In this document: positions 1 through 64,000 of the stretch, in pieces | Layout: the number at the start of each line of letters is the position of its first letter | Numbering within the stretch: position 1 is the first letter of the stretch | Assembly (NCBI RefSeq): GCF_012939995.1 | Contig: NZ_SPMZ01000036.1 | Coordinates: 1-64,000 of the forward strand | DNA from: Candidatus Competibacter phosphatis | GTDB taxonomy: Bacteria > Pseudomonadota > Gammaproteobacteria > Competibacterales > Competibacteraceae | DNA length: 64,000 nt | Direction of reading: 5' to 3' | Translations under genes and position numbers: made by a program | The notes under the pieces: model-generated | Seen by the model: the letters and a program-made list of their open reading frames with translations, nothing else | Database searches by the model: none | Told to the model about the DNA's origin: nothing

Positions 1-58
1 TTTAGTATATTGCTGTAGCGAAAATTTTCCATTGGTTTTCTTGGCTTGTATCTTTAGT

Positions 59-610
59 TCAATTTAAAAAAATATATGTTTTTTGAGATTTCATCGCAAA
101 AGTATTATGTCGGGATCGCCTATTACTGATCCCATATCGTGCTCCCACTCTAGGGTTACAAGCCATAAAGGAATAACTGAATTTAAGCCAAAAAAGATCT
201 GCAACAACTTGCCCCAAGTGCTCAGGCGGCAGAGTTAATAATATTGTGTTAAACGATTCATTTATTATTTCCTCCTTTGATTTCCAAATTTCTTGAATGT
301 AATGGTCTCCTCTTTTTCTTACACTTGGGACCTTGAGTTCATATACTGTTTCCTTGCTATTCTTTGATATTTCTCGTATTTCAGAATCTCTTAAATATAT
401 GTCTTTAATTAACCCGTTAAAGTGTGCTCTAATCAATACCATTTCAGGTATGTCTGCGCAGGTTAAGAATTTTATAGCTTTTAGCAAGTTCCACCTCTTT
501 ACCCAAATTTTACTAAGTATAACGGGGCGACGGATACCCGGTGAGCCTAGACAAAACGCAGTTTTGAACAGGCGAAGTCGGGTTGACCCCCGTCGTTGCG
601 GGCGCGACAA
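59..610 (-). CDS. hypothetical protein, AT-rich ORF
   Basis: I do not recognise this 183-codon frame. The middle and 3' part (roughly residues 55-150) looks like real AT-rich coding sequence, rich in charged residues and without low-complexity stretches. The first 30 or so codons lie in a GC-rich patch and read like non-coding sequence, so the true start may be an internal ATG such as the one near 442. No signal peptide, membrane segment or known motif is visible. The base composition differs sharply from the GC-rich genes that follow, which suggests acquired DNA. It sits just beyond a decayed toxin-antitoxin pair. It could also be a fragment of a larger broken gene. Confidence 0.35.
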   Translation of the reverse strand: MSRPQRRGSTRLRLFKTAFCLGSPGIRRPVILSKIWVKRWNLLKAIKFLTCADIPEMVLIRAHFNGLIKDIYLRDSEIREISKNSKETVYELKVPSVRKRGDHYIQEIWKSKEEIINESFNTILLTLPPEHLGQVVADLFWLKFSYSFMACNPRVGARYGISNRRSRHNTFAMKSQKTYIFLN

Positions 611-812
611 TTAATGATTATGCGGTTTCTAACTCCTAGAGAATTGAGTTATACAGCGGCGCTGGTTGATCCCGTCCCATGGTCTCTGAACCGTCGAAAG
701 CAACTCCATAAAGCATCGAAGCATCCACATGGACAGTATCACTGACAGCAGATCGGCAACTCTAGAGAGGGGGAAATAATTCTCTCAGTATACCGGAATT
801 AAACTATAAAGA

Positions 813-1064
813 TTATGAGCGCGGTAGCTCCACTTGCCAAAGATCGAAACATGGATTGCTGGTTTAGCCAACTCTCCGCCGACGTCTCGAAGGCCATGGA
901 TAGCCGGATTGCCATCTCTGGGCTAATGCCAGCGTGGCCGATGCTGGAGAGGCTTTTTCGACTCACGCCCAGCGCTTCGGTCACCTCGGTCACGCTGAGT
1001 CCAAGTGGCTCAAGACAAAGTTCCTTGAGAACTTCGCCGGGATGTGGGGATTGTGCATGCGCAT
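813..1064 (-). pseudogene. higA: HigA-family antitoxin, frameshifted remnant
   Basis: Read with two single-base corrections this is a HigA/XRE antitoxin. The start encodes MRMHNP, and adding one C to the C4 run (G4 at 1046-1049 on the plus strand) gives the family N-terminus [10 protein letters not shown]. The helix-turn-helix region contains [11 protein letters not shown] and [14 protein letters not shown]. Near the end, removing one T (A3 at 847-849 on the plus strand) gives the usual finish [13 protein letters not shown] before TAA. The loop between SRKSLSS and GHAGISP is also about two residues shorter than usual. As written, the gene cannot make a full antitoxin. It lies directly downstream of a higB tail in the normal toxin-antitoxin order. 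Confidence 0.75.
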
Positions 1065-1073
1065 AGCCTGGCC

Positions 1074-1187
1074 TCAGTGATAATCCTCGTAATCGACCAT
1101 ATGGGCATCGCCAGCCTCAAACACGAAGGTGACACGCCAGTTCCCGCTGACACGAACCGACCAGGTGCGCTGGCGGTTACCGTTCAA
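1074..1187 (-). pseudogene. higB: HigB/RelE-family toxin, C-terminal remnant
   Basis: The last 37 codons of a HigB/RelE-like mRNA interferase are preserved. The frame includes [19 protein letters not shown] and ends DYEDYH followed by TGA, which is the conserved end of the family. The N-terminal half is absent; upstream sequence runs into unrelated DNA and a terminator hairpin. The stop is 9 bases before the ATG of the higA remnant, as in an intact higBA operon. With both genes broken, the module is presumably dead. Confidence 0.75.
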
Positions 1188-1221
1188 GAGGCACTTTTAC
1201 ATCATTTTGACGCAACTCATC

Positions 1222-1255
1222 GAAAAAATACCCCCTTTCCCTGTGGGAAAGGGGG
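1222..1255 (-). terminator. Rho-independent terminator of the spondin gene
   Basis: A perfect 11-bp inverted repeat (CCCCCTTTCCC / GGGAAAGGGGG) with a 3-base TGT loop is followed, on the minus strand, by a T-rich tract (TATTTTTT). It lies about 40 bases beyond the stop codon of the spondin-domain gene and insulates it from the higBA remnant. Confidence 0.85.
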
Positions 1256-1296
1256 CAGAGTCAGGCCCCAGCGCCGCCTGCCGGCCATGGGAATAT

Positions 1297-1980
1297 TCAG
1301 CGCACTCTTTCGACCGTGACCGTCGCCACGGGGTTGCGCCAATCGTAAGCACTGGCGTTCAGGTCGCCGATGCCGTGAATCCCGGCATGAATATGCACGA
1401 AACCTTCGCCGCCGGCATCGGGTGAACCACCCTCGCCGCCGCACAATGGTCCGGGGATCGAAGCGCACAGCTCGTCGTTGGGTTCGGAGCCGGCGTCGTA
1501 GCCGGGAACACGAAAGGTCTGACTCCCGGCGCGTGGAACTTCCACGCCGTTCAGCGCGATGAAGCCATCGTTGGTCGGCAGGATCATTGCCGCCAGGCTG
1601 ATCCGGTTGGCGTTACCGGCGGGAACCTCAACCGTGACCGACTGACCCGGACCCAGCAGTCCCGCCGAATGTCCGGTGCCCACTAGCCGGCCGGAGCTGA
1701 GTAACATATCTTCCAAAGGCATGGTGTCGCCGCCCTCGGCCATGGCCGCCAATTCATCACTCGCCGCTTGCCCCAGCGTGAAGAGTTCGACGCCCGGCCG
1801 GTGACTGGCGACCAGAATCGGCGTAAAGGACGAACCGCGAGTGAGATTGGTGATCGTGACGGCGTACATCGGGTTGCCGTGGCGAGCGATGCTCGCGTAA
1901 TCATTGGAAGACTGCGCCTGGGCGCCGGTCAGGGGAGCGGCCAACAACAAGGATGTAGCCAAGACAGCCGATAATTTCAT
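1297..1980 (-). CDS. spondin domain-containing exported protein
   Basis: A 227-residue protein with a Sec signal peptide (MKLSAVLATSLLLAAPLTGA, likely cut after AQA). The mature part matches the bacterial spondin_N family. It starts with YAVTITNLTRGSSFTPILVA, has the F-LGQAASDELAAMAEGGD segment, and ends with the typical DWRNPVATVTVERV strand. These proteins are periplasmic or secreted and their bacterial function is poorly known; metal binding and adhesion have been proposed for spondin domains generally. The ATG at 1980 is chosen over an upstream ATG because GGAGG lies 7 bases before it and the signal peptide begins there. It is about 100 bases downstream of the sensor kinase and on the same strand, so co-transcription is possible. 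Confidence 0.8.
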   Translation of the reverse strand: MKLSAVLATSLLLAAPLTGAQAQSSNDYASIARHGNPMYAVTITNLTRGSSFTPILVASHRPGVELFTLGQAASDELAAMAEGGDTMPLEDMLLSSGRLVGTGHSAGLLGPGQSVTVEVPAGNANRISLAAMILPTNDGFIALNGVEVPRAGSQTFRVPGYDAGSEPNDELCASIPGPLCGGEGGSPDAGGEGFVHIHAGIHGIGDLNASAYDWRNPVATVTVERVR

Positions 1981-2076
1981 CGTCAATTCCTCCGAGTGGG
2001 GATGAGCGTTCAGGAAGCACAACGTGACCTGAAGCTCACTATGCCGTCCCCGCTTCACGGAAGACTCACGGACTCA

Positions 2077-3588
2077 TCACAATTCCATCACGGTGCCGGC
2101 AAGCGAATGATCCCTTGCGGCGGCGCTACGTGCCGGCAGTTCGAAGCTGAACCGCGTGCCTCGCTCCAACAGACTGGCCACTTGCAGTTCGCTGCCGTGC
2201 AACTCGACGATGCGCTTGGCGATGGCCAGACCCAGACCCAGATGGTTGCCGTCATCCTTCACCGGCTTCGAACCGCGATAAAATCGGTCGAACACATGCG
2301 GCAAATCCCGTGGTTCGATACCGTGGCCGGTGTCGGTGACGGCAAAGGTGGCGGTTCCATCCACCGCTCGCAATTCCAGGGCGACGATGCCGGCGGGCGG
2401 CGTGTGGTACAGGGCATTGAGAATCAGATTGTCCAGCACCCGTTCCAGCAAACCGATGTCGGCCTCGACGAACAGCGCCACGGCCGGCAAGCGCACGATC
2501 AGGCGAATACGGCGCTCACGGGCGGGTAGCGGGTATTTTTGCGCGATGTCTTGCAGCAGTTCGGCGGCAGCGAAGCATTCGCGGTGTGGCTGGATGGCAT
2601 GGGCGTCGAGCTTGGCCAGTTCGAATAGATCGCCGACCAGCCGGCCCAGGCGTCGCGAGTGGCGCAGGGCGGCATCAAGGTAAATCGCCCGGTCGGCGTC
2701 AGTGAGTTGGCCGGCCTTGATCTGCAAGGTTTCCAAATAACCGTGCAGCGCGGCCAGCGGGGTACGCAGATCGTGCGAGACATGGTTGACCAACTCGCGG
2801 CGCAGGGTGTCGCGCTCTTGCAGGGTCCCGATCAAGGCTTGCAGGCGCTGCGCCATCCGGTCGAAATGCGCGCCCAGTTGCTCGATCTCATCACCTTGCG
2901 CGCCTTGGCCGCGATAAGGCGCGTACACCGCGAAGTCGCCGCGCTGGAACTCGTCCACCAGTACCGCCAGTCGTCGCAGCCGGTGGGTCAATAGCCGAAA
3001 CAACAACAGTCCGGCCAGCAACCCGGCCAGTAGACTGCCAACCAGTACCCAAGCACTGAGTCGCAGCAGCAGGCTGTCCTGGTAGAGCTGTTCGAACGAC
3101 TCGTACATCTGGCCGCGCAGCACCACGTACAGATAACCTTCGGGCCGTTCCGCCGAGGGGACCGGCGTGGCCGAGAAACTCTTGCGGGCGTCGTGGCTGC
3201 GCGGATCGTCGCCGAGAATCGGCAGTTCGGCTCCGGCCAGAAACGCGCGGATCGGTTCCAGGGCAACGTGGTCGCGTTTGACCGACGCCGGTTCGGCGGA
3301 GTAGGCGAGAATCGCGCCGTCCAGACCTAGCAGATAGATTTCGATGCTGGGGTTGATGGTCATGTAGCGCTCGAAAGTGGCTTTCAGCGCCCGAGTGTCG
3401 AGCTTGCCCTCGGCGACCAGTTTCTGATCGGCGACCAGATTACGAGCCAGATCGCGATTGAAACTCTGTTGCGCTTCCTGCAAGTAACGCTGGGTCAGAC
3501 CATGACTGATCAGGCCGTAGCTCAGACCGATGGCGCCCAGCAGCACCGCCAGCGCCAGCGCCAGTTTGCCGTACAGGGTGTTCAGCAT
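2077..3588 (-). CDS. membrane sensor histidine kinase (HAMP-HisKA-HATPase)
   Basis: A 503-residue inner-membrane sensor kinase. A first transmembrane helix is near residues 7-29, a periplasmic sensor region covers about 30-175, and a second helix is near 178-200. A HAMP linker follows, then a dimerisation/phosphoacceptor domain with VSHDLRTPLA (His272) and a GHKL ATPase domain with NLILNALYHT, DTGHGIEPRDLPHVFDRFYR and LGLGLAIAKRIVELHG. It would autophosphorylate and pass phosphate to the response regulator encoded just upstream. The two genes overlap by 7 bases (ATGCTGA), which implies translational coupling. The periplasmic part has no recognisable ligand motif, so the stimulus is unknown. 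Confidence 0.9.
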   Translation of the reverse strand: MLNTLYGKLALALAVLLGAIGLSYGLISHGLTQRYLQEAQQSFNRDLARNLVADQKLVAEGKLDTRALKATFERYMTINPSIEIYLLGLDGAILAYSAEPASVKRDHVALEPIRAFLAGAELPILGDDPRSHDARKSFSATPVPSAERPEGYLYVVLRGQMYESFEQLYQDSLLLRLSAWVLVGSLLAGLLAGLLLFRLLTHRLRRLAVLVDEFQRGDFAVYAPYRGQGAQGDEIEQLGAHFDRMAQRLQALIGTLQERDTLRRELVNHVSHDLRTPLAALHGYLETLQIKAGQLTDADRAIYLDAALRHSRRLGRLVGDLFELAKLDAHAIQPHRECFAAAELLQDIAQKYPLPARERRIRLIVRLPAVALFVEADIGLLERVLDNLILNALYHTPPAGIVALELRAVDGTATFAVTDTGHGIEPRDLPHVFDRFYRGSKPVKDDGNHLGLGLAIAKRIVELHGSELQVASLLERGTRFSFELPARSAAARDHSLAGTVMEL

Positions 3589-4286
3589 GATTCGGCGAAC
3601 TTGTAGCCGACACCCCAGACGGTTAGCAGGTAGCGGGGTTCCGCCGGATTCGGTTCCAGTTTGGCGCGCAGGCGGTTGATGTGCGAGTTGACCGTATGCT
3701 CGTAGCCGTCGTGGCCGTAGCCCCAGACCTGATCGAGAAGTTGGCCGCGACTGAACACCCGGCCGGGATGACGGGCGAAATACAGTAGCAGGTCGAACTC
3801 CTTGGCGGTGAGCGACAACTCCCGATCGGCGAGGGTGACCCGACGCTTGTCGGTTTCGATCGCCAGTTCGCCACGGACGATGCGCTCGTCGCTTGACTTC
3901 GCCTCACCGTGCTTGCCCAAGGCTTCGGCCCGGCGCAGCAGGGCTTTCACTCGCGCCAGCAGTTCCGGGAAACTGAATGGCTTGACCAGATAATCGTCCG
4001 CGCCCAGTTCCAGCCCCAGTACCCGGTCGAGTTCCGAGGACTTGGCGGTGAGCATCAGGATCGGCACGTAGTCGCCACCGTTGCGCAGCCGCTGGCACAG
4101 CGTCAACCCGTCCAGATCGGGCAGCATCAAGTCCAGAATCACCAGGTCGTAACGCTGGCGGGCGTACAGGGTCAGCGCCTCCTGTCCGCAACCGGCGATT
4201 TCCGCTTGGCAGTGGATATCCTGGAGGTGCAGCTTGACCAACGCGGCGATATCGCGGTCGTCCTCGACCAGCAACACCGTGCGCGT
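3582..4286 (-). CDS. OmpR/PhoB-family response regulator
   Basis: About 234 residues from the ATG at 4286; a TTG at 4322 would add 12. The receiver domain (1-120) has the acidic pocket VEDD, phosphoacceptor Asp53 in VILDLMLPDLDG, the conserved LTAKSS threonine and KPFSFPELLARVKALLRR. The C-terminal winged helix (about 140-234) has LSLTAKEFDLLLYFARHPG, a RGQLLDQVWGY segment and HINRLRAKLEPNP, the DNA-recognition region of the OmpR/PhoB class. It is the partner of the overlapping sensor kinase. Nearby genes (TauE/SafE exporter, spondin protein, trehalose genes) are candidate targets, but nothing in the sequence proves this. Confidence 0.9.
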   Translation of the reverse strand, partial: TRTVLLVEDDRDIAALVKLHLQDIHCQAEIAGCGQEALTLYARQRYDLVILDLMLPDLDGLTLCQRLRNGGDYVPILMLTAKSSELDRVLGLELGADDYLVKPFSFPELLARVKALLRRAEALGKHGEAKSSDERIVRGELAIETDKRRVTLADRELSLTAKEFDLLLYFARHPGRVFSRGQLLDQVWGYGHDGYEHTVNSHINRLRAKLEPNPAEPRYLLTVWGVGYKFAESC

Positions 4287-4432
4287 CATGGACAAGCTCT
4301 GTGGGATGTGGGTGTCGGCCAAGATGAATACCTCGCCGCCGGTCGATGTCGGATCGGACCATGATCGATCCGGGAAGTCACATTTTCATCACGCCGCGCG
4401 CGAAGCGACCCGTTTCCCGACCAGCGCGGCTT

Positions 4433-5194
4433 TCAAGCCGCCAACAACAAGCGTCCCGCCATCAGTGCCACCACCAGCAGAAACACCGGGCGGATGAACG
4501 GTGCGCCGTAGCGGATGGCGCTGTGGGCGCCGACAAACGCCCCGAGCATGAGGGTCGCGCCCATGGTCAGGCCGACGGTGTAATCGATGTTGCCGAGGAT
4601 GACGAAGGTCAGCAGCGCGGTGAGGTTGCTGACGAAGTTCATGAACCGCGCCACCCCGGCGGCCGCCACCAAATCCAGATGGAACAGCTTCATCGCCGCC
4701 GCCATCCAGAACGCGCCGGTACCGGGACCGATGAAGCCGTCGTAAAAACCGATCAGCCCACCGGTCAGCAGCTTGACGCCGCGCCGGCTCGCCGGCGTGG
4801 CCTCTGGTCGCGGCATCGCTTGGACCGATGGTGTCCGACGTGGCCAGATCAGATAGCCCGATGCCAGCAGGATCGCCAGCGGCAGCAGCGTCTTCAGTGT
4901 CCCGGCGCTCAGCAGGTAAATCAGCACCGCGCCGAGCAGTGCTCCGACCAAGGTGCCGAAACTCATCGCCCACCACAGCGCCGGCTGGAACAGGCCCTTG
5001 CGGATGAAGGTCAGCGAGGCGCTGAAGGTGCCGAAAGTGCCGACCAGTTTGTTGGTGCCGACCACCAGATGCGGTGGCATCCCGATACTCAGCAGTGCGG
5101 GCATGACCAGCATTCCGCCGCCGCCGGCGATGGCGTCGATGAACCCTCCCAGCAAGGCAACGATGCCCAGCAACAGAATGGTGGTGGGGTCCAT
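4433..5194 (-). CDS. TauE/SafE (TSUP) family sulfite/anion exporter
   Basis: A 253-residue polytopic membrane protein of the TSUP family. Two homologous halves each begin with the family motif: GGFIDAIAGGGGMLVMPALL near residue 16 and GLIGFYDGFIGPGTGAF near residue 149. About seven to eight hydrophobic helices span the length. Members export sulfite, sulfoacetate or other organosulfur anions; substrate cannot be predicted here. The second motif (GFYDGFIGPGTG) is typical of the YfcA subgroup. The gene starts 16 bases after otsB, so it is probably transcribed with the trehalose genes. A functional link to trehalose is not evident. Confidence 0.85.
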   Translation of the reverse strand: MDPTTILLLGIVALLGGFIDAIAGGGGMLVMPALLSIGMPPHLVVGTNKLVGTFGTFSASLTFIRKGLFQPALWWAMSFGTLVGALLGAVLIYLLSAGTLKTLLPLAILLASGYLIWPRRTPSVQAMPRPEATPASRRGVKLLTGGLIGFYDGFIGPGTGAFWMAAAMKLFHLDLVAAAGVARFMNFVSNLTALLTFVILGNIDYTVGLTMGATLMLGAFVGAHSAIRYGAPFIRPVFLLVVALMAGRLLLAA

Positions 5195-5209
5195 GGTGGA
5201 TGGGTCGAT

Positions 5210-6013
5210 TCAGGGCGCGATGGCGATTTCGCTCAGGGTCTCGGCCAACGTCGCCAGCAAGGCCGTCAAGGCAGCCGGATCGGGCAGGCGTTCGACCGCC
5301 TCGGCCGGTGGTTCCGGGCCGATGCCTAGGGCAATGCCGCCCAGGGCATGCGCTGTCGTCAGTGCCGGCGCGTCGTTGGCGGCGTCGCCGGCATACAGCA
5401 CCAGCGCCGGTTCCGGGCCGCCTTGGGCGACGATGGTCCGTAGTGCCGTGCCCTTGTCGTGCTCGATGGCCGGCAGCACCTCAATGGCCAGTGGTCCGTC
5501 CAGCACATGCAGGTCGGCGGCGTGCGGCGCCAGCAGGGCGGTGATTTCGGCTTGCAGCGCTTCGATCCGGTCCGACGCCAGTTGCCGGTAGTGCACGGTA
5601 AAACCAAAGGGTTTTCGTTCGATCCAGGTGCCGGGATAGGCGGTCAAGCGAGCCTCGATGGCGGCGTCCAGGGGATTGAGCCGGACGCGGCTGGCCAACG
5701 CTCCGGCGGGAACGAGGCGTTGCCCGGCCAGTTCCAGTTCCAGTCCGGTGGAGCCACCATAGCTCAGCCCCGGCAGACCGATCATGCCGATGAGATCGTC
5801 GAGTCCGCGACCGCTGACCACGCCGACCGTGACTCGTGGGGTCGCCGCCAGCCGGGCCAGTACTTCGCGCAGCGCGGGATCCAGCACCGCCAGGCGGGGA
5901 TGCGCGACCAGAGGGGTCAGTGTGCCGTCGTAATCGAAAACCAGGACCAGGCGCGGGCCTTGGCGGTGAGCGGCGCGCAGCTTTTCCAGGATGTCCTGGC
6001 TGGTGGAGAGCAT
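5210..6013 (-). CDS. otsB: trehalose-6-phosphate phosphatase
   Basis: A 267-residue HAD-family phosphatase that removes phosphate from trehalose-6-phosphate. Motif I is FDYDGTLTPL, with the nucleophilic Asp and the general acid two residues later. The motif II region has VGVVSGR. Substrate-specificity residues lie in the cap region (WIERKPFGFTVHYR), and the metal-binding motif is YAGDAANDAPAL. The ATG at 6013 is chosen because it shares one base with the stop of the preceding otsA (TGATG) and gives the usual OtsB length; the upstream in-frame ATG would lie inside otsA. Together with OtsA it gives the cytoplasm a complete UDP-glucose route to trehalose. Confidence 0.93.
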   Translation of the reverse strand: MLSTSQDILEKLRAAHRQGPRLVLVFDYDGTLTPLVAHPRLAVLDPALREVLARLAATPRVTVGVVSGRGLDDLIGMIGLPGLSYGGSTGLELELAGQRLVPAGALASRVRLNPLDAAIEARLTAYPGTWIERKPFGFTVHYRQLASDRIEALQAEITALLAPHAADLHVLDGPLAIEVLPAIEHDKGTALRTIVAQGGPEPALVLYAGDAANDAPALTTAHALGGIALGIGPEPPAEAVERLPDPAALTALLATLAETLSEIAIAP

Positions 6014-8277
6014 CAAGCGGCGTCCGGGGTGGATGAAGCAGGATCTGGATCGGCGGTCAGGGCTTCCAGGAAATCGGCGGCCCAACGATAGATATTGTGT
6101 TCCTCCACATGCCGCCGCATTCGTTTCATCCGTTCCCGCCGTTCGTCCGGGGGCATTTCCAAGGCCCGCTGGATCGTTTCGGCGAACTGATCGACGTCGT
6201 AGGGGTTGAAGATCAGCGCGTCGCTCAACTCGCGGGCCGCGCCGGCGAATTCCGAGAGGATCAATACCCCGTCCAGGTCGGCGCGGGCCGCCACGAATTC
6301 CTTGGCCACCAGGTTCATGCCGTCGTGCAGCGAGCTGACGATACCGATCTCGGCCAGCCGCATGAAGGCGTGGATGGTGGCCGAGTCCTGGTCGCCGACC
6401 AGAAAGCGGATCGGTTTCCAGGCAGCGGTCTGGAAGCGCCAGTTGATGGTGTCGACCAGCGATTCCAGTTCGTTGAGGTGGTCTCGATAGCGACGGAGAT
6501 AGGTGCGGCTGGGGGTGCTCAACTGCACCAGGGTGAACTGGCCCCGATAGCGAGGGTAGTGTTCCAGGAAACGCGCGACGGCGCGGAAGCGCTCCGGTAG
6601 CCCCTTGGTATAGTCGATCCGGTCGATCCCCACCGCGACCCGTACGCCGTCCAGCGAGTAGCGTTCGCGCAGTTCGTCGATTTGATGGGCCAAACGAATG
6701 CCACTCGGCGCTTGGCGCTCGCTCCAGGGTTGGACACCGATGGGAAACGGTCGGACCCGGGAAACGTGATCATGCGATCTTACGGTCAACCGGTCCCAAT
6801 CCAGTCGGGCTTCGGTCATCCGATCGGCGGTATCGAGGAAGTTGTTGCAATATTGCTGAAGGTGGAAACCGATCAAATCCGCGCCGAGCAGGCCGTGCAG
6901 CAACTCAGCTCGCCACGGGCAGATGCGGAATGCTTCCGGGTTGGGCCAGGGGATGTGCCAGAACAGGCCGACCGCCAAATCCGGGCGGGCATCCTTCAGC
7001 AGACGCGGTACCAGGGCCAGGTGGTAATCCTGCACCAGCACCACCGCGGGATCGGTGCCGACCTCTTCCAGGGCGGCGGCGGCGAAACGCTGGTTGACGC
7101 GCAGATAGTGTTCCCAGTTGCTGGCCCGGAATACCGGCCGTTCGTGCGCCAGATGGCAGAGTGGCCACAGCCCTTCGTTGGCGAAGCCGTGGTAATAACC
7201 GCGTTCTTCTTCCCGGCTCAGCCACACCCGCCGCAGGGTATAGGTGGGATTATCCGGCGGCACCGCCAGCCGACCCTGGTCGTCGGCGGTCATGCGGTCG
7301 GCGCTGCCGGCGCCGTGAGCGATCCATACGCCGCCGCTGGCCCGCAGCACCGGATCGAGGGCGGTGACCAGCCCGCCGGCGGGGGTTCGTAGCAGGGTTT
7401 TGCCATCCTGCAACTCGTGCAAGTAGGGTTCGCGGTTGCTGAGCACCAGCAGACGGCGGCCGTGCAGGTGGTCGGCTATATGAGTGTGCAGCCGCTCGCG
7501 AGTCCAGCCGCGATCGGTTTGCGGCACTGCCGGCGCTCGTTGCGTCGAGCGCGCGGTCCGCAGCGAGTTCGCCAGCCGGTCGTTCTCGTTGGCCAGCCGC
7601 GCGGCCGGCGGTTCGAGCTCCGGTTCGTCGTCGTCGCCGCGCAACTGCCGCACCCATTCCGTCATCCGCTTGAGTGGGCGGTCGTACAGCAGCCAAGCAC
7701 CCGTGACCACCAGGGTCAGCAACAGCAGGGTGACGACGCTGACCCAGAATCCGAATCGTACCCGCCGGCTGACGACGCGCTCATCCACTTGCGCCATGTC
7801 CTGGATCACCACCAGCACGCCTTGCGGTTGACCGTCCGCCGCCCGAATCGCCGAGGCGAGGATATAGACGCGACCTTGATCCGTGAGGGTGGATTCAGTG
7901 ATGTCTTTCTGTTCCTTGAGTGCCCGGGCAACAACTTTATCGAGATCGGCAGTGTATTCCTGCACCGCCTTGCCGGCGACGAGCAGGTGGCCATCCGGTC
8001 GGTAGACCGCCAATCCGAGCAGCGGCGGATAACCTTCCAGGGAGGAACTCAGCGCCGCCGCCGCCTCGCGATCCGGCAGTTGCAGCGCGGCCTGGACCGA
8101 ATAGGCCATCTGATGGGTAAGTACGTAGGCGCGTCGGTCCATTTCTTCCAGGTCGGCGGCGCGCTCCCGCTCGACCTGAAACCAGGCCAGGGCGCCGATC
8201 AACAGGCCCACCAGCCCAGCGACCAGCAGGCCCATCCGCAGTGAGTTGGGCAGACGGTAATGGGTTTTCGTTGGCAT
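6013..8277 (-). CDS. otsA: membrane-anchored sensor-fused trehalose-6-phosphate synthase
   Basis: A 754-residue protein whose C-terminal 480 residues are a GT20 trehalose-6-phosphate synthase that joins UDP-glucose and glucose-6-phosphate. Visible synthase motifs: LVLSNREPY, VLVQDYHLALVP, RPFPIGV, GIDRIDYTKGLPERF and SSLHDGMNLVAKEF. Typical OtsA has about 460-480 residues. Here an extra N-terminus resembles a signal-transduction receptor: transmembrane helix 16-33, an extracytoplasmic region 35-170, a second helix 176-197, then a HAMP-like linker (DRPLKRMTEWVRQL) and a polar segment before the enzyme. This suggests a synthase tethered to the membrane and possibly controlled by an external signal such as osmolarity; control is inference. 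It lies 59 bases after dapE and overlaps otsB by one base. Confidence 0.9.
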   Translation of the reverse strand: MPTKTHYRLPNSLRMGLLVAGLVGLLIGALAWFQVERERAADLEEMDRRAYVLTHQMAYSVQAALQLPDREAAAALSSSLEGYPPLLGLAVYRPDGHLLVAGKAVQEYTADLDKVVARALKEQKDITESTLTDQGRVYILASAIRAADGQPQGVLVVIQDMAQVDERVVSRRVRFGFWVSVVTLLLLTLVVTGAWLLYDRPLKRMTEWVRQLRGDDDEPELEPPAARLANENDRLANSLRTARSTQRAPAVPQTDRGWTRERLHTHIADHLHGRRLLVLSNREPYLHELQDGKTLLRTPAGGLVTALDPVLRASGGVWIAHGAGSADRMTADDQGRLAVPPDNPTYTLRRVWLSREEERGYYHGFANEGLWPLCHLAHERPVFRASNWEHYLRVNQRFAAAALEEVGTDPAVVLVQDYHLALVPRLLKDARPDLAVGLFWHIPWPNPEAFRICPWRAELLHGLLGADLIGFHLQQYCNNFLDTADRMTEARLDWDRLTVRSHDHVSRVRPFPIGVQPWSERQAPSGIRLAHQIDELRERYSLDGVRVAVGIDRIDYTKGLPERFRAVARFLEHYPRYRGQFTLVQLSTPSRTYLRRYRDHLNELESLVDTINWRFQTAAWKPIRFLVGDQDSATIHAFMRLAEIGIVSSLHDGMNLVAKEFVAARADLDGVLILSEFAGAARELSDALIFNPYDVDQFAETIQRALEMPPDERRERMKRMRRHVEEHNIYRWAADFLEALTADPDPASSTPDAA

Positions 8278-8335
8278 GAAAATGTCTCGGGCAGGATTCC
8301 GCCAACGCGGGACGGATTCAGCTCATGGGGTTCGC

Positions 8336-9493
8336 TCAGGCCAGCAGCCGTCGCAGAATATCTTGGTAGATTCGGCTCAGTCGTTCCAGGTCGGCGACGG
8401 GCAGTCGTTCGTCGATTTGATGGATGGTGGCATTGGTCGGCCCAAGTTCGATCACCTGCGCGCCGGTGGGTGCGATGAAACGCCCATCGGAGGTACCGCC
8501 GGCGGTGGACAGTTCCGGCTCCAGCCCGGTTTCGGCGCGAATCGCGGCGGCGGCGGCGGTCACCAGTTCGCTGGGTGGCGTGAAGAACGGCGATCCCGAC
8601 AGATTCCAGCTTAGCTCGTACTGAAACACTTGGCCGGTCTTGACTTCCTCGTTCAACAGGCCGGTTTCGACGATCAGGCGAGTACGCTCCTCAAGCTGCT
8701 CGACGGTGACCGCCGGCGAAAAGCGGAAGTTGAACAACAACTCCAGCTCGCCGGGCACGACATTGACCGCGCCGGTACCGGCATGCAGGTTGGAAATCTG
8801 CAATGAAGTCGGCGGGAAACATTCGTATCCCCGATCCCAGATTTCGTCCGCCAGCGCGCCGAGAATCGGCCCAATCGCGTGGATCGGATTCTGAGCCAGG
8901 TGAGGATAGGCGACATGGCCTTGCTTTCCGCGCAGCCGCAACCGGCCGTTCAGCGAGCCGCGCCGGCCGTTCTTGATCGTGTCGCCCAATTGGGCCGAAC
9001 TGGACGGCTCGCCCACCAGGCACCAACGGATTTTCTCGCCGCGCCCCTCCAGCCATTCCACCACCTTGATCGTGCCATCCACCGCCGCGCCTTCTTCGTC
9101 GCTGGTGACGAGGAAGGCGATGGAGCCACGCGGGCGCGGGCAGGCGGCGAGGAAATGTTCGCAGGCGGTGATCATCGCCGCCAAGCTGCTTTTCATGTCG
9201 GCCGCGCCGCGCCCGTACAGCCAGCCCTCGCGGATTTGCGGGGCGAACGGCGGTGATTGCCAGCGTTCCAGCGGGCCGGGCGGCACCACGTCGGTGTGGC
9301 CGGCGAAGGCGAACAGCGGCCCGTCGTCGCCATGCCGGGCCCAGAAGTTGTCCACCTCGCCGAAGCGCAGCCGTTCCACCCGGAAGCCGAGCGCCGCCAA
9401 GCGCGCGATCATGACCTCCTGGCAGCCGGCGTCCTCGGGGGTGATCGAGGGCCGGCGGATCAGGTCGAGGGCAAGGTCCAGGGTGGAAGGCAT
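8336..9493 (-). CDS. dapE: succinyl-diaminopimelate desuccinylase
   Basis: A 385-residue M20 metallohydrolase that converts N-succinyl-LL-2,6-diaminopimelate to LL-diaminopimelate and succinate in lysine and peptidoglycan synthesis. Metal ligands and catalytic motifs are in [31 protein letters not shown] and [18 protein letters not shown]. The dimerisation domain contains [24 protein letters not shown], and the end has [13 protein letters not shown] and [14 protein letters not shown]-like sequence ([15 protein letters not shown]). Length is typical. dapD, an earlier step of the same pathway, lies 4 kb away on the same strand, with LysM and hydrolase genes between them. Confidence 0.95.
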
Positions 9494-9549
9494 GGTCGGA
9501 AGGGTTCGAGGCCGGTCGGGAAACGGTAATCCATGGTTCGGAGTCTATC

Positions 9550-10254
9550 TTACTCCGGTAAAAAGTCGGAAGCGCTAGAGGCGGTCCAACGCTTGTGGCC
9601 GGTTCGAATCAGGGTGGTCAGCGCGGTCAGTCGGTCTGCTTGAGCGAAATCCGCATGGTCTTGGGCGTACTGTTTGGCGACGAAAATCGCCGGTTCTTCG
9701 CCGAGAATGGCTTCGAGCGTGACCCCGCCGAGATGAAAGGCGCTGCTGGCCGGAGGGGCGGTACGGATCAGATCGAGCAGGGGCTGGACGGCGGGCAAGC
9801 CGATCTTCGACAGGGCCACGGCCGCCGGGAAGGAGTACCAGTGCGGGTTGCCTTCGTCGGATACCAGGGAAAAGGAGGTATCTCGGACCGTGATCAACCT
9901 GGCCAGTAAGGGGGCGGCCGCGGTTGCCTTGATGTCGCCCAGCAAGGTGATGGAAAACCAGTCCTTGCTCTTGGCGGCGACTCGCTGGCTTTTGAGGAGC
10001 AGACCTTCCTGTTCGCCGACGATGTCCATGAGTTCCCGGACATCGGCTGCGCGCTGATTCAGGTAATGTTCGACGAGGTTCTCCAGTTCCGCGCCGGATG
10101 CGCCACGTAACGAAGAGAGCGCCGCGCTTTGCGTTTCTGATGCCATGGTTTGGGATACTCCTATCGATAGGGTAACGACAATAATAGCCGCGATGAATCC
10201 AGACAGCGCGCGCGCCATCAATATGGAATATTGGCAAAATCGAATAGCCGTCAT
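9550..10254 (-). CDS. exported hypothetical protein with HEAT-like helices
   Basis: A 234-residue protein, or 222 if it starts at the second ATG at 10218. A signal-type hydrophobic segment (GFIAAIIVVTLSIGVSQ) follows a basic start and is probably cut after MAS. The mature part is alpha-helical and repetitive in feel, with segments such as APLLARLITVRD and AVQPLLDLIRTAPP that resemble HEAT/PBS-lyase repeats. I know of no function. It starts 3 bases after the stop of the LysM protein upstream, so the two are almost certainly one operon. An exported helical partner of a LysM protein could be an immunity or anchoring protein, but that is a guess from context only. Confidence 0.65.
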   Translation of the reverse strand: MTAIRFCQYSILMARALSGFIAAIIVVTLSIGVSQTMASETQSAALSSLRGASGAELENLVEHYLNQRAADVRELMDIVGEQEGLLLKSQRVAAKSKDWFSITLLGDIKATAAAPLLARLITVRDTSFSLVSDEGNPHWYSFPAAVALSKIGLPAVQPLLDLIRTAPPASSAFHLGGVTLEAILGEEPAIFVAKQYAQDHADFAQADRLTALTTLIRTGHKRWTASSASDFLPE

Positions 10255-10257
10255 TGC

Positions 10258-11488
10258 TTAAAAACCAGCATTGTCGGTAGCCTTGTTGCTACCATTGTTC
10301 TTCCATTTGCCGCCTTCTTTCTTCAACTTGTAATGTACGCGCCAAGGGAAATAATTGGAAATCAGATACCATTTGCCATTGATTTCCAGTCGCGTGAATT
10401 CCAGAAAATGTAAGCGCCATTCCACGGTATTGCCGTTGGCGCCGGCCGTATGCTCGATGAATCGAGTAGGCGTGTCGATGCCCCATAAGATTCTCGAATG
10501 TGGCGCGGTATACGGATCGTTATCCTCGTCGCCGACGCCAGCGTCGTCGTTGCCCGCGACCAGCCAGTCGGAGAAAGAAACGGCTCCGGCACCGCCTGGA
10601 CGGCCATCGCCATCGCTCATGCTGGGAAAGTCGTGGAAATTGCCGTGGAAAGAGGCATTGCCCGGCAATGCGACCGCATTTGGATTGAGGGTCTTTTTGC
10701 GGATTTTTCGAGAGCTATCCCATTTTTTGTTGACGCCGCCGGTCAACGGATCTCCCTTGTGATTCAATCCAGACGCGGGTGGTGCCGGAGAGGAGTTGGC
10801 GCCGGATAAATCGGGGCGGTCTGCCGCCGTAATGATGGCGCTCGGCTTGATGGTGTGCTTGAACTCGTAGCCCATGCTGACTTGGAAATAGGTTCCTTTA
10901 TCACCGGTGTCGTTGGTCGCATCGGTGGCCGTGATCTCCGACCAGACGATCCAGACATGCAATTCGTCCACGACACGCCCGGTGGATTTGTTTTTTTATT
11001 TTGACAGGGAAGTGTCCAGCTCTCAGTCGCGATATCCTGGCTTTGTGAGGAGTTCCTGGAATGGGAGTCGCACCTTCCCATTCGAAGTTTGCGGCAAAGT
11101 TGGTGCTGTCGCTGGCCTTGAGAGTGACGAAAGGCGACATCGATTGTTGGTTGAAAGGCCAGAAGGAAAAGATGGTCATGGCGCTGTCGACCTTGGGAGA
11201 AACATAGTGTCTCTTGCCGACGGCTCCAAGATTGCTCGGGATCCTGTCGCCGGTTTGCCCGATCTGGTTATCGTCGAGTTCGATCTTCACGGATGCTGGC
11301 GCAACAGGGCCGGTTGCGCCATCCGGGATCATGATCACATCGCCGGGATGGATCAAATTGGGATTGGGTCGTTTCCGCCGGAAATCCGCATTGTCAGGAT
11401 GATTATAGATATCCTGCCATTTCATCCCGTGCTTGCTGGCGATGGCCGATAGAGTATCACCGGGTTTGACTGTGTAAGGAGTAGGCAT
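10258..11488 (-). CDS. LysM-domain protein, split by a frameshift at a T7/A7 run
   Basis: Two overlapping frames make one protein of about 410 residues. The N-terminus is a LysM domain (YTVKPGDTLSAIASKHGMKW through NPNLIHPGDVIMIPDG), a peptidoglycan-binding fold. The rest is an unrecognised, beta-rich and glycine/aspartate-rich region with no transmembrane helix. The break is at 10991-10997: on the coding strand the run is A7, and one more A joins FPVKIKK to NKSTGRVVDELHVWIVW without loss. The coding strand there reads A-AAA-AAC, a classical minus-1 slippery heptamer, so programmed frameshifting is possible, although sequencing error is the more economical reading. The ATG at 11488 is preferred for a GGAG 9 bases upstream. 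No signal peptide is seen. An operon mate follows 3 bases after the stop. Confidence 0.65.
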
Positions 11489-12005
11489 CGTGAGGGTCTC
11501 CACCATTGCATTTTCAATGCATATCGACTGTTGGTTATTATTAATCAGCATTTTCCATGCCGTTTTCTGGGTTTTTTATTTGCATCAAGGTCAAGGATAA
11601 AAAAATTGAAGGATCTTTATAACTATATGAAAATGCTGCATAGTTTATAATCAAGCCGTTTGTTTTGAAATTCGTTCGTAAAACAAGCAAGTTGTGACAG
11701 CTCATTTTGACCGTTATTCGATTCGTTTTTGATCCATGTTCCCTGGTCCATTTTGAACTTGTCGGGAATCGTCGATTGACGGCCGTCGGCGAGGTCGATC
11801 GAAGAGGATTACCGGCGGTAATCCTGCCTTGTCGCTATCAAAATCCAGTGTCACTAAGAAGCGCCTGTTTGTATCTAAATTGGTATTAGTATTGCACTAA
11901 CCACGCCTGACTGTTGGATCTGCTTAATTGCTCGACTTACGGAGATACACGCCCATTTCCATATCGGAAATGAGCGCTCGAATTCCAGAGTGAGGAGGAA
12001 AACGA
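11489..12005. promoter_or_regulatory. divergent intergenic region between two LysM genes
   Basis: About 500 AT-richer bases separate the LysM protein (minus) from the LysM hydrolase (plus). The region must hold promoters for both. No convincing protein-coding gene is seen; a 60-codon plus-strand frame at 11707-11889 lacks a ribosome-binding site and family resemblance. I could not fix -35/-10 pairs with confidence. A strong ribosome-binding site (GAGGAGG) precedes the plus-strand gene at about 11990. Confidence 0.5.
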
Positions 12006-12926
12006 ATGATCATTTTTGGCGGTGTGGATGGGACGGGCGTATGGAATAACGACAAGTACGCGAAGACATTCGAATATAGTTTCGTTCGAATCTTATATAA
12101 CAGTTGGACGGCGGGGCCGCGTAACTACGAACGTGGGCCAGTGACCGCGGACAATAAGCTAAGTGACTACACTTATTTTTCGGCCCTTAGGACCTATCGT
12201 CACGTTTTGTCCAATTGGAAGGCTAGCGAGAGCGCCGTGTTTCTTGCCGGGTACAGCCGTGGTGGCGCGGCGGTCATTGAAGTTGCGAAGTGGCTAAAAA
12301 ATAAAGGAATCCCAGTCGAATGTCTGATTCTTTTCGACCCTGTGGATAGGACTGGCCAGATGGGATTGCCTTGGAAAGATACGCCAATTGCCGATACGGT
12401 CAAAACGATCGTTTACGCAAAAAGAATGAAGAGCGCCAAATCGCGGGAATCGTTCGGCAACTGCGGCTTGAGGATGTGGAACGGTGAACGTACGCCTTAC
12501 AAGGAATTCTTTGCGACGCATGGAGGTCTGGGCGGAGTACCGTGGACCGAACCCAAAACGGGAGGGTTTATCGACGAGGGGCCTCCGGATTTTAAAACCC
12601 GCGTCACGGTTGCCATGGATCGAGCCGGCGCCAACGCCGTCCAGAAATGGAGCTTCGATCTGGTCATGGACGCGCTGCTTGAGTGCGAAGAACGGCTTAG
12701 CGAACCGGATGACCCAGCGAAACAGCCGGGAGCGAACCCAAGGCGCCCCGGCCAAGAACCGAAGATTCATGTTGTCCAGCCAGGTGACTGGCTCTCGAAG
12801 ATTGCAATCACCTACTACGGCGATATGAATAAATGGCGTGTGATCTACGATCATCCGCAAAACCGGCGGACCATCGGCGCCAATCCCAATCTGATCAAGC
12901 CCGGACAGCGATTACTGATTCCTTGA
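12006..12926 (+). CDS. alpha/beta-hydrolase (lipase-like) with C-terminal LysM domain
   Basis: A 306-residue protein. The N-terminal 230 residues look like an alpha/beta hydrolase: MIIFGGVDGTG opens it, the nucleophile elbow is GYSRGG with Ser84, and LILFDPVDRTGQMGL provides a likely acid strand. It recalls DUF2235/Tle-type phospholipase effectors, but similarity is only motif-level. A proline-rich linker leads to a LysM domain (about 256-306: IHVVQPGDWLSKIA, ending NPNLIKPGQRLLIP). No signal peptide is visible, so export would need a dedicated system. GGAGG lies 8 bases before the ATG. The divergent neighbour also carries LysM with the same phrase NPNLI-PG, which suggests a shared wall-targeting role. 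Confidence 0.7.
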   Translation: MIIFGGVDGTGVWNNDKYAKTFEYSFVRILYNSWTAGPRNYERGPVTADNKLSDYTYFSALRTYRHVLSNWKASESAVFLAGYSRGGAAVIEVAKWLKNKGIPVECLILFDPVDRTGQMGLPWKDTPIADTVKTIVYAKRMKSAKSRESFGNCGLRMWNGERTPYKEFFATHGGLGGVPWTEPKTGGFIDEGPPDFKTRVTVAMDRAGANAVQKWSFDLVMDALLECEERLSEPDDPAKQPGANPRRPGQEPKIHVVQPGDWLSKIAITYYGDMNKWRVIYDHPQNRRTIGANPNLIKPGQRLLIP

Positions 12927-13071
12927 ATGAGGTGAGAGGACTTTGCGGGGAGGTCGGCGGTTTTTGATGTTATTGGGGCTGGGCGCCGGGATGAAGCCCG
13001 ATGCCGGGCTTCCACGGCCTTCCACCCAGTCCGCCCATTCTGGAAGAAGCGACTGGGAAACGGTATGACCG

Positions 13072-13889
13072 TCAGTCGCGCAACAATTCGTTCAGGCTGA
13101 CCCGACTACGCGTTTTCTCGTCCACCTGCTTGATGATGATCGCGCAGTACAGGCTGTGACTGCCGTCGGCGCCGGCAGGGCGCCGGACACCACCACCGAT
13201 CCGGCCGGTATCCGACCGTAGCTGATTTCGCCGGTCAGCCGGTTGTAGATCTTGGTGCTTTGGCCGATGTAGACCCCCATCGAGATCACCGAGCCGCGCT
13301 CGACGATGACGCCCTCGACCACTTCGGAACGCGCGCCGATGAAGCAGTTGTCTTCGATGATGGTGGGGCTGGCTTGCAGCGGTTCCAGTACACCGCCGAT
13401 ACCGACGCCGCCGGATAGATGAACGTTTTTGCCGATCTGAGCGCAGGAACCGACCGTGGACCAGGTGTCCACCATGGTTCCGGAATCCACGTACGCGCCG
13501 ATGTTGACGTAGGACGGCATCAGCACCACGCCGGGCGCGATGTAGGAGCCGCGACGAGCGGCGGCCGGCGGCACCACTCGCACGCCGGCGGCCAGAAAGT
13601 CGTTTTCACCGTATTCGGCGTACTTGGGCGGGACCTTGTCGAAATAATTGGTGTAACCGTCGCGGATGATCGTGCTGTCGTTCAGACGGAAGCTGAGCAG
13701 CACCGCCTTCTTCAACCAGGTGTTGACCGTCCAGGTGCCGTCGCGCTGCTCGGCGACCCGCGCCTGGCCCAGTTCCAGCAGCCCCAGCGCTTCCGCCACC
13801 GCCTCGCGCAATTCGGCCGACGCCGTGGCGGCGTCGATCTCGCCACGGCGTTCGAAAGCATCTTCGATAATCCGCTGTACCTTGTTCAT
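13072..13889 (-). CDS. dapD: tetrahydrodipicolinate N-succinyltransferase, frameshifted near the C-terminus
   Basis: DapD transfers succinyl from succinyl-CoA to tetrahydrodipicolinate in lysine/meso-DAP synthesis. Residues 1-100 are the helical N-domain ([15 protein letters not shown]), followed by the left-handed beta-helix with hexapeptide repeats ([22 protein letters not shown], then [16 protein letters not shown]). The frame is normal to SGALPA, then shifts. Around 13168-13185 the sequence is four bases shorter than expected (or one base is missing), producing a foreign tail. Restoring the frame gives [20 protein letters not shown] and the end VSLNELLRD at the TGA 13072-13074. The gene is normally essential, so either the assembly is wrong here or the altered tail is tolerated. 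The start at 13889 gives [15 protein letters not shown]. Confidence 0.85.
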
Positions 13890-14126
13890 CAGGAGAGATC
13901 CTCGGCGGGGCGGCGTCCCAACAGAGTTTGGGCACAGCCGCAAAAACCGTCATAATAGGAAGGAATAAAATATATGGGGTGATGCGTCGCTACACGGACG
14001 ACCTGCATCGAAACAGCAACTTTATCACCTTACGCTTTCAAGCGGCAGTACGCCGCCACCGCCCGGCGCGGATGAACGGTACGTGCTGTCGATACCCTAC
14101 AAGCACAACGAAGAAGGAGCATCGGT

Positions 14127-16379
<2,253 letters not shown>

Positions 16380-16395
16380 GGAGGAGAAGATATAG

Positions 16396-19730
<3,335 letters not shown>

Positions 19731-19734
<4 letters not shown>

Positions 19735-20957
19735 AACAACCGAAAATTCTGGCCTTTGTCATGGCGGGCGGCGAAGGTGCTCGTCTGAGTCCCCTGACGG
19801 CCTACAATTCCAAACCGTCGCTGCCGTTCGGCAGCCGCTACCGCATCGTGGATTTTGTGTTGAGTAACCTGCTCAATTCGGGAATTCAGTCGATCTACAT
19901 GTTGGTGCAGTACAAGTCCCAGTCGCTGATCGAGCATGTGCGCAAGGCGTGGGTGGTATCGCCGATGCGGAACGAGGAATTCGTAACCGTGGTGCCGCCG
20001 CAGATGATGCGCGGCGGCGACTGGTTCCAGGGCACCGCCGATGCTGTATATCAGAATATTAATTTGATTCAGTTACATAACCCCGATCTGGTAGTGGTGT
20101 TCGGCGCTGATCACATTTACCGGATGGATCTTCAGCAGATGGTGGATTTCCATCTTGAGCGGGAGGCCGATGCGACCGTCGCCGCGCTGCCGGTGCCGAT
20201 CGCCGATGCCAGTTCGTTCGGCGTCATTGACGCCGATCACGCGGGTCGAGTCAGCGACTTCAAGGAGAAGCCAGCCAACCCGCCATCCATGCCCTCCGAT
20301 CCCACCCGCTCCTACGCCTCGATGGGCAACTATCTGTTCAATGCCAAGGTGTTGGTGCAGGCGCTCAAGGAAGCCAACGAGCGCGGCGAGCACGATTTCG
20401 GCCACCATGTGTTGCCGAAGCTGAAAGATACCCATCGGGTGTTCGCCTACGACTTCGCCACCAATAAGGTGCCGGGGACCAAGCCCTACGAAGAGCCGGC
20501 CTATTGGCGCGATGTCGGCACGCGGGATGCCTACTTCAATGCCCATCAGGATCTGCTGGGCGAGACGCCGCGCTTCGACATGTTCAACCCGCAGTGGCGG
20601 ATCTTTTCCAGTAACTATCAGGGGCCAGTAGCGCGCTTGATGGACGCCAAGATTTACAACAGCGTGATCGCCGCTGGTTCAATGGTGCGTCAGGCCACCA
20701 TCGTCAATACCATCATTCGCCGCGAAGTCACGATCGAAGACGATGTGGAGATCGAGGATTGCTTGATTCAGGATTACGTCCATATCAAGCGTGGCGCCCG
20801 ACTGCGGCGCGCCATCATTGGCGGTTACAACGTGATCGAGGCGGGCACCCGCATCGGCTACGATCTCGAACAGGATCGCAAACTATACGAAAGTGACCCA
20901 GGGTGGTATTACGGTGGTCGGGCCGGGCGAAGTCACTTCGGCCATGCGGGCGTTTAG
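19731..20957 (+). CDS. glgC: glucose-1-phosphate adenylyltransferase (ADP-glucose pyrophosphorylase)
   Basis: A 408-residue enzyme making ADP-glucose from glucose-1-phosphate and ATP, the committed step of classical bacterial glycogen synthesis. The nucleotidyltransferase domain begins with VMAGGEGARLSPLTAYNSKP, with NLLNSGIQSIYMLVQYKSQSL, the GTADAVYQN substrate loop and FGADHIYRMD. FKEKPANPPSMP carries the glucose-1-phosphate-binding lysine. The C-terminal third is a left-handed beta-helix with hexapeptides (IIRREVTIEDDVEIEDCLIQDYVHI), the allosteric/oligomerisation domain. It is coupled to treS-mak by an ATGA overlap. Its presence beside glgE shows that both ADP-glucose and maltose-1-phosphate can feed glucan. 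Confidence 0.96.
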
Positions 20958-21053
20958 CGAGTGAGGGCAGGGGGCGGGTCTCGGGTGTCCGGTTTTTTTC
21001 CATCCCGGTTTCCCGTCCCCTATTCCGTTATCCCCTTATAGGGATTGGAGCCG

Positions 21054-23205
21054 ATGAGCAGTCCATCCAGCACCGTCGTCTGGCCCGGTCGGCCGTATCC
21101 ACTGGGCGCGAATTGGGACGGCGAGGGCGTCAACTTCGCGCTGTTTTCGGAACATGCCGAGCAGGTGGTGTTGTGTCTGTTCGATGCGCGGGGTAAGCAC
21201 GAAGTCGAGCAAATCCCCTTGCGCGAACAAACCGGCCGGGTCTGGCACGGTTATCTGCCGGACGCTCGGCCCGGCCTGCTGTATGGTTACCGGGTGCAGG
21301 GACCGCATCGGCCGGAGGAAGGTCACCGTTTCAACGCGCATAAGCTGTTGCTCGATCCCTACGCCAAGGCCATCGTCGGCCAGATTCAATGGAGCGATGC
21401 CCAGTTCGGTTACCGAATCGGCGGTCGCACCGAGGATCTGAGCTTCAGTACCCGCAACAGCGGACCGGGCATGCCCAAGTGTCTGGTGGCGGATACTGCC
21501 TTTTTCTGGGGTGACGACCGGCCGCCGCGCACGCCCTGGCACGACACGCTCATCTACGAACTGCATGTGCGCGGCTTTACCATGCGCCATCCCGATGTGC
21601 CGGCCAACCTGCGTGGCAGTTACGCCGGACTAGCCTGCGGGCCGGTGATCGATTATCTCAAGGCGCTGGGGGTGACGGCGGTGGAGTTGCTGCCGATCCA
21701 GTACTTCATCGACGAGCGTCATCTGCTGGATCGCGGCTTGCGCAATTATTGGGGCTACAGCCCGCTCGGCTATTTCGCTCCAGACCCGCGCTACGCCGCC
21801 ACCGACAATCCGGTCGCCGAATTCAAGAGCATGGTCAAGTCGCTGCACTCGGCCGGCATCGAAGTGATCCTCGACGTGGTTTACAACCACACCGCCGAGG
21901 GCAATCAGATGGGTCCGACCCTGAGTTTTCGCGGTATCGACAATGCCAGTTATTACCGCTTGTCGCCCGAACATCCGCGCTACACCATGGATTACACCGG
22001 CTGCGGCAACACCCTGAACACCGCTCATCCCCGGGTGTTGCAGATGGTGATGGACAGCTTGCGCTATTGGGTGCAAGAGATGCATGTGGATGGCTTCCGC
22101 TTCGATTTGGCCGCCGCGCTGGCGCGGGAAGCGGACGGTACGATCGATCAGAACGGCACGTTCATGGACGTGATCCAGCAGGACCCGGTGCTGTCGCAGG
22201 TCAAGTTGATCGCCGAGCCATGGGACGTGGGCGAGAACGGTTATCAGGTCGGCCAGTTTCCGGTCGGCTGGAGCGAATGGAATGGCAAGTATCGCGACGT
22301 GGTGCGCGACTACTGGCGCGGCGAGGGCGGATTGATCGGCGAGCTGGCCTATCGCTTGACCGGCTCCGCCGATCTGTACCAGCACAATGGCCGCCGCCCG
22401 CACGCCAGCATCAATTTCATCACCGCCCACGATGGCTTCACCCTGTACGATCTGGTCAGCCACAACGAGCGCCATAACGAAGCCAACGGCGAGAACAACC
22501 AGGACGGCGATTCGCACAATCGCAGTTGGAACTGCGGGGCGGAGGGCGATACCAACGATCCGGCCGTGCTGGCGCTGCGCTTGCACCAACGGCGTAATCT
22601 GCTGACGACCCTGCTGCTGTCGCAGGGCGTGCCGATGTTGCTGGCCGGTGACGAGGTCGGCCGTACCCAACGTGGCAACAACAATGCCTATTGCCAGGAC
22701 AACGAACTCAGTTGGCTGAATTGGGATCTGGCCTGGCTGCGGGAGAATCGCGAGTTGCTGGTGTTCACCCAGCACCTGATCCAGATTCGCCGCCAGCATC
22801 CCACGTTTCGCCGCCGGCATTTTTTTTCGCGGTATCCATGGCGACGGCGTCCGCGACATTCTTTGGTTCAACCCCGACGGTCGCGAGATCGACGACGACG
22901 AATGGACCCACGACTATGCCCGCTGTCTGGGGTTGTACCTGCCGGGCGATGGGCTGGGCGACTGGGACGAGCGCGGCCACGCGCTGGAAGACGACGATTT
23001 CCTGTTATTGGTCAATTCCTATCACGAGGAAATCTTGTTCATGCTGCCGATCCTGCGGGACGGATCGCCGTTTGATGTGCTGGTCGATACCGCACTGCCG
23101 CAGGGTCGTCCCGTCAACGGCGACGAGCACCCGGCCGAGGAACCCTATCCGGTGCAGGGCCGCTCGCTGGTGTTGCTGCGGCATCGCCGACGGCGGCTGT
23201 CCTGA
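21054..23205 (+). CDS. glgX: glycogen debranching enzyme GlgX, frameshift at a T8 run
   Basis: About 717 residues once joined. An N-terminal CBM48 domain ([19 protein letters not shown]) precedes a GH13 debranching domain with [14 protein letters not shown], the nucleophile [26 protein letters not shown] and [14 protein letters not shown]. The frame breaks at the T8 run 22820-22827; with T7 it reads [21 protein letters not shown] and continues in the normal C-terminal beta domain to RRLS. As written, the protein would end at 23075 with a foreign tail. The enzyme cleaves alpha-1,6 branches of phosphorylase-limit glycogen. The ATG at 21054 is used; a TTG 9 bases earlier is an alternative. It follows glgC after about 100 bases. 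Confidence 0.9.
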
Positions 23206-23241
23206 ACGATCCGATGGATTTCGACCCTCGATCACCAAGTT

Positions 23242-23316
23242 TCAGGCGATATTTGCCAACCCATTTTCGACCAGGAGTCCCGGTGCGCGAGAAAACTCGC
23301 GTACGTTGTCGGTGAC
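23242..23316 (-). pseudogene. vapC: VapC (PIN) toxin, C-terminal remnant
   Basis: The minus strand encodes VTDNVREFSRAPGLLVEN, then GLANIA and TGA. This is the invariant end of VapC PIN-domain toxins (TNN-REF-RV-GL-VENW). Only the last 24 codons or so remain. The sequence jumps from just after the vapB stop (ATGGTCCATGGCGTGA) straight into this tail, so the catalytic Asp-rich core has been deleted. It cannot be an active RNase. Confidence 0.8.
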
Positions 23317-23332
23317 TCACGCCATGGACCAT

Positions 23333-23575
23333 TCATAGCCGAACGTCGTCCGGCGCTGGCAGTCCCGCATCCACATCGGGAAAATCATCTTCGATGGGTT
23401 CCAGCATCGCCAGCAGCTCCAGAAGATGGGTTGGTTCCTTTACCGGTTCCACGATCAGGCCCTCGCCGTCTTTGTAGAGAATGATTTCATCGCCCAGCAG
23501 CTCGAATTCATGTGGGATACGCACGGCTTGATGATGGCCATTGCGGAATAGGCGGGCGCGGCGTTTGATGATTTG
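23333..23575 (-). pseudogene. vapB: VapB/AbrB-type antitoxin lacking a normal start codon
   Basis: The frame reads RARLFRNGHHQAVRIPHEFE, then LLGDEIILYKDGEGLIVEPV and a C-terminal toxin-binding tail ending DDVRL. This is a VapB antitoxin with an AbrB/MazE-type DNA-binding N-terminus. A GTG at 23524 would start translation inside the conserved AVRIP motif and lose half the DNA-binding arm. The conserved residues upstream (about 17 codons) are in frame but no ATG, GTG or TTG precedes them before a stop near 23690. With vapC deleted right behind it, this looks like a decaying orphan, although a shortened protein from GTG is conceivable. Confidence 0.7.
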
Positions 23576-23988
23576 AGGGTGGCATCTCTCGTGAATTGCA
23601 TAGGCTGCGCTTGAAATCGCGTCAAACGGGAAGTGCGTGTCGACCTTTGCGACTGTGTGTTGAAGGATGGAGCGCAGACCGGTTCATGGATGCGTTAATC
23701 GTGGGATAGCTTGGGCTGGATTCGTTGTTTTACTCCAAGCGTATTATTTCCCGAATTCTATCTGTTGCGATCACCGTTCCCAATCGTTCAAACCGCTGCC
23801 GCTTCGCCGCGCGTGTTTTCACAAGGCATGTAGCGCGGATCGCCGGGTTCCAGCGGCTTTGCTGGGTCGCATTGTCGGTATACTCTGGCGGTATTTTGCA
23901 CCATCGGGTTGATCTGTGGTTAGGATAAACTGCTTATATTATCCGTAATTATGCACCTTTCTCGCTAAAAGTAAGGACGCGAATCCTC
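23576..23988. other. intergenic region before uup
   Basis: About 410 bases without a convincing gene. The minus-strand frame of the vapB remnant stays open to about 23690 without a start codon. Plus-strand short frames at 23667-23928 have no recognisable product. The AT-rich stretch just before 23989 probably carries the uup promoter, but no clear -35/-10 pair can be fixed. Confidence 0.5.
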
Positions 23989-25885
23989 ATGCCTTTGTTG
24001 AGTATCGACAACCTCTCCATCGCCTTTGGCGCCGAAAAACTGCTGGATGGTGCCAGCTTCCAAATCGATCCTGGTGAGCGCGTCTGCCTGATCGGTCGCA
24101 ACGGTGCCGGTAAAACCACCTTGCTGCGCCTGCTGGCCGGCGAGATTCAAGCCGATGGCGGCGAAACTTGGCGGCAACCCGGTCTGCGCGTGGCCACGCT
24201 GGCGCAGGAATTACCGATGGATACCACCGCTACCGTGTTCGAAATCGTTGCCGGTGGGTTGGAAGGATTGGGAGAGTTGTTGGCTGAGTATCACGAAGCT
24301 GCTCACCAACTCGCCGATGCGTCCACGCCTGAAAATCTGCGGCGCATGGAGCAGTTACAACATGAATTGGAAGCGCGCGACGGCTGGCGCTGGCAACAGC
24401 GGGTCGAAACCGTTATCAGCCGCTTGCAATTGCCGGCTGATACGTCACTCACCGAACTGTCCGGCGGCTGGCGGCGGCGGGTGCTGCTGGGTCGCGCGCT
24501 GGTCTGCGAGCCGGATTTGCTGCTGTTGGACGAGCCGACCAACCATCTCGATCTGGAAACCATCCAGTGGCTGGAACAAGAACTGCTGGAATTTCGCGGC
24601 GGATTGCTGTTCGTCACTCACGACCGCGCCCTGTTGCAACGGTTGGCCACCCGCCTGCTGGAACTGGATCGTGGCATGTTGACCTCTTGGCCGGGCGACT
24701 ACGCCAATTTCCTGGAAAAAAAAAGCGGCGCTGCTGGAAGTCGAGGCGCGGCACAATGCCAAGTTCGACAAGAACCTGGCGCAGGAAGAAGCCTGGATTC
24801 GGCAGGGCATCAAGGCGCGACGCACCCGCAACGAGGGCCGGGTGCGGGCCTTGCTGGCCTTGCGTGAGGAGCATCGCCAGCGCCGCGAGCAACTCGGCAA
24901 GGCCAACATCGCGCTGGAGCAAGCGGAAACTTCCGGCAGGCTGGTGATCGAGGCGCGGCACGCCAGTTACGCTTGGCAGGACAAGCCGCTGATTCGCGAC
25001 TTCTCGACCCGCATCATGCGCGGCGACCGGGTGGGCCTGATCGGTCCCAACGGTTCCGGCAAGACCACTTTGCTCAATCTGCTGCTGGGACGCCTGCGGC
25101 CGGATACCGGCGAAGTGCGCTTGGGCACCAAGCTGGAAGTGGCTTATTTCGATCAACTGCGCGATCAGCTCGATCTGGAACGGACCGTGCTGGACAATGT
25201 CGCCGGGGGTCGTGAGCACATCGAGATCAACGGCCAGCGCCGCCACGTCATCGGTTATCTGGGCGATTTTCTGTTCACTGCCCAACGGGTGCGCTCGCCG
25301 GTCAAATCGCTGTCCGGCGGTGAGCGCAACCGGCTGCTGTTGGCCCGGCTGTTCAGCCAGCCGGCCAACCTGCTGGTCATGGACGAGCCAACCAACGATC
25401 TGGATCTGGAAACGCTGGAACTGTTGGAGGAACTGCTGCTGGAGTACACCGGTACCCTGCTGCTGGTCAGTCACGACCGCACTTTTCTGGATAACGTGGT
25501 GACGAGTTGCTTGGTGTTCGAAGGCGATGGATGCATCCGCGAATATGTCGGCGGTTACAGCGACTGGCTGCGTCAGCGACCCGCTGCGTCGGAACCGGCT
25601 CCCGCCGTCAAACCGAAGCCTGCTGTCCCGCCCGCGCCGAAATCGTCAAAACCCGCCGCGTCAGGCAAGTTGAGCTACAACGAGCGGCGAGAATTGGAGC
25701 GATTGCCAGCACGTATCGAGGAACTGGAGCAACGTCAGCGGGAATTGCACGCCGCAACCGCCGATCCGACCTTTTACAAACAGGAAGCGACGATCGTCAC
25801 GCAACGATTGGAAGAGTTGCGGATTTTGGAAGCAGAATTGGAAACTGCTTACGGACGTTGGGAGGAGTTGGAAGCGCGGGAATAG
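23989..25885 (+). CDS. uup: ABC-F ATPase Uup, frameshift at an A9 run
   Basis: A soluble ABC-F protein of about 631 residues after joining two frames. ABC domain 1 has Walker A LIGRNGAGKTTLLRLL, signature LSGGWRRRVLLGRAL and Walker B DLLLLDEPTNHLDL. ABC domain 2 has LIGPNGSGKTTLLNLL, LSGGERNRLLLARL and LLVMDEPTNDLDLETLELL. The C-terminal coiled coil (LSYNERRELERLPARIEELE onward) is typical of Uup, which binds DNA and acts in ribosome or branched-DNA transactions and in lowering transposon precise excision. The break is in the A9 run 24716-24724; A8 joins NFLEKK to AALLEVEARHNAKF in the interdomain linker. There are no membrane segments. Confidence 0.92.
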
Positions 25886-26007
25886 GAGAGGTGCGCCGCC
25901 GGGATGTAGCCCATAGGAATTATTGATTGACCCTATAGAGTATATGAATTCTTAATTTTCAGCGGGCGCGCTTATAGTTGGCCGGCACACTGTGCTTCCC
26001 GCCATAA

Positions 26008-28242
<2,235 letters not shown>

Positions 28243-28310
28243 AGCAGGCGGAATAAGGTGCTCGAACGCCGCTGAAAGTCGGTTTGATTCCAGTGCCGAT
28301 GCCTTCGGAC

Positions 28311-28341
28311 AAAAGGGCCATCCAATCGGGTGGCCCTTTTT
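28311..28341 (+). terminator. Rho-independent terminator after katG
   Basis: AAAAGGGCCA pairs with TGGCCCTTTT across a 10-base loop, and the right arm runs into T5. The A/T symmetry means it could also stop minus-strand transcripts. It is about 70 bases after the katG stop. Confidence 0.85.
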
Positions 28342-28449
28342 CGTTGGATCACGCTGGCCTAGCCTAGCTCGCACGCCTCATCATTTCTCGCACGGATGTC
28401 GATCATAACCCGCCGTCATATTTATGTATGATCCCCCAGGTGGTGTGCC

Positions 28450-28539
28450 ATGAAACTACGAGAAATCCTGATTAATATTAATGCCTTAGAAGAAGAACTG
28501 CTCGCATTTGAACGTAGGCACGGCCAAAAAAACGGTTGA
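28450..28539 (+). pseudogene. truncated small antitoxin-like ORF (first 25 codons)
   Basis: An ATG with AGGTGG 8 bases upstream opens MKLREILININALEEELLAF, continuing ERRHG and then QKNG stop. The first 25 residues look like the N-terminus of a small helical protein family of putative antitoxins that I recall only loosely from related proteobacteria. At codon 25 the sequence changes abruptly into a transposase fragment. I therefore read this as a gene cut by an insertion event. Whether the 29-residue product is made is unknown. Confidence 0.45.
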
Positions 28540-28620
28540 ATCCGTCATGGCGACCGGTCACCACCTGCTGGCGCCAGTGAAAGCCCATCAACCGATCTTG
28601 TTCGAGCACCTGACCGAGAC
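28508..28620 (+). mobile_element. IS transposase fragment (ISAs1/H-repeat-like)
   Basis: The plus strand encodes AKKTVESVMATGHHLLAPVK followed by AHQPILFEHL. This matches the segment K-T-(V/L)-E-x-I-x-x-x-x-x-x-Y-L-x-x-V-K-x-N-Q-P-x-L seen in ISAs1-family (H-repeat-associated) DDE transposases. Only about 35 codons are present, with no terminal repeats recognised. It marks an old insertion and deletion at the end of the small ORF upstream. Confidence 0.5.
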
Positions 28621-28977
28621 GTATCCGGCGCAACCCAAAAAGACCGGGTGCTTTGCCAGGAAACCGCCGATTAACTGTCCACCGCGACCCTTCAGGGACT
28701 CTAGCGTTGAACGGCCCTGGGATTTCCTTTGCACCTATAATAACGGAACGGCAGATGGTAATCCGCCGTTTTTTTCGACATTTCACACTGTACGAGTAAT
28801 AGATCAAGCTAACTCCGAGTGGAAAATCTGCAATCTTCCTGCTTGTCGCAACTTATCCACTGTCTTGTTAGACTTGTTTGCCTGGTACATCTCGAAAGAT
28901 AAGGTGATCCGGGAAAAAAACGGAAAAGATAGAGTAATCATGAACTGTATCTGTATCCACCGATGGGAGTTATAACG
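28621..28977. other. AT-rich region without a clear gene
   Basis: About 350 bases between the transposase scrap and the cysteine-rich gene. The frame of the scrap stays open to 28975 but reads as unrelated sequence. The GC content falls steeply after 28780, marking the edge of an AT-rich accessory patch. The promoter of the following gene is expected here; GGGAG lies 7 bases before its GTG. Confidence 0.5.
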
Positions 28978-30428
28978 TGAAAAAAAAGTATTGTTATATG
29001 TCGGCAATCATTGCTAGCTTTTTATCGGATCATGGGGCTGAATATCCTCTTGATGATGGTCCTTGTACTCGGAGCTTCCTCCTATGTCAGCGCCGATGAA
29101 GGCGTTCAAGGATTGTTTTCTCCAATAACAACCAGTATTTACGGTCGCCGATATAGCAATGCCATCTTGCAGGGCGTGAGCCTGAGCGATGTTTTTTACC
29201 TACAATGATACAGAAACCACAGCGTTTGGACCTGCTTATGCGAATGTCTGGACGAGCCCGTCCAATTTTCTACAATGCAAGCCTCCAACCGGTAGAAAAT
29301 TTTCCTACGCGCTTTGTTATTATTCTGGACCCAATGATCCAACAGGACATAGTTCGGATAACCCATCCCTGCCGTGTACGCTGTCCGATGATGGGATAGT
29401 GGCCAATTGTTCATGTTACGAAATATCGACCGACGATGTATCGCCAAAGATCCCCTATTATGTTGATATTCATGCTATATCCAATTTGGAAATATATAAT
29501 GAAACCGTTGAAACATGTGGGAAGGAAGGAGAAAAGTGTGCCGCTACCGATAGAGATCCGTCCGTGTGTGATGCGATCAACAGCAACCTGTTGGTTCCTG
29601 GCGCAGACCTGATTTCTGTCTTTTCGCCGGTTTTCGCAAGTAATTATTTTACCAAAGGAGAAAATAATTCGACCGCTTGTGTCGATGGGAATGCGGGTAT
29701 TTATGCGGGTTGCATGACCGCGCCTTGTTACCGGACCGGAGAAAAGGATGCCAGTGGTCGTAATATTGTAGAGTGCAAGTGCCCGATTTTTAAAGGACCT
29801 TATCAAGTCGGTCAGGCGAACCAAAGCTGCGACGCCAACGAAACACCCCTCAGCACCACGGTCTCTCGCGACGAAACGAAGAAGATTTGGAAAGCCGCTA
29901 ACGTATGGTCGGCGGCTTACAATCCAGCGGGCGGTCCTATTACGCTTCCAGATGGTGCATGTGTGCCCGATCTTCCGGGGGATAAAGGCTGCGGTCTTTT
30001 CGACCCTCAGAAAGATTACGGAAAAATTATTGATCCTGACAGCGCGCTCTGTAAAAAATGTTTGTAGTGCCTATGAAGGGAGCGTCAATAGTTCTGGTAT
30101 TCAAGTGGGTTATTCGTGCGACGCAACTCTGTGCACGACAACAGGTATTGGACAGGAAAACAACCCCAATTTTCCTCCTTCGCGGAACGCCCAACTCAGT
30201 TTGATGGGTGAAGCATGCAATGGTATCCAAGATACCGATGGCATGAAGCAGATTATATTGGTTGAAGCATTGGCGGAATGTAGTTGCTGTGCCAGTCAGG
30301 TCTGTGGATGCACTAATATTAGTACGACGACCGATCAAACGATCTTTAGTCTGAATCAGCAACAGCGCGATGTGGGCATCCAACCGCAATGCGATCTTAA
30401 CAATACGCTTTGTGGAGAGAGTCAGTAA
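28978..30428 (+). CDS. cysteine-rich secreted protein, several homopolymer frameshifts
   Basis: Three frames join into one protein of about 470 residues. It begins with GTG at 28978 after a good ribosome-binding site, or with ATG at 29032. The first hydrophobic segment GLNILLMMVLVLGASSYVSA is a Sec signal peptide. Breaks: T6 at 29192-29197 (T5 gives SDVFTYNDTETT) and A6 at 30053-30058 (A5 gives ALCKNVCSAYEGS). The GTG start would also need one T fewer in the T5 near 29017. The mature protein has many cysteines, often as CxC (NCSCYE, ECKCPIF, ECSCCASQVCGC), suggesting disulfide-stabilised repeats in the periplasm or outside. I recognise no family. A terminator follows, and base composition is AT-rich. 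Confidence 0.6.
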
Positions 30429-30469
30429 CAAGCTGGCCGTTTCAGCCAGCGTAGCCCGTAACATAAGCC

Positions 30470-30503
30470 AGGACGGCAGAAGGGTATTTTCTGCCGTCCT
30501 TTA
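30470..30503 (+). terminator. Rho-independent terminator after the cysteine-rich gene
   Basis: AGGACGGCAGAA pairs with TTCTGCCGTCCT across a short loop, and the right arm is followed by TTTAAA. It lies about 40 bases after the stop of the cysteine-rich protein. Confidence 0.8.
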
Positions 30504-30566
30504 AACCGACGCCTTTAGAGCCTGATCAAGACACTGATATATCGTGAAAACCAGGGGAAGCCACCG

Positions 30567-30785
30567 ATGAAATACAAAGGTGGCTGTCACTGCGGCCAAA
30601 TCGCTTTCGAGGTCGAAGGCGAACTTACCCAAGTTACAGATTGCAACTGTTCAATCTGTTCACGGAAGGGCTAGCTTCTTTGGTTTGTTCAAAGAGACAA
30701 AGTGCGCCTAATCACACCTGAAGACAGTCATGCATTCATCCATGTGGATGCAAGCGGCTGCCATTATTCCTTCCTTACAGTTTGA
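30567..30785 (+). pseudogene. GFA-family (Mss4-like zinc) protein, nonsense mutation and truncation
   Basis: ATG opens MKYKGGCHCGQIAFEVEGEL, then TDCNCSICSRKG. This is the N-terminus of the GFA (glutathione-dependent formaldehyde-activating-like) family with its zinc-binding CxC and CxxC pairs. An in-frame TAG at 30672-30674 stands where the family has a serine. Beyond it the same frame continues LLWFVQRDKVRLITPEDS, again family-like, then decays and stops at 30783. The normal gene is about twice as long and has a second CxxC that is missing here. This is true decay by a nonsense change, not a homopolymer effect. Confidence 0.8.
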
Positions 30786-30858
30786 TGTAATGGGATTACG
30801 GTTCCACTCAGTACGGACGAGTGGCGGCAAGTACATTTTCGTGAACCTGCCAACCTGC

Positions 30859-33800
30859 CTACCCACCGGCAACAGCCCGACTCACCGCCCGTCGTTCCAA
30901 CCGCCGCAAGCTCTTGAACGCGATAGCTCGAATCGCGCTGTCCTCGTCCTTGTTGGCCAGAATGCCTTGCAACGCGGTTTGCGCCGTTTCGCCGCCCAGC
31001 CGGCCCAAGGCCGCAATCGCGCTTGACCGCGCTGCTGCTTCACTGTTGATCGCCATGGCGCGTTGGATGAGCGTCGCCACCTCCCGCTGTTCCAGATAAA
31101 CCGGCAAGGCGGCTTGCCGCTGCTCGGCGCTGGCTAGCAAGCGGCCATCCGCCTTGGGCAGAACCGCCCGCAGGACTGGACGCAAGGCCGCGCCATCGAC
31201 GCTCTTGGTTCGCTCCAAATGCTGGAGTACGGGCTCGCCGCCCAGCCGGGCCAGAGCGGCGCTGGCCGCCGCACGCACCCCGGAATCGACATCCTCCAAG
31301 GCTTGCAACAGCAAGTTGCTGTCCTTGGCATTGCCGCACTCGGCCAGACAACGAATCGCTTCGCACCGTACCGCAACCGGATGACGAGGATCGGCGAGCG
31401 CAGCCCGCGCTGCGGGCGCGACGGCGAGTTGCAATTGACGGGCAGCCCACAGACTGGCCCGCCAGGCGTGCGCTTCCGCGCCAGCCTGTTCCCACAAATG
31501 CCGTTCGTCGGCCCGTCGCCAACCGTTCGCCGCCCGCTCCAGCGCGGCTTGCACCCCTGCCGCTAAATCTCGGTCGCCACTGTTGCCGGCGATCCAGGCC
31601 GCTTCGGCACGCGTCGCGGCTGCGTCGCTTTGCAGCAGATCGCGCAGCGCGTCGCCGGCGAAAGTCTGGCGGCGGATCAGCCCGCGCCGCAGCCGTTGGC
31701 GAACCTGTTGGTCCTTGACCACGCTCAGCCGCTGGGTCAAGGTGGCGGGGTCGCCCTGCCGGGCCAGGAAGCGGGCGGCAGGTTGGCTGATCTCGGCGTA
31801 TTCGCTGTTCAGAGCCAGCAGGTTGACCTGGGTAGCGTCGGTGGGATAAATCCGTCGTAGCGCCTCCAGACCGGCCTTGCGCAGACCGGCGTCGCGTTGG
31901 TGCAGTAGCGATTCCAGCACCGGTTCGGCGGTGACCGCGCCCAGTTCGCCCAATTCGATGGCGGCCCGCTGCCGGGTGGAGCCGTTTTCGTAAGGATCGC
32001 TGGCGAGGCGTTCCAGCAGGGCACGGCTGCGCTCGTCGCCGACGCGCCGCAAACCGCTCAGCGTCCGCCAGCGCAGTTCGCCCACACCCTCGCGCGCCAG
32101 TCGTTCCAGGTTATCGCGCACCCGCTGGCGTTCGTCGGCGTCGGTCAGTCGGGGCAGCAACGCACCGAGGGCTTCGGCGGCATCCGGGGCCAAGGCGCGG
32201 TCGTCAGCGGGCAAGTCGGCGCGTTGATCGAGCAACGGTTCCAGATATTCCAACGCGCGCCGGTCGCCCAACTCGCCCAGCGCGGCGATGGCGCGTTTGC
32301 GCTCCACCTCCGTGCCAGCCGTGAACGCCAGCAACAGCGGTTGGAAGGCTTCCGGTCGTTGCTGCTTGGCCAAACCTTCGGCGGCGGCCAGCAACAGTTC
32401 GCGGCGGCCGCCGATCAAGGCCCGCGTCAACGGTTCCAAACTCGCGCCCGGCATGCCAGCGACGATACGTTGCGCCAGTTGCGCGCAAGCCAGCGCCCGA
32501 ATCGCCTCGTCGCGGTCGTCCAGCAGCCGGACCAGCAGCGTTTCCGCCGGTTTCGCTTCCAGTACGCCCAAGACTTCGACGACGCGGGTCCGAATCGCAG
32601 CGTTGTCGTGATCGAGCAACGGCGGCAAGGTTTCCAAAGCCAATTCTTCCCGGTAACGCGGGTATTGCCGCCCGTCCGCGCGCTTTTGCTCCGGCTGGAT
32701 TCGGTCGCGCAACAATTGCAACAACACGTCCAAGGCTTGGCTGTGATAAGTGGCTTTGTCCTTGTCCAGCAACCAGCGGCCCAGCAGCGGTGCGGCGGCG
32801 ATGTGGCCGATGCGACCCAGGGCGCGCAGTAGAACCGGACGGTCGGCGGTCAGATCGGGATCGTCTTCCAGGCGCACGGTCACGGCCTCGACCGCCTTTG
32901 CCGCGACCTGTTCATTCGGTCGGGCGTGCGCCAAGACGACCAGCGCCTCCAACGCTCGGTTGGCGGTTCGCGCTTCGCCGTGCAGAGCAGCGGCCAATAC
33001 GTCCAGCGCCAGCGACTCGCCGCGTTGAGCCAAGCCTACGGCGGCGCGCAGGCGCAATTCCTCGTGCTCGCTTTCCAAGGCGCGGCTTAGAGCGGCGGCG
33101 ATGCGCGGATCGTTGGCATCGAGCAAGCGATCCACCACGGTCAGCCGCAGATCATCGTGACGGCTGTTCAAGGCCAGCAACCAGGGTTCCAGACTGCCGG
33201 TGGGATACAGGCGAGGCAGTTGCTCCAGCGCGTGGCGGCGCGTCTCCGCATTGGCGGCATCGACCGCGCCCCGGACCAGTTCGGCGGCGCGCGCATCGCC
33301 GGCTGCGGCCAAAGCCAGCAAACGGTCGAAGGCATTGCGGCCGAGGTCGGCGAAATCGACGTTCAAGGCCAGCGCCAGCGGCTCCAGCGGCTCGCGCGGA
33401 TGCAGTTCGGCCAGCGCGCTCAGCGCCGCCTGCCGCACTAGATGATGCGGGTCGCCCAAAGCTTGACGCAGCACCGGCAACACCGCTTCCCGGCCGATGG
33501 TGGGTTGCTGGGCCAACACCGCGAGACGGGCGATGCTGTCGCGCCGCACCCGTTGATAATCGTCCGGCCCCTTGGCGACCGGCGCTTGCCGAATCAGGCC
33601 GGCATACGTGCCGAACGCGAGCCGCCACAGTTCGGACGCGCTGGCTTGATCTTGCGCTTTGGGCGGTCGTCGCCCGCCACCGGCGAAGCGCAACACCGTC
33701 AGCAGGCGTTGGGTGGCGGAGTTGTTCGGCTGCGGCTTGCGCTGGAACAGACCGCGTATCCAGCCAGTCTTGCGCTCCAGCGGCGTTTCGGCTTCGGGCG

Positions 33801-36800
33801 CGGTTTGCGGTGGGGCCTGATCAGTGGCAATTTCGGCGAGACGCTTCGCCTCGCGCCAGAAGGTTTCCGGTTGCGGGCGCAGGCCGAGCACCTGGGCAGC
33901 GGCGTAGCGCCGGGCTGGGGAATCGCTGGCCAGGGCGTTGACCACGGCGTTGAGCAGACGCGGCCGTTGCGCCGGCTCCGGCCAATTGCGCATATCGCTG
34001 GCTTTCTCCGGCTGGCGCGGCCCGATCAGTTCCAGACCCCATTGCCCCAGGTCTTCGTCGCCCAACCGCGCTTCCAGCACGCGGGCGGCGGCATAGCGGA
34101 TTTCCGGCTGGCCGGCGCTCAGAGCGCTGAGCAGCAAATCCGGCTCCAGTTGCGCTCGCGCCAAGGCAATATCGCGGGCCACGATCACGGTGAAGGTTAA
34201 TTCCTGAAGATCGCGTTCGCGGTCTTCCAAGCCTTGCAGCAAGCCTTGGGCGCCAGCACCGCCCAGCGCGACGAAACTGTACAACGCGCCGCGCCGGATC
34301 GGCAGATGCTCGTGACGTTGGGTGCCGGCCAGCACCGGCAACGCCCGCGCATCGCCCAGCTTCGACAGGCCATCGGCGGCCCAACTGCGCACCGCCAGAT
34401 CGGCGTGAGCCAGGGCGGCGACCAGCGGTTGCTCGTTGCCATTTTGGCAGGCGGTGGCCAAACCCCGCGCGCCGTGTTCCCGCACCAGGGGATCGTCGTC
34501 TCGTAACAAGGTGGTGAAGAATGGAATGCTGGCCGAGTCGCCCACGTCGGCCAGGGCGCTAGCGGCGCGCTGGCGCAGCGCATCGGCGGGCCGGTCACGA
34601 TCGGTCTTGGGAATACTCAGCAACGCCTGCATCGGTCCGACGGCGCGGCTGTCCCGGCGCTTGCCGCACAATTCCCCGGCGCGCACCCGCAGCAGATAAA
34701 ACGGGCTGTCGAAGGCGAGGGCGAACGCTTGCGCGTCGTTGGGCAGCAGTTTGTCGAGCGCTTCGATGGCGGCGAGGAACTGAGGCGCTTCCTCGGTTTG
34801 CAACAGTTCGATCAAACGGTTCCGCAGCGGGGCCGGGTCGGTCGCTTCCAGCGCGCCTTTCGAACCGGCCAAGCGGACTTCGGCAGCGGGCGAATTGAGC
34901 GCCGCTAGATGGTAATTGGCGCGTTTCTTGTCGGCGTCTTCCTTGGTCAGAGCCTCGTAGGCGGCCAAGCCGACTTCGGCGGCGCTGTCGCCAACTCGTT
35001 CGATCAGCAATTCCCTGGCCCAGGCGCGCGACTGGCGGGCTTGGCGAGCCAGTTCGTCCACGGCCCAGCGGCGCACGTCGGGATGCACCGAGGCGACCGC
35101 CCGGCGCAGGGTGGTTTCCGGGCGCTTGCTGTGCCAGGCCCACAACGTCCGCATGGCTTCCCGGCGCACGTTCTCGGCTTCGTCGTCCAGAGCGTGGCCG
35201 AGTAACCCGTCGATGCGGGTGGCGAGTTTGTTTTGGGCAGTCGCACCGTGCTTGACCAGCAGTTGCAGGGCGCGGGTCCGAATTTCGCCCGCCTGCGTGC
35301 GTAGCGCCAGTTCAGCCAGATCGATCTCGCCGGCTGGGCCTTCCGGCTCGGCCAATTTGATCAGCCCGTCGAACGCTTCGGCACGGACTTGGGCGTCGTC
35401 GTCGTTCAACAGCCATTGCAGGCGCAAGCGCAAGCGCCGGTCGCCCGCCAGATTGATGATCGCGTTGGCCATGAAACGGGTGACCAGCCGCCGTGTCCCG
35501 GCTTCCAGTTCTCGGCTGAGTTGCAGCAAGGCGCCGCTGGCGCGGTCGTCGCCGAGCCAGCTCAGACACAGGACGCTTTGCAAGGCCATGTCCGGTTGAC
35601 GGCAAACCAGAGCGGTGAATAGCGGTTCTAGGTCCGATTCGGTCGGGGCTGTGCCGGTGGTGGTTGCCGCGCCTTCGATGCCGAGAGCGGCATATTCGTC
35701 CAGTATCTTGGCGATATCGGGGCCGCTGGCGCGCAGGTTGGCAACCAGCGCTGGGTGGACCGCGACCGCGATCCAAAAGGCCGCGTGACGGACCGCGAAC
35801 GTGTCGTCATTGATTGCCTGGCCGAGCAACTGGCGGCCCTGTGGCGTGGCATTCAATTGCCGTCGCCCCAGCCGGATCAAAACCGCGCGGCGGATATCAG
35901 CGGAACCGCGCTCGAACGCACCGCGCAGGGGTGCAACGCCGGCCTCAGGGTCCAGGGTCAGCAAACCATCGAGCGCGGCTTCGCGGACGTTGGCGTCCGA
36001 GTCGTTCAGCCGCTCGTTCAGCAGTCTCGGCACCAGGGGCGATGCTTGGCGCAATGCGGTCAGGCGTTGCACCGCATCGAGCCGAATGTCCGGGTGCCGG
36101 CTGCCCAGCGCCAGTTGCAGGGCGTGCAGGGGCGTTTCGGCGTCGATTTGCTCCAGCGCTTTCAGCGCGGCCTTGCGCACGCCGACATGGTCGTCGTTCA
36201 ACGCCTTGGCCAGTGTCGGTCGGCTGCGGCGGCGTTGGCTGACACCCAGCTTTTGCGCGGCTTCAATGCGTTGCCCCGGCCGGGAGTCCTGACCGAGCAC
36301 GTATTCCAAACCTTCCCGCGCCTCGTCCTCGGCCAGTTGCGCCAAAGCGTCCAGGGTGGCCGAGGAGGAGCGGTTCGCCTTAACCTCGTCGAGCAGTCGT
36401 TGCAGTCGGGAGTCCCAGGTTTCGGCGCTACCGGATGGATTGCCGTTTTGATCGACCGGACTGAGCCAAATCAACCGATTTTCCGTGACCGCGACCAGCA
36501 AGCCGCCGCGCTGTTCCGGTTTGGCCTGTTGCAGTGGTTCGAACAGCGCCAGTGCGCTGGCGTTGCGTCCGACGGGGATAGTGCGCGGCTTGCGGCGCTG
36601 ATCCAGCGTCCAGACCTTGAGTTCGCCGTCCTCGCCGAGCGAGAACAAGCGGCGGGGAAGGGGACGGCCCTGCTCGTCATTCAGTGCCGCGCTGAATAAT
36701 AGGCCGCGCACTGGACCCTGATGGGCGGCATCGCCGCTGCGATTTTCTTCGTCGATGGCCCCTTCCAGGAAGCAGACCCGGATTGAACCATCGCCGCAGC

Positions 36801-37413
36801 CGGCGACGATCCGCCCGTCGCCGGTGAAAGCCAAGGCAAAAATGCCACGCTCGCCGCAGGGCATGACACGGGGTTCGGCGTCGCTCAGTTGGGCCAGCGG
36901 CAGAACGTAAATGGTGTTATCGGCGCCAGCGGCAGCGACGCTGCCACTCGCTGGGTCCAGCGCGACGGCGCGTAGCGGCTGTTCGCTCAAATGGCGCTTG
37001 GCTTGCTCGCGCAGGCGCGGCCGGTCGCCGTCCATCTCAAGGGTGTGCAGTGCTAGCACGCCGTCATCGCCGATGCTCAAAACCTGCGAGTCGGACGTAA
37101 CCAGCGCCCGCACCGCGCCGGTGTGAACAGCCTGCTGCCAATCCGGGGTTTTGCCTTCGCCGCTGGTGCGCCAAATGGCCAAATCGCCCTTGACGGTTCC
37201 AGCCAGCAATAGATCATCGTTGCAAAAGGCCAGCGCGGTTGCAACGGCGTCCAGCGGGGCGCTGAATCGCAAGTTCAGCTTGGGCAATTGCAGCAGATGA
37301 ATGCCGGAGTCGGTGACACCCACCGCATCGCGGCGACCGCCGACCGCAAGGAGTTTGCCGCTGGCGGCGACGGCTAATAAGCGTTCGATGTGGGGCGCGT
37401 ATTGTTTAGCCAC
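30859..37413 (-). CDS. giant WD40 plus HEAT-repeat protein
   Basis: A 2184-residue protein from GTG at 37413, which has AAGGAG 9 bases upstream; an upstream ATG at 37449 lacks this. Residues 1-330 form a WD40/beta-propeller-like region with short repeats ending in phrases such as LAGTVKGDLAIWR, IVAGCGDGSIRVCF and SLGEDGELKVWTLD. From about 370 to the end it is a long solenoid of HEAT/PBS-lyase repeats, e.g. DDHVGVRKAALKALEQI, NDSDANVREAALDGLLTL and HHLVRQAALSALAEL. No catalytic motif, signal peptide or membrane helix is visible. It looks like a sensor or scaffold. A second HEAT protein and a retron lie upstream on the same strand beyond a toxin-antitoxin/DUF262 block, so it may be a separated member of that system. 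Confidence 0.85.
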   Translation of the reverse strand: MAKQYAPHIERLLAVAASGKLLAVGGRRDAVGVTDSGIHLLQLPKLNLRFSAPLDAVATALAFCNDDLLLAGTVKGDLAIWRTSGEGKTPDWQQAVHTGAVRALVTSDSQVLSIGDDGVLALHTLEMDGDRPRLREQAKRHLSEQPLRAVALDPASGSVAAAGADNTIYVLPLAQLSDAEPRVMPCGERGIFALAFTGDGRIVAGCGDGSIRVCFLEGAIDEENRSGDAAHQGPVRGLLFSAALNDEQGRPLPRRLFSLGEDGELKVWTLDQRRKPRTIPVGRNASALALFEPLQQAKPEQRGGLLVAVTENRLIWLSPVDQNGNPSGSAETWDSRLQRLLDEVKANRSSSATLDALAQLAEDEAREGLEYVLGQDSRPGQRIEAAQKLGVSQRRRSRPTLAKALNDDHVGVRKAALKALEQIDAETPLHALQLALGSRHPDIRLDAVQRLTALRQASPLVPRLLNERLNDSDANVREAALDGLLTLDPEAGVAPLRGAFERGSADIRRAVLIRLGRRQLNATPQGRQLLGQAINDDTFAVRHAAFWIAVAVHPALVANLRASGPDIAKILDEYAALGIEGAATTTGTAPTESDLEPLFTALVCRQPDMALQSVLCLSWLGDDRASGALLQLSRELEAGTRRLVTRFMANAIINLAGDRRLRLRLQWLLNDDDAQVRAEAFDGLIKLAEPEGPAGEIDLAELALRTQAGEIRTRALQLLVKHGATAQNKLATRIDGLLGHALDDEAENVRREAMRTLWAWHSKRPETTLRRAVASVHPDVRRWAVDELARQARQSRAWARELLIERVGDSAAEVGLAAYEALTKEDADKKRANYHLAALNSPAAEVRLAGSKGALEATDPAPLRNRLIELLQTEEAPQFLAAIEALDKLLPNDAQAFALAFDSPFYLLRVRAGELCGKRRDSRAVGPMQALLSIPKTDRDRPADALRQRAASALADVGDSASIPFFTTLLRDDDPLVREHGARGLATACQNGNEQPLVAALAHADLAVRSWAADGLSKLGDARALPVLAGTQRHEHLPIRRGALYSFVALGGAGAQGLLQGLEDRERDLQELTFTVIVARDIALARAQLEPDLLLSALSAGQPEIRYAAARVLEARLGDEDLGQWGLELIGPRQPEKASDMRNWPEPAQRPRLLNAVVNALASDSPARRYAAAQVLGLRPQPETFWREAKRLAEIATDQAPPQTAPEAETPLERKTGWIRGLFQRKPQPNNSATQRLLTVLRFAGGGRRPPKAQDQASASELWRLAFGTYAGLIRQAPVAKGPDDYQRVRRDSIARLAVLAQQPTIGREAVLPVLRQALGDPHHLVRQAALSALAELHPREPLEPLALALNVDFADLGRNAFDRLLALAAAGDARAAELVRGAVDAANAETRRHALEQLPRLYPTGSLEPWLLALNSRHDDLRLTVVDRLLDANDPRIAAALSRALESEHEELRLRAAVGLAQRGESLALDVLAAALHGEARTANRALEALVVLAHARPNEQVAAKAVEAVTVRLEDDPDLTADRPVLLRALGRIGHIAAAPLLGRWLLDKDKATYHSQALDVLLQLLRDRIQPEQKRADGRQYPRYREELALETLPPLLDHDNAAIRTRVVEVLGVLEAKPAETLLVRLLDDRDEAIRALACAQLAQRIVAGMPGASLEPLTRALIGGRRELLLAAAEGLAKQQRPEAFQPLLLAFTAGTEVERKRAIAALGELGDRRALEYLEPLLDQRADLPADDRALAPDAAEALGALLPRLTDADERQRVRDNLERLAREGVGELRWRTLSGLRRVGDERSRALLERLASDPYENGSTRQRAAIELGELGAVTAEPVLESLLHQRDAGLRKAGLEALRRIYPTDATQVNLLALNSEYAEISQPAARFLARQGDPATLTQRLSVVKDQQVRQRLRRGLIRRQTFAGDALRDLLQSDAAATRAEAAWIAGNSGDRDLAAGVQAALERAANGWRRADERHLWEQAGAEAHAWRASLWAARQLQLAVAPAARAALADPRHPVAVRCEAIRCLAECGNAKDSNLLLQALEDVDSGVRAAASAALARLGGEPVLQHLERTKSVDGAALRPVLRAVLPKADGRLLASAEQRQAALPVYLEQREVATLIQRAMAINSEAAARSSAIAALGRLGGETAQTALQGILANKDEDSAIRAIAFKSLRRLERRAVSRAVAGG

Positions 37414-37531
37414 GGCGTGCGGCTCCTTGGAAAATTTACAAACTAACAAAAGGTCGTATTGGAGAAAATCGTTTTAGACTTGATTTTTCTTCAGCATACA
37501 TGCCTAGCCAGCAAGCTATTGGATCGTTTAT

Positions 37532-39224
37532 TTACTCCGCAACTGTTCCATCCTCTTCATAATCATCCTTTAGTTTTGATTGTAAGCTTTTGTCTACATC
37601 CTGCTTAATGATTCTTTTTTTCAAGCTCGGTACTTATTCGATCTACACGGTTCTGGAAGAACAAATCATAATTATCATTCCATACACCAAATTTATCTAG
37701 ATCGTCAATAAAATGAGATTTCATGGTGTCGGAGAGTATTGCATTTGTTTTTTTTGAATTTCTTCATGTATTTTTGATGGAGGTTTTGCGCCAATTTTCT
37801 CTTTTATTGAGAAAATCATCTACAATTGTTATATTTAGTATGTGATTAATGTAGGATTCTTCTATATTGCGATTTCTCAAATATGCTCTTGGGAAAAAAG
37901 TGATGATAATTTTTTGCTGTTAGCCTGTTTTTAACCAATAATTACTTATATTAACGATGGAATCATCCACGAACGATTTTGGTTGCTGATAAGCGTAAAT
38001 ACATAGAATTGCCTTTATATAACTTCGGCCAGCGCTAAACCATCCATTCTCAATTATGAAATTGGGAGATGTGTCGATTGGCCAGTCATATGAAGGCAAT
38101 TTTTCAAGTAAAATATCATCTATTCTTTTGATGTCTTGAGCCAATTTGCTCTCTACAGCAGAAGAATACCGTCCTGACAAAGAGCAACGCCAAAAGAAAT
38201 CCTGTAGATATTTCTGCTTATTGCCAGTAGGCTTATCTTTGTTTTTGAAGAAAAAAATATGAAAATGGGACTATCAATGCATTGTATGGCAATAATTGCG
38301 AGACGGGTATTCGGTAAAAATTTCTAAAATATTCAACTGTTCGTTCTATTGCATCTATCGCTTCATCCCATATTGATATAAATTCATTTTTATCTAACTT
38401 GAGAATTACCTGTCTTTTGCACTCACCAGCTATGATCATTGAAATCGTTTGTAATACAGTTGCATCTGGTACGGTTTCATAGTCGAATGGTTTAAGGTTA
38501 TCAATCAACTGCTGATATTTTTTCTGAAAGATCAAAATTCTTCTCAAAGTCGAATGTTTTTTGCGACCATTATTTCAAACAAAAGAGAGCGGCTTGCCGC
38601 CAACATTAATTCTAGTGAAAATCTCTGTTGCAATATCTATTTCAGCGTCTTTAATCTGAATAATTGGGTATTGATAGCTTTCAATTCTGCTTTTTATACA
38701 ATTTTCAGTTTTTTCATGATACTTTTTGTGGATAAGAAGCGAGTACAGTAAAATCACCTGTCAATAGGTCAAGAACAGTTATATATGTTTTTTTCATCTT
38801 CTGTTTCTTTTTTTTTCAGCAGAAACTATCTGTTCGTTTTCTTCAGATTCAAGATTGATAAATATTTTTGAGAAATCATCAAATGATTTTCCGTTCTCTC
38901 TGTTTAGGCAAATACCTTTTAAGCAAGCAAATAGGCTTGTTAGTCTTTGTTGTCCATCAAGGACATAATCTATTGCCTCACCCTTTTCAGGATCGGGTAG
39001 TTTTTTGATTGCCTATGTTTCTAACTGAACGCAGTCTTTCTTTAGTCCTCCAAAATATAAATGTCCCAATTGGGTAACCTTTCAATATACTATCAATTAA
39101 TCCAGCCGATTTTTGAACTGTCCATACAAAATCCCTTTGGAATTGAGGTATTTTGATTTGTCCTTTTTTCAATTTCAGAAATAAGGCTTGAGAAAGTTCT
39201 TGTTTGAGGTTCTGGTAATTTCAT
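37532..39224 (-). CDS. DUF262 (GmrSD-like) protein broken by many frameshifts
   Basis: An AT-rich gene of about 560 codons, readable only by changing frame several times. It starts MKLPEPQTRTFSSLISEIEK, and with A5 instead of A6 at 39164-39169 continues into GQIKIPQFQRDFVW, SILKGYPIGTFIFWRT and DYVLDGQQRLTSLFACLKG, the ParB-like DUF262 core. The C-terminal half contains EIFTRINVGGKPLSF and ends DDYEEDGTVAE at the TAA 37532-37534. DUF262 proteins act in DNA defence (GmrS-like NTPase/nuclease of modified-DNA restriction; BrxU). Each break seen lies in or near an A or T run, so it could be intact in the cell. Otherwise it is a pseudogene. Confidence 0.65.
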
Positions 39225-39255
39225 TATATTTTCCTTTAAATTATTTCTGTGAAAC

Positions 39256-39492
39256 CTAATCTTGGTATGAGGTTAGAATTAAAAAAACTATATTAATATA
39301 TTCTACCTGACTAGAAGGTTCTGGAATCGGTAAGCCATCCTCTCGCATACCATGTAAATGCAATTGGATAGCCTCCTGAATTTGCGTTTCTACTTCTTCA
39401 AGAGTTTGGCCAGTCACTATACAACCAGGAAGATCGGGGATATAGTCCGCATAATTTCGTTCCGCTTTTTCGATTAATACCGCATAACGCAT
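39256..39492 (-). CDS. HicB-family antitoxin, solitary
   Basis: A 78-residue protein with the HicB partial RNase-H-like fold: MRYAVLIEKAERNYADYIPD, LPGCIVTGQTLEEVETQIQE, AIQLHLHGMREDGLPIPEPS. The last dozen residues (after SSQVEYI) look foreign. There is no C-terminal DNA-binding domain. No hicA-like partner adjoins it directly; the next upstream gene is a complete hicAB unit. It may be an orphan antitoxin or a leftover of a second module. Confidence 0.8.
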   Translation of the reverse strand: MRYAVLIEKAERNYADYIPDLPGCIVTGQTLEEVETQIQEAIQLHLHGMREDGLPIPEPSSQVEYINIVFLILTSYQD

Positions 39493-39527
39493 GGGAAAAC
39501 CTCATCACTTTTTCATACCTGTTCGCT

Positions 39528-39953
39528 TCAAGCCACTTCCCGCATAGGCCGAATCCGTGGTGGCGGTAATTCTCGGCCTTCCTTGACGAAATGCTGAATC
39601 ACATCCTCTATGACTTCACATAGCTCGCTATAAAGCTGTGTCGGGCTATCGCCATGAATTCCTGTGATTAAATCTGGACATTTACCGACATAGGTTTGAT
39701 CTTCTTCGCTCCATTCAATCCACTTATGGTACTGGTCGCTTACTTTCATTTTTTTCACGCTCTCTATCGCCTGATTGACTTGCTTTTCTTGGTAATGTTT
39801 TGCGTCATCTCCGGATTGGCCGCTGACGGTTACCGCACCGGCATATTTGGAATGAATGAATTTTCGATGCGAACCTTTGCCGCCACCTACTATTTCACTG
39901 AATCCGGCGTCTTTCAAATTCTGAATCAGATCTCTAATTTTCTTCGGCATCAT
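39528..39953 (-). CDS. hicAB: HicA toxin and HicB antitoxin, fused in this sequence
   Basis: Residues 1-65 are a HicA double-stranded-RNA-binding-type mRNA interferase (MPKKIRDLIQNLKDAGFSE, then GGKGSHRKFIHSKYAGAVT with the catalytic histidine). Residues from 69 are a HicB antitoxin (MKVSDQYHKWIEWSEEDQTY, GKCPDLITGIHGDSPTQLY). They are joined in frame by VKK. The joint contains an A7 run (T7 at 39749-39755 on the plus strand). With A6 the toxin would end VKK-TGA and the antitoxin would start at the overlapping ATGA, the usual hicAB arrangement. I therefore think these are two coupled genes made to look fused by one extra base. Confidence 0.8.
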   Translation of the reverse strand: MMPKKIRDLIQNLKDAGFSEIVGGGKGSHRKFIHSKYAGAVTVSGQSGDDAKHYQEKQVNQAIESVKKMKVSDQYHKWIEWSEEDQTYVGKCPDLITGIHGDSPTQLYSELCEVIEDVIQHFVKEGRELPPPRIRPMREVA

Positions 39954-40023
39954 GCATTGCTTATGAGCTCACTGTATGCTTGGCCTCCACAAGAGAAGCG
40001 TGTTGGCTTGGAGGCATATATCC

Positions 40024-40551
40024 CTATAACTTCCCTGCGGCCACGAGCGCCGCTTGGAGAGTGGCGAGTGGAAGAAGGAGCGAAAGCGGTTGATCGACAA
40101 GAGGCGCCGCGCCGTAACGTTCGTACCAGCGAGCGACCGAAGCACTCTTGGCATCGATGAGCAGGGCGACGCCCCCAACTTCGCTGGCGGCGAGGAGACA
40201 GCGCCGGCCGGCCAAGAGCAATAGTTGCCCGCCCAATCCATGGCCCTGCCAGGCGCGGGCGACCGCCAGTCGCCCGAGACGAAACACCGGCACGTCATAG
40301 CGGGCGAGTCCCCGTCGGATCATCTCCGGCGTGCGCGCGTAGGCCACCGAAGCGGGGCTCAGGCTGTAGAAGCCGAGCACGCTGTTCACTTCGGCATCGG
40401 CGACCGCCAGAAAGGTCTTGGCGCCGCCCCGTTCGTGGCTCTTGCGGGCATGGTGGCGCAGAAAGTCGTTCAAGGCGGGTTCGCCGCAATCAAACCTTTC
40501 CCGGTCATGATGCCTGCCGATCGATTCTTCGTGCCACGGCGGCAGGGTCAT
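40024..40551 (-). CDS. tacT: TacT-like GNAT acetyltransferase toxin
   Basis: A 175-residue GNAT N-acetyltransferase of the toxin class that acetylates charged tRNA. Family features: opening FDCGEPALNDFLRHHARKSH, GFYSLSPASVAY, RLGRLAVARAWQGHGLGGQL (acetyl-CoA-binding pyrophosphate loop Q/R-x-x-G-x-G/A) and the catalytic-tyrosine region SVARWYERYGAAPLVDQP near the C-terminus. It overlaps the upstream DUF1778 antitoxin gene by 4 bases, the standard TacAT order. Confidence 0.9.
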   Translation of the reverse strand: MTLPPWHEESIGRHHDRERFDCGEPALNDFLRHHARKSHERGGAKTFLAVADAEVNSVLGFYSLSPASVAYARTPEMIRRGLARYDVPVFRLGRLAVARAWQGHGLGGQLLLLAGRRCLLAASEVGGVALLIDAKSASVARWYERYGAAPLVDQPLSLLLPLATLQAALVAAGKL

Positions 40552-40841
40552 GAGGGGTTTGGCAGGGCTTCCGCCGCCGCGAGCAGCCGGGCGTTGGGCG
40601 CCGGCGGCTGTTCCAGGACCGCGAGCACCCGCAGGCTGTCCCGCTCGGACAGTGGCACGCGCTCGGCCTGCTCGATCACGGTTTTCGCCGCCTGCAACGC
40701 CGTGCGGATCACGAAATCGGTGAGATCGGTGTTTTCCAGGGCCACCGCCCGCATCAGCACGGCTTTGTCTTGAGCGCGAATCCGCAAGGATAGACGACTG
40801 TTGTCTTCAACCATCACTCTCGGCATGGCTTTCTCCGGCAT
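40548..40841 (-). CDS. tacA: TacA-like DUF1778 antitoxin
   Basis: A 97-residue ribbon-helix-helix antitoxin (DUF1778). RLSLRIRAQDKAVLMRAVAL forms the DNA-binding N-terminus, with NTDLTDFVIRTALQAA following. The tail LSERDSLRVLAVLEQPPAPN is the segment that usually wraps the GNAT toxin. The ATG at 40841 or the one at 40826 could be the start. As a type II module it probably represses its own promoter. Confidence 0.88.
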   Translation of the reverse strand: MPEKAMPRVMVEDNSRLSLRIRAQDKAVLMRAVALENTDLTDFVIRTALQAAKTVIEQAERVPLSERDSLRVLAVLEQPPAPNARLLAAAEALPNPS

Positions 40842-40903
40842 AGTACTGTTTCAAAGCGTACGAAAATTCCGCTCAAAGAGGAAGCGACATTCCCAGGAAG
40901 CAG

Positions 40904-40960
40904 GTCGCACAGCTTGTGCGACATTGTCGGGCTCGAATTCGTGCCACAGCTTGCGGCACG
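40904..40960. repeat. two adjacent palindromes with a shared AGCTTG loop
   Basis: GTCGCACA-GCT-TGTGCGAC (40904-40922) is a perfect 8-bp stem. CGTGCC and GGCACG (40940-40945 and 40955-40960) form a second stem 17 bases later. Both enclose an AGCTTG-like core. They lie between tacA and the stop of the HEAT-repeat gene. They could be REP-like elements or a terminator for the retron operon, though no T tract follows on either strand. Confidence 0.45.
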
Positions 40961-40996
40961 AAGAGGCTTGGTCGAAAAAATGAAATAGTCTGTCCC

Positions 40997-43879
40997 TCAC
41001 GCTGTCCTTGCCCTCAGATTCACCTGTCCCACTGGCAAATCCACTCGAATCGCCGGATGTACCCGCCGAATTTGCACTAGCGCGGCGACGCAATGTTGCC
41101 ATTCATTCTTGGCGCGAGAATGGCGGAATTCCGCCAGCACCGGTGTCACCAACTCCGCGAAACCGGCATCGCTCAGGGCTAGCGTTTTGATGGCTTCAAT
41201 CAACCGACGTTTGCCGACGCTGGCTGGCCACGGCCGTTCGGGCGCGGCTTGGTTGGTGTCCAACTCGCGCCGTTCCATCCGACCGGGCGGTAGGCCAAAC
41301 AAAGTCTTGCGCAGAAATCGACGCAATCCTTCGACTGGAGTGCTGGGCTGGGGCTCGGTGGCCTTCGCGGTCGGCACGAATTTCCGGCGCTGACGTTCCC
41401 ACAATAGGCGAACGGTGAACAGCCCAACCTCGCGGTGCGGGCTTTCCATCAGCCAGGCCAGCCGCGCCGGATCGCTGAGTTGCTCCTGATGGCGACGGAT
41501 CAGGGTCAGCGCCGTTTCGCGGGTGATCTTGTGGCGGCTTTCGGCCAACTGAAACACCCGTTCCGGCAACAGCCATTCGACCGGCAGGGCCGGTTCCATC
41601 GAGCTTTCCCCTAAGTGCAACAACTGTTCGATGGCAAAGGCACGGGGTTCACGGTGTTCGCTGTCGGCCAGTCGATAGAGGAGGGCCGGCTCGTTCCAGG
41701 CGCGCAATTCCTCCCGCGCGATGGCGACCGCCAGCCGGCGCAGATCAGGCCGTTGATCGGCAAACAGCGGCCGCAGCCGGCTCGACGGATAATCGGCGGC
41801 GGTCAAGCCGGGTTGGATATTGAAGGCGCGCGTTTCGGGATCGCTGGGGCCGATTTTCGGATGATGGGCCTTGAGATAGGCGGCGGCGAAGTGGCGCACC
41901 GGTTCCGGTTGGGTGGGGCCGCAGGCCAGTTCCCACAGGTGATCGATTCCGCTGCGCTCGCCGCTGGCGAAATCGTCGGGCCGGAAGGATTCCAATAGAT
42001 AGCGGTGGGCGAAAGCGTGCAGGGTCGAATCGGCCTGCCGCGCCATCGCCAGCAGCCAGGGCAGCCCGACGCGGCTCGGTGCGACCAGCTCCGAATCGCC
42101 GAGCAACTGGAGCGCGAGCAGGCGCAGCGCCGGACGCATGGCGAGGCCTTTGAGCCACTCGACATCCAAATCCTCGCCTTTGAATTTACCCTGCCGCAAC
42201 CAACCGGCCACGGCATCGCTCAGATGAGGATTCAATAAGGCTTGCTGCATCCAATCCGAGCCGATCTCGCGTCCCGAATAACCCGCTAGTGTTTTAAGCA
42301 CTCGCTGGCGGGCAATGGCGGTACAACGTGGATCGTCCAATACCTGACGGTAGTAAGCAGCGGGGACCGTAACCTTTGCGTCCCGATAGAATTCGAGTAC
42401 GGCATCGAGAGCGGAAGCGCCCCCTCGTTGGGAAAGATTATTGAGGATGCGCTCGAAATCGGCATTTTGAACGCCTTGTTGAATGAGCCCCATGATGTGT
42501 TGTATTTGACGTTCGACAGTGGCGTTTTGCGAACCGGAAGGGGCGAGGGCTACTTCGACGAACTGTTCGGCGGTGATGTCCTGGGGCCGGAAACCTTGCT
42601 GCAATTTGGCCTTGGCGAGAGCGGCGCTGGCTGGCACCGTCAATAATATGAGCAGGGTCGGCAAGCCCAGTTCGGCCGGTTTCCGTTGTTCGAGCAGGGC
42701 GATGGCAAAGGTCCGCGCGTCCTGTGCGCCTTCCCGCACCAGCTTGACCAGTTCGGCGACGGGCAGGTCGGTGGCGTAGGCGCGGGCGTAGTCGATGGCG
42801 TAGCGGCGGGCCGGGCTGTTGCCGCTGTACAGCAATCCCAACACCATGTCGTGCAAGCCGAGTTGCTTCAGTTTCGATTGGTGGAACTCGGGATTGTCGC
42901 GCAGTAGTTTGATGATGAAGTCGTGCACGATGTCCAGCCGCTTGGCGCCGAGGCGGGCCAGCCAAGCCGGTTCGACATGGCGCAGGGTGTCCTTGAAGTC
43001 CTGCTCCAGCCCGCGAATGGCGAATTCGCAGACTTGCGGGTTTTGGGCATCCTCCAGCAACCGCAACAGCGGCGCGGGACTGATTTTCCAGGCATCGTCG
43101 AAGGCGCGATGCTCCAGTTTGGCCGGCAGACCGCTGCTGCCCAATAGACCTTGATCGGTAGCGCCGATCAGGTCCTTGTGTCGCCAAATCTGATTGGCGA
43201 TCCAGCAGTGGCGGAAGTTGCACTGAGACGGGTAGTGACGCAAGACTTGGCCAGCGTACACCGGAAACAACTCCGGCAGGACTTGACCGAGTTGCCGCAG
43301 ATAGCGCCAAGCGCGACGACGCATGTACAACCAGGTGCCGCGCGAAATGTCTCCTTCGCCCAGTTTGGCTTGGTCGTCCAGGCGATAGCACAGAACGCCC
43401 AGCATGGCGAGGTCGTGGTGCTGTTCGGCCTGCTTGTAAATGCCCTTGATACCTTGCCAGATGCCCCAACCGATGGCGTTTGGCGGCAGTTGGGGAATCA
43501 GTTCCAACAGCAGGGCACGGGCCGGTTCGTCGTCGGCCGTATATAAATCCAGCAACAGTTGGCCTAAGCGCAGGCGCGGCGGCGGGTTGGGCGAGGCCAG
43601 CAGCGCGGCCCAGGCGCCGGTGCGCGTCGCTTGACGTTCATCATCGGTTTTGCCGGCCAAGGCTTGCGGGTTCAGACTTTGGCGCAAGCGATCCAACGAC
43701 CAGGCATCGGGCGGCAAAGGTTGGGCCTGATAGTCGTCCGGCGGGTCTTCCGGCTGGCCGGCGGGCGGGTCGGGCTGCGCGAGAAATTCCAGAATCCACG
43801 GGACGAATTGTGGATCGCGCCGGGCGGCGGCGTATTCCAGATCGGTGAACAGAATGGAGCGGTCGTCGGCCATGAGCAT
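40997..43879 (-). CDS. HEAT/ARM-repeat protein of the retron locus
   Basis: A 960-residue soluble protein (958 if it starts at the second ATG at 43873). It opens DDRSILFTDLEYAAARRDPQ and is helical throughout. HEAT-like repeats are clearest in the second half, for example LRRLAVAIAREELRAWNEPA, HREPRAFAIEQLLHLGESS and HKITRETALTLIRRHQ. No enzymatic motif, membrane helix or signal peptide is visible. It starts 3 bases after the stop of the WGR gene, and WGR overlaps the reverse transcriptase, so the three are one translationally tight operon. In the retron class I know as type XIII an ARM-repeat protein accompanies the RT; this is the obvious candidate. Its repeat style resembles the giant WD40-HEAT protein downstream. 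Confidence 0.85.
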   Translation of the reverse strand: MLMADDRSILFTDLEYAAARRDPQFVPWILEFLAQPDPPAGQPEDPPDDYQAQPLPPDAWSLDRLRQSLNPQALAGKTDDERQATRTGAWAALLASPNPPPRLRLGQLLLDLYTADDEPARALLLELIPQLPPNAIGWGIWQGIKGIYKQAEQHHDLAMLGVLCYRLDDQAKLGEGDISRGTWLYMRRRAWRYLRQLGQVLPELFPVYAGQVLRHYPSQCNFRHCWIANQIWRHKDLIGATDQGLLGSSGLPAKLEHRAFDDAWKISPAPLLRLLEDAQNPQVCEFAIRGLEQDFKDTLRHVEPAWLARLGAKRLDIVHDFIIKLLRDNPEFHQSKLKQLGLHDMVLGLLYSGNSPARRYAIDYARAYATDLPVAELVKLVREGAQDARTFAIALLEQRKPAELGLPTLLILLTVPASAALAKAKLQQGFRPQDITAEQFVEVALAPSGSQNATVERQIQHIMGLIQQGVQNADFERILNNLSQRGGASALDAVLEFYRDAKVTVPAAYYRQVLDDPRCTAIARQRVLKTLAGYSGREIGSDWMQQALLNPHLSDAVAGWLRQGKFKGEDLDVEWLKGLAMRPALRLLALQLLGDSELVAPSRVGLPWLLAMARQADSTLHAFAHRYLLESFRPDDFASGERSGIDHLWELACGPTQPEPVRHFAAAYLKAHHPKIGPSDPETRAFNIQPGLTAADYPSSRLRPLFADQRPDLRRLAVAIAREELRAWNEPALLYRLADSEHREPRAFAIEQLLHLGESSMEPALPVEWLLPERVFQLAESRHKITRETALTLIRRHQEQLSDPARLAWLMESPHREVGLFTVRLLWERQRRKFVPTAKATEPQPSTPVEGLRRFLRKTLFGLPPGRMERRELDTNQAAPERPWPASVGKRRLIEAIKTLALSDAGFAELVTPVLAEFRHSRAKNEWQHCVAALVQIRRVHPAIRVDLPVGQVNLRARTA

Positions 43880-43882
43880 CGC

Positions 43883-44341
43883 CTATTGAGGCCGGTAGCC
43901 TTCGGCTTCCAAGGCCGCCCGGACTTGGGCAAAGGCGGCTTCGGCGGCGGAGGGGTCGGGGTAGTGTTCCACGCCGTGAGTGTGCAGCGCGTTGCCTTCC
44001 ACGCTCAGGCGCAGTTCCAGGCGACGTTCGCCCAACATCAGAACCAGCGTGCATTGCGAGGGGGCGGGGGCGGTGGACGATGGTTCGGTGACAGCGGATG
44101 ACGCAACCGTTTCGCTTGGACCGCCGTCGCCGTCCACGTAGCCTTTCTTGTATTTTTCCCGCGCCTGTTTTTCCAGTTCCCGCGCCGCATCTTCCGGCGA
44201 ATCGTAGCGTTTGGCTTGACTTTGCCCCTGGCTACCGATCCGGCCGAAATTGACTTCCAAGTTGTTGCCGATACAGCGCGCACGCCAGAACTTGTTGGAT
44301 TTGCTGTCCTGAAAGATCAGGGAAACTTGCCACTCACTCAT
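43883..44341 (-). CDS. WGR-domain protein of the retron locus
   Basis: A 152-residue protein. Residues 1-75 are a WGR domain: FQDSKSNKFWRARCIGNNLE, then VNFGRIGSQGQ in place of the canonical W-G-R, and YDSPEDAARELEKQAREKYK. WGR domains bind nucleic acid ends in PARPs and occur alone in bacterial conflict and repair loci. After a Ser/Thr-rich linker, residues 95-152 form a second small domain (LVLMLGERRLELRLSVEG to ALEAEGYRPQ) that I do not recognise. The ATG at 44341 lies inside the last codons of the RT gene (8-base overlap), so translation is coupled. It could present the retron msDNA or its ends to the HEAT protein; this is inference. Confidence 0.88.
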   Translation of the reverse strand: MSEWQVSLIFQDSKSNKFWRARCIGNNLEVNFGRIGSQGQSQAKRYDSPEDAARELEKQAREKYKKGYVDGDGGPSETVASSAVTEPSSTAPAPSQCTLVLMLGERRLELRLSVEGNALHTHGVEHYPDPSAAEAAFAQVRAALEAEGYRPQ

Positions 44342-45636
44342 CCGTGCCACGCTCCTCCAGTTGTTTGAGTTGCGCCAGAAACGGTTTGGCCCGCTCCGGG
44401 TCGGTCATGTGCAGAAAGGCGACCCAGCCCCGCAGTTGCGCCAGACTTTCACCTTCCTTACCGGGTTTGCCGTTCAACCGATTGTGCAGAGCGGCGCGCA
44501 GGCGTCGAACCTGGGCGCGCGGCACTCGCGCCGGACTGCCAGACGGCGTTTCGTTAACCACCAGACCCGTCACGGTTTGCCGGCGGCCTCGGCGCAGAAT
44601 CCGGGTTTTTTCCGGGTGGGGGACAAAGCCTTCGGCCTTGAGAATCATGCGAACGCAACGCAACAAGCGACCCAGCGGCGGTGGTTCTGCCTCGTGCCAG
44701 GAAAAGGTCAGATCGTCGGCGTAACGGGTGTAGCGGAATCCCAGTTTTTGGCTCAGGCCGGACAGGCGGCAATCCAACCGCAGGCAAACGGTGTTACTGA
44801 GGGCGGGACTGGTCGGCGCACCTTGCGGCAGGGCGCGCGGCCCGCTGGCGACATGGACATGCTGGCCGTCGAGTGGCAGCAGTTCACGCGGTGCTTCGGT
44901 ACAGAGCAGAGCCAGCACGGTGGCGACCTGTTCGCCGTAGCCGCCCTTACGGAATAGGCCCTTGACCCGCCGCCAAGTCACGGTGGGATAGAAATGGCGG
45001 ATGTCGAGTTTGACGATGGTGTATGCGCCAGCGTGGACGGCGGCATTGCTGAAGATGCTGCGTCCGGGTAGGAAGCCGTGCGCGGCGCCGTGCACCGGCA
45101 GGCGTTCGGCAATCTGGCGCAAGATCCAGCGTTGAGTCTTTTTTCAGCGTCGGCTTGGGCGCGCTGATCAGGCGGGCGCCGCCGTCGCGTTTGGGGATGG
45201 TCCAATATTGATAGTGGCTGCCGCTGTCCACTTCGCGGTGGAACGCCAGCCAACGCAAACGGGGAATGGACAAATCGAGCGCCTTGGCGAGGGCTTGGGC
45301 GTCCTTGATTTCCGGCAGGGCATTGGTTTCGCGCCGGGTTTCGGGATCAGGCAGGTCGTAGCGGTCTTGGTCTGGCGTGTCGTGATGGAACACGTCCGCG
45401 CCGAGGTGGACCAGATGGGCTTGGCGGAAAGCGGTCCACGCTTGCTGGCGCAACTGCTTGCGGACTCGCCGCTCTTCTTCCCGTCGCGCTTTGTACTGGT
45501 GGAGGGCGGCGCCGGTCAGCTTGGCGGGGTCGGTCGCCTCGTCCAACAGACCCAATTGTCGTAGCCGGGCGACGACCCAGCGTTCGATATCGCCGACTTG
45601 GGCGATGTCTTCCCAGGTGGGGGGTGTCTCGCTCAT
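44334..45636 (-). CDS. retron reverse transcriptase, frameshift at an A6 run
   Basis: About 433 residues after joining two frames. An N-terminal extension of some 110 residues precedes the RT core. Core motifs: YWTIPKRDGGARLISAPKP, FLPGRSIFSNAAVHAG (the retron-specific NAxxH), catalytic A motif VKLDIRHFYPTVTW, B motif LPQGAPTSPALSN, C motif YTRYADDLTFSW and VTGLVVNE (the retron VTG). The frame breaks in the A6 run (T6 on the plus strand, 45139-45144). A5 joins PTLKK to TQRWILRQIAERLPVHGAAH, restoring a normal finger region. It should copy the msd part of the RNA encoded just upstream, priming from the 2'-OH of the msr branch guanosine. Its stop overlaps WGR. Confidence 0.92.
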
Positions 45637-45652
45637 GCCGTTTTCCAGACCG

Positions 45653-45680
45653 AGCGTAAGGATTGCTGGAGCGTGAGGCG
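45653..45680 (-). repeat. retron a2 arm (3' end of msd)
   Basis: The partner of the a1 arm, placed 16 bases upstream of the RT start codon. Complementarity stops abruptly at both edges, which defines the element boundaries well. Confidence 0.82.
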
Positions 45681-45707
45681 CAAACCGCTACTTCTCACAA
45701 GGGACAC

Positions 45708-45835
45708 GGTAGGCTCACCGGCCAGCCGCCGGTAACCGTCCCTAGTTGTTGGCGGAAACCGCGGTGGCGTGGTTGGCCCAGCTCCGCCAACAACTAGGGA
45801 CGGTTACCGGCGAAGCTGGCCAAGAACAGCCTACC
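45708..45835 (-). repeat. long msd hairpin with a perfect 29-bp core stem
   Basis: Arms 45728-45756 and 45783-45811 are perfect 29-base inverted repeats around a 26-base loop (45757-45782). The stem extends outward as two further paired blocks: GGCCAGC (45720-45726) with GCTGGCC (45815-45821), and GGTAGGCT (45708-45715) with AGCCTACC (45828-45835), separated by small bulges. The stem is too long and lacks a T tract for an ordinary terminator. It is the expected template hairpin for msDNA. Confidence 0.85.
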
Positions 45836-45900
45836 TTGTGGCGTGTGTGGCGTTGGAATTCCCGGACGGCGCAACGCCGCCCAAACGGCTAATGGAGGAA

Positions 45901-45928
45901 CGCCTCACGCTCCAGCAATCATTACGCT
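45901..45928 (-). repeat. retron a1 arm (5' end of msr)
   Basis: A 28-base sequence complementary to 45653-45680, with a single mismatch at the eighth base. Pairing of the two arms closes the msr-msd RNA and positions the branch G for priming. Confidence 0.82.
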
Positions 45929-45929
45929 A

Positions 45930-45952
45930 CGGACTTTTCGCTCCCTTGTCAA
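45930..45952 (-). promoter_or_regulatory. candidate promoter of the retron RNA
   Basis: A perfect TTGACA (45952 to 45947 on the minus strand) is followed after 17 bases by TAGCGT, a weak -10 box that overlaps the beginning of a1. A start of transcription would then fall inside or just before the a1 arm, as retrons require. The -10 match is poor, so confidence is low. Confidence 0.4.
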
Positions 45953-45986
45953 AGGTTGTCGTTAGTTATGAAACGGTTATATCAGG

Positions 45987-47786
<1,800 letters not shown>

Positions 47787-48257
47787 TGGGTATCGGACCT
47801 TACACGAGAGTTTGTTCGAAGCTTGAGGTTTCGCCATGCTGGTACGGCGATGGCGCATGGCAAGAAAATTATAGTACGACAGTGTTGTGAAAGGTGTTTG
47901 CTCGGTTTCGGGGCAACTCGCGCATGATCGAGCAAATTGCCGAAGCCTGGCTGCTGGTGGAGGATGACGACCACCGCCAACGAATTCCTTCCGCCGATTG
48001 GGTTGTTCTCCGCCAATCCCCGAGACGCCCGCATTTTGCGCGATCGTTGTCAGCCGCGCACCAATTAAGCGCAAAAATCCGTGTCAGCCGGATAAGTTAT
48101 TGATCATCTAATTGATTTAAAATTAATTTTATCGCAGTTTCGAAATTTGCTAATTTGCACCCGCTTTATCCTTTAACGATCCTGTTGCGACCCGAAATGG
48201 GGCGAACAATCCCGATGAATCGAATAATCCTAACAGAACGAATCGAGATGACGATCC
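47787..48257. promoter_or_regulatory. divergent region between the SWIM gene and amtB
   Basis: About 470 bases with no recognised gene; the in-frame extension of the SWIM protein to 48074 is unlikely to be translated. On the minus strand TATAAT occurs at 47873 to 47868 and may be the -10 box of the retron operon, though no good -35 is seen 16-18 bases before it. The AT-rich stretch 48100-48180 probably contains the amtB promoter; I looked for a sigma-54 site (GG-N10-GC spacing) and did not find a convincing one. Confidence 0.45.
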
Positions 48258-49577
48258 ATGAGCCAGAACGATAAACGGCTATCGAACAATCTACTTTTGG
48301 GTTTGGTGGGAGTGCTGATGCCCGCGTTGTCCTGGGCACAGGAGACCGCCACAAGTTTGAATCAGGGCAACACCGCCTGGATTCTCACATCCACGGCGCT
48401 GGTGCTGTTCATGACCCTGCCGGGTCTGTCGCTGTTTTACGGCGGCTTGGTGCGGACCAAGAACGTGTTGTCGGTGCTGATGCAATGTTTCGCCATCACC
48501 TGCGTGGTGTCGCTGCTATGGTTCGTCTGCGTCTACAGCCTCGCGTTCGGGACCGGCGGCGACTGGATCGGCGGTTTCGGCAAGGTCTTCATGGCGGGGG
48601 TGGAGGAAGACTCCCTGACCGGCGACATCCCGGAAACCGTGTTCGCCATGTTCCAGTTGACCTTCGCCATCATTACCCCGGCGCTGGTCGTCGGCGGTTT
48701 CGCCGAACGCATGAAGTTTTCCACCATGCTGCTGTTCAGCGTCCTGTGGCTGATCTTGGTGTACGCACCGGTGGCTCATTGGGTATGGGGCGGGGGCTGG
48801 CTCCAGCAAATGGGGTTGCTGGACTTCGCCGGCGGAACCGTGGTGCATATCACCGCCGGGGTGGCCGCGTTGGTTTCGGCTCTGGTGTTGGGTCGGCGCC
48901 ACGGGTTTCCGGGGACGGCCATGCCGCCGCACAACATGACCATGGTGGTGACCGGCGCGGGCATGTTGTGGGTCGGCTGGTTCGGTTTCAACGCCGGCAG
49001 CGCGCTGGCGGCCAACGGCAATGCCGGCATGGCCATGATGGCGACCCATTTGTCCGCCGCCGCCGGTTCGCTGGCATGGATGAGCATGGAGTGGATCAAG
49101 TACCGCAAGCCGAGCGTGCTCGGCATCGTGACCGGCATGGTGGCCGGTCTCGGCACCATCACCCCGGCTTCGGGCTATGTCGGTCCGGCCGGCGCCGTCG
49201 TCATCGGCACGGTGGCGGGGTTCGCTTGCTTCAACGCCACCCAATTCCTCAAACGGGTGCTGAAGGTGGATGACTCGCTGGACGTGTTCCCGGTGCACGG
49301 CGTGGGCGGGATGCTGGGGACGCTGGCGGCCGGCGTGTTCGCCTCCACCGAATTGGGCGTGTTCAAGGGCCAGGGTTTCGCGCCGGGAATTAGTTCGATG
49401 GGACAGCAGCTTGGCGTGCAGTTCGTGGGCGTGGTCGCGACGGCCGCCTACACGGTGGTCGTGACTTTTGTGGTGCTCAAGCTGGTGGATGCGGTCATCG
49501 GCCTGCGGGTAAGCCGCGAGGACGAGATCGGCGGTTTGGACATCGCCCTGCACGAGGAACGGGGCTACGACCTGTAG
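48258..49577 (+). CDS. amtB: ammonium transporter (Amt/MEP family)
   Basis: A 439-residue inner-membrane channel for ammonium. A signal peptide (LLLGLVGVLMPALSWA) is followed by eleven expected membrane helices. Family motifs: LFMTLPGLSLFYGGLVRTKN, FAERMKFSTMLLFS, DFAGGTVVHITAGVAALVSA (first pore histidine), GWFGFNAGSALAANG and DVFPVHGVGGMLGTLAAGVF (second pore histidine). The C-terminal tail ends SREDEIGGLDIALHEERGYD, the segment that contacts GlnK. No glnK gene adjoins it here, which is unusual for enterobacteria but common elsewhere. The ATG at 48258 has GACGATCC before it, a weak ribosome-binding site. Confidence 0.95.
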   Translation: MSQNDKRLSNNLLLGLVGVLMPALSWAQETATSLNQGNTAWILTSTALVLFMTLPGLSLFYGGLVRTKNVLSVLMQCFAITCVVSLLWFVCVYSLAFGTGGDWIGGFGKVFMAGVEEDSLTGDIPETVFAMFQLTFAIITPALVVGGFAERMKFSTMLLFSVLWLILVYAPVAHWVWGGGWLQQMGLLDFAGGTVVHITAGVAALVSALVLGRRHGFPGTAMPPHNMTMVVTGAGMLWVGWFGFNAGSALAANGNAGMAMMATHLSAAAGSLAWMSMEWIKYRKPSVLGIVTGMVAGLGTITPASGYVGPAGAVVIGTVAGFACFNATQFLKRVLKVDDSLDVFPVHGVGGMLGTLAAGVFASTELGVFKGQGFAPGISSMGQQLGVQFVGVVATAAYTVVVTFVVLKLVDAVIGLRVSREDEIGGLDIALHEERGYDL

Positions 49578-49583
49578 GGAAAG

Positions 49584-49636
49584 CGGCGGTGGCCAGGGAA
49601 GGCCGCGAGATTGCGTACGGCCGCCGCCGGCTTTTT
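49584..49636 (+). terminator. terminator after amtB
   Basis: GCGGCGGTGGC and its near complement GCCGCCGCCGG flank a 24-base spacer and are followed by CTTTTT. The T tract coincides with the end of the convergent patB gene. Confidence 0.6.
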
Positions 49637-50796
49637 CAGCGCGCGGCCAGCGCCGCTCCCATTCGCTCCAAGCCTTCCGCCAAGGTGGCGCGCGGGCAGC
49701 CGAAGTTCAGCCGCACGAAACCGTCGCCGCCTGGACCGAAGGTTGCGCCGTCGTTCAGCGCTACGCCGGCCCGCTCCAGGAAAAAGTGTTGCGGGTTGCC
49801 GGCGATGCCTGCATTCCGACAGTCCAGCCAGGCCAGATAGGTGGCTTCGGGAACGGTGGCGCGGAGCTCGGGCCAATGGCGGGCGACATGCTCCACCAGG
49901 AAATCGCGGTTGGCGGCGAGATACGCCAGCAGATCCCGCAGCCATTCGCCGCCGTGGCGGTAGGCGGCCAGCGCGGCGGTCAGGGCAAGAATGTTCACAT
50001 CCGGCACGATGCCGCGCATCGCTTGTTTGAATCGCCGCCTGAGTTCGGGATGCTGGATGATCGCGAAGCTGGCGCCCAGACCGGGGATGTTGAAGGTCTT
50101 GCTGGGGGCCATCAGAGTGATGCAACGTTGGGCGATCTCCGGTGACAGAGCGGCCAGCGGCGTGTGTCGGCGCCCGTCCAACAGCAGATCGCAATGAATC
50201 TCGTCCGAACAGACCACGAGGTCCTGGCGCTCGCAGATCGTCGCCAGTTGGGTCAGTTCCTCGACCTCGAAGGCCCGCCCGACCGGGTTGTGCGGGTGGC
50301 AGAGAACGAACAGTCGGGTGCGCGAGTCGATGGCCGCTTCGAATGTCGTGGCGTCGAAGCGGTAATACAGTCGGCCATCGCGCAGCTCGGCGGTTAGCTC
50401 GGCGGTGATCAGCCGCCGTTCCTGATGGCCCGGCGCGGCCAGAAACGGCGGATACACCGGCGTTTGCACCAATACCCCGTCGCCCGGTTCACCGATCGCC
50501 CGGCACACCACGTTCAAGCCACACACCAGCCCCGGCAGATACACGATCTGTTCCGGTGTTACGGCCCAGCGATAAAGATCGGCCATCCGTGCGCAAATCG
50601 TTTCGGTCAATTCCTCCGGTGGTGCACCGTAGCCGAAGACTCCGTGCGTGACTCGTTCGCGCAGAGCCGCCAGCACCGGTTCCGGGGCGGCGAAGTCCAT
50701 GTCCGCCACCCACAGCGGCAGAGCCGAGCCGTAACGCTGCCATTTCAGGCTGTCGCTGCCGTGGCGGGTAAGGGGCTGGTCAAAATCGCAAATCAT
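49636..50796 (-). CDS. patB: MalY/PatB-family C-S lyase (PLP aminotransferase fold)
   Basis: A 386-residue fold-type I PLP enzyme of the MalY/PatB group, which has cystathionine beta-lyase activity. Visible features: LPLWVADMDFAAPEPVLAAL near the N-terminus, VFGYGAPPEELTE, CHPHNPVGRAF, VVCSDEIHCDLLLDGRRHTP and the PLP lysine in MAPSKTFNIPGLGASFAI. RLNFGCPRATLAEGLERM closes it. It may supply homocysteine for methionine synthesis or degrade cysteine conjugates. It is convergent with amtB and divergent from the TpsB gene, with 90 bases between starts. Confidence 0.93.
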   Translation of the reverse strand: MICDFDQPLTRHGSDSLKWQRYGSALPLWVADMDFAAPEPVLAALRERVTHGVFGYGAPPEELTETICARMADLYRWAVTPEQIVYLPGLVCGLNVVCRAIGEPGDGVLVQTPVYPPFLAAPGHQERRLITAELTAELRDGRLYYRFDATTFEAAIDSRTRLFVLCHPHNPVGRAFEVEELTQLATICERQDLVVCSDEIHCDLLLDGRRHTPLAALSPEIAQRCITLMAPSKTFNIPGLGASFAIIQHPELRRRFKQAMRGIVPDVNILALTAALAAYRHGGEWLRDLLAYLAANRDFLVEHVARHWPELRATVPEATYLAWLDCRNAGIAGNPQHFFLERAGVALNDGATFGPGGDGFVRLNFGCPRATLAEGLERMGAALAAR

Positions 50797-50887
50797 AGTG
50801 AAACAATCCTGTGGACAACTGTAGCGGCCTAAGGTGGAATGATTCTAAGATGAAGTCATTGTCAACTTGAATGGATTAAGGCGATCC

Positions 50888-52628
50888 ATGATGCGAAATC
50901 ACATGAACCGTGGCGCTTTCCATCACTTTATTCGCCGGCGGTCGGTCTGCGCGTCCCTAGGCCTGCTGACACTGTGGCCGTTTTTGGCATTGGGGCAGGA
51001 CGCGGACTTATGGGAGCAGCGGCCGGGCGGGCGCAACCTGACGCCCCCGGATTATGCCAGACCCGCGCCGGCCTTGCCGGGTCGTCCGCCGCCATCCCTC
51101 GAATCGCCCCTATCCAGCCAAGAGCGGGTCTTCGTGCGCCGGTTCGAACTGACTGGCAACACCGTGTTCACCCGTGAGGAACTGACCGCCGTCACCGCGC
51201 CGTATGAGAACCGCGTCCTCAGCGCCGAGGAATTGCAGGAAGCGCGCCGCCAGTTGACCCTGTATTACGTCGAACGGGGTTACCTCAACTCCGGTGCGGT
51301 GATCCCGGACCAACAGGTCGAGGATGGTGTGGTTCGAATTCGGGTCGTCGAAGGCCGGCTGTCCGAGGTCGAGATCACCGGCAATACGCATCTGCGCGCC
51401 GATTATCTCCAGGACCGGTTACAACCGGACGCCGAGGAACCATTAAATGTTCAACATCTTCAGGAACGTCTGCAACTCCTCCAGCAAAATCCGCTGATTG
51501 AGCAGCTCCAAGCGGAACTGGCGCCGGGCGTGCAACCGGGGGAAGGGCGATTGCGGCTCGGCATCCGCGAGGCTCGCCCCTATGAAATCGGCTTGGCGGT
51601 GGCCAACAACAATCCGCCGAGCGTCGGCGCGACACGAGCCTACCTGTACGGAGTGGACCGCAACCTCAGCGGGGTCGGCGACACTCTGGGGGTTGAGCTA
51701 CGGCCACAGTCTGGAAAGCAGCGACACCTCTGACTGGCGGGTGTTCTACGCTCGGCCGCTGAACGCCCGCGATACCACCGTGCAAATCTGGGCCGAGCGC
51801 AACGATACCTCGGTGATCGAGGATCGTTTCAGCGCTCTCGATATCACCAGTGATCTGCAAAGTTATGGCATTGCTCTAACCCATCCCCTGTACCGGACGC
51901 CGCAACAGACTTTTGCCTTGGGTGTAAATCTGGAACGGCGGCACAGCGAATCTTTTTTACTGGGGATTCCGTTCTCCTTTGCCCCTGGTGAGGACAACGG
52001 CGAGGCGACCATCACCGTCGCGCGCTTCGTGCAGGAATGGTTGGACCGGCGCTTGAATCAGGTGATTGCCGCCCGTTCCACCGTCAGCGTGGGTCTCGAC
52101 GCCTTCGGTGCCACGATCCATGCCCGGGAGCCCGACGGCCAGTTCGTGAGCTGGCTCGGCCAATTCCAATGGGCGCAGCGCTTCGGGGAGCGGGATTACC
52201 AACTGCTCTTCAAGAGCATTCTGCAATTGGCCAACGATCCACTGCTGCCGATGGAAAAGTGCGCGCTTGGGGGATTGGAGACGGTGCGCGGCTATCCCGA
52301 GAACACCCTGGTCCGGGACCGCTGTTTCGTGGCTTCGCTGGAATTCCGAGTACCCGTGTATCACCTGCCGCTGCCCGGTGTCAGTCGTAGCCCCAACGAG
52401 GGTCAGGTGCAACTGGCGGTCTTCACTGATTACGGTTATGCCAAGAACAAAGGAGTGTTCGACCTGGAACCGAATTCGATTTCCAGTGCCGGCGTGGGGG
52501 TTCGCTGGGACGCCAGCGATAAGGTCAGGGCGGCGTTGTATTGGGGCTACCCATTCCAGGACGTAAACACCGGCGAGGAAGCCTGGACTGGGTCACGGGT
52601 GAATTTCTTCGTGCAGGCCGCGTACTGA
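50888..52628 (+). CDS. TpsB outer-membrane transporter (ShlB/FhaC family), frameshift at a G5 run
   Basis: About 580 residues after joining two frames. A signal peptide (SLGLLTLWPFLALG) leads to POTRA domains (VFVRRFELTGNTVFTREELT; RIRVVEGRLSEVEITGNTHL) and then a 16-strand beta-barrel with FARP-like repeats and the family signature LGGLETVRGYPENTLVRD (loop L6). The frame breaks in the G5 run 51688-51692; G4 gives DTLGLSYGHSLESSD at the first barrel strand. It would export a TpsA protein from the periplasm; a TpsA-type gene lies 5 kb downstream. The ATG at 50888 has AAGG 10 bases upstream. An upstream TTG is less likely. Confidence 0.88.
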
Positions 52629-52847
52629 CTGGCAGTAAATCGCGCCGGCTTGCTCGGGGCAGTTCAGTCGGTGCATCGGTTTACCCAAACTTTCCATCGA
52701 ACACACGCCCGATGGTTGGGATAGATAGCGACAAGGCTGTAACACTAGATGTAGGGGTTACCTGAGTTAGCCGGATAGGCATTTAAAGTGAAATATCATT
52801 GGTGAAGCCATAACCTGACACGTCCATGTGCCACTTTTTTTTGATGA

Positions 52848-54415
52848 TTAATTTGCACAACAGCTCACATGGTTTCCGTTGAAGTCCCTGTTTTCGACGA
52901 AGCGCACCACATCAGCCATGTCGAAGGGGTAGTAGTCATCTTCTTCTACAAGCCTCGCGCGGTCGAACCTCTCTATGTCTCCCTCTGTCCACAAGGATTT
53001 CCAACGCTCCTTGGATACGCAGGTATCCGGGTTCCAGTCAGGTTTGGAACGCAAGAAACTTGTGTTACAAAACCTAAGCATGCCACCAAAGACTTCCATC
53101 AAAATCGCGGATCCAACCGGGCCTAACCGCTGCCCGCCGGCAACTTCAGACTCGCGCAGAATGTAGTAAAACAATGGCGTTTGCGTCCGCAGTGGGCTCG
53201 GACCATCACCAGGGGCGATGGCATCTAGGCGAGCCCAGGCCGGAATTTCATTGAGTTTCAACTTGTCGGGAGCCAGATCAATCATCGTATACCCGGCGTC
53301 ATACAGTGCCTGTGCTACATCTTGGCCCGAAGGCAGCCCCAGAGCGTTGCCGCGTAGCAGGTTGCGAAATCCAAGCGCGCGATCATTGGGATTGTTGCTG
53401 TTGACCACCGGTCGCGGCATATTCTGAATTTCATCGGCGAGAAATGGGTCTATCGCTTTGCACATGCGTGGACGTACGCACTTGGCCACGTCAAACAGAT
53501 ACTTCCAGTCGACGACCAGGTTTTCGGGGTAGGCACTGAAACCCAAGGTCCCAAAGCGCTCGTCGAACAGCTCGATATCCAGATTCTTGCCGTTAGCCGC
53601 GTATGAGGAGCGCACCAAGGTATGGCCGACACGGTAAGCGGCAACGGAGAACTCGATCGGTATGGTCAGTTTGCCATGGCTGTCGGGCGCGTAGATCAGC
53701 GGGTCCTTCGCCGCTAGCAGGCGACTAGCGGCGAACTTGTACACGTCCCTGTCGCACAGGCGTTTGAGGAAATCGAACAAGACCAGCCATTGGTAGTGAT
53801 AACGCGTCTGTTTCTGCGCCTCCTTGAAGCGTCCACCACCTTTCTCTTCATGCACACGCTCGTTGTAGAGCTTATTGTGGAACTTATGGAATAGGAGCTG
53901 CATCTGCGAGACAAAAAATGTTTTTCGTCATTACGTGGGTCGCCGATTAGGGCAACACCGCCAGAGGATCTTGCAAGATCGTAGCCGTTGGGATTTTCGG
54001 CTAGACGGCCAGGACGTTCCGGGTCGTAGATGTGGGGACTGGCCTCCGGCCCAAAGCCGTAGATGCAGTCCAGATCAAGGCTAGCAGAGCGAATGTTGGG
54101 CAGCTCCGACACGGCTGCGGCATCCAGTGGCGGGTTCTGCCGCAAATCGCTGGTGGCGTCCAGGGTTATTTCATGATCGATAAACTGCGCGAAAAAAGTG
54201 TATCCGGCTGGGATTTTCGAATCCGGAGACTTGCCGTCGAAATCGTGCATCAATCCGCCAGGTCCGCCGAGGATTGCGGCTTCCTCTTCGCTAACAGCGA
54301 GTGCGGGTTTCGTGAATAATTTGCTGAAGTTAGAGACTGCAATGTGTTCACAACCGCTTACCTTCGATATTCCATGGTGGTGTACTGGGCATCTACTCAT
54401 CTTTGCATTCCTCAT
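52848..54415 (-). CDS. animal-type haem peroxidase, frameshift at adjacent homopolymers
   Basis: About 520 residues after joining two frames. The first frame has FFAQFIDHEITLDATSDL with the distal histidine, and the calcium-binding loop region after it. The second frame has the proximal-histidine region AAYRVGHTLVRSSY and the family segment around QMQLLFHKFHNKLYNERV. At the joint, A6 (53913-53918) and T5 (53921-53925) each need one base less, giving the expected catalytic-arginine motif RNDENIFVSQMQLLFHKFHN. The family (peroxicin/peroxinectin-like) oxidises halides or phenols and is often secreted, but no classical signal peptide is visible here. The AT-rich context and lack of operon partners suggest transfer. 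Confidence 0.82.
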
Positions 54416-54501
54416 TCCAAGGTAGGTTATAACATGTGACTGCTGAGCGTGCGAAAATCATCTTTATTTGGTTATAACGATTTGTGGGTAGTCGGGTGGT
54501 T

Positions 54502-54961
54502 TTATCGCGCTTCCGCATACTCCACTGGAATCGCGAAGTCGATCCGTAATCCTGCATTGCCTTCATCATCATCGCCGGGACCGTCGATTTTTTGCCTCAA
54601 GCGTCATAATCCAATTGACGGTATTGTGGTATACAGGATTCCATCTGTGATTTTTCCCATGGATCACCATGTCGACGTTAAAATCTGCCACGCCTAGTGT
54701 TTTAACATTTACCCAATCGTGTGGCAGAGGAATCAGAATATCCGTGGACATGTGTAGGTGCGTCCAGTCCTTTCGGCCTTCGATGATGTCATAGATGACA
54801 TGAGTCTTCAGACGTTTCGCGTGCTCTTCAACAATAGGTTTTGTCAACTTGATCTTTACCGTAGTGTGCCTTCCGCTTTTCGTGTAGACATCAGCATCGC
54901 CAGGCCCAACATCTTGCATTTTCAGTGATTCCCAATGAAAAATAATCAAAGTATTGTTCAT
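54502..54961 (-). CDS. hypothetical protein, frameshifted at a T6 run
   Basis: About 152 residues starting MNNTLIIFHWESLKMQDVGP. A T6 run on the plus strand (54588-54593) shifts the frame; with five bases the end reads TLEAKIDGPGDDDEGNAGLR, then IDFAIPVEYAEAR and TAA. As written, the product would end early after EAKNRRSRR. I do not recognise the family. It looks like a small soluble beta-rich domain with no signal peptide or membrane helix. It lies upstream of the haem peroxidase gene on the same strand, about 90 bases away, so it may share its transcript. Confidence 0.6.
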
Positions 54962-55162
54962 TTGTGTGCTCCTTTCAGAATTTTCGTTCAATTCATCAAC
55001 AAATAGAGTGTTGGTAGCTTAAGATTCGTGTATTATTTTTTTATCACCCCCTTTCTAAATAAAAGTGGATTGATTTCTAGCCTAAAAAACGTTAGCGTGC
55101 GGTACCAAAAAACCTTATAAATCAAATTGGAACGATTGTGCTAAGATTTAAAAGGCATCCAG

Positions 55163-55798
55163 TCAATCAATTTTCCTTGCCACTAGAATCAACGCTTCCC
55201 ACTGCGCACAGCGGTTTCGGACTCCAATGAGTTCCATGACGGTGAAACCATGAGATTGCATTAACATGGTCAGGCACTTCCTCGACCAGCGTTGCATGTG
55301 GCCGCCGTCCCATACCGCGAAGCGCGGCAGATTCCACCACTCGCGCACGGTGATCAGCAGGTTTCTCAGGTAGCCGCCATAAGGCATCGACAAGACAAGG
55401 ATGCCGCCTTGCTGAAGATTTACGGCGGCCAGCTTGACCAGTGCGGAGGGTCTAGAAAACGGTTCGCCTGATTCGATACTGACCGCCATGTCGAAAGGCG
55501 CTGCCTTGATCGAATCACTGTTAGGGCCTACCAGTGGCGGGTAAGAACGAACCGCCGGTGGGAATTCAGCCGTGTTGGCCGCGCTGCCCTCTTCGGGTTC
55601 CATGCTAGCCACGGTATAACCCGCATGATGTAAGTCGTGGCACAACGGCAGAGTGCCGCACCCGATTCCAAGAATCCGCATCGCTCCGTGATGGGCGATG
55701 ATGTGCAATACCACGGATCGAATTCGTGGATTCAGGCTAAAGGGTTCCGTGCCGAATTGGCGGGAAGGAACTGATTCGATGGCCTGACCGGCATTCAT
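55163..55798 (-). CDS. class I SAM-dependent methyltransferase-like protein
   Basis: A 211-residue protein. The SAM-binding motif I region is ILGIGCGTLPLCHDLHHAGY, followed by the acidic residue of strand 2 in VASMEPEEG. A motif IV-like segment is APFDMAVSIESGEPF, and QQGGILVLSMPYGGYLRNL is the motif V/VI region. This is the Methyltransf_11/UbiG-like architecture seen in proteins of unknown substrate. The ATG at 55798 follows AAGGACACTCCC and is preferred to the upstream in-frame start. Nothing adjacent indicates a substrate. Confidence 0.7.
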   Translation of the reverse strand: MNAGQAIESVPSRQFGTEPFSLNPRIRSVVLHIIAHHGAMRILGIGCGTLPLCHDLHHAGYTVASMEPEEGSAANTAEFPPAVRSYPPLVGPNSDSIKAAPFDMAVSIESGEPFSRPSALVKLAAVNLQQGGILVLSMPYGGYLRNLLITVREWWNLPRFAVWDGGHMQRWSRKCLTMLMQSHGFTVMELIGVRNRCAQWEALILVARKID

Positions 55799-56043
55799 GG
55801 GAGTGTCCTTGCGAGTCTGATCGCGAAGGGTTCCGCATCGGTGAATCCCCACCCTTCACGTATCGTTTGTTGGGGTCATTCACGCATTTTTCCCGACGGT
55901 CAGATGTGAGCTGCTTCACGTTTCATCGGTTTTTTTCGGGAGCGCGCGTCGATTCGCCGGTTTTTTCGGGAACGCGAGTGAAGTCGGAGACACCGCCATC
56001 CTCTCCCGCCACGGGAAGGGACGCCAGTCAGCAAGGAGGGAGG

Positions 56044-56754
56044 TCAGATATTGGTGGTACGGCTTGAATGAGCCAGTTGACTCAACGCGACGGGTTGCAG
56101 GAGGGTGATATAGCCCTGTTTGATGGCGAGCAGCCCTTCCGTTCGCCAGAGCCGCAGTTGTTTGTTGACACTCTCGCGGCTGGCGGCGACGAGGTTGCCG
56201 ATTTCCTGCTGCGAGAGCTTTTGATCGATGCGGACCCCTGCCGGGGTGACCGATCCCTGGGTTGCGGCCAGCTTGAGCAGCAGCCGAGCCAGGCGGGCGG
56301 GCAGATTCTGGAAAGCCAGCCGCTCGATGAAGTCGCTGGTGGTGCGTACCCGCCCGCACAGCACGGCGAGCAGGCGAATCGCGACTTGCGGATGGCGCTC
56401 CAGGAACGGGATGAAATCGGAACGCGCCAGCATGAACAGCACGCAATCTCCGACCGCGATGGCGTCTGCGGTGCGGGTCTGGCCGTCCAACAGGGCGATC
56501 TCACCGAAGCATTCCCCCGGCTGGGTCATGGCAAAAATCAACTCCTTGCCTTCATCGGACACGATGCTGATTTTGACCTGCCCCCGCAGCACCAGCATCA
56601 TGCCGTTGCCGGGGTCGCCCCGCTGAAAAATCGTCCGGCCGTCGTTAAATCGCCGCTCGACACCCAACAGGAGGAGTTGCTCGCGTTCGGTTGCCTCTAG
56701 GTGGCTGAATAGCTCATGTTGAGCTAAGGCAGTGCGTTTATCGATGGGCGGCAT
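56044..56754 (-). CDS. Crp/Fnr-family transcriptional regulator
   Basis: A 236-residue regulator. Residues 12-130 are a cyclic-nucleotide-binding domain with GNGMMLVLRGQVKISIVSDE and the phosphate-binding cassette FGEIALLDGQTRTADA, in which the FGE-AL-RTA residues expected for cAMP contact are kept. A dimerisation helix follows. The C-terminal winged helix has KLSQQEIGNLVAASRESVNK with recognition residues RESVNKQL. There are no N-terminal cysteines for an Fe-S cluster, so it is Crp-like rather than Fnr-like. A nucleotide cyclase is encoded 6 kb away in the same cluster, making cAMP or cGMP signalling plausible. The DUF928 gene ends 10 bases upstream. Confidence 0.88.
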   Translation of the reverse strand: MPPIDKRTALAQHELFSHLEATEREQLLLLGVERRFNDGRTIFQRGDPGNGMMLVLRGQVKISIVSDEGKELIFAMTQPGECFGEIALLDGQTRTADAIAVGDCVLFMLARSDFIPFLERHPQVAIRLLAVLCGRVRTTSDFIERLAFQNLPARLARLLLKLAATQGSVTPAGVRIDQKLSQQEIGNLVAASRESVNKQLRLWRTEGLLAIKQGYITLLQPVALSQLAHSSRTTNI

Positions 56755-56764
56755 TGGTTCCGGA

Positions 56765-57532
56765 TCATTCCGTCATTCTTCCAGGGTTGGCTCCCCGGTC
56801 ATCAGTAGCGGCGGTGTTCAATCCCACCTGTTCCAGCAAGGCTGCCCGCTGCTCCCGTAAGTGGCGATCCGCCGGGTCGGCGTCGATTTGCTCGGACAAT
56901 GTGCCGATGGCGTCGTACCAGAATCCTTCCTGGGCGTACAGAAACGGCAATGCCCTTGGATTGGCCCGACTTAGTTGGGTGGCGAGTGTTGGAGAGGGCT
57001 GAACCCGTTTGATCGTTCCGCTGGCGATGATGTCGCTCGCGCGCTGCTTGGGGTCGATCACGGCGGCGATGACCCATTGATACTCGACCTCGGGTTGGAG
57101 GGTGTGGTTGAGGGGTAGGGCGTGAATACCCGGCCGGGAGGCGGGTATTTTCATCTCGACCAGCGGTTTGATGGAGTGGTCGTCGTTCAGGGTGAATTCC
57201 ACCGGGGCGGTCACTGCCTGGGAAGCGTACCAATACAAGGTTGGCCGGGCCTGGTGGGTCAGGCCGGTGCTTTCAGGGGCGAGCACACTGAGGATCAATC
57301 CGCCGTCCGATCCGCCCCGGTTGGCGCCGCCGACCCGGGTGGCGGGCGCACCGCGCAGCGGCGGCCGGTAAACGGGTGTCTGACTGGCGGTGGGCGGTGG
57401 TTGCGCGGTTTGGGCGGCGGGTTTCGGTCGCGTGTTATCGACAGGGGGCTGCGTTTGCGCACGGCTGGGCGTTGCCAAGATGGGGAACACCAGGGCCAAG
57501 CCGACGAGTAGGGATATACGGAGTTTGCTCAT
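56765..57532 (-). CDS. DUF928 domain-containing exported protein
   Basis: A 255-residue protein with a Sec signal peptide (ISLLVGLALVFPILATPSRA), a proline/glutamine/threonine-rich linker (about 30-75) and a DUF928 domain: LSVLAPESTGLTHQARPTLY, WYASQAVTAPVEFTLNDD, ALPLNHTLQPEVEYQWVIAA and FWYDAIGTLSEQIDADP. DUF928 genes commonly sit beside CHAT proteases, CHASE2 cyclases and TPS haemagglutinins, as here. The function is unknown; a periplasmic or surface helper of the secretion/CHAT system is plausible. It lies between the TpsA gene and the Crp regulator with very short gaps, so all are probably one operon. Confidence 0.82.
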   Translation of the reverse strand: MSKLRISLLVGLALVFPILATPSRAQTQPPVDNTRPKPAAQTAQPPPTASQTPVYRPPLRGAPATRVGGANRGGSDGGLILSVLAPESTGLTHQARPTLYWYASQAVTAPVEFTLNDDHSIKPLVEMKIPASRPGIHALPLNHTLQPEVEYQWVIAAVIDPKQRASDIIASGTIKRVQPSPTLATQLSRANPRALPFLYAQEGFWYDAIGTLSEQIDADPADRHLREQRAALLEQVGLNTAATDDRGANPGRMTE

Positions 57533-57561
57533 GATGGGAAGTCTCTGGAGGCCAGACGTTG

Positions 57562-59794
57562 TCATCGATTGCCAAAGCCCTGGGCAGCGGTTGCGAACGT
57601 GGAGGCGGATGAGAGTGCGGGCGGTGTGGCCTCGCTCAGGGTCGGCGGCGCGGCGCGACAACGCACTGGGTGGGCGGTCGCTGGATCATCCGGACCGGGT
57701 AGCAGCCCGCCGCGCCCCTGCACGATGAAGCGGCTGCGGCTGTCTGGATCGCTGGTCCCGCAGCGGTCGCCGAGCTGGTCGGCGGCACTCAGGTAGTTGG
57801 TTGGTAGTACGGTTAGACTGCCGCTGAGGTCAGTGTTGGGGGTGTTGTTTTGTACGGTGCCGTCGTTGCCGGTGATGCGCGAGGAGGCATTCAGCACTTG
57901 ATCGGTGCTGGCGGCGTCGTGTAGGAACACCTCGGCGTTGATGAGGATGTTGCCGCCCCGACCCTGGTTGGCTTGGGCAGTAATAGTGCTGCCATTTAGG
58001 GCGACGATGTTGCCGCTGTTGATGGTGACGTTGCCGCCTTCGGTGTCGAAGCCGCCGTAGACGGTGGCGCTGATTGCACCGCCGTTGAACAGCCTGAGAC
58101 GAGCGACGTCGAGGGTGATGTTGCCGCCACTGGTCGTCGCCGAGGCGGCGCTGATCTGCCCACCGTTTCGCACCGTGAGGGTGTCGGCGATGGTCAGATT
58201 GATTGTGCCCCCATCACCCGCGGAGTCAGATTCGGCGCTACTGGCGATACCGGTAAAGAATGAAGTATTCCGGCCATCGATGAGCAGATTCCGCGCGGTG
58301 ATTGCCACGTCGCCAGCATTGCCGTCGCCGAAGGTGACGGCGCTGATGGCGCCGCCGTTTTGCACCGTGATGTTTTCGGCGATGTTCAGTTTGACCGCGC
58401 CCCCATTACCCGTGGAGTAGCGCTCAGTGCGGCTGCCGATGCCGGTAGAGGGATCATCGGCATTCTGGCCGTCGATGAGCAGATTCCGCGCCGTGATCGT
58501 TACGTCCCCAGCGTCGCCCGCGCCGGAGGTGGAGGCGCCGACTCGCCCGCCGTTTTGCACCGTGATGTTATCGGCGACAGTCAGTTTGACCGCGCCCCCG
58601 TCACCCGTGGAGCCGGACCCAGTGAGGCTGCCGATACCGGTAAGGACATGATGAACATTCTGGCCGTCGACGAGCACATTCCGCGCCGTGATCGTCACAT
58701 CCCCGGCCTGACCTGAACTAGAGGTCCCGGTGGTGATCCCGCTGCCATTGAGTATATTCAGGTCATGGGCGGAAAAACTGATTGAGCCGCCTGTCCCCGA
58801 GCCCCGCACACCGGCGCCAAGCCAGGCGCCTTGATCGAACCGGACATTTCCGGCTATTGCGACATCCACATCCCGTCCAGCCCGCGCCCCATGGGTATCG
58901 GCGAATACCCCTCCCCCCTCGATTGACCCACCGTCCACCGCGAATGAAGATGGCTCCACCGCCTTCGCCGCTGGTGTCGAGATCGCCCAAGGGTATTTCG
59001 CCAAGCGGTTCGCCAATATCGACCGTCACCCGCGCCACTACCGGATCGCGCTCTATTGTCAATGCCCCCAGCGTACCAAAGCCCTGCATCACCAAATCAT
59101 GGTCCGTGGGCAGCACCTCCCCGGCCGAACCGACCGTCGCCAGGTCGATCCGCCCCGCCGGGGCGTACAGTGTGGCATTGTTCAGCGTGATGTCCCCACC
59201 GATCAGAGACAGGGTTTGTCCGTCCGGCACGCGCAGGAAACCACCGTTGACGGTGATCGGCGCGGGCGGGTCGAGAAAACCAAACGCCGCCACTGGCGCG
59301 ACCGTCAGCACGCTGTTGCCGGGAGTATGGGCATCGAATCGCCCGCCGTCGCCCAGGCGCAGATAATCGGCGGTACTGACATGCACCGAACCGGACACAT
59401 CCAGCGTGGCATTCTCCCCGAACAGCAGCCCCGCTGGATTGAGCAGGTACAGATTCGCCCCCGGAATGGTCGAGCGGATCATCCCGTCAATGAACGAGGC
59501 TTCACCGCCGGTGACCCGGCCGATGATGTTGTTCACCGAATTGGGACCGCTGAAGGTGGCGGATTCGCCGGTATCGATGGAGAACTGGCCGAAGCTGTGG
59601 AACAGGTTGCCGCCTACCTGCTGGCCCAGATCGGCGGGAATCTGATAATTCGGCCCTGGCAGCGCCCCGCCCTGGCCCAGCGTGCCGTCCGTGGTTACTC
59701 CAGCGTGGGTGGGAAGCGCGAGGGTCATGGTGAATGCGGTTGCGGCTATACCGATAAGACACCGCCGGGTGTCGGTAAAACGGGATGTGTTCAT
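57562..59794 (-). CDS. filamentous haemagglutinin-type exoprotein (TpsA), frameshifted
   Basis: About 744 residues over two frames. A signal peptide (CLIGIAATAFTMTLALPTHA) is followed by the TPS secretion domain: NLFHSFGQFSIDTGESATFS, NNIIGRVTGGEASFIDGMIR and NLYLLNPAGLLFGENATL. The passenger is a right-handed beta-helix with three tandem 65-residue repeats. The frames switch near 58945 at a G-rich stretch where IFIR must join VDGGSIEGGGVFAD. Removing one G is enough, but a few residues may also be missing. The C-terminus ends with a short Pro/Ala-rich tail, with no autotransporter barrel, so it needs a TpsB partner; one is encoded 5 kb upstream. It follows the CHAT gene after 11 bases. Confidence 0.85.
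58129..58713 (-). repeat. three tandem 65-codon repeats in the TpsA passenger
   Basis: Units start at 58713, 58518 and 58323 on the minus strand. Each begins G-x-AGDV-ITARN-L-DG-N and passes through TGI-S to GDGG and a LTIAD-TV-NGG-type strand. The first two are closest. They encode successive turns of a beta-helix and point to growth by duplication. Confidence 0.85.
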
Positions 59795-59805
59795 GGGAGA
59801 TGACC

Positions 59806-62013
59806 TCACAGCCAGTTGCCGATCAACAGGAACGGCGACCAATAGCCAGGGTGCTGGTAGCGCTGGTCGGCCAGCAATCGGACTTGCGCCCGTTGCAATG
59901 CCTTAGCCTTGGACAAGTCCGGGTTTCGCAACTGCCGGTAGAACTCAGTCACCAGCAACGACGATGCTTGATCGTTGATGAACCACAGAGTTGCCAACGC
60001 ACTACGAGCGCCAGCCTTGACCGCGACGCCCGCCAGCCCCAGCGCGGCGCGGTCGTCGCCGGCTGCGGTCTGGCAGGCGCTCAGCGTTAGCAGTTCCACC
60101 GGTTGGTCCCGGTATTGGCTGAGCGCCATGAAGCGCTCCAGCCGGTCCAGGGTCAGCTTGTCGTCAAAGGTCAATAGGAAAGTATTGCGCACGTCGCCGG
60201 CAAACTCGCCGTGCGAGGCGATGTGAACGATGGAATAGGGTGTTTCCCGCAATTCCCGCTGGACGGTCGCCAAGTCAAAATCCTCATTTTCCAACACGGT
60301 GCCACCGTAAGCGGCGTGAATGGCGTCCAGCTCTCCTTGCACGTAGTTCAGTGGCGGGAAACCCTGCACCGTTTCGGTCAGGCCGTTGAGTAAGGGCCGA
60401 ATTTTCTGACGCGGGATCGGACGCAGATCGGTCAGGGTCAGGCCGGGCGTGGTGGCGATCGCGTAGCGGCTGATCAGAAAGCCCTGACCGTCGTGCAGGG
60501 CCGCCAGCGGCACGGTGCGCAACGGCCCATCCGGCACGATGACCAGCGTTTCGACTCGCCGGGCGTCTAGTTCGTCTTGCAACGGGCCGATCAGCCAGCC
60601 GTGCAAGCGTTGGGCGAGCGGCAGATATTCGCGACTGGTGCGTTTCTCCAGAGTACGCCGGAATTCGTGCACGGTATTGGTAAAAGTGTCGCGGTCCACC
60701 CGCACTGTAACCTGCTGAATGCCGTCCGCGGTGTTCAACAGCACTTCCAGTCGGTCGGGCAGCAAGATCGGATACAGCACGGCGGTGCGCGGTGGCGGCC
60801 GTTCCAGGGCGACGGTGCGCGATTGCAGCGCGGTCACGCATTCGTCCCGGAAGTAGTCGCGCACCTCGGCGGTTTTCAGCGCCTCCATGGTATCGCGCGC
60901 GGCCCGAAGATCCGCTTCGCGGGCGGCGGCCGGCTGGCCGGCGGCGCGTTGCAACAGGAGGTCGGCCAGTTCCAGGAACGCATCGCCGACGCTGGCCCGG
61001 AAGGAAACGGCCTCACTCGCCCATGCCGGGATCAAGTCCTGGCGGATGGATTGTAGGTTCGCGACTGCCTGCCGGTAGGCCAGAATGGCGCCGTCACGGT
61101 CGCCCTGGGTTTTGAGCAGGCGGCCGATTTGCCATTGCCAGCGGTACAGTAGTTCCGGGGCGTCGGCTTGCTGGGCGACGAACGCGGCTTGCCGATACAG
61201 CATCAGCGCCTCGGCGGGATGACCCTCATCCTGTTGCAACCACGCCTGATAGCCCAAGGCGTACGACAGGCCGGGCTGGTCGTCCAGCGTACGGGCCATG
61301 ATGGCGGCGGCGGTGAAATCCTGGAGGGACTGGGTTCGTTGCGGAGCGGACGCGCCGGGCAGCGTGCGGCGCAGTTGGCCGATGGCGAGCAGGTGATACA
61401 CCTTGTCGTGACTGGCGGGCAGGGTTGGCAGCAGCCGGGCGGCTTCGGCCAACAAGGTGCCGACGCGGCGGTTCTCCCCGTCCCGCGCGGCCTGGCGGGC
61501 GTTGTTGATCAGCACGGCGACGATCAGTGGCCCGTCTTGCACCTGTCGGGCCAGGGTCAAGCTGTCCTCATAGGCGGTGCGAGCGGCGCGGTCGTCGCCT
61601 TGCCCGGTAGCCAGATTGCCCAAGTGGTTAAGGCTCGTGGCCGCGATGCGCGGTGCGTTGGCTTGCCGGGCCAGAGCCACGCTGTTTTCCAGTATCCGGC
61701 GGGCGTCCTCGCTCGCGCCGGTCAGCCGCAGGGTCTCGCCCAATTCACCTAGCACGACGGCGCGACGGGCCGGGTCGTCCAGAGATTCGGCCAGCGGTTG
61801 CGCGGCGCGCAGCGCAGCGAGGGCGTTGCGGGACTGACCCGAGGCCCGATAGGCGTCAGCCTGTTGCAACAGGGCATCGATTCGTTCGGTGCGCGCTTCG
61901 GTCTCGGTGGCTGATGGTGATGCGGCGACTGCGGCCAGCAGCCAGAAAACCAGCAGAGCAACCGGCGCGACCAATGGCGGAAGTGGCAAAAATCGATGTG
62001 CGCGATGGTTCAT
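59806..62013 (-). CDS. CHAT-domain protease-like protein with TPR repeats
   Basis: A 735-residue protein. A hydrophobic start (LVAPVALLVFWLLAAVAASP) suggests export or a membrane anchor. Residues 40-330 contain tetratricopeptide repeats, e.g. AYRASGQSRNALAALRAAQP and AARTAYEDSLTLARQVQDG. The C-terminal CHAT (caspase-like) domain has the catalytic histidine in IVHIASHGEF and the cysteine in LLTLSACQTAAGD, with LATLWFINDQASSLLVTEFY after it. CHAT proteases act in regulated proteolysis, including gasdermin and CRISPR-linked craspase systems. Here the neighbours are a TpsA exoprotein, DUF928, a Crp regulator and a CHASE2 cyclase, a recurrent association. Possible targets are the exoprotein or surface proteins; this is inference. 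Confidence 0.9.
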   Translation of the reverse strand: MNHRAHRFLPLPPLVAPVALLVFWLLAAVAASPSATETEARTERIDALLQQADAYRASGQSRNALAALRAAQPLAESLDDPARRAVVLGELGETLRLTGASEDARRILENSVALARQANAPRIAATSLNHLGNLATGQGDDRAARTAYEDSLTLARQVQDGPLIVAVLINNARQAARDGENRRVGTLLAEAARLLPTLPASHDKVYHLLAIGQLRRTLPGASAPQRTQSLQDFTAAAIMARTLDDQPGLSYALGYQAWLQQDEGHPAEALMLYRQAAFVAQQADAPELLYRWQWQIGRLLKTQGDRDGAILAYRQAVANLQSIRQDLIPAWASEAVSFRASVGDAFLELADLLLQRAAGQPAAAREADLRAARDTMEALKTAEVRDYFRDECVTALQSRTVALERPPPRTAVLYPILLPDRLEVLLNTADGIQQVTVRVDRDTFTNTVHEFRRTLEKRTSREYLPLAQRLHGWLIGPLQDELDARRVETLVIVPDGPLRTVPLAALHDGQGFLISRYAIATTPGLTLTDLRPIPRQKIRPLLNGLTETVQGFPPLNYVQGELDAIHAAYGGTVLENEDFDLATVQRELRETPYSIVHIASHGEFAGDVRNTFLLTFDDKLTLDRLERFMALSQYRDQPVELLTLSACQTAAGDDRAALGLAGVAVKAGARSALATLWFINDQASSLLVTEFYRQLRNPDLSKAKALQRAQVRLLADQRYQHPGYWSPFLLIGNWL

Positions 62014-62234
62014 GATGGAATGCTCGCTCTCGCGCTCCCGATAAATCTCATTTAAATATAATAGTCAAGCGATGTTTATAAGATCAATAAAAACAAATAG
62101 TTGATTAATGTTAATTGGTCAATGCATCGACAGGCCCATACGGTTGATGCGTGTGTCTCGGGAGGCAACAACGATTAAGAGACTGATGCGAAATTTGTCT
62201 CTTTTTCAAAATGGTAAGCTGTTGTGAGAAACCC

Positions 62235-64000
62235 ATGATCCGGGTCGATAAGGCACGGTGGCGATGGCTTCCGGAGCGACTGACCCGCTGGCGTGCACCG
62301 GTCGTGTGCTTGTTGCTTGGCCACCTGGTGTTCGCCGGTATGGTGGGTCTGTGGCAGGCTGGCATGCTGCAAGCTCTGGAACTGCTTGGCTACGATCAGG
62401 GCTTGCGCTGGCAGGCGCCGGCGCCGCTCGACGAGCGGATCGTGCTGATCGGCGAGACGGAAGCCGACATCCATCGTTGGGGATATCCACTGCCGGATGG
62501 CGTTTTGGCCGAAGCACTGGAACGTTTGGCGCAAGGGCGACCGCGCGTGATCGGTGTCGATAAATACCGCGATATCCCGGTGCCTCCGGGCAGCGAGCGC
62601 TTGGACCAGGTGCTCCGCCGCCATCCGGAGATCGTCTGGGTGACGAAATTCGGCAATTTCGCCGCTCACGATCCCGCCGTGGCTCCGCCCCCCGCTCTGG
62701 CGGACACCGATCGGACGGGCTTCAGCGATATTCCCATCGACGAGGACGGCCTGACCCGACGCGGGCTGCTGTTTCTCGATGATGGTCGGCAGGTTTCCAC
62801 CGCCTTCGCCCTGGTCATGGCTCTGCGTTATCTGCGGCCGGAGCGCATCGTTCCCCAGGGTGACTCCCAATATTCCGACCATCTGCGGCTGGGCGCGACC
62901 ACGATTCCGCCGCTGGAGACGGACGCGGGGGCCTACGTTCGTGCCGATACCGCCGGCTATCAATACCTGCTGGACTATCGGAGCCGATTGAGCGCCGCGC
63001 GGATTTACACTCTGACCGACCTGCTGCAAGGGCGGCTGCCAGCGGTGCAACTCGCCGATAAGATCGTGTTGCTGGGCGGAATGGCGGAGAGCCTGCGCGA
63101 CGATTTTCAGATCCCCACCCGTCGTTTTTTGGCCGATGCGTTGTCGTTTCCAATACCAGCGGGCGGCGCCAACGGACGGATCGCCGGGGTCGTGCTCCAC
63201 GCCCTGCAGGTCGATCAGTTACTGCGGTTCGCCTTGGCGGGCGATTCCCCCATCCGTGGCCTGCCGGACTGTGCCGAGGCCGGCTGGTTGTGGCTGTGGT
63301 GCCTGGCCGGAGCCGGGTTGGCTTTGAGTCGAGTCCGTTTCTGGGGCCTGCTGACGTTGATGGCGGGTGCGCTGATCCTGTTGGCGGGAATTTGGTGGAT
63401 CGTTTTCCTGCATCAAATCTGGTTGCCACTGGCCGCGCCGGTATTGGGGCTGACCGCCGCCGTCGCCCTGTCCGCCGCCTATCTCTCGGTGCACGATCAT
63501 GTCGAGCGTCGCTTGTTGATGAGCCTGTTCGCTCGCCAGGCCGCGCCGGAGGTGGCGGATATGCTTTGGCGGGAACGTGCTCGGCTGGTTGCGGGCGGAC
63601 GACTGCTGCCCCAACACTTGACCGCCACTGTGTTGTTTGCCGATATCCGGGGGTTCGCCTCGATCGCCGAAAACCTGGAGCCGGCCCAACTCATGGATTG
63701 GTTGAACGTTTACATGGCGGCGATGACGCAAGCGGTCATGGCGCATGGCGGGATGGTCAGGCAATACGTCGGCGATGAAGTCATGGCCTTATTCGGAGTG
63801 CCTGCCCCGCGTCGGGTCGAGGCGGAGGTCGCCAGGGATGCGGCGCGGGCGGTTGAGTGTGCCTTGGCGATGGGCGAGCGTCTGCGGCAATTGAACGCGG
63901 ATTGGGCGCAACACGGATTGCCGGTCGCCGCCGTGCGGATCGGTATTTACACCGGACCGCTGGTGGCGGGCAGTCTGGGGGACAGCCAGCGTTTTGAATA
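62235..64000 (+). CDS. CHASE2-domain adenylate/guanylate cyclase (cut by window end)
   Basis: The frame is open from ATG 62235 to the end of the window (588 complete codons). An N-terminal hydrophobic helix (APVVCLLLGHLVFAGMVGLW) leads to a CHASE2 extracytoplasmic sensor (RIVLIGETEADIHRWGYPLP; KIVLLGGMAESLRDDFQIP). Three membrane helices follow near residues 355-420, then a class III cyclase domain with TATVLFADIRGFASIAENLE and VRQYVGDEVMALFGVPAP, including both metal-binding aspartates. Substrate-choosing residues near the C-terminus are only partly in the window, so cAMP versus cGMP cannot be decided. It diverges from the CHAT gene; the 220-base gap is AT-rich and should hold both promoters. 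It is a likely signal source for the Crp-type regulator. Confidence 0.92.
   Translation, partial: MIRVDKARWRWLPERLTRWRAPVVCLLLGHLVFAGMVGLWQAGMLQALELLGYDQGLRWQAPAPLDERIVLIGETEADIHRWGYPLPDGVLAEALERLAQGRPRVIGVDKYRDIPVPPGSERLDQVLRRHPEIVWVTKFGNFAAHDPAVAPPPALADTDRTGFSDIPIDEDGLTRRGLLFLDDGRQVSTAFALVMALRYLRPERIVPQGDSQYSDHLRLGATTIPPLETDAGAYVRADTAGYQYLLDYRSRLSAARIYTLTDLLQGRLPAVQLADKIVLLGGMAESLRDDFQIPTRRFLADALSFPIPAGGANGRIAGVVLHALQVDQLLRFALAGDSPIRGLPDCAEAGWLWLWCLAGAGLALSRVRFWGLLTLMAGALILLAGIWWIVFLHQIWLPLAAPVLGLTAAVALSAAYLSVHDHVERRLLMSLFARQAAPEVADMLWRERARLVAGGRLLPQHLTATVLFADIRGFASIAENLEPAQLMDWLNVYMAAMTQAVMAHGGMVRQYVGDEVMALFGVPAPRRVEAEVARDAARAVECALAMGERLRQLNADWAQHGLPVAAVRIGIYTGPLVAGSLGDSQRFE

Follow-up and report, generated by a model that had tools for sequence, protein, structure and literature searches.

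A 2184-residue protein of Candidatus Competibacter phosphatis, here called the giant, serves, with a probability of about 0.8, as a dedicated structural subunit in a single subtype of type XIII retron, made up of a short RT, an msr-msd-like RNA, a SWIM protein, an ARM protein and the giant itself. Retrons are bacterial systems that make DNA and have a known or presumed role in defence against phages. The giant gene lies in the window, i.e., the whole 64,000-nucleotide stretch of DNA that was analysed, together with the following features.

30859..37413, minus strand: GIANT, 2184 aa, beta-propeller plus HEAT alpha-solenoid, PADLOC HEAT-ARM_XIII (PDLC02919); profile match, ORF, predicted fold
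37450..40996, minus strand: cargo slot with TA and defence genes, GC 43.6%; ORFs, Pfam, GC
38987..39172, minus strand: GmrSD_N (DUF262) gene remnant; PF03235, 49.2 bits
39256..39492, minus strand: HicB-like antitoxin; PF15919
39528..39953, minus strand: HicA fused in-frame with a small HicB-like gene that relatives keep separate; Pfam, relatives
40024..40551, minus strand: TacT-like GNAT acetyltransferase; sub-threshold GNAT matches
40548..40841, minus strand: TacA1 antitoxin; PF08681
40997..43879, minus strand: ARM, 960-aa HEAT/ARM protein, PADLOC HEAT-ARM_XIII (PDLC02921); PDLC02921 match, 835 bits
43883..44350, minus strand: WGR-domain protein, 155 aa; PF05406
44334..45122, minus strand: RT, C-terminal part; RT_XIII model 176-426
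44947..45636, minus strand: RT, N-terminal part, in a different frame; RT_XIII model 17-169
45697..45938, minus strand: predicted msr-msd-like non-coding RNA with long inverted repeats; fold, covariation, profile
45987..48074, minus strand: SWIM-domain protein (SWIM_XIII); PDLC02972, 479 bits

The window has the features of a type XIII retron, namely an RT of the XIII clade, a SWIM partner, a HEAT/ARM partner and a structured RNA near the RT, and the PADLOC type XIII models for RT (PDLC02956), SWIM, ARM and giant all match it. The SWIM, RT, WGR and ARM genes are on the same strand as the giant; since the ARM gene ends at 40997, the giant lies 3.5 kb downstream of it, much as in the original prediction (~3.6 kb). 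The RT frame is broken ~490 nt into the gene, with both halves matching PDLC02956 (364 and 115 bits), so that the window copy may be dead or misassembled. The real start of the SWIM gene is probably near 47.8 kb, the SWIM ORFs of relatives being 599-622 aa long. WGR is a separate gene; the long PADLOC WGR_XIII model matched ARM alone, and partially (129 bits). The RT was the sole enzyme domain that Pfam recognised among the core proteins tested.

The giant ORF is intact. A mechanical ORF rule placed it at 37449..30859 (2196 aa, TTG start); the bounds 37413..30859 fit a GTG start at 37413, closely preceded by AAGGAG, and the ORF of the homologue in genome G004 likewise starts VAKQYAPH. The five remaining frames across the region each contain 22 to 52 stops. 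The median dN/dS of the giant family was 0.138 (28 pairs, 8 sequences), a sign of purifying selection and hence of a genuine gene. The giant and ARM genes have GC contents of 66.9% and 62.2%, the slot between them one of 43.6%.

Comparative genomic evidence supported the idea that the giant is a retron partner. A strong RT_XIII match was present in 13/39 Competibacteraceae genomes and the giant in 16/39, including all 13 with the RT (hypergeometric 7e-8, relatedness ignored). In this count PDLC02919 matches below ~82 bits were treated as generic HEAT/WD40 proteins, and the giant of G029, matched piecewise on a contig with N runs, was scored as present. RT and giant shared a single contig in nine of the 13 RT-bearing genomes; the contigs of the other four stop within the operon or the slot. 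The giant was also present in a second family, f75, in 9/63 genomes, which were precisely the nine bearing the short form of the RT; the classing left out a partial RT at a contig edge in G802 and an additional weak match in G810. An order-level search for the giant covered the same 63 genomes.

The giant-linked RTs, whose ORFs are 428-469 aa long, form one clade (97/97; one change vs 12.6 in shuffles). All 20 that were placed fell within it, on the same tree as long RT_XIII; the tree took in 20 of the 22 giant-linked RTs, leaving out the window's split RT and that of G795, and 10 of the 16 long f75 RTs. The giant was not found in any of the four long-RT type XIII neighbourhoods read outside f75 (G040, G281, G334, G169), so it is dispensable for type XIII as such. 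In G040 and G281, both tested by PADLOC, WGR_XIII is the model that the ARM-like protein fits. The window differs from the long-RT loci in its broken RT and in having a giant, a cargo slot and a WGR gene that stands by itself. We propose a giant-bearing subtype defined by a short RT of one clade plus the giant. A full-length PADLOC model of the giant was already known; the subtype, the permuted operon with its common RNA, and the cargo slot are new. No study of type XIII retrons surfaced in literature searches, whose coverage did not extend to the founding classification (Mestre et al. 2020). Term searches found no mention of XIII, SWIM, WGR or WD40 in PMC12548924 and none of type XIII in PMC13405049.

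The giant-bearing operons of f75 (e.g., locus L061 of G112) share ARM, giant, SWIM, short RT and a related RNA with the window, but their order is RNA-ARM-GIANT-SWIM-RT without cargo, as against SWIM-RNA-RT-WGR-ARM-cargo-GIANT. They are compact: in ARM-GIANT-SWIM-RT, all eight readable ARM|GIANT junctions overlap or are ≤9 nt apart. Homologues directly beside a retron and free of the TA/DUF262 block, which the original prediction had proposed to look for, thus do exist. A WGR profile found no WGR gene in these operons, whose ARM contains a BRCT-like segment, and the giants are 21-24% identical between the two forms.

The RNA strengthens the connection between the two families. Its fold had a z of -11.3, with two-sided changes at 11 pairs, and a profile built on the f75 RNA matched positions 45938-45697 of the window (E 7.6e-13) as well as 5/5 other Competibacteraceae loci searched. 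A related msr-msd-like RNA is therefore common to Competibacteraceae and f75, in a position that differs between them. Rfam matched no retron family to the RNA; its microRNA models gave only sub-threshold matches to the hairpin, taken as chance.

A cargo slot separates ARM from the giant in 9/9 readable Competibacteraceae operons vs 0/8 in f75; these statistics cover operons with ARM and giant on the same contig, the edge slots of G001, G003, G024, G035 and G036 being excluded. In eight of the nine slots a gene of TA or defence type can be recognised, on the strand of the operon; the slot of G023 has just an Excalibur gene and a small unassigned ORF. The block of DUF262, HicB, HicAB and TacAT genes of differing composition, noted from the window's DNA, was found in substance, although HicAB is one reading frame and the GmrSD_N (DUF262) gene is broken, with disrupted frames in the adjoining DNA down to ~37.5 kb. 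This block is one filling of the variable low-GC slot and, since every readable Competibacteraceae operon has cargo there, no recent accident of the window. The suggestion that inserted modules split an operon agrees with the block-free operon of f75; among Competibacteraceae, all readable operons carry cargo and hence no unsplit one was observed.

Pfam matched the giant to HEAT_2 (E 6.7e-81), with weaker propeller matches at ~71-330, and recognised no enzyme family in it; PDLC02919 scored 1236 bits over residues 15-2192. Models of middling confidence (pLDDT 76, pTM 0.45-0.46) show a propeller at ~69-332 and a helical remainder up to the C-terminus. With this predicted architecture, the giant is probably a scaffold; the further idea of the original prediction is that such a scaffold could sense an invader protein. 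Its top PDB matches are scaffolds or carriers (CAND1, karyopherins, SF3b, PP2A A-subunit), alike in overall solenoid shape; TM-scores by query length were 0.09-0.26 among the matches listed, so the likeness is one of repeats, not of kinship. Kinship of ARM and giant was not supported: the "same style" of HEAT repeats ascribed to them did not amount to significant similarity (BLAST best E 0.016). Searches for the giant gave zero matches on plasmids, and 50 pattern matches in viral contigs with none confirmed.

Were the giant an independent defence or housekeeping scaffold sharing a defence island with the retron, its constant separation from ARM by cargo in Competibacteraceae would be understandable, as would the three genomes in which it lacks a strong RT_XIII match (G004, G035, G036). 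Two of these giants are on short contigs; 7.8 kb upstream of the G004 giant are without retron genes, and its contig breaks off inside the giant. All three are among the less complete genomes (82, 73 and 58%), however, and they are exceptions. The original prediction had named homologues consistently free of nearby RT, SWIM or WGR genes as evidence against itself; giants regularly lacking an RT were not found. RT and giant agree in presence in 13/13 Competibacteraceae and 9/9 f75 genomes, and in f75 the giant abuts ARM and SWIM inside the operon. The f75 operons largely refute this reading, which is very improbable.

Two further readings concern the effector. The Competibacteraceae cargo genes (TA toxins, TIR, AIPR or GmrSD) might be interchangeable effectors held by an ARM-giant scaffold, in keeping with the defence-type content of most slots and the dearth of enzyme domains in the core. 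This is doubtful: f75 operons are cargo-free (8/8), so the core manages without cargo; the window's GmrSD gene is broken; the G023 slot has no such gene; and TA genes cluster in many islands. Similarly unlikely is the fuller version, a plug-in platform in which infection would be sensed by RT-msDNA and a ~240-kDa scaffold of propeller and solenoid, along with ARM, WGR and SWIM, and slot genes (HicA, TacT-like, PIN, TIR, AIPR, GmrSD) would serve as swappable effectors. On this version, the alternation of BRCT and WGR between the two families would suit detection of DNA breaks, as in PARP and ligase-type proteins, or of msDNA ends. The giant itself, the largest conserved protein specific to the subtype, could instead have a toxic activity invisible to sequence comparison; its models show propeller and helical repeats only, and neither Pfam nor the PDB matches point to an enzyme, making this improbable too.

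With the giant as a structural subunit, the RT would make msDNA from the msr-msd-like RNA, and the solenoid and propeller would tie RT-msDNA to ARM and to the modules that bind nucleic acids: SWIM in both families, joined by WGR in Competibacteraceae or by BRCT in f75. Such a complex may keep the system silent until the msDNA or DNA ends are altered by a phage factor or nuclease; its release or rearrangement would then stop the infected cell. In the Eco8 and Ec86 supercomplexes, according to passages of PMC13158370, msDNA-RT restrains an effector, and a phage factor acting on the msDNA lifts the restraint; the likeness is a working model only, and the Eco8/Ec86 effector is enzymatic, whereas no enzymatic effector was recognised here. 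How a retron acts when no component protein is a recognised toxin is the question that this raises.

One RT clade travelling with a 2,100-2,200-residue scaffold makes a testable subdivision of type XIII, and the compact f75 operons offer a clonable form of the system. In Competibacteraceae, the ARM-GIANT gap may have turned into a landing site for genes of TA and defence type on the operon's strand, a defined place inside a retron where such genes collect.

The giant, a 2184-residue protein with a β-propeller and a HEAT α-solenoid, very probably (about 0.9) belongs to the retron system encoded upstream of it, whose genes in the window are as follows.

48074..45987, minus strand, SWIM
45636..44947 and 45122..44334, minus strand, RT, in two overlapping frames
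44350..43883, minus strand, WGR
43879..40997, minus strand, ARM, a HEAT/ARM protein
37449..30859, minus strand, giant open reading frame by a mechanical rule, 2196 aa

A GTG start at 37413 with AAGGAG just 5′ of it matches the giant coordinates of the original prediction. Stops are abundant in all five other frames across the open reading frame, and median dN/dS is 0.138 (28 pairs among eight Competibacteraceae giants). PADLOC assigned RT_XIII to both halves of the window RT, SWIM_XIII to SWIM and HEAT-ARM_XIII to ARM. The giant itself gave a full-length HEAT-ARM_XIII match (PDLC02919, 1,236 bits); the link between giant-type proteins and type XIII retrons was thus already known to PADLOC. The window RT (44334-45636, minus) is split over two frames by a break ~490 nt in, and the other Competibacteraceae RTs have open frames (12/12). 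Because dN/dS of its C-terminal part against relatives is still low (0.07–0.10), the break is either of recent origin or an artefact of assembly.

Among 39 Competibacteraceae genomes (G000-G038, G000 being that of the window), strong RT_XIII matches occurred in 13 and strong giant matches in 16, which included all 13 RT genomes. Nine of the 13 show SWIM-RT-WGR-ARM-(cargo)-giant on a single contig, in full or as far as the contig extends (G000, G002, G016, G019, G023, G025, G028, G029 from the ARM tail onward, and G038); in G001, G003, G024 and G027 a contig end falls inside ARM or the slot between ARM and giant. Three genomes have the giant without a strong RT match (G004, G035 and G036; 82, 73 and 58% complete). 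No retron gene lies within 7.8 kb upstream of the giant in G004, where the contig ends inside the giant; this genome is either a genuine exception or the product of rearrangement or of a chimeric contig. Its giant locus (L069, contig C311, 7860-13384) has unrelated metabolic genes upstream. A search by name gave 14 loci, 13 from records labelled Competibacteraceae, Contendobacter or Competibacter; the remaining one (L006) is labelled Phycisphaerales and was placed in the genus of the window as G004.

A second family, f75, carries the giant in 9 of 63 genomes. RT_XIII occurs there in a short form (open frames of ~430–441 aa, nine genomes) and a long form (~520–664 aa, 16 genomes), and the nine giant genomes are exactly the nine short-RT genomes; where both forms are present (G823, G830), the giant sits with the short one. 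The f75 operon order is ARM-giant-SWIM-RT, with RT on a separate contig in G795. The original prediction asked whether relatives without the TA/DUF262 block have the giant directly beside the retron, and this arrangement is found in f75: ARM and giant genes overlap or are ≤9 nt apart in all eight readable junctions of the nine giant genomes. In a tree of 37 RTs, the 20 giant-linked RTs form one group (support 97/97) and the 17 others are not linked to a giant; giant linkage requires one change versus 12.6 in shuffles. Giant distances in f75 track those of ARM, SWIM and RT (r 0.97–0.99, 15 pairs), less closely paralleled in Competibacteraceae (0.84, 0.49 and 0.58, respectively; 10 pairs). The giant was found in 3 of 369 genomes sampled across the class (G000, G112, G723) and in 1 of 398 across the phylum, the window's own, and its distribution is therefore narrow. 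The phylum sample added three full-length RT_XIII matches (G169, G281, G334), all long, and the stretches retrieved around them held no giant.

A stretch of ~300 nt between SWIM and RT is conserved across nine Competibacteraceae sequences and contains long inverted repeats; the predicted RNA folds 11.3 standard deviations better than shuffles, with two-sided compensatory changes at 11 pairs. In f75, SWIM adjoins RT, and a similar RNA of ~230 nt begins 352–510 nt upstream of ARM (7/8 upstream stretches, those with both RNA ends located), so that the giant there lies between the predicted RNA and RT. A profile of these seven RNAs matched window 45938-45697 (E 7.6e-13) and the equivalent SWIM-RT site in 5/5 further Competibacteraceae loci searched; the long-RT loci searched gave no significant match. 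A Pfam BRCT-like segment scored above cut-off in three of eight f75 ARMs (residues ~630–718 in L116, L128 and L129), just below it in three, weakly in one and not at all in one; Pfam found none in four Competibacteraceae ARMs, and a WGR profile had no hit in those f75 giant operons that were scanned. The two families may thus have swapped WGR for BRCT.

The giant was placed on the ARM strand and downstream of it by the original prediction, with a block of different base composition in between; both points were borne out. The gap is 3.5 kb in the window and 0.7–3.5 kb across the nine Competibacteraceae operons holding ARM and giant on the same contig, with GC of 0.40–0.51 versus 0.66–0.70 in the giant. 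Pfam, applied to part of the small slot open reading frames, identified a TA or defence-type gene in 8/9 slots: HicA (G000, G002, G016, G025, G029), HicB-like (G000, G019, G025), TIR_2 (G028), AIPR (G029), PIN (G038), and TacA, GNAT and a broken GmrSD_N (G000). Excalibur occurs in G002, G016, G019, G023 and G029, in G023 with a small open reading frame lacking a Pfam assignment. Low GC and varying content favour insertion of cargo into the slot, but two families are too few to prove which way the change ran. Every Pfam-assigned cargo gene lies on the strand of the operon. Cargo might be a swappable effector of the retron, a possible reading that is weakened by the cargo-free f75 operons (slot empty in 8/8). 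HicAB and an Excalibur-domain protein are frequent in the slots of the window (37450-40996) and of loci L003-L014 and L072, and several contigs break there, as if repeated DNA were present.

As for what the giant does, we lean slightly towards a scaffold, by analogy. Its structure was predicted as two overlapping halves (16 homologues per half; pLDDT 76.1 and 76.3), in which strands at residues 69–332 would form the propeller and the remainder would be helical; residues ~1135–1266 were poorly predicted. The models matched solenoid scaffolds and carriers in the PDB, at low TM-score. Pfam detected HEAT repeats and propellers, and no enzyme domain, in the window and G112 giants. In well-studied retrons, RT and msDNA form a complex that retains the effector up to the point at which a phage factor acts on the msDNA (PMC13158370). 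By analogy alone, the giant would frame such a complex and tie ARM and the SWIM, WGR or BRCT modules to RT-msDNA.

The cluster is flanked in the window by katG and an ammonium transporter (26053-28242 and 48258-49577); L003, L063, L014 and L008 likewise have one of these two genes beside the cluster, and neighbours differ in other relatives. Two lower-GC open reading frames lie beyond the end of the giant (29189-30428, plus), with relatives near a giant solely in L011 among the loci compared. A 195-base unit is repeated in tandem (2.9 copies) at window 58147-58704.

What the first reader, a model, noticed from the sequence alone, without database searches (positions are those of the whole stretch)
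40997..47786. Complete retron locus with SWIM, RT, WGR and HEAT/ARM genes
Seen: an RT with NAxxH, YADD and VTG motifs, an msr-msd-like element in front of it, a WGR protein overlapping the RT by 8 bases, a 960-residue HEAT protein 3 bases later, and a SWIM zinc-finger protein upstream. Known: retrons are anti-phage systems built from RT, msDNA and an effector; a class I remember as type XIII pairs the RT with an ARM protein and a WH-SWIM protein. Inference: this is a type XIII-like retron in which a WGR subunit is a fixed member. No component has an obvious toxin or nuclease domain, so the effector mechanism would be new.
Basis: partly seen in the sequence, partly recalled or inferred. Interest (0 to 1): 0.92.

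Follow-up and report, generated by a model that had tools for sequence, protein, structure and literature searches.

The report
Retron with a clamp-shaped partner protein
This is a retron (a bacterial, probably anti-virus, reverse-transcriptase system) of the known type XIII, in a little-described five-gene form; one of its proteins is predicted to fold like PCNA, the ring that slides along DNA during replication, which gives a concrete lead on how this retron type might act.

Summary
RT, SWIM, WGR and HEAT genes and an msr-msd element are present and score as retron type XIII (PADLOC RT_XIII, SWIM_XIII, HEAT-ARM_XIII). But the RT frame is broken by one extra A (45139-45144); 12 relatives have an open frame. 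And the locus is incomplete as drawn: a 2.2-kresidue WD40-HEAT protein (30859-37413) belongs to it. In the genome's order, all 13 genomes with this RT carry that protein (16 of 40 do). WGR is not new here: in most type XIII loci it is the N-terminal domain of the HEAT protein; this lineage has it split off. The RT tree puts the window's lineage as sister to canonical type XIII, with its own ncRNA (msd stem strongly covarying). New lead: the SWIM protein, modelled from 44 relatives, contains a PCNA/sliding-clamp fold (Z 16.3, 211 of 245 residues, 2.6 A), then a winged helix and the SWIM finger; sequence similarity to PCNA is not significant. No nuclease or toxin domain was found. Best guess: an msDNA-held complex of clamp-like, WGR and HEAT proteins that acts on replicating DNA when phage disturbs the msDNA; that step is inference.

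The parts
45987..47786 (-). SWIM_XIII protein, 599 aa from ATG 47786 (an upstream frame opens to 48074)
   Evidence: PADLOC SWIM_XIII E=3.9e-144; relatives align only from about residue 97 of the long frame = 47786
46800..47678 (-). PCNA / sliding-clamp-like domain of the SWIM protein (residues 133-425 of the 695-codon frame)
   Evidence: AlphaFold model; Foldseek E 2.4e-9; VIA Z 16.3, rmsd 2.6 A, 211 aligned, target 245; viral library hits PCNAs and beta clamps
46575..46754 (-). winged-helix-like domain of the SWIM protein (residues 441-500)
   Evidence: HHHEE order in the model; weak Pfam winged-helix hits in several members
46281..46364 (-). SWIM zinc finger
   Evidence: Pfam SWIM 18.1 bits, just under the cut-off 19.6; 43 of 44 family members match; C577 C579 C592 H594 invariant
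45924..45952 (-). conserved promoter-like element of the ncRNA: TTGACA-17-TAGCGT
   Evidence: conserved in the aligned relatives of A2
45661..45920 (-). retron ncRNA (msr-msd): a1 45901-45920, TTAGC region 45886-45894, msr hairpin 45864-45882, msd stem 45720-45821, a2 45661-45680
   Evidence: fold z=-11.7; 15 covarying pairs, 99.6% of cells paired, 0/500 shuffles; coordinates
44334..45636 (-). reverse transcriptase gene, split into N frame 44947-45636 and C frame 44334-45122
   Evidence: RT_XIII E=1.4e-33 (N) and 2.8e-109 (C); tree
45139..45144 (-). A6 run: one extra A relative to the closest relatives, breaks the RT frame
43883..44341 (-). WGR protein, 152 aa
   Evidence: Pfam WGR E=2.7e-16; separate frame in 12 relatives
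40997..43879 (-). HEAT/ARM solenoid protein, 960 aa
   Evidence: HEAT-ARM_XIII E=2.3e-251 and WGR_XIII E=6.3e-38; all-helical model
   Evidence: PADLOC HEAT-ARM_XIII PDLC02919, 1236 bits; Pfam HEAT_2 x14 and WD40; linked or co-occurring in every RT+ genome of the order

Best explanation
A type XIII retron of a separate lineage with five proteins (clamp-WH-SWIM, RT, WGR, HEAT, WD40-HEAT) and a divergent msr-msd RNA. Shown: gene set, synteny, ncRNA structure, RT placement, and (as a prediction) a PCNA-like fold in the SWIM protein. Inferred: the RT makes msDNA whose long, fully paired hairpin is held by the proteins; the clamp-like SWIM protein and the WGR domain (a DNA-end-binding fold in PARP proteins) are the DNA-contacting parts, and the two HEAT proteins are the scaffold. 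When phage nucleases, SSB or replication proteins disturb the msDNA, the assembly is freed and binds replicating DNA or replisome partners, blocking replication and stopping the infected cell. In this genome copy the RT frame is broken, so it is either inactive or mis-assembled.
For: Type XIII identity. Operon unit: 13 of 40 genomes of the order have the RT, all 13 have the WD40-HEAT gene, 16 have it in all (hypergeometric 4.7e-8, relatedness not corrected); blocks 30.85-37.4 kb and 41.0-47.8 kb are shared between genera whose flanks are not. ncRNA. Clamp fold; the conserved core of SWIM_XIII lies in it, with conserved Arg on its helices R145, R294, R325, R377, R379, R385. A second family has the same subunits (bar WGR) in one tight operon, HEAT with a BRCT domain.
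Against: No clamp loader or polymerase is in the operon; sequence comparison with PCNA is not significant (no Pfam PCNA hit; hhalign E=0.33), so homology is unproven. Ring formation, DNA binding, msDNA and anti-phage effect are untested. Basic residues on the helices are only mildly enriched. The step after msDNA disturbance is a guess by analogy with other retrons. The RT of this copy is frameshifted.
Confidence: 0.35

Rival explanations
1. Type XIII retron in which the HEAT and/or giant WD40-HEAT protein is the toxic effector (for instance by grabbing a host complex), and the SWIM protein is only its DNA- or msDNA-binding inhibitor.
For: Most retrons have a distinct effector held by RT-msDNA (own knowledge; also abstract of PMC12548924); the HEAT proteins are the largest, most divergent subunits (canonical members share 14-20% identity with the window HEAT) and HEAT solenoids bind partners.
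Against: No enzymatic domain found in them; the clamp fold in the SWIM protein is then unexplained.
Confidence: 0.3
2. The clamp fold is real, but it serves as a sensor: the SWIM protein mimics or monitors the phage replication clamp or its loader, and another subunit does the killing.
For: PCNA-type clamps and processivity factors are among the viral-library matches; a winged helix and zinc finger follow the clamp.
Against: No co-variation with phage clamp type can be tested here; bacterial hosts use the different DnaN clamp.
Confidence: 0.2
3. The PCNA match is a modelling artefact or a generic beta-alpha fold and says nothing about function.
For: One model, mean pLDDT 68.9 over the whole chain, no significant sequence match.
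Against: pLDDT is mostly 80-96 over 210-420; all 50 listed Foldseek and VIA matches are PCNAs with Z 15.4-16.3 over 208-221 residues, well above the Z 7-8 typical of models without a clear match; a second library gives clamps of several different sequence families.
Confidence: 0.12
4. In this organism the locus is a decaying retron: the RT frameshift is real and the proteins remain only transiently.
For: One extra A in the run at 45139-45144 splits the RT.
Against: All other genes are open; closest relatives are intact; a homopolymer error in a draft assembly of 121 contigs is as likely.
Confidence: 0.3

Closest known systems
Retron type XIII (PADLOC RT_XIII, SWIM_XIII, HEAT-ARM_XIII, WGR_XIII; Mestre et al. 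2020, recalled, the paper is not in the library)
   Same: RT clade, SWIM protein, HEAT/ARM protein, WGR domain, ncRNA next to the RT
   Different: Here WGR is a separate gene, order is SWIM-ncRNA-RT-WGR-HEAT-WD40-HEAT instead of WGR-HEAT-SWIM-ncRNA-RT, an extra 2.2-kresidue WD40-HEAT subunit, and an ncRNA that the canonical profile does not match
G074/G305 loci (L038, L234, L040), another family of the same class
   Same: sister RT lineage (100/99), giant WD40-HEAT gene, SWIM with the C-terminal extension, ncRNA motifs CACAAGG..CTGTT and GAGCTGG shared
   Different: order ncRNA-HEAT-WD40-HEAT-SWIM-RT; HEAT carries a BRCT domain and no WGR gene was seen
PCNA / DNA sliding clamps
   Same: predicted fold over 211 of 245 residues
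   Different: no significant sequence similarity; about 50-residue helical insert (157-207); fused to winged helix and SWIM finger; no loader in the operon
WGR domain of PARP1-3 and MolR-type proteins (own knowledge)
   Same: WGR domain by Pfam
   Different: no ADP-ribosyltransferase domain; small stand-alone protein

Membership tests
Retron (general) | RT of the retron clade, not group II intron or DGR | tested here: met
   Careful tree: type XIII clade 93/87 apart from four group-II-like RTs (100/100); group II model scores 39 bits against a cut-off of 300
Retron (general) | msr-msd RNA with a1/a2 inverted repeats and TTAGC priming region | tested here: met
Retron (general) | msDNA is made; phage defence | not testable with these tools
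   bench work
Retron type XIII | RT_XIII | tested here: met
   364 bits against 262 for the next model; frame broken in this copy
Retron type XIII | SWIM (WH-SWIM) partner | tested here: met
   SWIM_XIII E=3.9e-144
Retron type XIII | HEAT/ARM partner | tested here: met
   HEAT-ARM_XIII E=2.3e-251
Retron type XIII, canonical lineage | WGR fused to HEAT, order WGR-HEAT-SWIM-ncRNA-RT, canonical ncRNA | tested here: not met
   WGR separate, other order; canonical ncRNA profile finds 69 loci but not the window lineage
PCNA-type sliding clamp | two-domain clamp fold | tested here: met
   predicted model only: Z 16.3, 2.6 A, 211 aligned
PCNA-type sliding clamp | sequence homology to PCNA | tested here: inconclusive
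   no Pfam PCNA hit among the families listed for 44 members; hhalign E=0.33, though in the register of the fold
PCNA-type sliding clamp | basic residues on channel helices | tested here: inconclusive
   R145, R294, R325, R377, R379, R385 conserved; mild enrichment
PCNA-type sliding clamp | ring assembly around DNA | not testable with these tools
   needs structure or biochemistry

The most novel reading that the evidence does not exclude
Type XIII retrons carry their own PCNA-like sliding clamp: a clamp-winged-helix-SWIM protein that encircles or caps the msDNA duplex and, once released by phage activity, loads on or jams replicating DNA with WGR and HEAT partners, a retron effector class that works by clamp mimicry rather than by an enzyme.
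Probability: 0.3. Interest if true: 0.9.

Novelty: new variant of a known kind. Interest (0 to 1): 0.6.

Why it matters
How type XIII retrons work was not found described in the papers searched, and no toxin domain is visible. A clamp fold in their most conserved accessory protein turns 'unknown effector' into a testable question about replication, and applies to the dozens of genomes across Cyanobacteriota, Bacteroidota, Pseudomonadota, Planctomycetota and Acidobacteriota that carry the family. The five-gene lineage also shows that the system tolerates splitting, fusion and reordering of subunits while keeping the ncRNA and the clamp-SWIM protein.

Tried and rejected
Group II intron or DGR origin: rejected by the tree (a first, rougher tree with mis-picked frames was replaced). 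Programmed frameshift in the RT: rejected, the frame is open in 12 relatives and the A6 frame shift is private to this copy. WGR as the new feature: rejected, it is the canonical N-terminal domain of the HEAT partner. Hidden enzyme in the HEAT protein: Foldseek and VIA give only HEAT/ARM solenoids, Z about 10, in the range of chance for repeats; Pfam and NCBIfam give none. A WGR-like domain in the SWIM C-terminus (residues 620-695), seen by eye: no Pfam hit, low pLDDT, left open. Rfam match for the ncRNA: only chance microRNA-like hairpins below gathering scores. Viral carriers of type XIII: only distant retron RTs in viral contigs and phages. The giant WD40-HEAT model finds no further member in 398 genomes drawn from the phylum at E 1e-150. 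Literature: no paper on type XIII mechanism, and none that links retrons with PCNA in this sense, was found; Mestre 2020 is not held.

Full report
What is there. PADLOC models of retron type XIII fit all but the small WGR protein: SWIM_XIII E=3.9e-144, RT_XIII E=2.8e-109 on the C-terminal frame, HEAT-ARM_XIII E=2.3e-251; the WGR protein matches Pfam WGR at E=2.7e-16. This is far beyond chance.

The RT is not intact. At the run of six A at 45139-45144 the frame changes: residues 1-165 lie in one frame, the rest, with SNAAVH, YADD and VTG, in another; reading the run one base shorter gives a continuous protein up to the palm. The nearest relatives have five A at the site, and 12 relatives have one open RT frame of 428-498 codons. 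So it is a private lesion or an error of a draft assembly (121 contigs), not a programmed frameshift.

The system is larger than reported. A 2.2-kresidue protein at 30859-37413, WD40 propeller plus HEAT solenoid, matches another PADLOC HEAT-ARM_XIII model with 1236 bits. In 40 genomes of the order, 13 have the RT and 16 the giant protein; every RT-positive genome has it, and the three others with it alone are draft genomes of 58-82% completeness. In seven relatives it lies 0.7-1.8 kb behind HEAT. The stretches 30.85-37.4 kb and 41.0-47.8 kb are shared between genera, while the outer flanks are shared mainly within the genus, so these five genes and the RNA behave as one transferable unit. In the window the gap behind HEAT is widened to 3.5 kb by TacA-GNAT and HicA-like genes; the same gap holds other small cassettes in relatives.

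Comparison with other type XIII loci. A scan of one genome per species gave 80 named loci from many phyla. Of 87 loci examined (with the window and six), 59 hold RT, SWIM, WGR and HEAT; usually WGR is the N-terminal domain of a HEAT protein of about 1050 residues, and the order is WGR-HEAT, SWIM, ncRNA, RT. WGR as a fixed partner is therefore a trait of type XIII in general. The window lineage has WGR split off in all 12 relatives. In a careful tree the type XIII RTs form a clade (93/87) that divides into the canonical group (81/93) and the window lineage with two RTs of another family, G074 and G305 (100/99); group-II-like RTs stand apart (100/100). G074 and G305 have a tight operon HEAT (with BRCT), WD40-HEAT, SWIM, RT, with the ncRNA in front of HEAT.

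The ncRNA. The window element folds with z=-11.7, has a perfect 20-nt a1/a2 pair, a TTAGC near a1 and a conserved TTGACA-17-TAGCGT in front. Over ten sequences 99.6% of pair cells are standard; 15 pairs of the msd stem change on both sides (37 cells), more than any of 500 shuffles or slid versions. Motifs of it recur in G074 and G305. Rfam has no match.

The SWIM protein. Folded with 44 relatives, residues 133-425 give a domain that is mostly confident (pLDDT mostly 80-96 from 210 on). Its matches in the PDB are PCNAs: Foldseek E 2.4e-9; VIA Z 16.3, 2.6 A over 211 residues of a 245-residue chain, and all 50 rows shown are PCNAs. Predicted viral structures give PCNAs, beta clamps and a herpesvirus protein of the processivity-factor kind. 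A winged helix (441-500) and the SWIM finger follow; Cys577, Cys579, Cys592 and His594 are invariant, and most invariant columns lie in the clamp region in canonical members too, so the domain belongs to SWIM_XIII as a whole. By sequence the link is not significant: no Pfam PCNA hit, hhalign E=0.33 although in the register that the fold predicts. Arginines conserved in nearly all members sit on the four putative channel helices, a mild enrichment. The HEAT protein is an all-helical solenoid without a catalytic domain in the model.

Mechanism. Shown: the gene set, its linkage, the RNA structure, the RT clade. Predicted: the clamp fold. Inferred from retron biology and from what WGR, BRCT, SWIM and HEAT domains do elsewhere (own knowledge): RT-msDNA holds the clamp-like, WGR and HEAT proteins in an inactive complex; phage activity that alters msDNA frees them to act on replicating DNA. 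I give this mechanism 0.35; the type XIII assignment about 0.97 and the clamp fold about 0.85. Rivals are a HEAT or WD40-HEAT toxin, or a clamp used as a sensor of phage replication.

Novelty. The retron type and all its parts have database models, so this is a new variant of a known kind. The clamp fold, for which no report was found in the held papers, is the surprising part and makes the effector question of type XIII testable.

Noticed in passing
L063:8940-9881; also L054, L094, L114: Tandem copies of the type XIII ncRNA between SWIM and RT: four copies at 253-257-base spacing in an Acidobacteria MAG, two in three others, with conserved msr and differing msd stems.
   Followed up: partly
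L052, L055, L065, L072, L075, L076, L083, L091, L095, L101: Type XIII-related RTs, mostly in cyanobacteria, with no SWIM or HEAT gene seen within about 10 kb where the contig allows; in L083 an ncRNA lies 5 kb in front of the RT.
   Followed up: no
window 37450-40990; L222, L226, L228-L231, L233: Gap between HEAT and WD40-HEAT genes is a cassette site: TacA-GNAT and HicA-like in the window (Pfam); by eye HicAB-like, excalibur-like, PIN-antitoxin-like and TIR-like genes in relatives.
   Followed up: partly
L221, L225, L223: Small extra genes inserted between SWIM and the ncRNA in three relatives, widening that gap to about 840 bases or more.
   Followed up: no
L040:10732-13998, L234:5042-8242: BRCT domain inside the HEAT protein of the sister lineage (Pfam E 4.9e-5 and 7.6e-4); with WGR this recalls PARP1's accessory domains.
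   Followed up: no
G000 contigs C78 (L001) and C90 (L002): Two further WGR-domain frames of about 107 codons in the window's own genome, on other contigs.
   Followed up: no
window 45987-46280 (SWIM C-terminus): Extra C-terminal 90 residues in the window lineage look WGR-like by eye but have no Pfam hit and low model confidence.
   Followed up: partly
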